From a virus, in the IMG/VR virus record IMGVR_UViG_3300023222_000117, positions 1 through 28,288 of that record: a stretch of 28,288 nt of DNA; one strand, written 5' to 3'. The first letter of the stretch is position 1. The number at the start of each line of letters is the position of its first letter. The notes under the pieces were generated by a model. That model was not told the DNA's origin. It ran no database searches and saw only the letters and a list, made by a program, of their open reading frames with translations. A program made the translations under genes and the position numbers. Below, one piece after another: positions 1 through 28,288 of this stretch.

Positions 1-669
1 GTCAATGATAAATCAATAGCTAATGGAACCATAATCAATAATGTATTTACGGACATGGTTTTCGGAACTGTTGGCGATGCGCTTATTGCAGGTTCTACGA
101 TGGAGGGATGGCGATTAACAAATGAGTTAAATGGAGAGCATCAATTTTTTGGTAATTTCCCTTTTGACGGTTCTATTACGCCAGGATGGACTGTCGAAAG
201 TTCAGGCGGTACGGTAGACTTTAGATTCAAATGGGTCAAGAGTATAACTACTGCAATTACAGCAACCACCATAGCATTTGTTGATTCCAATCCTGATACC
301 ATCACCGATAGTGGGAATGGGTTTCTGACGGCAGGTTTCAAGGCAGACGATACGATTGCGGTCACTGGCTCAGCCAGTAATAATAGTAACTTTACGATTG
401 CTACTGTAACAGCCGGAACTATAACTCTGGTTGCTTCTGACAGCCTGGCAGCGGAATCAGCAGGTGCATCCGTGACCATTGCCGGCCTTTTTGGTAATTT
501 AGATGATAACGTGCAATCTAAAATAGCTGTAGCAAGTGATGCTCAGGATGCTAGTAGGACATACCCGTTGGCAGCTGTGCAAGGCGAAAGAATCAAACCG
601 CAGATTACCCGCAATTCAGGTAGCAGTGGAATAACTACTTCATTCGCAGCAATTTATGTTACTGATTAG
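1..669 (+). CDS. Phage appendage protein, 5' partial
   Basis: The frame is open from the first base, so the start lies upstream; 222 residues are visible. Visible residues 88-161 form a beta-rich Ig-like module with the pattern D-x-I-T-D-S-G-x-G-F ... A-G-F-K-A-D-D-T-I-x-V-T-G-S ... N-F-T-I, which recurs in phage virion proteins and is followed by a Thr/Val-rich C-terminus. It opens a run of colinear tail-fibre-type genes and ends 7 bases before the next start. Probably a structural protein of the tail tip or fibre. The exact role is not visible, and the first in-frame ATG (position 55) is unlikely to be the true start because the sequence upstream of it is also protein-like. Confidence 0.75.
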   Translation, partial: VNDKSIANGTIINNVFTDMVFGTVGDALIAGSTMEGWRLTNELNGEHQFFGNFPFDGSITPGWTVESSGGTVDFRFKWVKSITTAITATTIAFVDSNPDTITDSGNGFLTAGFKADDTIAVTGSASNNSNFTIATVTAGTITLVASDSLAAESAGASVTIAGLFGNLDDNVQSKIAVASDAQDASRTYPLAAVQGERIKPQITRNSGSSGITTSFAAIYVTD

Positions 670-676
670 GTGAGAT

Positions 677-1363
677 ATGAGCTTAAAAGAACTTTATCGC
701 GATGACCTTCTGAATAGATTTGCATCCCATACTTTCACTGAACTTACTAGTCTGGATGACCCAGATTTAGGAGATATGACTAAGGTTCTGTTTAAAGATG
801 GTAGTTCGGTAGTTGTCGCTGAGTCCAAGAAAATGGACGTTACTGATGCTTATAAAAATATTCGAGAGGATTTGGTTGGTACGTTTAGTGATGTAACAGT
901 TGCGATTACTGGGACACAGCGTGACGCTCTTACACTTGACGATGAATTTATAATCATTGTCGATAATCATGTTGAATGTTATGATGGTAGCGAAGTTGTA
1001 GTTGTTGGTGGTACTGCGTGGCAAGTACGGCCAGATACCTCTGTTCAAACCACAAATGCTACTCAGACGACGATTGACTCTTTCACCCTGGACGATGAAG
1101 AGACCTACATGGTTCAAATTAATGTCGTCGGCACTAAATTAGATGGCAGTGAAAGATGTGGAGTTATCAAGCAAGCTGTTCTCTATCGAGATGGTGGAGG
1201 TGCAACTCTGCAAGGCAACGTTACTTTAACTTTAGAAGAGTATTCAGATTCAAATTGGGATGTTAATATAACCGTCTCTGGCAACGATGTCAAAGCAAGT
1301 GTAAAGGGCTTGGCTGCAACTACGGTAAACTGGAAATGTTCAATGCAATTTATAGAGCAATAA
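677..1363 (+). CDS. Phage appendage protein with C-terminal beta domain
   Basis: 228 residues, ATG preceded by AGGTGA. Residues about 1-115 resemble a head-tail or baseplate-attached N-terminal region. Residues about 120-228 carry a beta-sandwich pattern common at the ends of phage tail proteins: a T-T-I-D-S-F-T-L-like start, a V-G-x-x-x-D-G-S-E-R-C core, a Y-R-D-G-G-G-A-T-L-Q-G stretch, then W-D-V-x-I-x-V-S-G-N and a final V-N-W-K-C strand. No catalytic motif is seen. The gene follows the preceding appendage gene by 7 bases and precedes a small Ig-like protein by one base. Inferred role is a tail-tip or fibre component. The family resemblance is from memory of such phage domains, not a search. 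Confidence 0.7.
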   Translation: MSLKELYRDDLLNRFASHTFTELTSLDDPDLGDMTKVLFKDGSSVVVAESKKMDVTDAYKNIREDLVGTFSDVTVAITGTQRDALTLDDEFIIIVDNHVECYDGSEVVVVGGTAWQVRPDTSVQTTNATQTTIDSFTLDDEETYMVQINVVGTKLDGSERCGVIKQAVLYRDGGGATLQGNVTLTLEEYSDSNWDVNITVSGNDVKASVKGLAATTVNWKCSMQFIEQ

Positions 1364-1364
1364 T

Positions 1365-1712
1365 ATGGCTAAAGTTTTAACAATCACACTCAAACAAGGC
1401 GACGCTATCACTCAACAAATCAGAGTAGTAGATAGTGCGGGAGCTGTTATCGATGTAACCAGCGCAACCTTTACCTTTACTGCGGTCTCTGACCCTGAAC
1501 TAGACACAGTTTTATTTACCGTGGCCAATGCTCTTTTTGATAAAACCAATGGCGCGCAGGGATTAGCAACATTCCCCATTTCTGCCACAAACAGCACGCA
1601 GACCGCAAAAACCTACAAGGCTGAAATAAAAACTGAAATATCAGCCAGCAACATAACCAAGTCAACTGATATTGATTTGGTGATTGTCAACGCAAGGGAT
1701 ATAGTAAATTGA
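1365..1712 (+). CDS. Small Ig-like baseplate/fibre protein
   Basis: 115 residues. The start is one base after the previous stop. Its beta-rich pattern (L-K-Q-G-D-A-I-T-Q near the N-terminus, V-D-S-A-G-A-V-I-D-V-T-S-A-T-F-T-F, then a closing strand D-I-D-L-V-I-V) resembles the BppU-like N-terminal fold found in phage baseplate and fibre operons, where a polypeptide describes an imposed property against a default. There is no signal peptide. It is translationally linked to the next gene, whose TTG start overlaps this stop codon. Function is inferred from fold pattern and context only. Confidence 0.65.
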   Translation: MAKVLTITLKQGDAITQQIRVVDSAGAVIDVTSATFTFTAVSDPELDTVLFTVANALFDKTNGAQGLATFPISATNSTQTAKTYKAEIKTEISASNITKSTDIDLVIVNARDIVN

Positions 1713-2290
1713 GTACGAAAATAATTACAGCTTACTTTGAAAATAACGGAAACCCTAAGACCGGCCTCAGTCCTACGATAGATATATTTCAGGTGTCTAA
1801 TAATGCTGTCCTGATAAACGATGGCGCATTGACCGAGATTGCCGGCGGTCAATACAAATTCACTTATACGACCTTCAACGAGGGGGTTGACATTGTTTGG
1901 GTGATAGATGGCACAGCAACCCTCATAGGAAACGAAAGGTTTGTATTCGGAGAGAATGTTTCTAACGATACCGCCAATGAGTTCATCGTTGCATGGTTCG
2001 TTAATAATGGCGTACTTGCAACCGGCTTGAGTCCGACTGTGAACGCCTGGAGAACCGATACAGATGCTCAGGTTTTAACGAATGCGGCCATGACTGAAAT
2101 TGGTGGCGGATTTTATAAACTAACAAACACACAGACAGTTGATATAGTTTTCGTCGCTGATGGGACATCAACCCTAAGCGACTTTGAAAGATTTGTTTAC
2201 GGGGGAGACCAAGACTTTATTCAAAACCTCATTGCGCTTGCACCTTTGGAAATCGTACAATCAAATAATACCATAGAAATAGTGGTATAG
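1709..2290 (+). CDS. Tandem-duplicated beta protein of the tail-fibre cluster
   Basis: 193 residues from a TTG start that overlaps the previous stop (TTGA). The start is supported by AAGGGA nine bases upstream. The protein is an internal duplication: residues about 6-85 and 91-165 align clearly, each with the order (A)-[YW]-F-x-N-N-G, T-G-L-S-P-T, a T-E-I-x-G-G-x-Y-K core, V-D-I-V-[WF]-V-x-D-G-T-x-T-L and E-R-F-V-[FY]-G. The C-terminal 25 residues are a hydrophobic tail (L-I-A-L-A-P-L-E-I-V). The repeats look like two copies of one beta domain, typical of modular appendage proteins. No enzyme motif is visible. Confidence 0.75.
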   Translation: MSTKIITAYFENNGNPKTGLSPTIDIFQVSNNAVLINDGALTEIAGGQYKFTYTTFNEGVDIVWVIDGTATLIGNERFVFGENVSNDTANEFIVAWFVNNGVLATGLSPTVNAWRTDTDAQVLTNAAMTEIGGGFYKLTNTQTVDIVFVADGTSTLSDFERFVYGGDQDFIQNLIALAPLEIVQSNNTIEIVV

Positions 2291-2300
2291 GAGAACCAAA

Positions 2301-2504
2301 ATGGAACAAGCGTCAGAAGATAAAATCAAAAAGTTAAGCACTTTCCTCGATAAAGAAGGATTGATTTTAAATCCGAATATTTCAGAATGTGCCAACCCTA
2401 AAATTGAAGCAAAGGTTAAGGATATGATAGAGCTTGATTTGTTTAAAATAGGCATCGCACTTTTGCAAAATGGTGAACCGGAAGAGACAAAGAAGAAGAA
2501 ATAA
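2301..2504 (+). CDS. Small hypothetical protein in tail cluster
   Basis: 67 residues, ATG with AGGAG eight bases upstream. The protein is charged and largely helical by appearance, with an N-terminal K-I-K-K-L-S-T-F-L-D stretch and a lysine-only tail (E-E-T-K-K-K-K). Its last stop base is the first base of the next ATG, so the two genes are probably translated together. No recognised family. Its position between a duplicated beta protein and fibre-type genes suggests a virion-assembly accessory, but nothing in the sequence proves this. Confidence 0.6.
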   Translation: MEQASEDKIKKLSTFLDKEGLILNPNISECANPKIEAKVKDMIELDLFKIGIALLQNGEPEETKKKK

Positions 2505-2761
2505 TGGGCATTCTATTAGGTAGACATTCAACTGTATCGCCTGTAAAAACTTACAAGGGGGTAACGGTTGGAGTAAAGACATTCGGCACTGCACCTTTCG
2601 ACAATCTGCCAGCCACCCTATCCGCTATTCCAGTTGTACAGGCCGTTGTTGTGGGCGATGGTGATGCGGGAGTGAGCGGCGTAACTACGGGCGGGTTTAC
2701 TTTGTTCGACAGGGGAATAGGAACGATAACCAGTATTGATATTGTAATTTTTTTAAGGTAA
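2504..2761 (+). CDS. Small hypothetical glycine/valine-rich protein
   Basis: 85 residues, ATG overlapping the previous stop by one base, with no internal break. It is rich in Val, Gly and Thr and lacks charged helices, which fits a small beta-structured virion component; the C-terminus ends in a hydrophobic D-I-V-I-F-L-R strand. There is no signal peptide and no known motif. It sits 4 bases upstream of a secreted-type fibre protein. Role unknown. Confidence 0.55.
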   Translation: MGILLGRHSTVSPVKTYKGVTVGVKTFGTAPFDNLPATLSAIPVVQAVVVGDGDAGVSGVTTGGFTLFDRGIGTITSIDIVIFLR

Positions 2762-2765
2762 GAAG

Positions 2766-3791
2766 ATGAAAACCATTCTATTGTTTTTGATTTTATGCAC
2801 CACAGCTTTTGCGCAAACAACATCAACCTTGATTATTACCAGGCCGCAGGTAGATTTTAAACATGCCACCGATGTAGTAACGAATATCTTTCGGGTGATT
2901 ACCGGGACTACGTTACAACTCGAAGCGCCTGCCTCTGCTCTTACTATTGACGTAGTGGACGACCTTATCTTTAATGATGAAAACGTACTGAGATTCACTT
3001 GGCAACTATCAGATGTTCCTGCCGACAACGAAGTTTTGACTTTCAACTCTACGGGAAGCATTGCATCATGGGAGGCAGTTCCGGGAGGTCATGACGCAGT
3101 AACTTTATCCGGTACACCAGACTATATAACTTTGTCCGGGCAGGATATCATTAGGGGGCTAGTAGTTTTAACCACAGACGTATCAGGGGTATTGCCGGAC
3201 GCAAATGTCGCAAATGATATCACCATAGACCTGGCAACTTTAGCAACGACTTTGACCATAACCGACAATGAATCAACAGCAGAGACAAACGCGGTTATCT
3301 TTACGTCGGGTGGTGCGCTGGGCGGAGGTAATCTAGGACTTGAATCTGACGGTACTTTTAATTACAACCCAAGTACGGGCTCAGTCACCAGTACAACTTT
3401 CGTAGGAGCCTTAACCGGCAACTCAACAACCACAACCACTGCCAGCAACGTGAGCTTTGAACATTCGAAATCCTTTGTCCTTATAAGTCCCGTAGCAACC
3501 GATGATTATCCTTTGTGGCGTGTTCCTTTTGCGATGACCATAACGAGAATAAGTATTCTTGTTGAGGGCGGAACCAATGTTGTATTCGGACTCTTTGAAG
3601 CCGATGCAAATGGAGATAGTCCGGTTGCCATTGATTCAGACATAACAGGAACAGCGGGTACAAATGTGAATGATGATGGCTCTCTGACTAATCCGGTCGT
3701 AGATGCTACAGACTACCTGAATTTGCAAATTACATCCGTCTCGGGCTCAGTAACAAGCATGACAGTAACATTCAACTTTACATACAATTGA
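2766..3791 (+). CDS. Fibre-like protein with a Sec signal peptide
   Basis: 341 residues. The N-terminus (M-K-T-I-L-L-F-L-I-L-C-T-T-A-F-A-Q) is a textbook Sec signal peptide with a likely cleavage after A-F-A. The remainder is low-charge, Thr/Ser/Val/Asn-rich beta sequence typical of a tail-fibre shaft, with stretches such as G-A-L-G-G-G-N-L-G-L and S-T-G-S-V-T-S-T-T-F-V-G-A-L-T-G-N that resemble trimeric fibre repeats. The last 100 residues look like a globular jelly-roll tip. A signal peptide on a fibre-like phage protein is unusual. It is the first of four adjacent genes with such signals, so it may be exported from the infected cell rather than, or as well as, assembled in virions. Confidence 0.7.
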   Translation: MKTILLFLILCTTAFAQTTSTLIITRPQVDFKHATDVVTNIFRVITGTTLQLEAPASALTIDVVDDLIFNDENVLRFTWQLSDVPADNEVLTFNSTGSIASWEAVPGGHDAVTLSGTPDYITLSGQDIIRGLVVLTTDVSGVLPDANVANDITIDLATLATTLTITDNESTAETNAVIFTSGGALGGGNLGLESDGTFNYNPSTGSVTSTTFVGALTGNSTTTTTASNVSFEHSKSFVLISPVATDDYPLWRVPFAMTITRISILVEGGTNVVFGLFEADANGDSPVAIDSDITGTAGTNVNDDGSLTNPVVDATDYLNLQITSVSGSVTSMTVTFNFTYN

Positions 3792-3800
3792 AAGGTTATC

Positions 3801-4355
3801 ATGAGATATTTTTTAATGCTAGTTGCAATTTTTTTGATGATAGGCTTTGGAATGGCTGAAAAGAAAAAGCCTTCCGAGGCACTCAATTTAAAAGAACACA
3901 AGCGGACATTGTATAAACCTATCGGTGATTACCAGGTTAAAGGAGTCACAGCCTTGTATCGCATTTCGTCCGGAGAAGTCATAAAGATTTCAAAGAAAGG
4001 CCAGACGTTCAGCAAAGCCAATTCCCTGTTCTACGGAGTTTTAATAAACCCTGAATTACCTGACGGGATTGAACTACCGAAAATAGCTATTCCAGAGAGT
4101 AATATAATAAGGAATGGAACACAGACAGAAATTGATAATTGTTATGTTCTCAAAGAACAGGATACAAACAAAGAGCATTGCAACGATTCCATCAGAAGAT
4201 TAAACAATGACCCACAGTTTAGAATGTTCGCAAAAGCAATGACATCATTAATGACAAAAGAATTCAACCAGACACGTGGCGAAGATGGCCGAGACTTATT
4301 AACTGAAGAGCAGGTATGGAATGCATTACAGAATGAATATAGTCATAATCATTAG
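3801..4355 (+). CDS. Secreted or membrane-anchored hypothetical protein
   Basis: 184 residues, ATG with AAAGG six bases upstream. Residues 1-19 form a hydrophobic segment ending in G-M-A-E followed by K-K-K, either a signal peptide cut after M-A or an N-terminal anchor. The mature part has mixed charge, two Cys (in N-N-C-Y and E-H-C-N-D) that could form a disulphide, and a helical C-terminus. No known family. The 3' end overlaps the next gene by 35 bases in another frame. Context places it in the exported cluster at 2766-5819. Confidence 0.65.
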   Translation: MRYFLMLVAIFLMIGFGMAEKKKPSEALNLKEHKRTLYKPIGDYQVKGVTALYRISSGEVIKISKKGQTFSKANSLFYGVLINPELPDGIELPKIAIPESNIIRNGTQTEIDNCYVLKEQDTNKEHCNDSIRRLNNDPQFRMFAKAMTSLMTKEFNQTRGEDGRDLLTEEQVWNALQNEYSHNH

Positions 4356-4788
4356 CTTGCTTCTCCCAGCCTTAATTAAGGCACAGGAGACCTATAAGGA
4401 TTACCGGGTTTACCGGGTTCTCATAGCCATGGAAAGCAAGGCGGATTTAAAGAGCGGCCACGAGAGATACAAGGAAGGGGATGTAATCGACGCACGCCCG
4501 GAGATGGCGCAAACGGAGGGACTTGGTACGGCTGAAGTAGACAACTTCATCGCCTTGAGAGTTCAGGGATTTAGCCGGGACATCATGGACTCGTTAACAG
4601 TAAGTATCGATGGCTTTGATAAACGCAGGTTCTCAATAAGATTCAGCGATTTAAAAACACAGTGGCCGGCATTTGATACGACACAGGTTCATGTGTTGGA
4701 TGATGATTTAAAGTTCGTTTTAAAGAACGGTTTATTTAATATAGAAGGATTGGTATGGGACAAACTCTATCAAAGATACTGGCGTTAA
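4321..4788 (+). CDS. Secreted hypothetical protein
   Basis: 155 residues from the first ATG; an alternative ATG lies four codons later (4333). Either start gives a hydrophobic signal (I-V-I-I-I-S-L-L-L-P-A-L-I-K-A) with probable cleavage after I-K-A, before Q-E-T-Y. The mature protein of about 130 residues is acidic and beta/alpha mixed, with no cysteine and no recognised motif. It overlaps the preceding gene by 35 bases and the following gene by 34 bases, which implies tight packing and shared regulation. The Shine-Dalgarno signal is weak for both starts. Confidence 0.65.
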   Translation: MHYRMNIVIIISLLLPALIKAQETYKDYRVYRVLIAMESKADLKSGHERYKEGDVIDARPEMAQTEGLGTAEVDNFIALRVQGFSRDIMDSLTVSIDGFDKRRFSIRFSDLKTQWPAFDTTQVHVLDDDLKFVLKNGLFNIEGLVWDKLYQRYWR

Positions 4789-5819
4789 TATTGTTACCAT
4801 GCTGCTTGCTTGCGGCAACATCCAGGCAAACACCGACAAGTCCTGTAGTTAGAACTTATGGCGTAGCTGGTAATAGCCCAGATTTCACCTCTTTGGCCAC
4901 GTGGGAATCGGCAACTGATAACGACTTGGTTACAGCCACGGCGGGGGAAATATTAGATTGCCGGGACGATGCGGTGTCTTTTGATGACGTAGTGGTTTTA
5001 TCTGGTGCAACGACAAGCGCAACTTTTTATCGATTAATTAGGCCAGCAACAGGTCAGGGACATGATGGAACTGTCCTAAATGGATTTACTATTATTTCCA
5101 CTACGGATGTTGATTGCATACAGGTGCAAGAAGACAACAGTAAGATTCAGGACTTGTTGATAAGATTAAATATCAACGGCACGGCAATTAGAGCAGCTAT
5201 TGAATTAAACAACACAGGAAATGAGGTTGTGGGATGTATAGTTTTCGACAACACGAACGCCGGTACAGGAACAACTTATGGTGGCAGGCATAATGCGTCT
5301 TCAACAACAAGCGGTTTTATTAACTGTTCATTCCAAGACGGTGATGGTAGAGGAAGCATAGCAAGTACAGGTTTTTTCTATAATTGTACAGCAGTTAATA
5401 ATGTACTCGATGGTTTTGATTTACAGAACGCATTGGTAACTTTAAAGAATTGCGTATCGGATGGTAATGGTCAAGACTATGACCGGCACGAAACCCTAGG
5501 TGTTGGTGTTAACTGCTACGGAGACCAAGCCACTAATGCCACCAACTTCAATTCAAACACAAACAACCAGGCAAATACAACATTCACCTTTATAAATGCA
5601 GGGGCAGATGACTATAGGCTAGCAAGTGGCAGCGATGGCGCGGACGCGGGCGATGGCGTAGACCTAAGCGCAGATGGAGTATTCGCGTTTGACGATGACA
5701 TATTTAAAGGCACCGGAAATATGGGAGGCTCAGTTTCCGGGCAACTATGGAATGACTGGAACATAGGAGTATGGGAGCCAAATCCAGCAGCAGGACGCAG
5801 AATTTTAATGTTATTCTAA
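4755..5819 (+). CDS. Secreted right-handed beta-helix protein (spike or depolymerase-like)
   Basis: 354 residues, start supported by AAGGA a few bases upstream. Residues 1-21 are a signal peptide (L-A-L-I-L-L-P-C-C-L-L-A-A); the Pro before Cys argues against a lipobox. Residues about 65-290 show the short repeating turns of a pectin-lyase-type beta-helix (I-Q-D-L-L-I-R-L, E-V-V-G-C-I-V-F-D-N-T, F-I-N-C-S-F-Q-D, F-F-Y-N-C-T-A-V-N-N, L-K-N-C-V-S-D), with Asn/Cys ladders at regular spacing. Such folds occur in phage tailspikes and polysaccharide lyases. No catalytic residues can be assigned. The C-terminus (W-N-I-G-V-W-E-P) resembles secreted bacterial beta-helix proteins, so export is plausible. 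Confidence 0.7.
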   Translation: MGQTLSKILALILLPCCLLAATSRQTPTSPVVRTYGVAGNSPDFTSLATWESATDNDLVTATAGEILDCRDDAVSFDDVVVLSGATTSATFYRLIRPATGQGHDGTVLNGFTIISTTDVDCIQVQEDNSKIQDLLIRLNINGTAIRAAIELNNTGNEVVGCIVFDNTNAGTGTTYGGRHNASSTTSGFINCSFQDGDGRGSIASTGFFYNCTAVNNVLDGFDLQNALVTLKNCVSDGNGQDYDRHETLGVGVNCYGDQATNATNFNSNTNNQANTTFTFINAGADDYRLASGSDGADAGDGVDLSADGVFAFDDDIFKGTGNMGGSVSGQLWNDWNIGVWEPNPAAGRRILMLF

Positions 5820-5830
5820 AGGTAAAGGAC

Positions 5831-5890
5831 ATGTCTAAATTAGAACCAACTAATAATAAACTGCAACTTAATTTAGAGGTAAGGCAATGA
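5831..5890 (+). CDS. Possible 19-residue peptide coupled to the next gene
   Basis: A short frame beginning ATG-TCT-AAA, rich in Asn and Leu, with an AAAGG just upstream. Its TGA overlaps the ATG of the next gene (ATGA) and its 3' end carries that gene's ribosome site (GAGGTAAGG). It could be a leader that couples translation. The length gives little statistical support. Confidence 0.3.
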   Translation: MSKLEPTNNKLQLNLEVRQ

Positions 5891-6105
5891 GCGAAGAACA
5901 GGCCGAAAGAATACTTAAAGCCTTGGAACAGAAACCGCGTATCATAAATGCAACGACTATTCTTGGAACATTAATCATTACGCTTCTTATTTTGATTTTC
6001 GATTCACTGGGGAGCTTGAATGAAAAGATTCCAGTAATTCAAACAGATATACGGGAAAACAAAACAAGCATTGGTTTCTTAAAAGAATTCCACTCCACCC
6101 CGTAA
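5887..6105 (+). CDS. Single-pass membrane protein, XhlA/lysis-accessory-like
   Basis: 72 residues. A hydrophilic N-terminus (M-S-E-E-Q-A-E-R-I-L-K-A-L-E-Q) is followed by one membrane segment at about residues 22-43 (T-I-L-G-T-L-I-I-T-L-L-I-L-I-F), then a short amphipathic, possibly coiled tail. This layout and the position at the end of the tail cluster, just before a terminator, fit small holin-associated proteins such as XhlA or hemolysin-XhlA-like lysis accessories, although the membrane segment is nearer the N-terminus than in many of them. No endolysin gene is recognisable nearby, so the lysis role is inference. Confidence 0.6.
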   Translation: MSEEQAERILKALEQKPRIINATTILGTLIITLLILIFDSLGSLNEKIPVIQTDIRENKTSIGFLKEFHSTP

Positions 6106-6163
6106 GGGGTGCATCTTCTTCACTCCCCCGAACCTCCGGCTATTATGGTCGGGGGTTTTTTAT
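6096..6163 (+). terminator. Double hairpin and rho-independent terminator of the tail operon
   Basis: A small hairpin CACCCC/GGGGTG (6096-6111) contains the stop codon of the lysis-type gene. It is followed by a strong stem, CCCCCGA (6125-6131) with TCGGGGG (6149-6155), and a T run at 6156-6161. This ends the + strand tail operon before the minus-strand RNA cluster. Confidence 0.85.
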
Positions 6164-6197
6164 TTCCTTAATTTACATTGGTGAAGGTTTAAGCATA

Positions 6198-6271
6198 GAA
6201 AATATGAGATGGTTCGTCCAGAGCGCCTGGCTTTCCTTACATCATCGTATGATAGCCACTCCCATATTTCC
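6198..6271 (-). ncRNA. Structured RNA A, two-armed, shared closing stem
   Basis: An inverted repeat closes this 74-base segment: GAAAATATGAGA-TGG at 6198-6212 pairs with CCACTCCCATATTTCC at 6256-6271 with a G-U pair and a one-base bulge. Inside are two short perfect hairpins, CCAG/CTGG (6218-6230) and ATCAT/ATGAT (6241-6253), giving a three-way junction. The left arm is nearly identical to the left arm of the structured RNA at 11420. There is no protein-like frame. The minus strand is chosen because it lies downstream of the minus promoter at 6601-6629, but the fold also works on the other strand. Function unknown. Confidence 0.4.
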
Positions 6272-6282
6272 GTTTATCAAAA

Positions 6283-6389
6283 AATGAGAGTAGGCAGGCG
6301 CAATAGGCCGGGAGTCGAACCCAGGCGAACCAAGATTTTCATCTTGTCTACAGGACCGCACTGCAATCTATTAACCCACCACTCTCATT
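6283..6389 (-). ncRNA. tRNA-like RNA B (Phe-GAA-like, degenerate) in an outer stem
   Basis: Read on the minus strand, positions 6373-6301 form a tRNA-sized core. The T-arm CTGGG-TTCGACT-CCCGG is perfect (6324-6308). A D-arm GCAG/CTGT has a loop with GG. The acceptor pairs AATAG with CTATT. The anticodon position holds CAAGAT-GAAA-ATCTTG, readable as a 5-bp stem with a 6-base loop TGAAAA (Phe anticodon GAA, one base short) or as a 6-bp stem with a GNRA tetraloop. The core sits inside a further 9-bp perfect stem, AATGAGAGT (6283-6291) with ACTCTCATT (6381-6389), related to the closing stems of RNA A and the 11420 RNA. No CCA is encoded. It is probably not a normal translating tRNA. Confidence 0.5.
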
Positions 6390-6448
6390 ATTAAAAAATC
6401 AGAGCTGAAACCTATTTTGGATTTACTCAGTTGATTTTTCTTGCTTAG

Positions 6449-6586
6449 TGGAGTACGTCGGAATCGAACCGACATAACGGGACTAGCCCGTTTCCCAGGC
6501 AAACCAACTTGTAGCTATCAAGTTTTAACCTAGTCTCGGATTTAATCGCTAAATTAATCGAAAGGTCTCCATCAGACCAGCACCCC
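6449..6586 (-). ncRNA. Oversized tRNA-like RNA C
   Basis: On the minus strand a 7-bp acceptor-like stem joins GGGGTGC (6586-6580) to GTACTCC (6456-6450), followed by an A discriminator. A perfect T-arm GTCGG-TTCGATT-CCGAC lies at 6473-6457. There is a long variable-type hairpin AACGGG/CCCGTT (6492-6476) and a 6-bp arm with a 7-base loop, AACTTG-ATAGCTA-CAAGTT (6524-6506), with T before the central triplet AGC. Near the 5' end is an extra hairpin GGTC/GACC. At about 137 bases it is far longer than a class II tRNA (about 85-95), with some 40 unexplained bases between the first arm and the anticodon-like arm. It begins about 7 bases downstream of the predicted start of the minus promoter. Confidence 0.55.
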
Positions 6587-6600
6587 AATATTCTAAACTA

Positions 6601-6629
6601 AATATAACATATTATAATGATAAATGCAA
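6601..6629 (-). promoter_or_regulatory. Minus-strand promoter P1 for the RNA cluster
   Basis: On the minus strand, TTGCAT (6629-6624) is followed after 17 bases by TATATT (6606-6601), with an upstream TG giving an extended -10. The -10 region lies in a near-palindrome that is a variant of the 18-mer at the three other promoters. The predicted start (about 6594) is just before RNA C. It is divergent from P2. Confidence 0.65.
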
Positions 6630-6652
6630 GAAATAGTTTCTTCTTTTTCCCC

Positions 6653-6680
6653 TTGCTATTTCAATATAATATGTTATATT
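6653..6680 (+). promoter_or_regulatory. Promoter P2 with palindromic operator-like 18-mer
   Basis: TTGCTA (6653-6658), a 16-base spacer, then TATATT (6675-6680) with TG-T just before it. The bases also read TTG-N19-TATATTTG, the -33/-7 form known from Bacteroidota (TAnnTTTG). The perfect inverted repeat AATATAA-TATG-TTATATT (6663-6680) covers the -10. It drives the secreted FN3 gene at 6713. Confidence 0.7.
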
Positions 6681-6712
6681 TGATGATATTAATTTAATTT
6701 GAGGAGAAAAAG

Positions 6713-7129
6713 ATGAGATACATAATTGCAAGTATAATAATCCCATGGTTAGCCGCAACGGCTGGTTATGGGCAGAAAATTGACTTGAGTTGGGATAAAA
6801 ACAGCGAATCCGACTTAGGGGGGTATAGGATATATTTTAGTACAGACTCCTTGAGTCTCAATTCACTAGCTGATGTTGGCTGGGGTGAGACTGACCCAGA
6901 AGACGAGACTAGAGTTAAAGAGAGAGTCAACTGGAATTGGGAATCAAACATTCGTTATTTTGTAGGAGTGACAGCTTACGACCAGGCGGGTAATGAAAGC
7001 GGCATGTCTGTAATAATAGGCTTTGATTTCATTGATAGAGCGAGCCCTGATATAGTTGAAAATCTTGTAGTAATTAGAACCGACAAGGATGGCAATGTTA
7101 GGACTTATAGATTAGTTGAACAGGAGTGA
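6713..7129 (+). CDS. Secreted fibronectin type III domain protein
   Basis: 138 residues; ATG with GAGGAG seven bases upstream. Residues 1-20 are a signal peptide (I-I-A-S-I-I-I-P-W-L-A-A-T-A-G-Y-G-Q). Residues about 22-108 form one fibronectin III domain: I-D-L-S-W-D-K-N, then D-L-G-G-Y-R-I-Y-F-S and the closing F-V-G-V-T-A-Y-D-Q-A-G-N-E-S-G. The last 30 residues are charged. It has its own promoter (P2), separate from the tail operon. FN3 domains mediate binding to proteins or glycans; an exported one from its own transcription unit looks like a moron gene acting at the infected-cell surface. That role is inference. Confidence 0.75.
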   Translation: MRYIIASIIIPWLAATAGYGQKIDLSWDKNSESDLGGYRIYFSTDSLSLNSLADVGWGETDPEDETRVKERVNWNWESNIRYFVGVTAYDQAGNESGMSVIIGFDFIDRASPDIVENLVVIRTDKDGNVRTYRLVEQE

Positions 7130-7152
7130 AGAGATTAATCTGGTAATTGCAC

Positions 7153-7169
7153 CGTTCAAGCTCTGAACG
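7153..7169. promoter_or_regulatory. Inverted repeat upstream of the HTH gene
   Basis: CGTTCA-AGCTC-TGAACG is a perfect 6-bp inverted repeat, 24 bases before the ATG of the HTH/zinc protein gene. It could be an operator for autoregulation or an RNA hairpin near the ribosome site. No T run follows, so it is not a terminator. Confidence 0.4.
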
Positions 7170-7192
7170 CACCTTTTAAAGGATTATATGCT

Positions 7193-7588
7193 ATGAAAAC
7201 GATTGATATCACAGGTGATGATATTGCGGAGGTTAAAACCCTTCGTTGCGGGAATATCAGTTTTGGAAATATTGCAAAAGAAACCGGCATTTCTAAGGGT
7301 ACAGTATATAGGATAGTAAGCAATCGATTCCATAAAAAACCCCTCGTTCCAGCTTGCGCCATTCACGGACCCGAGTGTGAACACCGATGTAAACCCGACA
7401 AACCAAAGCGCAAACGTAAACCAGGCTGGAAAGTTTGGCTTGATATTAAATGTGATTGCGGTGGCTATTTATCTATTATTTGCTATTCAAACAAAACTGA
7501 GACTATAGAAATTGCAGAATATGTTTGTGATGATTGTGGGAAAGAAAAATCTTTTGAGCTTCAAACTAAATATAGAACCATAACTTAA
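7193..7588 (+). CDS. HTH and zinc-ribbon DNA-binding protein, candidate regulator
   Basis: 131 residues; ATG after AAAGGA. Residues about 22-46 (F-G-N-I-A-K-E-T-G-I-S-K-G-T-V-Y-R-I-V-S-N) are a clear helix-turn-helix of the resolvase/AsnC-like type. A basic linker K-P-K-R-K-R-K-P follows. Cysteines at about 55, 62 and 66 and at 87, 89, 97, 112 and 115 suggest one or two zinc sites. It sits in the P2 unit with a perfect inverted repeat just upstream. Inference: it may bind that repeat, or the 18-bp palindrome shared by the four promoters, and so set early versus late or lysogenic choice. A role as a small terminase-like HTH is less likely given the position. Confidence 0.65.
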   Translation: MKTIDITGDDIAEVKTLRCGNISFGNIAKETGISKGTVYRIVSNRFHKKPLVPACAIHGPECEHRCKPDKPKRKRKPGWKVWLDIKCDCGGYLSIICYSNKTETIEIAEYVCDDCGKEKSFELQTKYRTIT

Positions 7589-7617
7589 TATAAATACTAA
7601 CCCAAAAAGGAGATACC

Positions 7618-7722
7618 ATGAAAGCAGACCAAGAGCCGGGTGATGGGTCAGACCCGGCTGATGATTCACCAAAAGAAACCCCAACCACCTACCCAGGCTT
7701 GCCACCCTGGACTGACCGGTAA
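7618..7722 (+). CDS. 34-residue acidic, proline-rich peptide
   Basis: A short frame with a strong ribosome site (AAGGAG, six bases before ATG) and a terminator 5 bases after the stop. Seven Asp/Glu and eight Pro in 34 residues; the C-terminus reads Y-P-G-L-P-P-W-T-D-R. The coding DNA holds a perfect 8-bp inverted repeat, AGCCGGGT and ACCCGGCT, ten bases apart. No family is recognised. Small acidic phage peptides often bind host enzymes, but nothing here shows a target. Confidence 0.55.
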   Translation: MKADQEPGDGSDPADDSPKETPTTYPGLPPWTDR

Positions 7723-7726
7723 ACTT

Positions 7727-7763
7727 AAAACCGCCATTACTAAAAAGTTTTGGCGGTTTTTTT
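7727..7763 (+). terminator. Rho-independent terminator of the P2 unit
   Basis: AAAACCGCCA (7727-7736) pairs with TGGCGGTTTT (7751-7760), followed by further T residues. It ends the unit that begins at P2, 20 bases before promoter P3. Confidence 0.9.
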
Positions 7764-7782
7764 AATTAAAAAATAATAACCC

Positions 7783-7810
7783 TTGTTATTCAAATATAAT
7801 ATGTTATATT
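7783..7810 (+). promoter_or_regulatory. Promoter P3 with the same palindromic 18-mer
   Basis: TTGTTA (7783-7788), a 16-base spacer, TATATT (7805-7810) with an extended TG. AATATAATATGTTATATT at 7793-7810 is identical to P2 and is followed by TG, giving TATATTTG. It lies right after a terminator and before the long early operon. Confidence 0.7.
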
Positions 7811-7850
7811 TGATAGTGTAGGCAATAACTAACCAATCGAGGGAAACAAA

Positions 7851-8099
7851 ATGTGGTGGACAATGAAACATAACAACTCGGGGAACAAGCAACCATCAAC
7901 AACAATGTTCGATGCAGTTGGCGATGAGGTTATAACTAAATTTGGGCATTATAATGACCAGCAATTCACAGAATACAAGTGTGGTTTTATTGCTGGGAGA
8001 AAGGTTGACCCAATTATTCCGAGAACTGATTGGGGTCTGCTCGGATTTTACGACGCTAAGGCAATTAAACATTTTGAGAAAGGAGTTGCCCATGTGTAA
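7851..8099 (+). CDS. Hypothetical first gene of the early operon
   Basis: 82 residues; ATG with GAGGG seven bases upstream, about 35 bases after the predicted P3 start. It begins M-W-W-T-M-K-H-N-N-S and has a middle Y-K-C-G-F-I-A-G-R-K motif. No membrane segment and no known domain. As the first gene after an early-type promoter it may act against a host function, which is inference from position only. Its last 8 bases overlap the next gene. Confidence 0.6.
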   Translation: MWWTMKHNNSGNKQPSTTMFDAVGDEVITKFGHYNDQQFTEYKCGFIAGRKVDPIIPRTDWGLLGFYDAKAIKHFEKGVAHV

Positions 8100-8355
8100 C
8101 TGTCAATATGCAGCATGTCCGGAAGAACATCCGAAAAAGGATTGGGGGGAGATGGTCGAAGATAAACTTAGTGATTATGCGCTTGCTATTGAAACAGGCG
8201 CTTTCGATAAGGCTGATGTGTTTTACGAGCAATTAAGAAGTTTACAATACGATTACGCCGAAGAATTTAATCTTAAGATTGGCCAGAGACATTCTTTTGC
8301 TGACAGACTGATGGCTTTAGAAACATTACACTGTAGGAAAGAAGATGAATCTTAA
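8092..8355 (+). CDS. Hypothetical early protein with N-terminal Cys cluster
   Basis: 87 residues. The ATG at 8092 has AGGAG eight bases upstream; a longer frame reaches back to 7942, but that stretch is a shadow of the preceding gene. It starts M-C-N-C-Q-Y-A-A-C-P-E-E-H, a possible zinc or disulphide site. The rest is helical and acidic. No recognised family. Confidence 0.6.
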   Translation: MCNCQYAACPEEHPKKDWGEMVEDKLSDYALAIETGAFDKADVFYEQLRSLQYDYAEEFNLKIGQRHSFADRLMALETLHCRKEDES

Positions 8356-8404
8356 AGGACTAAATTGTCACGTCGAGCGAACAGATGAAAGGAGTGCGTA
8401 CTGA
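8345..8404 (+). CDS. Possible 19-residue peptide
   Basis: ATG-AAT-CTT to TGA, overlapping the previous gene by 11 bases and the next ATG by one base. It contains the AGGAG of the next gene and may serve only as a coupling leader. Weak support. Confidence 0.2.
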   Translation: MNLKGLNCHVERTDERSAY

Positions 8405-8775
8405 TGACGACGCCACATAAGCAGGCATGGCAAGCCACTTTTGTTTACAAAAATAGATATAATCAATTTGAAGGTTTATCAATGGCTTTTTGGCGAAGCT
8501 TAGGTGACGATGAGAAAGAATTGGTTAGAATATCATTAAAGGATATTGACAATTTACCGGATGAATCAGAATTAAAAAGGAGCAACAGCTTGGATAATAA
8601 GAATAACGATTACAGAATTACAAGTTTATATTTAAACACAGAAAATGACCCCCCGTACGATAAACTTCAGCGTGAGACGTTATCAGGTAACTTCTTTACT
8701 TGGGCACTGAGACGGGTTGATGAATTTTATGCATCATTAAAAGGCAAAGACAAGGATAAAATCTTAAAGGAGTAA
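8404..8775 (+). CDS. Hypothetical early protein
   Basis: 123 residues; ATG with AAAGGAG ten bases upstream. The sequence is charged and probably mixed alpha/beta: an N-terminal A-F-W-R-S-L-G-D-D-E-K-E-L segment and a C-terminal lysine-rich helix (S-L-K-G-K-D-K-D-K-I-L-K-E). No motif recognised. It is colinear with and tightly spaced to other early genes. Confidence 0.6.
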   Translation: MTTPHKQAWQATFVYKNRYNQFEGLSMAFWRSLGDDEKELVRISLKDIDNLPDESELKRSNSLDNKNNDYRITSLYLNTENDPPYDKLQRETLSGNFFTWALRRVDEFYASLKGKDKDKILKE

Positions 8776-8779
8776 AGAT

Positions 8780-8956
8780 ATGCCTAATAAATTGATTAAA
8801 CCGATAGATGCGTTAAGATTAAAGAACACCAGGCTTAATATCGTTAAAGATAATCTTGCTTTAAATCTACCTGAAAGCATAGCCAAGACGCAACACTTAC
8901 ATGAGTTAATTTTAGAGGCTCAAATAGAAGAACTTGAAAATGAACTGGCGCGGTAA
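8780..8956 (+). CDS. Small hypothetical helical protein
   Basis: 58 residues; ATG with AAAGGAG eight bases upstream and 4 bases after the previous stop. Mostly helix-forming residues, ending in an acidic amphipathic stretch (E-A-Q-I-E-E-L-E-N-E-L-A-R) that could be a short coiled coil. It is a clear coding frame by spacing and ribosome site. Function unknown. Confidence 0.6.
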   Translation: MPNKLIKPIDALRLKNTRLNIVKDNLALNLPESIAKTQHLHELILEAQIEELENELAR

Positions 8957-8967
8957 GGATTTTTTAT

Positions 8968-9189
8968 ATGAATAAGAAAAAAATTGCAACTTGGTTTAAT
9001 TCCTTATCAGAGAAAAATAAGCAAAAATTTGCAAAAGATTTTTTTAATAAGCAATACGGTGATTTGACCAACATGGAAGTATCTATAATCTATAATCAAA
9101 TGCACATCCCCAGGCAATGTCCAGAACATCCAGAGTCAGATTCAGAAATAAAAGAATCTTGGGAAAGGCATTGCAATGACATACAATAA
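8968..9189 (+). CDS. Small hypothetical protein
   Basis: 73 residues; ATG preceded by AAGGA eight bases upstream. A basic N-terminus (M-N-K-K-K-I-A-T-W-F-N-S-L) and an acidic C-terminus with two Cys (Q-C-P-E-H-P and H-C-N-D). It shares the C-P-E-H-P string with the protein at 8092 (C-P-E-E-H-P), perhaps by chance. Between this gene and the annealing-protein gene are about 100 bases with only a 15-codon frame at 9226 and no clear promoter. Confidence 0.55.
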   Translation: MNKKKIATWFNSLSEKNKQKFAKDFFNKQYGDLTNMEVSIIYNQMHIPRQCPEHPESDSEIKESWERHCNDIQ

Positions 9190-9292
9190 CATATCAATAC
9201 CCAATGTTCTTTAGAGAAAGTTTCTATGAGTAAGCCATGCATGGTATTCACCGAGATTGCAACTAATTTTTAAATTGAGGAGAAAAAGAGAA

Positions 9293-9979
9293 ATGAGTGA
9301 AATGTTAGAAATCCCGGTTAGGGTAGATAATCTAAAAATATGGGATGCCGTAAAAACTCCCCCACCTGAAGCAATGAAAAAGATTGCAGGCGGTAGGCTT
9401 TCCGGCATGACCGACATTAGCCCACAATGGCGCATTAAAATAATGACTGAGATGTTCGGTGCCGTTGGCTTTGGATGGACATACGAAATTGAAAAACAGT
9501 GGCTGGAAAAACTTGAAGGTGTGTCCGATGTGTGTGCATTCTCTAATATCAGATTGAAGTACAAGGCTGATGGTGAAAAAGGTGAATGGTCTGAATGGAT
9601 TCAAGGTACAGGTGGAAGTAAGATAGCTACTATGGAAAAAGGCGGTTTACACGTTTCCGATGAATGCTACAAAATGGCAACCACGGACGCTTTGAGCGTA
9701 GCAATGAAAGCTATCGGAGTTGGGGCAGATGTTTACTTGGGTCAGGTTGACCACAGCAGTAAGTACTCAGAGAAGAAAGGTAATCCTGTGCCGGCAAATA
9801 ATTTCATCAAACCAGAAACAGTGCAAAAGATAAAAAAAGAAATGAAAAAATCCGAAGACCCTGAATTGTTATGGGAGTCTGTGAGAGGTGATTTTAAAAA
9901 GGTTGATGACATCTCTGTTGAGAAAGTTAAGCAAATCAGCAACTCAATCGTTGAGTATTTGAAAAATGAAAACAGTTGA
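9293..9979 (+). CDS. Rad52/22-like single-strand annealing protein
   Basis: 228 residues; ATG at 9293 has GAGGAG about ten bases upstream, better than the TTG 36 bases earlier. Residues about 40-150 hold the Rad52/22-type core used by phage recombinases: I-S-P-Q-W-R-I-K-I-M-T-E-M-F-G, the F-G-W-T-Y strand, G-T-G-G-S-K near 106, and E-C-Y-K-M-A-T-T-D-A-L-S-V-A-M-K-A-I-G-V-G-A-D-V-Y. The C-terminus is a charged tail. These proteins anneal complementary single strands during recombination-dependent replication. The next gene is a YqaJ-type exonuclease overlapping by 14 bases, the usual exonuclease/annealase pairing. Confident on role, less on exact subfamily (Rad52, Sak or ERF). Confidence 0.75.
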   Translation: MSEMLEIPVRVDNLKIWDAVKTPPPEAMKKIAGGRLSGMTDISPQWRIKIMTEMFGAVGFGWTYEIEKQWLEKLEGVSDVCAFSNIRLKYKADGEKGEWSEWIQGTGGSKIATMEKGGLHVSDECYKMATTDALSVAMKAIGVGADVYLGQVDHSSKYSEKKGNPVPANNFIKPETVQKIKKEMKKSEDPELLWESVRGDFKKVDDISVEKVKQISNSIVEYLKNENS

Positions 9980-10595
9980 CGCGGAGGTTGGGTCGGACCT
10001 ATGGATATATTTACATATTGGCAAGGTTTCCGGCCATGGGTTTAAAAAGATTTTAGCTAAGGGCAACGGTAAAACTAGAGCCTCATATTTAAAGCAGCTT
10101 ATCACAGAAAGGCAAACTGGTATCTCTTCTATGCCTTGCCAAGAAGTTTTGCAGAACAATCGCGGAGCTTTATTAGAGCCGGAGTTTATATCAAGATATG
10201 AATCAGGGTGGGATATTGAAGAAACTGGCAAAGTTGTAATTATTAATGACGATATAGTTTTAAGTCCGGACATATTGAATTGTAATTTATTCGAAGAAAG
10301 ACGGAGCGGGGCAGAGATTAAGTGTTATGGAATCGATAAACATAATAAACTAGATGGCATGTTCCCAGGCGATAAGGCACAGGTTCAAGGCTACATCGGA
10401 TATATGGAGGCCGAGTTCTGGGATTATATCCTTGGTCATCCTGAAGCAGAAGAGGAATATAAATGCTTTCGGGTTCAACCCGACCAAGAATACATAGACA
10501 ACCTAAAAAATGAAGTCACCCGGTTTGTTGAAGAACTTAAGACCGGCGCCGACTTGGAAGGTAAGTTAAAAGAATCAATTGAGGAGGAGAAATGA
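9966..10595 (+). CDS. YqaJ/lambda-exo-like 5'-3' exonuclease
   Basis: 209 residues. The YqaJ nuclease signatures are in order: G-S-D-L-W near residue 9, R-G-A-L-L-E-P-E-F with Glu at about 71, S-P-D at about 100-102, A-E-I-K (Glu 117, Lys 119) and Q-V-Q-G-Y-I-G-Y-M near 139-147. These match the PD-(D/E)xK core and the Gln motif of lambda exonuclease relatives, which chew one strand of double-stranded ends for the partner annealase upstream. It overlaps that gene by 14 bases and the next by 4, so expression is coupled. Length fits the family (about 200-230). Confidence 0.85.
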   Translation: MKTVDAEVGSDLWIYLHIGKVSGHGFKKILAKGNGKTRASYLKQLITERQTGISSMPCQEVLQNNRGALLEPEFISRYESGWDIEETGKVVIINDDIVLSPDILNCNLFEERRSGAEIKCYGIDKHNKLDGMFPGDKAQVQGYIGYMEAEFWDYILGHPEAEEEYKCFRVQPDQEYIDNLKNEVTRFVEELKTGADLEGKLKESIEEEK

Positions 10596-10849
10596 AGGAA
10601 TTTTTACTTGATTTGACGGAAGTAAAAGAAGAGAATCGAGATAATTACCATACAGTTGCTTATGATATTGGAAAAATAAAATGCTGTCTAGGTAAACATG
10701 AATGTGATTTTGATTTAATTGAAGAAAGTATCGAGAAGAAATATTTAAATAAACTTCAAAATAAAAAGTCTGAATTCAATGAGCATAAACCCACAGGTAC
10801 GTCCCTGAATACAATTCCAGTTGGGGCTAAGATAACGAGAATAAAATGA
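10592..10849 (+). CDS. Small hypothetical protein in recombination module
   Basis: 85 residues; ATG overlaps the exonuclease stop (ATGA) and has GAGGAGGAG upstream. It is acidic with one Cys pair (K-C-C-L-G-K-H-E-C-D) that might bind zinc. The C-terminus P-T-G-T-S-L-N-T-I-P-V-G-A-K-I resembles a short beta tail. No family recognised. Coupling to the exonuclease hints at a recombination accessory. Confidence 0.55.
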   Translation: MKEFLLDLTEVKEENRDNYHTVAYDIGKIKCCLGKHECDFDLIEESIEKKYLNKLQNKKSEFNEHKPTGTSLNTIPVGAKITRIK

Positions 10850-10914
10850 AGCCAGGCGTACCAATACTAATAAAATCCGGCAAGATAACAAACTTCAATG
10901 AAGGAGAAAGATGA
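10846..10914 (+). CDS. Possible 22-residue coupled peptide
   Basis: ATG overlaps the previous stop (ATGA) and its own TGA overlaps the next ATG (ATGA). Its 3' end includes the AAGGAG for the next gene. Sequence M-K-P-G-V-P-I-L-I-K-S-G-K. It fills an otherwise empty gap with perfect overlaps at both ends, so it is probably translated, but it may only be a coupler. Confidence 0.35.
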   Translation: MKPGVPILIKSGKITNFNEGER

Positions 10915-11243
10915 CTGAAGAAATAAAAGATGTTAGTGATGCATTGCAGTTTCTGGCTAATACAGATGAAAGCGCAGCCCAAGCAATCGCTTACGCTGAG
11001 TATTTGAAGCGTTCTAAGGATACCAAAAAGGCTGTCGTAAAAATGATTTCAACGTTAAGTAGTGACGCAGCAAGAGAAACCGAGGCTTTAGCAAGTGAAG
11101 AATACAAAGAGCACTTGATTAAACTAAAGGATGCTGAATCTGATGCTTTGATTCTCAAAAACAAAAGGCATACTTTGGAGTTGAGAATTGAAATTTGGCG
11201 TTCAAAGAATGCAAATAGACGGCAAGCAGGGGGTAACATATGA
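10911..11243 (+). CDS. Helical early protein of recombination module
   Basis: 110 residues; ATG with AAGGAG upstream. Nearly all helix: residues about 25-105 are rich in Ala, Glu, Lys and Leu with heptad-like spacing (Y-A-E-Y-L-K-R-S-K-D-T-K-K-A-V, then L-I-K-L-K-D-A-E-S-D-A-L-I), so a coiled coil is likely. Proteins of this appearance are common next to annealase/exonuclease pairs in phages, without assigned function. It overlaps the following gene by 4 bases. Confidence 0.6.
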   Translation: MTEEIKDVSDALQFLANTDESAAQAIAYAEYLKRSKDTKKAVVKMISTLSSDAARETEALASEEYKEHLIKLKDAESDALILKNKRHTLELRIEIWRSKNANRRQAGGNI

Positions 11244-11413
11244 AGCTATTAGAGATAGAAGGCAATTCCAACGTAGTGAACTTTATCCGGGTTCACACAG
11301 ATGAACTGTATTCAGGATATAAGGCCTTTGTTAAGCTTTTCGGAAAGTATAACAATCCACATGAATTTATTCAAATAATCGCTGAGCTTGAATCTGGTTT
11401 TACTAAGAATTAG
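11240..11413 (+). CDS. Small hypothetical protein
   Basis: 57 residues; ATG overlaps the previous stop and has a GGGGG run six bases upstream. It reads M-K-L-L-E-I-E-G-N-S-N-V-V-N-F-I-R-V and ends in an amphipathic helix (F-I-Q-I-I-A-E-L-E-S-G-F). A well-formed frame in the operon, and the last before the structured RNA at 11420. Similar short proteins in other phages display as KTSC-like folds (I-R-x-V-x-Y-x-x-Y); the order here is similar but not decisive. Confidence 0.55.
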   Translation: MKLLEIEGNSNVVNFIRVHTDELYSGYKAFVKLFGKYNNPHEFIQIIAELESGFTKN

Positions 11414-11419
11414 TTCATT

Positions 11420-11543
11420 GAAAATATGAGAGTGGCGGAAACGCAGTTAAACGGGTGAAAAGGCATTGCCCGGTACGGTTGAAAAATACCGGTAACACTC
11501 AAAAGTATTAGGCCGACGATACGAATTGTACTCTCATATTTTC
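11420..11543 (+). ncRNA. Structured RNA E1, 14-bp closing stem, multibranched
   Basis: A perfect 14-bp inverted repeat, GAAAATATGAGAGT (11420-11433) and ACTCTCATATTTTC (11530-11543), encloses 96 bases with several helices: GCG-GAAA-CGC with a GNRA tetraloop (11435-11444); GGGTG/CACTC (11453-11457 with 11496-11500) enclosing GGC/GCC and CGGTA/TACCG (11471-11475 with 11487-11491); and GTAT/ATAC (11505-11508 with 11519-11522). The closing stem also reads as a tRNA acceptor (GAGAGTG with TACTCTC), but no T-arm is present. No protein frame crosses it. It lies inside the early operon, so it is probably processed from or acts within that transcript. Its left arm matches RNA A. Confidence 0.55.
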
Positions 11544-11565
11544 TTAATTTAAAAGGAGAAACATA

Positions 11566-11601
11566 ATGTCAAATTCAAAAGGAGTTTTATTGTGGACATA
11601 A
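11566..11601 (+). CDS. Possible 11-codon leader peptide
   Basis: ATG with AAAAGGAG seven bases upstream; the frame M-S-N-S-K-G-V-L-L-W-T ends at 11601 and contains a second AAAAGGAG that serves the GTG start of the next gene. The overlap suggests translational coupling between leader and gene. Confidence 0.3.
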   Translation: MSNSKGVLLWT

Positions 11602-11792
11602 CTCTTGTATTTAGAAGCGGTAGGATGTTTGAAAAAACAGAAAGGTTTACAATAAAAAACTGGCAATTGCCAATACCTAGAAGTGGTGATTATGTAGAAA
11701 GCGATAAAAAGAGTGTTGGAGGAGAGGTAAGTCGGGTTGAATTTGATATTGATAAACAAGAAATTTTTGTCATTCTCATTCATAGCGGATGA
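11592..11792 (+). CDS. Small hypothetical beta protein, GTG start
   Basis: 66 residues from GTG at 11592, with AAAAGGAG (11577-11584) seven bases upstream. Sequence pattern M-D-I-T-L-V-F-R-S-G-R, then W-Q-L-P-I-P-R-S-G-D-Y-V and E-F-D-I-D-K-Q-E-I-F-V-I-L looks like a small beta barrel (SH3/KOW-like). No known family. Followed by 73 bases without a gene. Confidence 0.55.
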   Translation: MDITLVFRSGRMFEKTERFTIKNWQLPIPRSGDYVESDKKSVGGEVSRVEFDIDKQEIFVILIHSG

Positions 11793-11865
11793 TTTACTGA
11801 CCCCGTATTCCAAAATGGAAAGGACTCCCAGACCCCGATAAAATTAAAATAGAGGATAAAACATC

Positions 11866-12090
11866 ATGATAAAAGTAACTGAAGTAAATTTAAGCGAAAT
11901 TACGTTACATTTAAAATTTTCTGAATCATATGAATGGTTCAAAGACTTTCTGGATGAAACGAAATTTGAAACCGGCCGCAACATAACTAAACTACGCTCT
12001 ATGATTCAGTCTATGGTTGAATCTATAGATGATGCACAAGAATATATTGACAAGCCGATTACAGAACGAATAAAGGATAAAACATCATGA
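11866..12090 (+). CDS. Small hypothetical protein upstream of replication gene
   Basis: 74 residues; ATG with AGAGGA upstream. Mixed beta start (V-T-E-V-N-L-S-E-I-T-L-H-L-K-F) and helical C-terminus. The DNA around its start (AGGATAAAACATCATGA) is repeated almost exactly at the start of the next gene (12072-12089), and the last residues are encoded by that repeat. It overlaps the next gene by 4 bases. Function unknown. Confidence 0.55.
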   Translation: MIKVTEVNLSEITLHLKFSESYEWFKDFLDETKFETGRNITKLRSMIQSMVESIDDAQEYIDKPITERIKDKTS

Positions 12091-13292
12091 GTAACGTAAG
12101 AATACATAAAGAAAGAGAATTCTCTACAATTGACAATCAACCTATAAATGATATAAATTTATCAATGGAAGGTATGGCTTTGTTAGTTTATCTTTTAAGC
12201 AAACCTAACAATTGGAAAGCCAGGAAGAGTCAAATTTGCAAACGCTTCCCTAAGAACACAAAGCATAAAATTGAAATATCTTTCAAGCAATTGGTCGAAA
12301 ATGGATATGCTATTCTTGAAAAAATAAAAGGTGAAAAAGGAAAATTTGATGGAAGCGAGTATGTAATATTTGAAAGAAAGGAGTTAAGCGATAAGTACCG
12401 CACCTCAAAATCACGGAGACCGGATATATTGGAGGTCGGAGAAATTGGAGAGTCCGAAATATCCGAGGCTCCAATAAACCTGGCCTATAGTAATACTAAA
12501 GAAGATAATAAAACTAAAAGAGATAATAAAATAGAAGAAGATAAAGAACCTTGTGCGAAAAAATCGCACGACCTTTATTTAATAGACATTAATTATTGCC
12601 CAGGACACAACGAGGAACCCCGATGGAGAGAATTCACAAAAGAAGATTATATGTTGAAATGCAATATCGATGAATCAGAATGGCTCAAGATGCAAAAAGA
12701 TAAAGACATAAAAATTTTGGATGATGGAGATATTACTATTAATCCGAATGGCCTTATAGATAGGTTCAACAAAACAGACGAAAGGCAACCAACCAAGTTT
12801 GAAACAGCTATTAAAGAAAGTATTGAGCGTAACAACCCCCCCGTCAGCGCAGAATCAGAGTATTGCAAATGTATTAAACCTGCTATTGCTACTTTTGGCG
12901 GAGATATATCTAGTCCAGATGTTTGTTTGAATTGTGATAAATCTATGAAACCAGAGTTGAAGAAAGGCGGGGGGGATTATACCCCAGAGTTTGAGGAATG
13001 GTGGAGCCATTGGATAGATATGAAACGGAATATAGCAAAGCCGAAATGTTTTGAGAAGTGGAAAAAGATAATAGAGCCGACGCATTTAAAAACCTGGGTA
13101 CACCCTGAACTTTTGATAGATTTAATTATAGACCAAAAACGTTCGTACGTAGAAAGTGGATTCATCCCCCTACCAATGACCTATCTAAACCAAGGCAGAT
13201 GGGAAGACACCAAGAAGGCGATATTGTTTAATAAAAAGAAAGCAAACGGCACAACTGAAGTCGAAAGGAAACCCTACGTATGGAAAGACTAG
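12087..13292 (+). CDS. Replication initiator/helicase-loader-like protein (DnaT/O-type)
   Basis: 401 residues; ATG overlapping the previous stop. Residues 1-97 form a winged-helix domain (L-S-M-E-G-M-A-L-L-V-Y-L-L-S, W-K-A-R-K-S-Q-I-C-K, L-V-E-N-G-Y-A) as in phage replisome organisers. A Lys/Asp/Glu-rich linker follows. A four-Cys cluster (C-K-C ... C-L-N-C, about residues 259-285) probably binds zinc. The C-terminus (F-E-E-W-W-S-H-W, A-K-P-K-C-F-E-K-W, F-I-P-L-P-M-T-Y-L-N-Q-G-R-W-E-D) matches the DnaT/lambda-O-related domain that recruits helicase or its loader. It likely binds the phage origin; no clear iteron array is visible inside the gene. Confidence 0.75.
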   Translation: MSNVRIHKEREFSTIDNQPINDINLSMEGMALLVYLLSKPNNWKARKSQICKRFPKNTKHKIEISFKQLVENGYAILEKIKGEKGKFDGSEYVIFERKELSDKYRTSKSRRPDILEVGEIGESEISEAPINLAYSNTKEDNKTKRDNKIEEDKEPCAKKSHDLYLIDINYCPGHNEEPRWREFTKEDYMLKCNIDESEWLKMQKDKDIKILDDGDITINPNGLIDRFNKTDERQPTKFETAIKESIERNNPPVSAESEYCKCIKPAIATFGGDISSPDVCLNCDKSMKPELKKGGGDYTPEFEEWWSHWIDMKRNIAKPKCFEKWKKIIEPTHLKTWVHPELLIDLIIDQKRSYVESGFIPLPMTYLNQGRWEDTKKAILFNKKKANGTTEVERKPYVWKD

Positions 13293-13912
13293 AAGACTTG
13301 GTAAATCACATTGACAACCTATTTCTACACAAGAATTTCGTGAGCCCGGAAGAAAGGAACGCCAAACTGCAACGATTCAACGATATGTTCAAACGATACA
13401 CGCCGGAGCTATTAATTAAATCCTTTAGAGATTGGAGCGAAAATTTCAGTTCTAAGTTAGGTTCTGGGAAGGATTTCTTTGATGACTTGTCAAGATTTAA
13501 AGCTATATGTGATAGGCCTGAAAGCGAAAAATGGAAACCGGTAGGAGATGGAGAATACAGGCGGCTGCCAACCAGAGAGTTTCATGATGCAATTGCGGCC
13601 ATAAATGTAAAACCTCACAAAAACCCGGAAAATAAGAACTGGAAAACGAATGAGCAATGTCTGGTTGAGTGGTACGATAAAACCTATATCAAACCTGCTA
13701 TTAAACAACACATTGAAAAGAGACTCGAGCTCGAACGCATTGACATGCCAGCAGATGAACTCAGAGCGGAAGGAAACAAAAGATATTGCTATTACTGTGA
13801 TGGATATGTAGTTAGACCGAATATAAGCACTATTGTAGTTGAATGGGCTCTATATTACGAGTGTCAAAAGTGCGATGTTAAGTTTGAAATTCAGGAAGAT
13901 TTACCATTTTAA
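13280..13912 (+). CDS. Replication-module protein with C-terminal zinc ribbon
   Basis: 210 residues; ATG overlaps the replication protein gene by 13 bases, with AAAGG ten bases upstream. Residues 1-100 are helical (L-E-D-L-V-N-H-I-D-N-L-F, R-Y-T-P-E-L-L-I-K-S-F-R-D-W), the pattern seen in proteins that follow O-like initiators in phages and may act as helicase loaders. Residues about 170-205 contain C-Y-Y-C ... C-Q-K-C, a zinc ribbon. No Walker motif, so it is not a DnaC-type ATPase. Loader function is inference from position. Confidence 0.65.
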   Translation: MERLEDLVNHIDNLFLHKNFVSPEERNAKLQRFNDMFKRYTPELLIKSFRDWSENFSSKLGSGKDFFDDLSRFKAICDRPESEKWKPVGDGEYRRLPTREFHDAIAAINVKPHKNPENKNWKTNEQCLVEWYDKTYIKPAIKQHIEKRLELERIDMPADELRAEGNKRYCYYCDGYVVRPNISTIVVEWALYYECQKCDVKFEIQEDLPF

Positions 13913-13924
13913 AAAGGAGATAAA

Positions 13925-14155
13925 ATGAGAAAGATTAAATACCAAGCATACGATAAAGAATCTGGGCAGATGCACCAAATAGGTCAAATAGATATAGACT
14001 TAGAGCAAACATTGGGACCGGGTGAAGTTGTAAAGATTTTACACCATGTCGAAATGGCAAAAGTTAACTTCGACACGCCACATGATGAAAAATATAACGC
14101 AGCTGGTAATCCGTGCTTGCGTCATTTTGAAACTTTAAAACAGGAGATAAGATGA
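13925..14155 (+). CDS. Small hypothetical protein
   Basis: 76 residues; ATG with AAGGAG nine bases upstream. Pattern I-K-Y-Q-A-Y-D-K-E-S-G-Q-M-H-Q-I-G-Q-I-D-I-D resembles the YopX-type start (a protein describing a modified molecule), but the YopX core is not complete. A 4-base overlap links it to the next gene. Function unknown. Confidence 0.55.
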   Translation: MRKIKYQAYDKESGQMHQIGQIDIDLEQTLGPGEVVKILHHVEMAKVNFDTPHDEKYNAAGNPCLRHFETLKQEIR

Positions 14156-14319
14156 AATACGATTTCAAAGTAGGGGATTATGTCTTAGTTGACAATAAAG
14201 AAAAAACTGAATTTACAATAAGGGGATTTATCCAGATTGGTGAACACAGATTTGCCCAGGGTTTTTATGGTCCCGTTCTATTAAGAAGCCTTTCATTAAA
14301 AGAGGAGATTAAAGAATGA
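14152..14319 (+). CDS. Small SH3/KOW-like protein
   Basis: 55 residues. ATG overlaps the preceding stop and has AGGAG upstream; the TGA overlaps the next ATG. It begins M-K-Y-D-F-K-V-G-D-Y-V-L-V-D-N, the barrel-opening pattern seen in small KOW or SH3-like phage proteins, and similar to the paralogues at 15953 and 16377 (F-K-V-G-E-x-V). No catalytic motif. Confidence 0.6.
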   Translation: MKYDFKVGDYVLVDNKEKTEFTIRGFIQIGEHRFAQGFYGPVLLRSLSLKEEIKE

Positions 14320-14528
14320 AATTACAAAGATATGATTTAATATCAACAGATTGCTATTATGGTCAAAGATGTGGTGCTTATATTGGTGAGGTTGAAGATG
14401 GTGAATGCGTTGACGCTGAAGATGCTTATAACCTAGAATATGAAAATAAGGAACTAGAAAAAGAGAATGAAGAATTAAAAGAAACAATCAAACTTCTTGA
14501 AAGGTATGCGTTAACAGTAAATGAGTAA
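14316..14528 (+). CDS. Small protein with C-terminal coiled coil
   Basis: 70 residues; ATG with GAGGAG nine bases upstream. The N-terminal half carries two Cys and reads D-C-Y-Y-G-Q-R-C-G-A-Y-I-G-E-V-E-D-G. The C-terminal half (E-Y-E-N-K-E-L-E-K-E-N-E-E-L-K-E) is a strong coiled coil. It overlaps the nuclease gene by 8 bases. Such small coiled-coil proteins are common in phage early regions; function unknown. Confidence 0.6.
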   Translation: MKLQRYDLISTDCYYGQRCGAYIGEVEDGECVDAEDAYNLEYENKELEKENEELKETIKLLERYALTVNE

Positions 14529-14961
14529 TAAATCAGCATCATCAGACCCCAGGCTTAAGTTTGCAAAGCCAGGCACCTCAGTCTACACTGACACGTATAA
14601 GCAAGAGAAAACATTCCAAAAGCAGTGCGAGAACCTATTGATGTGGAACGGTTTTGTAAAGCCTGGAGATATATTAGATGGCAGATACGGGGTAGGTGGT
14701 AATCCACGCGGAGTATATTTCCATATCCCAAACGAAGTGTTCAGCCGGCAGAAAAATAACGTCAGTCGTAATTTAAAGAACTTACCTGACTTAATTGTCT
14801 TGAATGCTGACGGCCGGTACTGGTCGCCTGAATTGAAGTCTGTAAATGGAAAACTATCAACCGGACAAAAAGCAGTTAGGAAGATAATACATACGCCTGA
14901 CTTTAAATCACTAGAGCATTTTAATTTAGAATTGATAAGGTGGATAAATAATGAGAGATAA
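14521..14961 (+). CDS. VRR-NUC-type PD-(D/E)xK nuclease
   Basis: 146 residues. The VRR-NUC core is visible: L-P-D-L-I-V-L with Asp 90, then P-E-L-K-S with Glu 104 and Lys 106, followed by G-K-L-S-T-G-Q, the usual Gln-containing helix start. An N-terminal E-x-x-F-Q-K-Q-C-E-N-L-L helix also fits the family. Phage VRR-NUC proteins are structure-selective nucleases acting on branched DNA and often replace RusA-type resolvases near the end of early operons. The active residues are all present. Overlaps the next gene by 11 bases. Confidence 0.8.
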   Translation: MSNKSASSDPRLKFAKPGTSVYTDTYKQEKTFQKQCENLLMWNGFVKPGDILDGRYGVGGNPRGVYFHIPNEVFSRQKNNVSRNLKNLPDLIVLNADGRYWSPELKSVNGKLSTGQKAVRKIIHTPDFKSLEHFNLELIRWINNER

Positions 14962-15113
14962 AAAATGTCTGTGGGTTTATGATGAGGAAGATAACGCATG
15001 GGCAACAGCTTGCAGAGAATATTTTGAATTCACCGACGGTCAAATAGAAGAGAACAAATTTCATATATTGCCATCAGTGCGGAAGAAAGATTAAAATAGG
15101 ACCCCGTGTTTAA
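14951..15113 (+). pseudogene. Zinc-ribbon small protein, apparent single-base frameshift
   Basis: The ATG frame encodes 47 residues (14951-15094) and begins M-R-D-K-K-C-L-W-V-Y-D-E-E-D-N-A-W-A-T-A-C, with E-F-T-D-G later: the usual start of small phage zinc-ribbon proteins, which end in a C-x-x-C-G motif. In this frame the end reads I-L-P-S-V-R-K-K-D. One base later (+1 shift near 15059-15061, in AAA-TTT-C) the frame reads F-I-Y-C-H-Q-C-G-R-K-I-K-I and stops at 15113, restoring the missing CHQC-G knuckle. Either one T is extra (mutation or sequencing error) or ribosomes shift there. Confidence 0.55.
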
Positions 15114-15122
15114 CTGAAAATT

Positions 15123-15152
15123 AAAACCCCCCGCTAGAGAACGGAGGGTTTT
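15123..15152 (-). terminator. Terminator between convergent transcripts
   Basis: AAAACCCCCCG (15123-15133) pairs with CGGAGGGTTTT (15142-15152), with one C-A mismatch. Read on the minus strand it is followed by TTTTAATTTT, a good tail for the holin-like gene. Read on the + strand the tail is short (TTTT then GAGG), so it may also end the early operon weakly. Confidence 0.7.
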
Positions 15153-15166
15153 GAGGAAAAGAGAAT

Positions 15167-15463
15167 TTATACTTTGTTTAATTTAACGACATTCTTACCG
15201 AGCAACTTAGTTGTTTTGAACAACCCAGCAGCAACGCCACCCGCAAGGATACCGACAAATCCTGCAAGCATCCAACCAAGTTCTTGCAAGTATGTGAACT
15301 CGCTGGCAAAGATGGAGATTATAAAAGTCAATACTATTGCCGAAGTTCCTTTGATGTTGCCTAGGGCGTTTCTAAGTACCTTTGTAGCGGCGATAATCGT
15401 CGCAATCATTGCAAGTAAATCCTGGCTGAATATGATGTTAAAAAAATCTGGTATTTCGTCCAT
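15167..15463 (-). CDS. Holin-like membrane protein (minus strand)
   Basis: 98 residues; on the minus strand the ATG has AGAGG about nine bases upstream. Two or three hydrophobic segments (about residues 14-32, 40-60 and 64-83) with a short acidic N-terminus and a lysine-rich tail (K-T-T-K-L-L-G-K-N-V-V-K-L). This size and layout fit class I/II phage holins. It is the only coding gene on the minus strand in the window, with its own terminator downstream. An opposing + frame over the same bases lacks a ribosome site and is Pro/Ser-rich noise. It could instead be a different membrane protein; no endolysin lies beside it. Confidence 0.65.
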   Translation of the reverse strand: MDEIPDFFNIIFSQDLLAMIATIIAATKVLRNALGNIKGTSAIVLTFIISIFASEFTYLQELGWMLAGFVGILAGGVAAGLFKTTKLLGKNVVKLNKV

Positions 15464-15540
15464 TGATGAAACCTCTTAATTAATGATGACACATAATAAA
15501 TAAAATGCTGCATAATTCCAAAAGAAAAATGATATAGTCC

Positions 15541-15568
15541 TTGCAGGTTAAATATAATATGTTATATT
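15541..15568 (+). promoter_or_regulatory. Promoter P4 with the palindromic 18-mer
   Basis: TTGCAG (15541-15546), a 16-base spacer, TATATT (15563-15568) with TG in front. AATATAATATGTTATATT (15551-15568) is identical to P2 and P3, but the following bases are GT, so the -7 box is TATATTGT. It precedes the packaging-region operon. Confidence 0.65.
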
Positions 15569-15577
15569 GTAGGTGTG

Positions 15578-15841
15578 ATGAGAGAAGAAACTAAAAAAGA
15601 GAAAAATGAAATGAAATTAAACCAATCAACTTTAGATAGAGCGATTAATATAGCGGAATTAGAAAATGTTGAGTTAAGTGAAGATAATTCAATTGAGTAT
15701 TTTCAAAAAGCTCTTATTGAAGAAATTAACCTTGCTGCGGATATTGTAGAAGATTGTCGGCATGAATTCGGTAAAGGGTATTGCATACAACAAAAAATGA
15801 AGAATAGGGTTTATGGATGGCAACAGGAAGATATATTGTAA
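15578..15841 (+). CDS. Hypothetical protein, first gene after P4
   Basis: 87 residues from the ATG at 15578; another in-frame ATG lies at 15611. The first ATG is only about 10 bases after the -10 of P4, so it would be nearly leaderless, and the second start (76 residues, M-K-L-N-Q-S-T-L-D-R-A) may be the used one. Acidic and helical, two Cys, C-terminus V-Y-G-W-Q-Q-E-D-I-L. The W-Q-Q-E-D motif and its DNA (ATGGCAACAGGAAGAT) recur in the zinc protein at 16148. Function unknown. Confidence 0.55.
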   Translation: MREETKKEKNEMKLNQSTLDRAINIAELENVELSEDNSIEYFQKALIEEINLAADIVEDCRHEFGKGYCIQQKMKNRVYGWQQEDIL

Positions 15842-15855
15842 AAGAGGAGAAAGTA

Positions 15856-15960
15856 ATGATTTTTAGAATTAAGAGAGAAAGTTCTTCAAGGGGAGAGAAG
15901 CATTTCGAAGAATTTAAACATCAAGGTGAATGGTTTTGTAAGCCATATATTAATGTGTAG
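15856..15960 (+). CDS. 34-residue hypothetical protein
   Basis: ATG with AGAGGAGAAAG just upstream, a strong ribosome site. The frame reads M-I-F-R-I-K-R-E-S-S-S-R-G-E-K-H-F-E-E-F and ends W-F-C-K-P-Y-I-N-V. It overlaps the next ATG by 8 bases. Too short for family assignment; the ribosome site and spacing support translation. Confidence 0.5.
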   Translation: MIFRIKRESSSRGEKHFEEFKHQGEWFCKPYINV

Positions 15961-16141
15961 AGGACAACAAAACAAATTCAAAGTCGGGGAGTCGGTTAAA
16001 GTAATCCGTAACGGAGATATAGCAACCATTCTTAATGTTAGCGGAAATCATTGCTGGCTAGATTGGGGTAAAGCTAATAATATGACACATTCAAGAAAAT
16101 CAATACTTCACTATACAAAATTAGTACTAATCAAACAATGA
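15953..16141 (+). CDS. SH3/KOW-like small protein, paralogue 1
   Basis: 62 residues from ATG at 15953; an upstream ATG at 15926 extends it by 9 residues, but the shorter form matches the paralogue at 16377. Pattern Q-N-K-F-K-V-G-E-S-V-K-V-I, a barrel core, and L-H-Y-T-K-L-V-L-I-K-Q at the end. The DNA at both ends is nearly identical to that of 16377-16541, showing recent duplication. No membrane segment or catalytic motif. Confidence 0.6.
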   Translation: MCRGQQNKFKVGESVKVIRNGDIATILNVSGNHCWLDWGKANNMTHSRKSILHYTKLVLIKQ

Positions 16142-16147
16142 AAAGCA

Positions 16148-16384
16148 ATGAAAAGCAAAGAAAAAGTAGATTCTGAACAAATGTGTTGCTGTAAATGCGG
16201 ACACATTGCCAGTTTATGCGAACCGTATGAAACAGAATATCCTGACGGCGAAAACGGGGACGAATTCCCCATTTGCCCTCATTGCGGAGAATGGAACACG
16301 GGCGGCTGTGGTAGTTATGCTCGTATGGAAGTATGGCAACAGGAAGATTTTGAGACAATTCTTGAGTTGAACAAGAATGAATAG
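16148..16384 (+). CDS. Zinc-binding small protein
   Basis: 78 residues. Cysteine knuckles C-C-C-K-C-G-H and C-P-H-C-G-E bracket an acidic loop, a two-knuckle zinc ribbon. The tail (W-Q-Q-E-D-F-E-T-I-L-E) shares sequence with the protein at 15578. The start region is a tandem repeat of ATGAAAAGCA (16138 and 16148); the second copy opens the long frame. Possible nucleic-acid binding. Overlaps the next gene by 8 bases. Confidence 0.6.
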   Translation: MKSKEKVDSEQMCCCKCGHIASLCEPYETEYPDGENGDEFPICPHCGEWNTGGCGSYARMEVWQQEDFETILELNKNE

Positions 16385-16541
16385 AACACAAAACAAATTC
16401 AAAGTCGGGGAGCGGGTTGAGATAATTGCACATTATTATTTTTATGGTGTTACTGATAAGATTAAACAGATTGATGGTAATGAATGTTATGTTAAGGGGC
16501 GTTGGTTTCACTATACAGAATTAGTACTAAGCAAACAATGA
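16377..16541 (+). CDS. SH3/KOW-like small protein, paralogue 2
   Basis: 54 residues: M-N-R-T-Q-N-K-F-K-V-G-E-R-V-E-I-I-A to H-Y-T-E-L-V-L-S-K-Q. Clear paralogue of 15953-16141, with the same first 12 and last 10 residues and a different middle (a Tyr-rich loop, then G-N-E-C-Y-V-K-G-R-W). The frame is intact. The ribosome site is inside the preceding gene and weak. Confidence 0.6.
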   Translation: MNRTQNKFKVGERVEIIAHYYFYGVTDKIKQIDGNECYVKGRWFHYTELVLSKQ

Positions 16542-16542
16542 A

Positions 16543-16722
16543 ATGTACACTAAGAGATATATCTGCCCCAGTTGCCACAGAAGGTGGTATATTTACGATG
16601 ATGGCAGATTCAACAAATTCAAGAGACACATTAAATACTGTCCCCGTCGGGCAGGAATACGAGCCGACCGGTCTAGGGATTCGAAATCCTTGCGGGCGTG
16701 GGGCAGATATTTATTGCGGTAA
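16543..16722 (+). CDS. C2HC-type zinc-finger small protein
   Basis: 59 residues from ATG at 16543. The pattern Y-I-C-P-S-C-H-R-R-W-Y-I ... F-K-R-H-I-K-Y-C gives a C-x2-C-x(18)-H-x3-C zinc finger. A long basic C-terminus (R-A-G-I-R-A-D-R-S-R-D-S-K-S-L-R) follows. It starts directly after the second SH3-like paralogue, as the zinc protein at 16148 follows the first, so the region is a duplicated pair of SH3-like plus zinc protein. Two other frames here (one at 16502) lack a motif. No ribosome site of its own; translational coupling is likely. Confidence 0.55.
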   Translation: MYTKRYICPSCHRRWYIYDDGRFNKFKRHIKYCPRRAGIRADRSRDSKSLRAWGRYLLR

Positions 16723-16743
16723 TGAGATAAGTGAAGTAAGCAC

Positions 16744-17016
16744 ATGACCAAGAAAGAAAAAGAAATAGTAGCTAAAGCACTAGACCAAGCAAGGAAAGCA
16801 GTCAAGAGGTTTAATTCACCTGTTCATATGGTTACTGGTGGAGCCATGTGTGACGTACTGAAAGATATTGATTCACTTCTGTCTGTGTTATTCGTAGAGT
16901 CCGAAAAGAAGGCAGACAAATCTGAGTCCATACTCTTGAAAAAGACTACCCAAAAGTCGCCTGAGTGGTGTGGTCGAAGCAATCGTTTAGCAGGATATAT
17001 ATATTTATTGCGATGA
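16744..17016 (+). CDS. Small hypothetical protein
   Basis: 90 residues; ATG preceded by GAAGTAAGCAC, a moderate site. Helical N-terminus (K-K-E-K-E-I-V-A-K-A-L-D-Q-A-R-K-A-V-K-R), a middle V-T-G-G-A-M-C-D-V-L-K-D-I-D, and a basic end. No recognised domain. It stops immediately before the structured RNA at 17017. Confidence 0.5.
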   Translation: MTKKEKEIVAKALDQARKAVKRFNSPVHMVTGGAMCDVLKDIDSLLSVLFVESEKKADKSESILLKKTTQKSPEWCGRSNRLAGYIYLLR

Positions 17017-17112
17017 AATCCCCCCTGCTGTAGCTTGGTACTGTTGTGGTTGATAACCAAAAGGGTAAGCCTAATCAGCTTTGCCTACCGTGCCAAGTTA
17101 CAGCAGGGGATT
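17017..17112 (+). ncRNA. Structured RNA E2, long closing stem with internal hairpins
   Basis: The segment AATCCCCCCTGCTGTAGCTTGG (first part at 17017-17030) pairs with CCAAGTTACAGCAGGGGATT (17093-17112) over about 19 pairs with a two-C bulge and one mismatch. The enclosed 54 bases hold TGGTT-GAT-AACCA (17047-17059) and AAGC-CTAATCA-GCTT with a 7-base loop (17067-17081), flanked by GGTA/TACC. No T run follows, so it is not a terminator. It lies in a gap without any coding frame, just upstream of a TTG-start gene whose ribosome site is 12 bases further on. It could be a regulatory leader, an RNase site or a stand-alone RNA. Confidence 0.5.
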
Positions 17113-17135
17113 AATTTTTAATTGAGGAGAAAAGA

Positions 17136-17330
17136 TTGAAATTAAGGATTGTATTAATGTATAGATATTTTTGTAAGAAAATATTATCAGTTTATGGAGT
17201 TAACGAAATCTACACAGTTAAATTAGAGGGGGACCCAAGTACATACCTTCCTTCATCAGAAGGTCAGGAGCGTAACGGGTTTATAGTGCGAAAAGGTAAA
17301 TGGACTTTAATTGATGGAAATATTGATTGA
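17136..17330 (+). CDS. Small hypothetical protein, TTG start, paralogue pair
   Basis: 64 residues from TTG with GAGGAG seven bases upstream. Basic hydrophobic N-terminus, then P-S-T-Y-L-P-S-S-E-G-Q-E-R-N-G-F-I-V-R-K-G-K-W-T-L. The C-terminal half is a paralogue of the end of the 17774 gene (E-G-Q-E-x-N-G-[FY]-I-x-x-K-G-K-W-x-L). Function unknown. Confidence 0.5.
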   Translation: MKLRIVLMYRYFCKKILSVYGVNEIYTVKLEGDPSTYLPSSEGQERNGFIVRKGKWTLIDGNID

Positions 17331-17430
17331 CATTATAGAGGAGTTCTTATTATTATTTTTATGCGGTTTAATAGGATATTTATCAAATTTTGTTTGGCCG
17401 TTTAACAAATTGAGGAGAAAGAAGAGATGA
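17323..17430 (+). CDS. Possible 35-residue single-pass membrane peptide
   Basis: TTG-ATT-GAC, overlapping the preceding stop, to TGA at 17428, which overlaps the next ATG (ATGA). The sequence has acidic residues, one hydrophobic stretch (F-L-L-L-F-L-C-G-L-I-G-Y-L) and a basic tail (N-K-L-R-R-K-K-R), a sensible small membrane protein. An ATT start or no translation is also possible. It precedes a lipoprotein gene. Confidence 0.4.
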   Translation: MIDIIEEFLLLFLCGLIGYLSNFVWPFNKLRRKKR

Positions 17431-17777
17431 AGAAAGATTTTAAAGTAGAAGTAGACCTAGCAACGTTAGCAATAGGTATTATAGGTATATTGCTTGCAAT
17501 CGCTCTGGTTTTTATGTTGGCCGGTTGTTCTAAAGATTCCCCCGCCCAACCAACACCACTACCGATGTACAACCACGGCACCATTGAAAACGGCGCCGAC
17601 CTTTTCCAAACAAATCCCAGGCAAATAACAACCTATTATCACAAAGACATAGCCATAAACATAACAGGCGAAACTATTTCATTTTATACTCAGTACGATA
17701 ATGACAACGGAAACTTGCCCGTGGCGGCGCTGGTTATAACTTTGAAGGATGATGAGTTGTTGAAGGTAGTTCAATGA
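17427..17777 (+). CDS. Predicted phage lipoprotein
   Basis: 116 residues; ATG with GAGGAG upstream. A hydrophobic segment (residues 13-33, A-I-G-I-I-G-I-L-L-A-I-A-L-V-F-M) ends in L-A-G-C, a lipobox with Cys 34, followed by S-K-D-S-P. The mature part is about 80 residues, beta-rich, with no known domain. Phage lipoproteins made during infection or lysogeny often block superinfection (T5 Llp and the TP-J34 Ltp lipoprotein are examples), but this one shows no sequence match I can name. Overlaps the 17774 gene by 4 bases. Confidence 0.65.
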   Translation: MKKDFKVEVDLATLAIGIIGILLAIALVFMLAGCSKDSPAQPTPLPMYNHGTIENGADLFQTNPRQITTYYHKDIAINITGETISFYTQYDNDNGNLPVAALVITLKDDELLKVVQ

Positions 17778-18031
17778 AACGTTTAACCAGAGAACAGAGA
17801 AATAAGACTAAGTTAACAGTAAATATATCACCTAAAAATCCACGTATTCTTTATTTTGACGACAACGATGAGGTGATAGTAGTTGACAAAAACCCACATT
17901 CATATGTTTCGGCAGGTGAAGGACAAGAATGTAATGGATATATAAAGCACAAAGGTAAGTGGATTTTGATGAAACCAAGCAAACCCGGACAAGTAAATGA
18001 TAATCAAATTAAATCGGGAGATATTGAGTAA
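17774..18031 (+). CDS. Small hypothetical protein, paralogue of 17136
   Basis: 85 residues; ATG overlaps the previous stop. Basic N-terminus (M-K-R-L-T-R-E-Q-R-N-K-T-K) and a second half matching 17136-17330 (G-E-G-Q-E-C-N-G-Y-I-K-H-K-G-K-W-I-L). Its final base is the first of the TerS ATG. Function unknown. Duplication within 600 bases is a sign of local gene amplification. Confidence 0.55.
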   Translation: MKRLTREQRNKTKLTVNISPKNPRILYFDDNDEVIVVDKNPHSYVSAGEGQECNGYIKHKGKWILMKPSKPGQVNDNQIKSGDIE

Positions 18032-18429
18032 TGCCAGGTAAGCCGGGACAACCTACTAAATATTATGGGGTTAAGGATGTTTTGCTGCCCGCTTTAAGAG
18101 AGGGTATGCCTAAGAGACAAGCATGTGCCCTATGTGGGATAAGTAAAACAGCTTTATACGAATGGATTGAAAAGGGTGAAGCAGGCGAAGAAGGGTACAT
18201 TGAAATTGCGGACGCTATAAAAGCCGCTCAAGCAGAATTTGTTCAAGAGGGTTTAAAGAAAATAAAGAAACAAGGCGAATCTCAGTGGACTGCATGGGCT
18301 TGGATGTTCGAAAGAATGTTCCCCGAAGAATTTGGTAAGCTTGACAAGATAGCCCTCACAAATCCAAAGGGGGATAAAGAAGCTAAGATAATTTATCTGC
18401 CAGAGGAGGAGAAGGATGATAGTATATAA
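18031..18429 (+). CDS. terS: Terminase small subunit-like protein
   Basis: 132 residues; ATG overlapping the previous gene by one base. Residues about 20-48 (G-M-P-K-R-Q-A-C-A-L-C-G-I-S-K-T-A-L-Y-E-W) form an HTH. The acidic-helical stretch A-D-A-I-K-A-A-Q-A-E-F-V-Q-E-G-L-K-K-I-K matches the oligomerisation region of small terminases, followed by W-T-A-W-A-W-M-F-E-R-M-F-P-E-E-F-G, characteristic of the family. TerS binds the packaging site and loads TerL. It lies about 1.9 kb upstream of TerL with seven small genes between, a wider gap than usual. Confidence 0.8.
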   Translation: MPGKPGQPTKYYGVKDVLLPALREGMPKRQACALCGISKTALYEWIEKGEAGEEGYIEIADAIKAAQAEFVQEGLKKIKKQGESQWTAWAWMFERMFPEEFGKLDKIALTNPKGDKEAKIIYLPEEEKDDSI

Positions 18430-18592
18430 ACCAGTGGGGACATTAAAGATTGAAAGCTTGAAGTGTATGCTTGATGATTTATTAGAGGAATGGAGCATAG
18501 ACAAGGAATGTGACTGTGCAGATATAATCATCAATAAAATATTTGAGAGCGGAGTTGAGCTTTGTTACCGGCCAGAGGAGGAGAAAGAATGA
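18416..18592 (+). CDS. Small hypothetical protein between terminase subunits
   Basis: 58 residues; ATG overlaps TerS by 14 bases, with GAGGAGGAG just upstream. Acidic, four Cys. Ends C-Y-R-P-E-E-E-K-E, the tail encoded by the repeated gene-junction sequence that also serves as the next gene's ribosome site. Function unknown. Confidence 0.55.
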   Translation: MIVYKPVGTLKIESLKCMLDDLLEEWSIDKECDCADIIINKIFESGVELCYRPEEEKE

Positions 18593-18849
18593 AAGAAAAA
18601 GATTTTTCTTTAAATGAACTGTTTCAAGTTGTAAAGAGGGGCAATAAGTTTAATTTCTATCCAGGTGGTGGTGATTACAAAAGTGTTGAAATGGATGCAG
18701 ATAAAGCTGTTTTTCTTTTAAATGGTGTAATCAATTGGATAGTCCTAATGCGGGATGAATCAGGGATTTGCATGTTGAACGCATTAACTAGTGTAGATGC
18801 GGCGATACAAGATGAGAAACTGAGAAGGAGAAAGAATGATACCAAGTAA
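18589..18849 (+). CDS. Small hypothetical protein
   Basis: 86 residues from ATG at 18589, which has GAGGAGGAG 8 bases upstream; an upstream TTG at 18562 is less likely. Pattern F-S-L-N-E-L-F-Q-V-V-K-R-G-N-K-F-N-F-Y-P-G-G-G-D, then a helical region and a basic end (K-L-R-R-R-K-N-D-T-K). No known family. It overlaps the next gene by 14 bases. Confidence 0.55.
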   Translation: MKEKDFSLNELFQVVKRGNKFNFYPGGGDYKSVEMDADKAVFLLNGVINWIVLMRDESGICMLNALTSVDAAIQDEKLRRRKNDTK

Positions 18850-19042
18850 AGAATGGACAACCAAAGAAAGACTTGCCTTGATATCGGTTATGGCACAAAA
18901 GCTAAAGAATGGACTCTCGGTCTTACACGCCAGGGATTGTGCGGAAAACATTGAACTTATTGCTTGCATGAAAAGTCAATTCCTTGAGAAGAACAGAGAG
19001 CAAGTTCTTGAGTTTTTGAGGCCAGAAGAGGAGAAAGAATGA
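18836..19042 (+). CDS. Small hypothetical helical protein
   Basis: 68 residues; ATG with AAGGAG seven bases upstream. Mostly helix. C-terminus F-L-R-P-E-E-E-K-E matches the tail of the protein at 18416 through the shared junction DNA. Overlaps the next ATG by 4 bases. Confidence 0.55.
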   Translation: MIPSKEWTTKERLALISVMAQKLKNGLSVLHARDCAENIELIACMKSQFLEKNREQVLEFLRPEEEKE

Positions 19043-19362
19043 TTAACTTAAAAGCCATGGGTTGTCAGGTGCTTGGCGCAATAATTGGACTGTTTATCTT
19101 AGAAATTGCTGGAATCATAACTATAAATTATCACTATCCAGATTATGACTGGATACCTGAAAACCCATTATCCATCAATCCCGACAACTATGGTAAGTAT
19201 AAAGATAGATGCATCGAAGTTCATGTTCAGGGGAATTGGATTGTATACGCATGTTCCGCAGACATAATGAAGACAGACATAGTCGACCCAAGGACATACG
19301 ACAAATCAAGCGATGTAAAAGATAATGCGGTTTATATTGAAGTAGCAAGAAAAACTAAGTGA
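19039..19362 (+). CDS. Membrane-anchored hypothetical protein
   Basis: 107 residues; ATG overlaps the previous stop. One membrane segment at about residues 8-30 (C-Q-V-L-G-A-I-I-G-L-F-I-L-E-I-A-G-I-I-T-I) followed by a soluble domain with two Cys (D-R-C-I-E-V and Y-A-C-S-A-D) and G-N-W-I-V-Y. Type II or N-anchored topology is likely. No known family. The combination with the lipoprotein and the 20244 membrane peptide gives this segment several envelope proteins. Confidence 0.6.
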   Translation: MINLKAMGCQVLGAIIGLFILEIAGIITINYHYPDYDWIPENPLSINPDNYGKYKDRCIEVHVQGNWIVYACSADIMKTDIVDPRTYDKSSDVKDNAVYIEVARKTK

Positions 19363-19374
19363 GGAGGAGAAAGA

Positions 19375-19734
19375 ATGAAGAAACTACATAAATTATACAA
19401 AGACATAATTGAATGGTGTTTAAGTTTTAAGTCTGGGGGGCAGGTTCCGAAAGAAGTTACATTAAAGTTAACTAGGGCTAAGGATGAACTTGTTTATCCA
19501 AACATTAAACTACCAGACATTGACGACCCAATACCAAGATGGAAATTGATAGACCCAGATAACATGACTATGCAATATGTTGGAGAACGTCCATATCAAT
19601 GTACTATAAGTAGTTTTCAATTTTCATACAATGCACCAACTACAACTCCAGACGAAATCCAATACAACAAAGGATTTAAAGCAGGCCAGCGCTACGAAGC
19701 TATGGAGCGGTTTAACAACCCGGAGGATAATTGA
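19375..19734 (+). CDS. Hypothetical protein
   Basis: 119 residues; ATG with GAGGAG seven bases upstream. A helical basic N-terminus (K-K-L-H-K-L-Y-K-D-I-I-E-W-C-L-S-F-K-S-G-G), a central D-D-P-I-P-R-W-K-L-I-D-P-D segment and an alpha-helical end ending N-N-P-E-D-N. No recognised domain. Colinear with its neighbours and overlapping the next TTG start. Confidence 0.55.
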   Translation: MKKLHKLYKDIIEWCLSFKSGGQVPKEVTLKLTRAKDELVYPNIKLPDIDDPIPRWKLIDPDNMTMQYVGERPYQCTISSFQFSYNAPTTTPDEIQYNKGFKAGQRYEAMERFNNPEDN

Positions 19735-19988
19735 ACTTCAAGAAAGATAAACCAAGTGTCAGTGCATGGTATTTCTATGTTTATGTTAATGATGTAGTAG
19801 AGATAGGATACTACGATGTAGCATACGGTACAATTTCAACATGCGATGCATGCGAAAGAGAGTCTTTTTCTACAGGGGAAATAAAGTTTTGGGGAGATGA
19901 AATAAAGACGCCTGAATTTAACCCGGAGGAGATGAAAGGAGGAGAATTCAAATTGAGGTTATTAATGCCTGAACGGGAGGAGAATTGA
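19731..19988 (+). CDS. Small hypothetical protein, TTG start
   Basis: 85 residues; TTG overlaps the previous stop, ribosome site GGAGG close upstream. Has C-D-A-C-E-R-E-S-F-S near the middle, a lone C-x2-C pair, and a Glu-rich C-terminus (L-L-M-P-E-R-E-E-N) encoded by the ribosome-site sequence of the next gene. Function unknown. Confidence 0.5.
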   Translation: MNFKKDKPSVSAWYFYVYVNDVVEIGYYDVAYGTISTCDACERESFSTGEIKFWGDEIKTPEFNPEEMKGGEFKLRLLMPEREEN

Positions 19989-20251
19989 TGAAAGTTTATA
20001 CTGCTGAGAAGCATTGGGATTATGAGGGGTTTGAGATATTGGGAATCTTTATTTCAGAGAGGGAAGCTAAGAAATGCTGTGATAACAATTTATCTAAAAG
20101 TAAAAGTGCTGATGGTTATGAAATAAGTTGTTTTGAGCTTGGTTTAATGCAGAGAGATTCGATTAAGCCAGCGACAGGAATGATGATTGAAGATTTAAGC
20201 CTCGAAGAATTAAAATCTTTGCGTGATAGATATAAGAGATTAAATGCCTGA
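19988..20251 (+). CDS. Small hypothetical protein
   Basis: 87 residues from ATG at 19988 (a TTG one codon earlier is an alternative), overlapping the previous TGA, with GGGAGGAG upstream. Reads K-V-Y-T-A-E-K-H-W-D-Y-E-G-F-E-I-L-G-I-F-I-S, two Cys, and a final helix (L-S-L-E-E-L-K-S-L-R-D-R-Y-K-R). Similar small proteins with a Y-T-x-E-x-x-x-x-Y-E-G-F-x-I start occur in phage early regions without assigned function. Confidence 0.55.
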   Translation: MKVYTAEKHWDYEGFEILGIFISEREAKKCCDNNLSKSKSADGYEISCFELGLMQRDSIKPATGMMIEDLSLEELKSLRDRYKRLNA

Positions 20252-20372
20252 CATCTGGAAAAAATTGGCCAATTACGACCTACAGCAAATCAAAAAAGAG
20301 CGTAAAATTAAATTAGTCTACTACATTGCAATTTTTTTATGGGCTGCCTGGGTGGTTTTGGATGTGTTATGA
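20244..20372 (+). CDS. 42-residue single-pass membrane protein before TerL
   Basis: ATG overlaps the previous stop; the TGA overlaps the TerL ATG (ATGA). N-terminus M-P-D-I-W-K-K-L-A-N-Y, a basic middle, then a membrane segment (L-V-Y-Y-I-A-I-F-L-W-A-A-W-V-V-L). The first 14 bases after the start (CTGACATCTGGAAA) repeat at the start of TerL, whose product begins M-T-D-I-W-K. It may be a duplicated TerL start that acquired a new frame, or a real membrane peptide. Confidence 0.5.
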   Translation: MPDIWKKLANYDLQQIKKERKIKLVYYIAIFLWAAWVVLDVL

Positions 20373-21787
20373 CTGACATCTGGAAACCACAACCCGGCCG
20401 CCAAACTGAAGCTCTAACCATCAAATGTAAAGAGCTTCTATACGGAGGCGCGAGATATGGGGGCAAAACCGAAATTGGCCTAGCCTGGCTACTCAAACCA
20501 TTCAAGCAACTAGCGGATGACCCAGAAGCCTTAGAGCAATACACAGCGTTAATAATTAGACGCAACCTAAAAGATTTAAAACGGTGGCTCCGGCGCGCAG
20601 GACACTTTTACCGGTCACTTGGCGTAAAGGTAATAGGTGGAAACGCACCGGAGCTTCGGTTTCCTAATGGAGTCCTGTTCTACTGTGGTCACCTCAAAGA
20701 TGAAAACTCATATCTGCAATACATGGGTGATGAGATACCCCGTATTCTGTTTGAGGAACTTAACCAGCTATCAAGTGAAGACTCTTATATACAAGTACTT
20801 GGCTCTAATAGGTCAGGCATTCCTGGGCTGGACGCAAGGATAATGGCTAATACAAATCCGGGTGGTCCCGGCCATGTATGGATTAGGGATAGATGGAATA
20901 TAAAAGGTAAACCACCATACAAAACAATTCGAATAAATGCGCCTGGAGGGGAGAGGGTGTTTGTTCCGGCTAAAGCTGAAGACAATCCTATCGGTATGGA
21001 GAAAGACCCTGGCTATATTAAATATTTGGATGACCTGCCTGACAAACTTAGAGACTCATGGAGACATGGTGATTGGGATAGCTTCGCAGGTCAATACTTT
21101 GAAGATTTATCAGAGGATAGACACGGTATAGAATCTTTTCAGATACCAGACCACTGGGATTTGTGGGGCGGCCTTGATTATGGCGAAACCAACCCGACCA
21201 GTTTTGGTTTGTACACCTACAATACTATATCAAATAAAAAGATTCGTATTTGGCAATATTACGAGAAAGAAAAGAGCGCAAATGAATATGCGTCCGACAT
21301 AGTTACGCAATTGCTCGATTTGAAGATAACCAACGGACGCATGCCGAAGATAACTTATGCAGACCCGTCCATGTGGACTAGGCGCAGGGTTTCGATTGAT
21401 GAAAGTGGCATGAGGCAGACCTTTGTTGTGGCCCCCGAGAAGGGATTCAACGATGCCGGCCTTTATCTTGTACCCGCCAACAACGACCGCATAGCAGGAT
21501 GGCGTAATCTCAAGAATCATTTAAAGGTTGATTCTGATTGCGGGTTTGCTTATTTTGAGGATTATTGTCCAAAATATTTTCGTCATATGACATCAGTGAT
21601 ACACGACACGAAAAACGTTGAAGATGTCCTCAAATGCTCAATTGACCATATGGCCGACGAAACCAGGTACGGTATGATGGCTGAAGAATCTCCCGTTAAA
21701 ATATCTGATTTTTATGATAATGTTGATGAAAGGCATGATGAGGAGGGGGTGGATTATTCTCCGGAGGAGGAAGTAGCGCCATGGTAG
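20369..21787 (+). CDS. terL: Terminase large subunit
   Basis: 472 residues from ATG at 20369, chosen because it couples to the preceding stop (ATGA); an in-frame ATG 30 bases upstream lies inside the membrane segment of the previous frame. Walker A is G-G-A-R-Y-G-G-K-T (26-34), Walker B I-L-F-E-E-L (126-131), and T-N-P-G-G (162-166) is the coupling motif. The nuclease half has D-Y-G (Asp 270), Y-A-D-P-S (Asp 332) and D-H-M-A-D-E-T-R-Y-G (426-435), the three acidic sites of the RNase H-like domain. It translocates and cuts DNA during packaging at the portal vertex. All key residues are present. Confidence 0.9.
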   Translation: MTDIWKPQPGRQTEALTIKCKELLYGGARYGGKTEIGLAWLLKPFKQLADDPEALEQYTALIIRRNLKDLKRWLRRAGHFYRSLGVKVIGGNAPELRFPNGVLFYCGHLKDENSYLQYMGDEIPRILFEELNQLSSEDSYIQVLGSNRSGIPGLDARIMANTNPGGPGHVWIRDRWNIKGKPPYKTIRINAPGGERVFVPAKAEDNPIGMEKDPGYIKYLDDLPDKLRDSWRHGDWDSFAGQYFEDLSEDRHGIESFQIPDHWDLWGGLDYGETNPTSFGLYTYNTISNKKIRIWQYYEKEKSANEYASDIVTQLLDLKITNGRMPKITYADPSMWTRRRVSIDESGMRQTFVVAPEKGFNDAGLYLVPANNDRIAGWRNLKNHLKVDSDCGFAYFEDYCPKYFRHMTSVIHDTKNVEDVLKCSIDHMADETRYGMMAEESPVKISDFYDNVDERHDEEGVDYSPEEEVAPW

Positions 21788-21948
21788 ACATAAATAAAGA
21801 GACCAGCAATAAATTGGATAAATATAAATATATTTTAAGCATGCGAAACACTCGCATACTTTTCGGCTTGCCACAAGTTGAGATAAATATTGACATTGAA
21901 AACTGGAATAAAAAAGTAAATGGTAGACATAACGACGCAAATAGATAA
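21781..21948 (+). CDS. Small hypothetical protein after TerL
   Basis: 55 residues; ATG overlaps the TerL stop, with GGAGGAGG about 11 bases upstream. Reads M-V-D-I-N-K-E-T-S-N-K-L-D-K-Y and ends N-W-N-K-K-V-N-G-R-H-N-D. Its first 13 bases (ATGGTAGACATAA) recur at the start of the next gene. Function unknown. Confidence 0.5.
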   Translation: MVDINKETSNKLDKYKYILSMRNTRILFGLPQVEINIDIENWNKKVNGRHNDANR

Positions 21949-22135
21949 CGCCAAGTGCTCAATGATGAAACAAACCGGAATCAATCCCAACATCCTAGAT
22001 ATATCCTTCGGCTTTTATTTTCAATTTATGCTTGAGAATGGCATCCAGAATTTAATTGACGAATATGACGGCATGAAAGTAAATGTTTTTTGGAATATAA
22101 AACCATCGTTTAGGCTGAGGAACGTTAATGGCTAG
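21920..22135 (+). CDS. Small hypothetical protein
   Basis: 71 residues; ATG in the repeated ATGGTAGACATAA sequence. M-V-D-I-T-T-Q-I-D-N-A-K-C-S and a helical, aromatic middle (I-S-F-G-F-Y-F-Q-F-M-L-E-N-G). It overlaps its neighbours by 29 and 8 bases. Weak ribosome site, so coupling to the preceding frame is likely. Function unknown. Confidence 0.5.
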   Translation: MVDITTQIDNAKCSMMKQTGINPNILDISFGFYFQFMLENGIQNLIDEYDGMKVNVFWNIKPSFRLRNVNG

Positions 22136-22427
22136 ACTGAACAAAAAACCTATACTAACAAGATTGTCACGCGAACGAAGAGAGGACATGCAAGAGAACA
22201 GGAAAAATCTATGGGAGCAACCGTCTGACCCACTCAAAGATATAGAAAGGGCAAGAAAACATATCGGTGAATTTGATGGTGTAATACCTAGTCATGTTAT
22301 TATTGGTATCCCACTTGCAATTGATTCTGGATTTATAACCAAAGAAGATGCTGAGAGTTACCCTGATGACATAAGATTCATCCTCATTAAGGAAGACGGC
22401 ACAGCCGAACCTAGGAGCAGTTTATAA
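22128..22427 (+). CDS. Hypothetical protein between TerL and portal
   Basis: 99 residues; ATG with GAGG seven bases upstream. Basic N-terminus (A-R-L-N-K-K-P-I-L-T-R-L-S-R-E-R-R-E-D), an acidic helix and a compact C-terminal part (P-S-H-V-I-I-G-I-P-L-A-I-D-S-G-F-I-T-K-E-D-A). Its stop is directly before the portal ATG. It may be a head-assembly accessory; no family recognised. Confidence 0.55.
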   Translation: MARLNKKPILTRLSRERREDMQENRKNLWEQPSDPLKDIERARKHIGEFDGVIPSHVIIGIPLAIDSGFITKEDAESYPDDIRFILIKEDGTAEPRSSL

Positions 22428-24596
22428 ATGGCAACCTTAGCAACTAGATTCCCTTTCTTCGGTAAAGCACTCTCAGCAGTTCAGGCTATGCGCGCTCCAT
22501 CTGGTACGGTTATCAATCTCGGTCTGATAGACTGGGATGGCCACAACAAGAGATGGGAAGACCGCGACAACAGATTTATCGATATGCGGAACATGCGGCG
22601 TGACCCAGTTGTAAAGGGCTTGCTCAGTGCCAACGAATTGCCCATTTTAAACGCAGGTGGTAGAATAGTCCCGGCCAGCGACAATAACGAAGACTTGAAA
22701 ATAGCTGAATTTGTTAAAGATGTTTTCTGGGGAGGTAAAACTACTTTTGACTTTCGTGAATTCCAAACAAGAATGTTTCGCTATAAGCAGTTTGGTTTTC
22801 AGGTGATGGTCAAGAGAACCCAGAACATAGACAACCAAATATATTGGAAACGATTCACAGAGTTAAACCCGGAGACCGTTGAGAAGTGGTTCACCGATGA
22901 AGACTTTAATATTAAATCCATCTTCCAAGAGAACGCATATAATTCCACTACAGACAGATTTGAAGACCATCATATAAGCATAGACTCAGTTTTCTATATA
23001 GCAAATGAGGTGCAAGGCGCCAATTTCGAGGGGGAGGCTATACTTGCCGCTATATACGGGGCATGGTGGAGAAAAGATAAATATCTCAAGCTTAAAGGTA
23101 TACAAGCAGAGCGTGGCGCGGTCGGTATGCCTAGAGGTAAAATTGCACGGGGTGCAAGTGAGGCCGAGAAAACCGCACTTAAGAACGTACTTCAAAAAAT
23201 CCGCTCGCATGAAAGGTCATATGCTTTGGAGACTGAAGGCGCTTTTACGATTGACTTTATCGGTGGCAAAGACTTCTTCGGGATAGACCTGCTGCCCTTC
23301 ATCGAAGCAGAGAACCGGGAAATGGTAGAAGCTATCAACGCGGGTTTCTTACAGCAGTCAACAGGGGATAGCGCAGCCGGTAGTTTCGCTAAGCAAGCAG
23401 CGGATATCGATTTCTTCAAGATGGGCGTAGCAGCACAGCAAGATTTTATTGATTCAGTTCTCAATAATGGTTACCTCGGCTCTCAATCCATAATCAAACA
23501 GCTAGTCACTTTAAATTTCCCCAATGTTACAGAATTCCCCGAATACGTTTCAAACGATGCTTACCAAGATGACATAAGTGCTCTTGTTGCATCTGTTAAG
23601 CTGGCCAAGGAGGGCGGTTTTTTAACCGCAACTAACGAAGACGAAGAGTTTTTACGTGATAGGCTGGGATTGCCTGAAGTTGAGCTACCAGAGGAAAGAC
23701 CTAAACCTATGGTGCCGGTTATGGGTAGTCCGGATGACGCACAGGGGGATGAGCCGGAAGAGGATGACGACGATGAGGATGAGGAAGAGGAAGAGAAATT
23801 AACCACAAACAAATCTATTGAATTTGCACACAGAAAGAGAGGCCGTCAAGTCACTCCGGAACTAAAGAAGCTGGAAAAGAAAATCGAAATAGGTAGCATG
23901 CGAGACGAACTAGACAGACGGGAACAGCTAGCACAGAAGGAGCTTAACAGCTTTGTTAAGGACACCCGGGATAGACTGGTTAAGAAAGCCGAACTCATAG
24001 TAAAAAAAAAGTCCATAAACGACGTGGTAGCAGCAATCGAAGCTTTTAACATACCTAACCGAACTAAGATGGAGAAATCCCTATCCAAGCATGGCAAGGA
24101 CTTGTTCCTGTTTGGTAAGGCTAGAGTTAGACTGGAAAGGGGAATGAATGCCTTTCAAGATATACTAGAAGACTCAAACGAGGCAAGGAGAACAATCAAG
24201 CCGACTGTAGCTGTAACCATATCTAATTTCTACAACAAGCTTCAAACAGAATGGAGCAGTATCATCTTATCTCAGTTTAAATCAGGGAACGTGGACACGT
24301 TGGCAATAAGGGAAGCCTTGGAGCGGGTATCTGACCGGGTGTTTAAACTTGACGTTAACCGGCGCCTGGCCGAGTTCTTTGGTATGGGGCGTAATACTCA
24401 GTTAGTAGCACAGGGGACAGATAAGGTCGTTCGTTCTGAGATATTGGACTCGAATACCTGCCAGCCCTGCGTTGCCATTGATGGAGAGATAATCACAATA
24501 GGCTCGGCGCGATGGTCTGCAGTATCGAGAGGGGTTTTCAATGGGTGTTTGGGTGGTGACCTTTGTCGCGGGATAAACTTAGAATGGGTAGAATAA
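22428..24596 (+). CDS. Portal protein (DUF935/Mu gp29-like) fused to gpF/gp7-like head protein
   Basis: 722 residues. Residues about 1-400 match Mu gp29-type portals: A-E-F-V-K-D-V-F near 94-100, F-G-F-Q-V-M-V-K near 122-129, G-A-N-F-E-G-E-A-I-L near 197-206 and A-E-R-G-A-V-G-M-P-R-G-K near 227-238. An acidic stretch of Asp/Glu (about 441-456) separates this from a helical domain (about 470-660) and a C-terminal Cys motif (T-C-Q-P-C near 677-681, ending G-C-L-G-G-D-L-C) typical of the Mu gpF/SPP1 gp7 minor head protein. In Mu these are separate genes (29 and 30). The portal forms the DNA channel; the gpF-like part helps head assembly. No stop separates them, so a fusion is real unless the sequence is wrong. 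Confidence 0.8.
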   Translation: MATLATRFPFFGKALSAVQAMRAPSGTVINLGLIDWDGHNKRWEDRDNRFIDMRNMRRDPVVKGLLSANELPILNAGGRIVPASDNNEDLKIAEFVKDVFWGGKTTFDFREFQTRMFRYKQFGFQVMVKRTQNIDNQIYWKRFTELNPETVEKWFTDEDFNIKSIFQENAYNSTTDRFEDHHISIDSVFYIANEVQGANFEGEAILAAIYGAWWRKDKYLKLKGIQAERGAVGMPRGKIARGASEAEKTALKNVLQKIRSHERSYALETEGAFTIDFIGGKDFFGIDLLPFIEAENREMVEAINAGFLQQSTGDSAAGSFAKQAADIDFFKMGVAAQQDFIDSVLNNGYLGSQSIIKQLVTLNFPNVTEFPEYVSNDAYQDDISALVASVKLAKEGGFLTATNEDEEFLRDRLGLPEVELPEERPKPMVPVMGSPDDAQGDEPEEDDDDEDEEEEEKLTTNKSIEFAHRKRGRQVTPELKKLEKKIEIGSMRDELDRREQLAQKELNSFVKDTRDRLVKKAELIVKKKSINDVVAAIEAFNIPNRTKMEKSLSKHGKDLFLFGKARVRLERGMNAFQDILEDSNEARRTIKPTVAVTISNFYNKLQTEWSSIILSQFKSGNVDTLAIREALERVSDRVFKLDVNRRLAEFFGMGRNTQLVAQGTDKVVRSEILDSNTCQPCVAIDGEIITIGSARWSAVSRGVFNGCLGGDLCRGINLEWVE

Positions 24597-24857
24597 TTGA
24601 AGTCTGATAATAAACTACCAGAAATCCGCTGCTGCAAATGCAACAAATGCTTAGGTGAATATGATACCGAAACGAAAACTTTCTTTCAGAGAAAATCTAA
24701 CGGCCGTAGCAAGCATCCTACTATTAATTACTGGTTCGGTGATGCTACTATCAGTTGTTGCGGCTACTTATATGCTTATAGTTATGCCAATTGGGAGATA
24801 ACGTCAACATTGAAGGGTGCCGCTATCGATAACTGGAGCCACAAAAAACTTGCATAA
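24597..24857 (+). CDS. Zinc-finger protein, Com-like pattern
   Basis: 86 residues from TTG directly after the portal stop. Residues about 8-55: P-E-I-R-C-C-K-C-N-K-C-L-G-E-Y then I-S-C-C-G-Y, two zinc knuckles. The I-R-C-x-x-C-N-K start resembles Mu Com, the translational activator of mom, which lies in the same part of Mu-like genomes, but no mom-like gene is present here. Nucleic-acid binding is probable. The name Com is only a resemblance. Confidence 0.6.
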   Translation: MKSDNKLPEIRCCKCNKCLGEYDTETKTFFQRKSNGRSKHPTINYWFGDATISCCGYLYAYSYANWEITSTLKGAAIDNWSHKKLA

Positions 24858-24928
24858 TTGAACAATAATAGGTATTAGATGTAAGAAGATGTAACAAACA
24901 GACAATCGAACATGTAACACATTTCGCG

Positions 24929-24963
24929 GCCCATGCGCCCTTCAAAGCGCATGGGCTTTTTTT
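24929..24963 (+). terminator. Strong rho-independent terminator inside the head gene cluster
   Basis: GCCCATGCGC (24929-24938) pairs perfectly with GCGCATGGGC (24947-24956), followed by seven T (24957-24963). It separates the terminase/portal genes from the protease/capsid genes. The 70 bases before it contain three ATGTAA repeats and no coding frame. Confidence 0.9.
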
Positions 24964-24973
24964 ATTTTGGAGA

Positions 24974-25153
24974 ATGACATTGCATGGCAAGAATGCAGAA
25001 TTTAGATTTAAAGACTTTTGGGGTAAAAGACCGCAACCATTTTTTCATTCTTATTCTTCTCGTCCAGGAGAAAATAAGGACTTTAAGAGATGGACACATA
25101 AAGCAGAAAGAAGACAAGATAAGGTAATAATTTTGGAGCTAAACAATGAGTAA
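24974..25153 (+). CDS. 59-residue basic protein upstream of protease
   Basis: ATG at 24974 (GGAG very close) or TTG at 24980 (GGAG seven bases upstream). The frame reads M-T-L-H-G-K-N-A-E-F-R-F-K-D-F-W-G and then W-T-H-K-A-E-R-R-Q-D-K-V-I-I-L-E-L. It overlaps the protease start by 8 bases. Aromatic and basic, like small basic proteins found in other phage head regions. An alternative frame from 24984 is less protein-like. Confidence 0.5.
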   Translation: MTLHGKNAEFRFKDFWGKRPQPFFHSYSSRPGENKDFKRWTHKAERRQDKVIILELNNE

Positions 25154-26366
25154 CTTTTCCTTAAAGAGCAACATACAATTCAAGAAACATCCGGAAGACC
25201 ACGAAGACAAGCTGTTTGCCGAGATTCAGATATTCAAGAAGGGCAAATTCAAGCGGCCATCGTTCTTTGGGGAAGACCAGGAATTTACGTTGGGAAATAA
25301 ACAGTTCGACACAGCCATAGAAAATTTCAACAAGGGTATACCCGCTAAAGAGATTGTGTTGAACTTTCAGCATAACTCAGATAATCCCAATCCTGAAATA
25401 TCGGCTGCTGCCGGTTGGTTTGGAGTTGGTAGGTTGGGAACGGAGATATTCAAACGAGGCACCGGTCTTTTTGCTCGTGTTGAGATATTGCCCGAGACTA
25501 AAGAATTTATCGAGAAAGAAGAGTTCTTGTTTTCATCTGCTGAGTTTAGCGATAAGTTTAAGAACGAAAAGGGGGAAGATAAGGGATTTACTGTTACTGG
25601 TCTCGCATTAACGAATACACCTTTCTTAAGAAACATGAGTAAAAATCAACTTCTATCAACATATGAGTTTGCCGATGATGGTGGTCAACTCAAAATGTTT
25701 GCATTGGAGGAAATTACAGACAAAAAGGAGCTTACTATAATGGAAGCTAACAAATTCACCGAACTTGCTGGAGTTAAAACTTTGGATGAGGCTCTTGAGC
25801 ATTTCACGAAATTAAAGAGCAACGAAGATGAGAACGGAGAGATAGATGGTGGTAAAATTAACAATACTATTAATGCAGTCGCTCAGCAAGAAATAACAAA
25901 GCTTGCAAGTGAAGTACAATCACTGAAAGCGGACAAGACAGCAACGGACGGCATTATCAAGTGCCTTGCCGATAATCAAAATCAAACAGAACTTCAAAAA
26001 CGTAAAGATGTACTTAAGAATCTTTTCTCTGCATCCGAACTCAAGATTGACGCGGCGCAACTGGCTACTGCCATGTTTGCTTATGTTGACATCGATTCGG
26101 ATAGAGTATCGCATACCCAGACTCTTTACGATATGTATGTGGAAACGATGAAGTCAATGCCAAAAAGACATGATTTGGTTCTACTTAATAATAAAGGTGA
26201 AGGTGCGATTGCCTCTGATGGCACATCGCAAAAGAAAGATGTCATGGCTATGGTAAATAAATATGCTGCGGAAAACAAATGCAGCTTCACCAAGGCCTAT
26301 GAATTCATGAAACTCGACCAGTCGAAATTGATGGCTGAGTACGAGAAACAAGACTACGAGGATTAA
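25146..26366 (+). CDS. Head maturation protease with C-terminal scaffold (Mu gpI-like)
   Basis: 406 residues. The N-terminal 180 residues match the Mu gpI family: F-Q-H-N-S-D-N-P-N-P near the beginning of the catalytic region (candidate His), A-A-A-G-W-F-G-V-G, F-L-F-S-S-A-E-F (candidate Ser) and T-G-L-A-L-T-N-T-P-F near the end of the domain. The rest (about 200-406) is a helical, coiled-coil-rich scaffold (I-T-K-L-A-S-E-V-Q-S-L-K-A-D-K). An in-frame ATG (25740) with AAGGAG nine bases upstream suggests a separate scaffold made from the 3' part, as in Mu gpI/gpZ and lambda C/Nu3. It precedes the decoration and capsid genes. Confidence 0.8.
   Translation: MSNFSLKSNIQFKKHPEDHEDKLFAEIQIFKKGKFKRPSFFGEDQEFTLGNKQFDTAIENFNKGIPAKEIVLNFQHNSDNPNPEISAAAGWFGVGRLGTEIFKRGTGLFARVEILPETKEFIEKEEFLFSSAEFSDKFKNEKGEDKGFTVTGLALTNTPFLRNMSKNQLLSTYEFADDGGQLKMFALEEITDKKELTIMEANKFTELAGVKTLDEALEHFTKLKSNEDENGEIDGGKINNTINAVAQQEITKLASEVQSLKADKTATDGIIKCLADNQNQTELQKRKDVLKNLFSASELKIDAAQLATAMFAYVDIDSDRVSHTQTLYDMYVETMKSMPKRHDLVLLNNKGEGAIASDGTSQKKDVMAMVNKYAAENKCSFTKAYEFMKLDQSKLMAEYEKQDYED
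25740..26366 (+). CDS. Internal scaffold protein (in-frame start of gpI-like gene)
   Basis: 208 residues from ATG at codon 199 of the protease gene. AAGGAG sits nine bases upstream (25725-25730). The product M-E-A-N-K-F-T-E-L-A-G-V onwards is the coiled-coil scaffold domain, without the protease part. The nested arrangement is known from Mu and lambda. The ribosome site is direct evidence; expression is inference. Confidence 0.55.
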   Translation: MEANKFTELAGVKTLDEALEHFTKLKSNEDENGEIDGGKINNTINAVAQQEITKLASEVQSLKADKTATDGIIKCLADNQNQTELQKRKDVLKNLFSASELKIDAAQLATAMFAYVDIDSDRVSHTQTLYDMYVETMKSMPKRHDLVLLNNKGEGAIASDGTSQKKDVMAMVNKYAAENKCSFTKAYEFMKLDQSKLMAEYEKQDYED

Positions 26367-26368
26367 TT

Positions 26369-26749
26369 ATGGCTAGTCAAGGACAAGGGTTTAATGAGAG
26401 CTATACTCTCTCTGAAGACCTTAGAACGAAGAGGTTCTTTCTTCTAAAACAAGGAACTACGACCAATTCGGCTTTACTTAACGATAGTGCAGGTGGTCAA
26501 ATTTTGGGCATTTTGCAGGATATTGGTTTAGATGGTAGCACAAAGGTGAAACATGCCAATGTTCGTACAACCGGTGAATCAAAGGTAATATTAGGTGCAT
26601 CCGTAACAAAAGGAGACCCATTGCAAGGCAATGCGATTGGGAAGGCTATTACGGCTACTACCGGAGACCAGATTTTTGGCGTGGCTTTGGAGACCGGTAT
26701 TATAGAACAAGTAATCAATTGTCAAGTATCTGACGCAGGTATCTTTTAA
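26369..26749 (+). CDS. Capsid decoration protein (DUF2190-like)
   Basis: 126 residues; starts two bases after the protease stop. The pattern of a small decoration protein is clear: V-I-L-G-A-S-V-T-K-G-D-P-L-Q-G-N-A-I-G-K followed by A-T-T-G-D-Q-I-F-G-V-A-L-E-T-G, as in DUF2190 proteins next to Mu-type capsid genes. It likely binds capsomers at three-fold sites. Confidence 0.75.
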   Translation: MASQGQGFNESYTLSEDLRTKRFFLLKQGTTTNSALLNDSAGGQILGILQDIGLDGSTKVKHANVRTTGESKVILGASVTKGDPLQGNAIGKAITATTGDQIFGVALETGIIEQVINCQVSDAGIF

Positions 26750-26762
26750 GGAGAATTAAAGA

Positions 26763-27722
26763 ATGTCATCAAGATATGGAAATTCCGATCCTCTCCTAAC
26801 GAGACTGTCACTTGACAGGAGAAACGCAGCAGATGGATATATTCAAGAATTTGCTGCACCAACAATAATGACAGGTAACAAGCCCAATGGCGAGTATTGG
26901 GAATTTGATGAAGGTAATAACTTTCAACAGCCAAACAACGAAAAGGCTGCAAATGGCGTGAGTCGTCAAATTCATTTCAATGCAGCAATTAAAACGTTCA
27001 GCACAAACGCTTACGGTTCTCGCGCAGCCTACGACCAAAAGGAGCTTGATATTTTCGCTCAAGGCGGTGGTAGTGGTGCAGACCTTAGACGCTTAAAAAT
27101 GAACATGGTTACAGATGCCGATTTGCTTGCCCATGAAGTTAGGGTCACTACATTGGTTACTACTGCTGCAAGTTATGCAGCTGCAAACAAAAGAACCCTA
27201 ACGGGTGGGGCTGGTCTTCTTTTCTGGAGTGACCCAGCATCACCTCTTTTTGCCGATGTCAATACAGGGAAAGACGCCGTAATTAAGGGTGATGCGGCAA
27301 AGGCTAATAGCATGATTGTTAGTCACGACATACACAGCAATATTATGATTCATCCTGAGGTTGCTGCTCGTATCAGTGATAATGAGTCAACCGGATTTAG
27401 CGATATAACACAGGCCAAGATTGGAAATTTGTTTGGCTTAGATTATCGGGTTGCAGAGGCACAGTTTAACGCCAACGCTGAAGGGCTAGCATTTAATCCT
27501 TCTTATGCTTGGGGTAATTTCGCTTTGATTTTTCATCGCGCACCGGCTCCAGGCAAAGAGCAGATTTCACTGGCTTACAATTTCGCATATAAGGACTTTC
27601 GTATGCGGAGTTATTTCGATGAGCCAAGTCAAAATACGTTTGTTGATAATGACCATGATGTTGACACTGAGCTTGTAGCTCCGTCAGTTGGTTATTTAAT
27701 CACTAACGCTATTGCACCTTAA
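26763..27722 (+). CDS. Major capsid protein, HK97-fold type
   Basis: 319 residues; ATG with AAGGAG nine bases upstream. It starts with a short N-arm and shows the family pattern of capsid proteins in Mu-like operons: Y-D-Q-K-E-L-D-I-F-A near 95, A-H-E-V-R-V-T-T-L-V-T near 125, N-S-M-I-V-S-H-D-I-H near 182, V-A-A-R-I-S-D near 200, then F-G-L-D-Y-R-V-A-E-A. Position after protease/scaffold and decoration genes is decisive. It forms the head shell after scaffold removal. Confidence 0.8.
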   Translation: MSSRYGNSDPLLTRLSLDRRNAADGYIQEFAAPTIMTGNKPNGEYWEFDEGNNFQQPNNEKAANGVSRQIHFNAAIKTFSTNAYGSRAAYDQKELDIFAQGGGSGADLRRLKMNMVTDADLLAHEVRVTTLVTTAASYAAANKRTLTGGAGLLFWSDPASPLFADVNTGKDAVIKGDAAKANSMIVSHDIHSNIMIHPEVAARISDNESTGFSDITQAKIGNLFGLDYRVAEAQFNANAEGLAFNPSYAWGNFALIFHRAPAPGKEQISLAYNFAYKDFRMRSYFDEPSQNTFVDNDHDVDTELVAPSVGYLITNAIAP

Positions 27723-27731
27723 TTTCTTTCT

Positions 27732-27763
27732 CAATCGGGGGGTTTCTCTGGGCTCCCCGATTG
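27732..27763 (+). promoter_or_regulatory. Hairpin after the capsid gene
   Basis: CAATCGGGG (27732-27740) pairs with CCCCGATTG (27755-27763), a perfect 9-bp stem without a U-rich tail. It is not a standard terminator. It may stabilise or partly attenuate the capsid mRNA, which is a common arrangement for highly expressed late genes. Confidence 0.6.
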
Positions 27764-27780
27764 GATTATTTGGAGACGTG

Positions 27781-28089
27781 ATGAATTTATACCCAAAAAA
27801 CAGAATTAAACTTGACGGCAATTGGATTAAACCTCAAGACACAGTTATCTTGCAGGTGACTGACGCCGAGGGCAATCTGCTTAGGCGCCGTAATCAAGCT
27901 ATGATATTCATGCATCCAATTGATAATTGGAAAGTAATTAAATCAAAGGCATTTGAAAATGAAGAAAGTAAGTCTAAAAACGTTCATAGTAAGTCTGGTG
28001 CTGGTAATGGTGGGGGTAGCGGTAGCCGGGTTCAGCGTAAGCGAAACAATATTAAACCTAACGGTAACAACTCAGGCAAAAATAAATAA
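27781..28089 (+). CDS. Small hypothetical protein downstream of capsid gene
   Basis: 102 residues from ATG at 27781, with GGAG six bases upstream; the frame is open further upstream but runs through the hairpin. The first 60 residues are a compact domain (R-I-K-L-D-G-N-W-I-K-P-Q-D-T-V-I-L-Q-V). The last 43 are low-complexity Lys/Asn/Ser/Gly, and this stretch overlaps the next gene in another frame. Confidence 0.6.
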   Translation: MNLYPKNRIKLDGNWIKPQDTVILQVTDAEGNLLRRRNQAMIFMHPIDNWKVIKSKAFENEESKSKNVHSKSGAGNGGGSGSRVQRKRNNIKPNGNNSGKNK

Positions 28090-28288
28090 TTTACGACTTC
28101 AAAAAGGTGCCGATGTTGCGACTATAGCAAACTCATTCACCCTGGGCGATGATGGTAATTACTTCGATATTACCGGAACCACTGGAATAGATTCAATTGC
28201 AGCAAAAAAAGAAGGTACAGTTGTTTATCTTCAATTCGATTCAACTCCGACTATCACTGACGGCGGTAATTTAAAGCTTGCCGGCAAC
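27959..28288 (+). CDS. Secreted/fibre-like protein, 3' partial
   Basis: ATG at 27959 opens a frame that stays open to the window end (110 codons visible). Residues 1-23 are a signal peptide (M-K-K-V-S-L-K-T-F-I-V-S-L-V-L-V-M-V-G-V-A-V-A). A beta-rich region follows with the phage fibre pattern G-N-Y-F-D-I-T-G-T-T, G-T-V-V-Y-L-Q-F and T-D-G-G-N-L-K-L-A-G. Overlap with the preceding gene is 131 bases. Weak ribosome site (AAAGG about nine bases upstream). A shorter start at 28007 is possible but would lose most of the signal peptide. Confidence 0.6.
   Translation, partial: MKKVSLKTFIVSLVLVMVGVAVAGFSVSETILNLTVTTQAKINNLRLQKGADVATIANSFTLGDDGNYFDITGTTGIDSIAAKKEGTVVYLQFDSTPTITDGGNLKLAGN

What the first reader, a model, noticed from the sequence alone, without database searches (positions are those of the whole stretch)
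6198..11543. A family of structured RNAs sharing an ATGAGAG-type closing stem
Three non-coding segments (6198-6271, 6283-6389, 11420-11543) are each closed by inverted repeats built on (A)ATATGAGAG or AATGAGAGT, with small hairpins inside, including GNRA-type loops (GCG-GAAA-CGC at 11435; CAAGAT-GAAA-ATCTTG on the minus strand at 6346-6331). The left arms at 6198 and 11420 share GAAAATATGAGA exactly. Conserved ends with different interiors suggest a processing signal or a common protein-binding stem, with the interior as the variable payload. I know no described family with this architecture.
Basis: partly seen in the sequence, partly recalled or inferred. Interest (0 to 1): 0.8.

Follow-up and report, generated by a model that had tools for sequence, protein, structure and literature searches.

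The report
Phage operon of tRNA-like structured RNAs
A stretch of an uncultured phage that codes for no obvious protein appears to be a small operon of folded RNAs, two of which imitate transfer RNA and several of which share the same clamp-like end stem; no RNA family catalogued in Rfam matches them, and they may act as tRNA mimics during infection.

Summary
Elements A (6198-6271), B (6283-6389) and D (11420-11543) are structured, intergenic and share near-identical ends (AAAUAUGAGAGUGG ... ACUCUCAUAUUU), while their interiors show no similarity. A and B read on the minus strand, D on the plus strand. It also missed element C (6449-6586, minus), a 138-nt cloverleaf with alanine-type G3:U70/A73, T arm and an extra arm. 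The tRNA-like descriptor hits only C and B; shuffled windows average 0.02 hits. C, B and A lie downstream of a promoter/operator that the phage repeats before three plus-strand gene groups. A further structured element, E (17022-17109), lies elsewhere. The closing stem recurs in an intergenic element of one unrelated phage contig. Rfam has no match, no homologues of B or C were found, and RNA production is not shown. Best reading: an RNA-only operon of tRNA mimics built like bacterial Y RNAs (basal stem plus exchangeable module) but lacking the Ro60/Rsr site. A decoy function is inferred.

The parts
6600..6630 (-). promoter/operator of the C-B-A unit: CTTG ... TATAATATGTTATATTT
   Evidence: 17-mer exact here, at 6665 (+) and 7795 (+), one mismatch at 15553 (+); 7 matches with up to 3 mismatches against 0.43 expected; CTTG at constant spacing in all four
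6449..6586 (-). element C: tRNA-like RNA, 138 nt; acceptor GGGGUGC/GUACUCC with G3:U70 and A73, D arm 6564-6578, extra hairpin, long arm with loop AUAGCUA, variable-arm-like hairpin, T arm 6457-6473
   Evidence: fold z=-3.1; tRNA helices pair probability 0.86-1.0, extra hairpin 0.6-0.95; descriptor hit; ARAGORN with introns allowed c[6448,6586]
6393..6440 (-). AU-rich hairpin followed by a U run between C and B, possible terminator or spacer
   Evidence: fold; not tested against shuffles
6283..6389 (-). element B: shared closing stem (6283-6291/6381-6389) continued into a 22-bp interrupted helix, tRNA-like interior: D arm 6349-6365, GAAA-capped arm 6331-6346, T arm 6308-6324
   Evidence: fold z=-4.8; descriptor hit; closing stem
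6198..6271 (-). element A: shared closing stem with a bulged G, interior of small hairpins, not tRNA-like
   Evidence: fold z=-2.8 on minus, -1.2 on plus; ends shared with D
11420..11543 (+). element D: perfect 14-bp closing stem, GCG-GAAA-CGC hairpin, hairpin CGGGUGA/UUGCCCG and weaker inner hairpins; begins shortly after the stop codon of the ORF 11240-11413
   Evidence: fold z=-4.2; pair probabilities; IR I7. Sense strand taken from the shared ends and the direction of neighbouring genes
17022..17109 (+). element E: separate structured element, 20-bp closing stem of different sequence with two inner hairpins, begins shortly after the stop codon of the ORF ending at 17016
   Evidence: fold z=-6.7, lowest energy for its GC in the window, IR I2; membership in the same family not shown

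Best explanation
Positions 6198-6586 on the minus strand are an RNA-only transcription unit (order C, B, A) behind a promoter that the phage also places before three plus-strand gene groups. Its products are structured RNAs. C is a tRNA-like RNA with alanine-type acceptor features and added arms. B is a tRNA-like module whose decoding loop is replaced by a GAAA tetraloop, mounted on a long 5'/3' helix. A, B and the separate element D share the sequence of that end stem, which acts as an end clamp or protein handle, with the interior as exchangeable module. The tRNA-like modules most likely bind a tRNA-recognising factor of the host and serve as decoy or scaffold rather than in translation. Shown by computation: structures, tRNA likeness, shared stem, repeated promoter. 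Inferred: that the RNAs are made and stable, that the stem is a handle, and the decoy or scaffold role (about half of the confidence given).
For: Folds better than shuffles; exactly two tRNA-like descriptor hits in the window, both here, against 0.02 per shuffled window, none of 300 with two (descriptor written after seeing them); tRNA helices of C well determined; GG in both D loops and UUCRA in both T loops, as needed for an elbow (sequence); ends shared, interiors not; repeated promoter/operator; stem recurs in an intergenic element of an unrelated phage contig; no convincing ORF. Phage tRNAs as supply or decoy against tRNA-cutting defence are described in PMC13096335; the stem-plus-tRNA-module plan of bacterial Y RNA in PMC8394870.
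Against: No expression data; no homologues of B or C, hence no covariation; A and D are not tRNA-like, so the tRNA mimicry covers two of the elements only; the best single fold of B shifts the T-arm pairing (canonical T arm costs 2.2 kcal/mol); host and partner unknown; A/B end similarity alone is not significant.
Confidence: 0.5

Rival explanations
1. C and B are decaying tRNA genes: remnants of a former phage tRNA array with insertions and lost anticodon loops, without present function.
For: Canonical T arms and acceptor in C; ARAGORN accepts C only as a tRNA with a 53-nt insert; the anticodon loop is missing in B.
Against: Helices of C and B are intact and fold much better than shuffles; B carries a long 5'/3' helix that tRNA genes lack; the same end stem occurs in A and D, which are not tRNA-like; a repeated phage promoter stands directly before C.
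Confidence: 0.2
2. The shared stem is an RNA processing, termination or mRNA-stability signal (for instance an RNase III site or AU-rich terminator), and the interiors are incidental.
For: D, E and the L044 element start just after stop codons within gene runs; U runs follow the stems of A, B and D; E has a 20-bp helix.
Against: The terminator scan does not call A, B or D; it does not explain the tRNA-like interiors of B and C; C has no such stem.
Confidence: 0.15
3. C is a working, unusual tRNA or small tmRNA-like RNA that is charged with alanine and used in translation.
For: G3:U70, A73, intact T arm, a 7-nt loop with U33 and AGC.
Against: Position 37 is U, an extra hairpin sits between the D arm and the anticodon-like arm, no CCA is encoded; neither ARAGORN by default nor Rfam calls a tRNA or tmRNA; AGC is not the usual bacterial alanine anticodon (own knowledge).
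Confidence: 0.08

Closest known systems
Bacterial Y RNA (YrlA)
   Same: Length 90-150 nt, long 5'/3' stem, tRNA-like domain with D, T and acceptor arms (PMC8394870); conserved stem with variable inner part (PMC4726728). B fits this plan.
   Different: No bulged-cytidine Ro60/Rsr site in the stem, no TROVE gene in the record, no Rfam match; A and D lack a tRNA-like domain.
Phage-encoded tRNAs used against tRNA-cutting defences (T5, T6)
   Same: tRNA-like genes in a phage, expressed during infection; proposed decoy or supplement role (PMC13096335).
   Different: Those are canonical tRNAs able to decode; B has no anticodon loop and C has extra arms; no defence link shown here.
C4 antisense RNA of phages P1 and P7
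   Same: Small phage RNA whose precursor is cut by RNase P (reference in PMC4919922).
   Different: No Rfam match to any family here; no antisense target sought or found.
tmRNA
   Same: Alanine-type acceptor (G3:U70) and T arm as in C.
   Different: Only 138 nt; C has a D stem; no Rfam or ARAGORN tmRNA call; the one beta_tmRNA match is a 17-nt T-arm fragment of 11.4 bits.
T4 stable RNAs of the tRNA cluster (species 1 and 2)
   Same: Non-tRNA stable RNAs of similar size beside phage tRNA genes (own knowledge).
   Different: Not compared here; no paper on them found in the library.

Membership tests
Bacterial Y RNA (YrlA) | Long stem pairing the 5' and 3' ends | tested here: met
   A, B and D
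Bacterial Y RNA (YrlA) | tRNA-like domain with D and T arms | tested here: met
   B only; A and D do not show it
[quoted passage not shown] the bulged C is kept in bacterial Y RNA, PMC4030889) | tested here: not met
   D stem is 14 bp without bulge; interruptions elsewhere are G (A) and U/C in the 3' strand (B), no matching site. A pattern recalled from memory (GNCGAANNG) has only chance matches, none in the elements
Bacterial Y RNA (YrlA) | Rsr (TROVE) gene in the same genome | tested here: inconclusive
   No PF05731 match in the window, L044 or L033 records; all are fragments and the host is unknown
tRNA | Match to the tRNA covariance model or ARAGORN by default | tested here: not met
   No RF00005 match, no ARAGORN call by default
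tRNA | 7-nt anticodon loop with U33 | tested here: inconclusive
   B: not met, GAAA tetraloop. C: AUAGCUA has U33 but U37, within a long arm
tmRNA | tmRNA covariance model or ARAGORN tmRNA call | tested here: not met
Retron RNA | Reverse transcriptase gene beside the RNA | tested here: inconclusive
   No reverse transcriptase among the window proteins scanned; not all ORFs were scanned and the record is a fragment
Integron attC site | GTTRRRY / RYYYAAC core ends | tested here: not met
   Ends read AUAUGAGAGUGG / ACUCUCAUAU; by inspection

The most novel reading that the evidence does not exclude
A phage-borne class of modular RNAs in which one conserved end stem, shared by unrelated phages, carries interchangeable modules, some of them non-decoding tRNA mimics that engage tRNA-recognising host factors.
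Probability: 0.2. Interest if true: 0.8.

Novelty: new variant of a known kind. Interest (0 to 1): 0.55.

Why it matters
If the RNAs are made, phages carry tRNA imitations that default tRNA finders and Rfam miss, built on a common end stem with exchangeable interiors. That would give concrete candidates for RNA decoys against tRNA-cleaving defences and for phage counterparts of bacterial Y RNA.

Tried and rejected
Rfam at gathering scores and at E up to 10: nothing relevant. ARAGORN by default: nothing. Relatives: by the annealing protein only distant phages; by portal and terminase only L033, a 6-kb contig without the RNA region; by major head protein none; by terminase in bacterial genomes none; by the 354-aa protein and the Fn3-like protein no related RNA region recognised. 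Closing-stem scan 1 of viral contigs found nothing, but its gap range (60-90) was too short for D (95) and it required CTCTCATATT, which B lacks, so it is uninformative. Scan 2 gave L044 and three hits inside open frames. Scan of bacterial genomes: four hits in or across coding frames, taken as chance. blastn of the elements against phages and plasmids: chance-level pieces, some of them T arms of annotated tRNAs. Set aside: mobile element with terminal repeats (interiors unrelated, no target duplication seen by eye), attC, retron, known ribozymes (no Rfam match). The 61-aa plus-strand ORF over B (6209-6394) has only an E=0.035 family match.

Full report
What was checked. The window is a whole IMG/VR record of 28,288 bases, a linear phage fragment, with terminase, portal, major head protein, a recombination protein pair and a replication initiator. 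D (11420-11543) has a perfect 14-bp closing stem, the only perfect pair among arms of 13 nt or more within 160 bases. Against dinucleotide shuffles B folds at z=-4.8 on the minus strand, D at -4.2 (plus) and -4.3 (minus), A at -2.8 on minus but only -1.2 on plus.

The shared ends. Read A and B on the minus strand and D on the plus strand, the 5' ends AAAUAUGRGAGUGG and the 3' ends CUCUCAUAUUUU agree. Shuffle p-values are 0.0005 at each end for A/D, 0.002 and 0.0055 for B/D, 0.08 and 0.16 for A/B; interiors show no similarity, p=0.6-0.95. The two ends of one element pair with each other, so these are not independent tests.

tRNA likeness of B. On the minus strand B has CUGGG-UUCGACU-CCCGG, a canonical T arm, a D arm with GG in its loop, and CAAGAU-GAAA-AUCUUG where an anticodon arm would be, all on a 22-bp helix with two single-base interruptions. 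The best fold shifts the T-arm pairing by a few bases; forcing the canonical T arm costs 2.2 kcal/mol.

Element C, not in the finding. On the minus strand from 6586 to 6449: acceptor GGGGUGC/GUACUCC with a G3:U70 wobble and A73 (alanine identity in known tRNAs, own knowledge), D arm GGUCU-GAUGG-AGACC, an extra hairpin, a long arm ending in the 7-nt loop AUAGCUA, a variable-arm-like hairpin and T arm GUCGG-UUCGAUU-CCGAC. Pair probabilities are 0.86-1.0 for the tRNA helices and 0.6-0.95 for the extra hairpin. A descriptor (T arm with UUCRA loop, adjoining 7-nt acceptor strand with at least 6 pairs, D-like stem 1-3 nt on) hits the window twice, at C and B; shuffled windows average 0.02 hits and none of 300 has two. 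The descriptor was written after seeing C and B. ARAGORN finds nothing by default and, with introns allowed, one tRNA at c[6448,6586] with a 53-nt insert. Rfam has no match.

A transcription unit. Thirteen bases before C the minus strand carries TATAATATGTTATATTT, preceded by CTTG. The 17-mer is exact again at 6665 (+) and 7795 (+), with one mismatch at 15553 (+), each before plus-strand genes; up to 3 mismatches give 7 matches against 0.43 expected, and CTTG stands at constant spacing in all four. So C, B and A probably form an RNA-only unit, divergent from the gene at 6713 and switched with other operons. The time of expression is not known. The 61-aa plus-strand ORF over B has only a weak family match (E=0.035).

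Element E. 17022-17109 (plus) has a 20-bp closing stem and two inner hairpins, z=-6.7, the lowest energy for its GC in the window. Its stem sequence is different, so it is not counted in the family. D, E and the L044 element below each begin within a few bases after a stop codon.

Relatives. The only close relative of the phage found is L033, 6 kb, terminase 91% identical, without the RNA region. A viral-contig scan for TGAGAGTGG-N(75-105)-CTCTCATWTT gave four hits. Three lie in open frames; L044:4498-4608 is intergenic, next to a primase-helicase gene, in a phage with no protein match to the window. On its minus strand it has AAAAUAUGAGAGUG, 14 bases identical to D, a closing stem of about 10 bp, then a small GCG hairpin as in D, and folds at z=-4.3. 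I had no control scan, and by rough arithmetic the pattern alone could occur by chance, so I call it a probable second occurrence. Across A, B, D and L044 the pair just outside AUGAGAG is U-A in three and A-U in B, and two inner pairs vary on one side; this fits pairing but is too little to count as covariation. The bacterial-genome scan gave only hits in or across coding frames.

How it most likely works. B fits the description of bacterial Y RNA: 90-150 nt, a long 5'/3' stem and a tRNA-like domain (PMC8394870), with a conserved stem and variable inner part (PMC4726728). The Ro60/Rsr site, a helix with a bulged cytidine and a bulge opposite, is absent and no TROVE gene is in the record, so it is not filed as a Y RNA; it may still work like one. 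Phage tRNAs have been proposed as decoy or supplement against tRNA-cutting defence (PMC13096335). A tRNA-like module without a decoding loop suits a decoy or scaffold better than translation. I put 0.5 on an RNA-only unit of tRNA mimics with a shared handle, about half of that on the decoy role.

Limits. No expression data, no homologues of B or C, no known host or partner. The claim falls if relatives show broken stems or coding sequence, or if no RNA is made.

Noticed in passing
window 6600-6616 (-), 6665-6681 (+), 7795-7811 (+), 15553-15569 (+): Repeated near-palindromic promoter/operator TATAATATGTTATATTT, preceded by CTTG at constant spacing; likely regulon of this phage.
   Followed up: partly
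window 17022-17109 (+): Element E, the strongest fold of the window for its GC: 20-bp closing stem with two inner hairpins, no Rfam match.
   Followed up: partly
L009:3482-3571, same in L011, L013, L016: Unannotated tRNA-like element near early recombination genes of other phages: 7-bp acceptor GGCGGUG/CGCCGCC with A73 and two T-arm-like hairpins; no Rfam or ARAGORN call (L009 and L016 scanned with Rfam).
   Followed up: partly
L030, T arm at about 19919 (+): Short stretch with a T arm followed by a 7-nt strand that can pair upstream, possibly a miniature tRNA-like element.
   Followed up: no
L002:14938-15013, L007:8665-8740: ARAGORN tRNA with a four-base anticodon cccc in two phage contigs.
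   Followed up: no
window about 16709 and 17001 (+): ATATTTATTGCG occurs at the ends of two neighbouring small ORFs, whose proteins both end in YLLR.
   Followed up: no
L044:4400-4460: Next to the L044 element lies a hairpin closed by GGGGGTAC/GTACCCCC, a possible terminator or further structured RNA.
   Followed up: no

Follow-up and report, generated by a model that had tools for sequence, protein, structure and literature searches.

A near-palindromic 18-mer repeated at four unit starts of a phage genome fragment: predicted extended −10 promoters and a putative shared operator

Does a short word that recurs over the −10 region at the starts of several units of one phage serve RNA polymerase only, or is it also read by one factor common to all of them? 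This question is raised by IMG/VR record IMGVR_UViG_3300023222_000117, which was taken whole and is referred to here as the window (28288 bases, 40% G+C). The first 12 bases of the record have no second occurrence anywhere within the 28288 bases. The right end lies just past the major head protein gene, and the genes at the left end are those that we take for tail genes. From this gene order, with a head gene at the right end and tail-like genes at the left end, the record probably lacks the part of the genome that lies between 28288 and 1. The features of the region are compiled in Table 1. ARAGORN and Rfam gave no match to the structured RNAs. The product of the first gene behind copy 1 has a signal-peptide-like N-terminus and looks secreted; Pfam and PHROG contained no match to it, and a weak match was found in a distantly related contig (L063, E 0.002).

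Table 1. Location of the 18-mer sites and of the neighboring units, genes and hairpins in the window
Feature	Position	Strand	Remarks
Terminator of the incoming operon	6096..6158	+	two hairpins, T-run after the second
Structured RNAs, 3' of the predicted minus-strand promoter	6190..6590	−	first one tRNA-like
18-mer variant, heads structured-RNA unit	6601..6618	−	−35-like TTGCAT, 17 bp from TATATT
18-mer copy 1, heads FN3/HTH unit	6663..6680	+	−35-like TTGCTA, 6653-6658
First gene of the copy 1 unit	6713..7129	+	138 aa; FN3 is the label of the initial annotation
Candidate regulator gene (7193)	7193..7588	+	131 aa; N-terminal resolvase-type helix-turn-helix (Pfam HTH_7, E 1.8e-6), Cys-rich C-terminus
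Terminator of the FN3/HTH unit, just 5' of copy 2	7727..7765	+	fold z −5.5
18-mer copy 2, heads early operon	7793..7810	+	−35-like TTGTTA, 7783-7788
Early operon, under copy 2	7851..15094	+	annealing protein/exonuclease-family protein (9257), exonuclease (9966), replication initiation (12087)
Hairpin at the shared end of the early operon (+) and the membrane-protein gene (−)	15123..15152	both	T-rich tail on the minus strand
Membrane-protein gene	15463-15167	−	
18-mer copy 3, heads packaging/head operon	15551..15568	+	−35-like TTGCAG, 15541-15546
Packaging/head operon, under copy 3	15575..28288	+	TerS (18031), TerL (20339), portal (22428), protease (25146), scaffold (26369), major head protein (26763)

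The initial annotation had described one identical 18-mer at 6663, 7793 and 15551 and a variant of it on the minus strand, and both observations were confirmed. The three identical copies, all on the + strand, read AATATAATATGTTATATT, and the minus-strand copy at 6618-6601, ATTATAATATGTTATATT, differs from them by 1 mismatch, the sole substitution being located in the upstream arm. When up to 3 mismatches were allowed, 8 strand-matches were seen in the record against a shuffle mean of 0.15, and 0 of 100 shuffles reached 8. In addition, AATATAATATGTTATATT is the only 18-mer with at least three exact copies on the + strand of the record, and in 200 shuffles the words with at least three exact + strand copies never exceeded a length of 13. 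In a PWM scan of the record, the four sites scored 26.8-27.8 bits, whereas the best other place, the opposite-strand readings of the four sites themselves being excluded, scored 8.5 bits. The motif scan suggested earlier thus yielded no further site, and this gap indicates that the 18-mer is all or nothing within the record. It had also been claimed that the four sites start separate units. This proved correct, since all four stand at unit starts and none inside operons, and the units are parted by hairpins. The 6601 and 6663 sites are arranged back to back, 62 bp from centre to centre, which corresponds to 5.9 turns at 10.5 bp and is near six helical turns.

The 18-mer covers the spacer and the −10 region, and TGTTATATT is present at 4 of 4 sites, so that the sites read as extended −10 promoters. 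The −10 matches at 5 of 6 positions at the sites. The extended TG noted in the initial annotation holds throughout, TGn lying directly 5' of the −10 at every site, and the distance of 16 bases between TTG and TATATT stands for the three identical copies; at the minus site, where the −35 is displaced by one base relative to the 18-mer, it is 17 bp. The −35 hexamers of the four sites are poor (3-4/6 versus TTGACA). The promoter reading is also backed by the unit-start positions, by the hairpin terminators, by the ORFs with strong Shine-Dalgarno sites behind copies 1 and 2, and by unrelated phages in which TTGAC stands at the correct spacing ahead of the 16-mer TATAATATGTTATATT. The prediction of four extended −10 promoters is therefore well supported, and these promoters are presumably active. 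A Bacteroidetes-type promoter, with the consensus TAnnTTTG, was also considered; 6663 and 7793 fit it as TATATTTG, whereas 15551 and the minus site do not, and the strong Shine-Dalgarno sites on the genes were a further reason to drop it. The sites resemble the Gram-positive-type extended −10 (TRTGn) promoters as described in PMC2613000, with TATGTTATATT and a −35-like TTG at 16-17 bp.

The 7-bp arms of the 18-mer had been put forward as a mark of an operator. In the three identical copies the dyad comprises 8 of 9 pairs, that is, the 7-bp arms and the central A-T, and in the minus variant 7 of 9 pairs. At copy 2 the arms reach 10 bp (TCAAATATAA/TTATATTTGA), and those of the other sites are not extended. 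The record contains 6 windows of equal dyad quality, three of which are these copies, compared with 3.6 in shuffles. When only the spacer from TTG to TATGTTATATT was shuffled, an equal dyad arose in 2.0%, 4.0% and 1.7% of the shuffles for the three copies and in 16.4% for the variant. The palindrome by itself is thus only weakly significant, being mildly unusual for AT-rich promoter DNA, and the symmetry alone is weak evidence. These dyad statistics run counter to the operator reading that we favor. Of the earlier operator proposal, the arms themselves stand and the upstream one is conserved (see below); on the other hand, the dyad is mildly unusual at most and any binder is putative.

The near-symmetry might instead reflect a bidirectional promoter with TATATT (or TATAAT) as the −10 on both strands. 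Mirrored −10 hexamers were indeed found at 4 of 4 sites, together with −35-like matches of 3-4/6, and the mirrored promoter at 15551 would face the minus-strand membrane-protein gene. However, the mirrored −10s are preceded by TAT instead of TGn, and no callable gene lies in the mirrored direction at 7793. Furthermore, from the −10 geometry the starts are estimated to be about 31 bp apart, whereas bidirectional promoters are defined in PMC10268837 by divergent starts 7-25 bp apart. A bidirectional function of the 18-mer is hence considered highly improbable.

The upstream arm, AATATAA, is identical at 27 of 28 letters across the four sites, compared with a pairwise agreement of 1-4/7 in the seven letters 5' of it and of 4-10/25 in the 25 letters 3' of the 18-mer; it is better kept than the −35 hexamers or the flanks. 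The minus site retains the 18-mer despite the one-base shift of TTG, which indicates that the word is conserved independently of the −35. As a baseline, TTGACA-N11-13-TATGTTATATT was searched for in 196 Clostridia genomes, of which 27 were positive with 32 sites; the comparison is imperfect, since all of these sites have a perfect −35 by design and Clostridia may not be the hosts of the phage. Unlike the sites of the window, these ordinary promoters with the same −10 carried the AATATAA arm in 0 of 32 cases (best arm match 5/7), and their best dyad in 18-bp windows was 6/9 versus 8, 8, 8 and 7 here. The loci collected in this study contained 23 distinct promoters of this kind, 15 of which were imposed by the search patterns; among the 8 pattern-independent ones AATATAA was found in none, and two matched it at 6 of 7 positions.

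These numbers bear on a rival explanation, a plain shared promoter, in which one strong extended −10 per unit was spread as a short cassette without a dedicated regulator and has been kept by selection for promoter strength. Both the spread and the maintenance by selection seem to us quite possible, if somewhat doubtful. The downstream half of the 18-mer consists of TATGn and a 5-of-6 −10, copies 6663 and 7793 share 91% identity over 35 nt, as a duplication would leave, and the weak significance of the dyad fits this explanation as well. An AT-rich spacer can also increase promoter activity, as reported in PMC2613000. On the other hand, the arm is missing from the Clostridia sites with the same TATGTTATATT and from the pattern-independent promoters. 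In addition, copies 1 and 3 and the minus site have no common flanks, and a copied cassette under no further selection should therefore show decay in the spacer arm too. Since the arm is conserved where sigma has no need of it, one factor reading the whole 18-mer is plausible. A second constraint may well act on the arm, and an operator for one factor would be its simplest form.

The exact 18-mer was found in 24 stretches of viral_contigs, with one copy apiece, and none of these has a protein in common with the window by tblastn; the tblastn matches of the window proteins were in L005 and L006 only. Whole records were searched for 22 of the 24 (all except L022 and L027) as well as for L005 and L006. 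Each of the 22 records (4,076-215,686 bases) contained at most 2 sites at up to 1 mismatch, in contrast to the 4 sites in the 28,288 bases of the window. In genome_contigs, TTG-N7-18-mer gave 4 stretches with one match each, of which only an Anaerosphaera stretch was promoter-like by eye. With only four single matches there, use of this exact form as the site of a host regulon is not widespread. A literature search with the 18-mer, its complement and 14-base cores returned one unrelated paper on human RNA.

The shorter pattern CTTG-N9/10-TATAATATGTTATATT was present in 26 viral stretches, which fell into about ten groups by eye and had the −35 as TTGAC in 25 of 26 cases; no relative of any window protein was found in them. 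It follows that 16 of the 18 letters double as a promoter word of unrelated phages, and this use makes the plain shared promoter a strong rival. The wide use of TATAATATGTTATATT in unrelated phages counts against the operator reading. There, a near-consensus −35 goes together with an arm that can differ between the promoters of a single phage (for instance ATTATAA and ATTCTAG in L070), whereas the window shows the reverse pattern, a constant arm and a poor −35. This contrast is our main ground for favoring a second reader of the word.

In the search for relatives, viral_contigs was queried with the portal, the replication initiator, TerL, the annealing/exonuclease-family protein, the HTH protein and the tail-side protein 4755, and genome_contigs with the portal. 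The sole close relative in these searches was L005 (TerL 91%, portal 86%), which spans 17.8-24.6 kb of the window and includes none of the four sites. L006 and L031-L064 are distant, with one or few proteins in common, and none bears on the sites. Among the scanned proteins of the window, a regulator-type DNA-binding domain was found only in the 7193 product; likely DNA binders are also the replication initiator and the small terminase. No relatives of the 7193 product were found in searches that included viral_contigs. Its AlphaFold model had a mean pLDDT of 49.6 and was unusable for a structure-based identity, and the sole match in a PDB sequence search, LuxS (E 0.2), was taken as chance. 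Only its HTH domain and the location of its gene in one of the units headed by the 18-mer speak for the 7193 product as the regulator; the location would be compatible with autoregulation and with nothing stronger. Neither an integrase nor a repressor family was found in the scanned proteins of the record, which probably lacks the stretch from the major head gene to the left end. A bolder version, in which 7193, a gene that is itself under the site, encodes a new kind of protein (resolvase-type HTH with a Cys-rich, zinc-ribbon-like tail) that would bind the 18-mer as a dimer and switch the whole programme, the tRNA-like structured-RNA unit included, in a lineage without known close relatives over the region, appears unlikely.

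The initial annotation had offered one regulator or a phage-specified specificity change as the common switch. The first option stays plausible through the conservation of the arm. For the second, a sigma factor, a sigma appropriator or a phage RNA polymerase would redirect transcription at all units; the strict identity of the whole block recalls phage-specific promoters, and the poor −35 hexamers point the same way. However, neither a phage sigma factor nor an RNA polymerase was found among the scanned ORFs of this incomplete fragment, TTG at 16-17 bp and TGn suit the host enzyme, and the early operon would require the factor before its synthesis. A specificity change is accordingly rated as very unlikely.

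In the reading that we favor, with a probability of roughly 0.5, each 18-mer would serve the host housekeeping RNA polymerase as an extended −10 promoter and would double as the site of one dimeric DNA-binding factor covering the −10 and the spacer. The bound factor would block RNA polymerase jointly at the RNA, FN3/HTH, early and packaging/head units. Candidates for the factor are the 7193 product, a host factor and a protein encoded in the stretch that is probably missing from the record; the activity of the promoters and, for the factor, its binding, its action by repression rather than activation, and its identity are what we infer from the arrangement of the sites. The operator function of the 18-mer stands at about even odds. 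One site that controls the early and the packaging units gives no timing between these units, a point against this reading. Were all four sites read by one factor, the early and packaging units would rise and fall jointly with the accessory and RNA units, which would be a departure from the usual early-to-late cascade, and timing would be achieved by other means such as antitermination or RNA. The 18-mer would in that case also be a ready-made bait for the regulator of this uncultivated phage group; if it is a shared promoter only, it still marks the promoters of the group reliably.

Near-identical promoters at the main units, combined with a site like that of a shared regulator, are a familiar phage design. 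The conserved inverted repeats of phiC31 and the c1 operators of P1 are dispersed repressor operators that overlap promoters. Mycobacteriophage immunity repressors are described in PMC9283540 as binding numerous asymmetric operators and stoperators as monomers. The sites of the window are likewise putative repressor sites scattered over a phage genome; unlike the stoperators as described there, all four are located at promoters and none inside operons. The 15-bp SPbeta repeated element (SPBRE) of the Bacillus subtilis prophage SPbeta, which is bound by MrpR/YopR, was found in silico first, and a single master repressor was later shown to recognize it, according to PMC10516654. As in SPBRE, a short word recurs at the promoters of different units within a single phage, here at four unit starts, with the next place at 8.5 versus 26.8 bits. 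SPBRE belongs to a prophage with an identified repressor, whereas the four near-palindromic sites over the −10 described here are known from sequence alone. By analogy with the account in PMC10516654, the 18-mer may act in the way that SPBRE/MrpR and other dispersed phage operators do.

The RNA located first on the minus strand behind one of the 18-mer promoter sites is tRNA-like: it has an acceptor-like stem of 7 bp (GGGGTGC/GTACTCC), a T-arm (GTCGG-TTCGATT-CCGAC), a D-like arm and extra arms. ARAGORN and Rfam searches with this RNA gave no match. Two RNAs, one on each strand, have a long closing outer stem with GAGAGT/ACTCTC, which in the minus-strand RNA encloses tRNA-like arms. The outer stem of a third RNA resembles theirs, and its fold is weak. 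The RNA in a gap between genes is highly stable, with arms inside a near-perfect outer stem (CCCCTGCTGTAGCTTGGTAC...).

Features of the window (z, fold z-score)
Feature	Position	Strand	z	Note
tRNA-like RNA	6590-6448	-	-4.0	~137 nt
GAGAGT/ACTCTC-stem RNA	6390-6275	-	-4.4	
GAGAGT/ACTCTC-stem RNA	11420-11543	+	-4.2	
Third RNA	6270-6190	-	-0.55	
Intergenic RNA	17018-17112	+	-6.2	
Lone minus-strand gene	15463-15167	-		98 aa
First duplication	16107-16143/16507-16543			95% alike
Second duplication	15967-16005/16388-16426			87% alike

A lone gene with its own SD lies between the early and packaging operons. Its membrane-protein-like product appeared holin-like by eye and had no match in PHROG or Pfam. 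Both duplicated stretches lie in the small genes opening the packaging operon.

L017 (4498, minus strand) and L077 (6363, plus strand), stretches from unrelated phages, have two or three TATGNTATATT-kind promoters, one of which precedes a small protein that by eye resembles a ribbon-helix-helix regulator.
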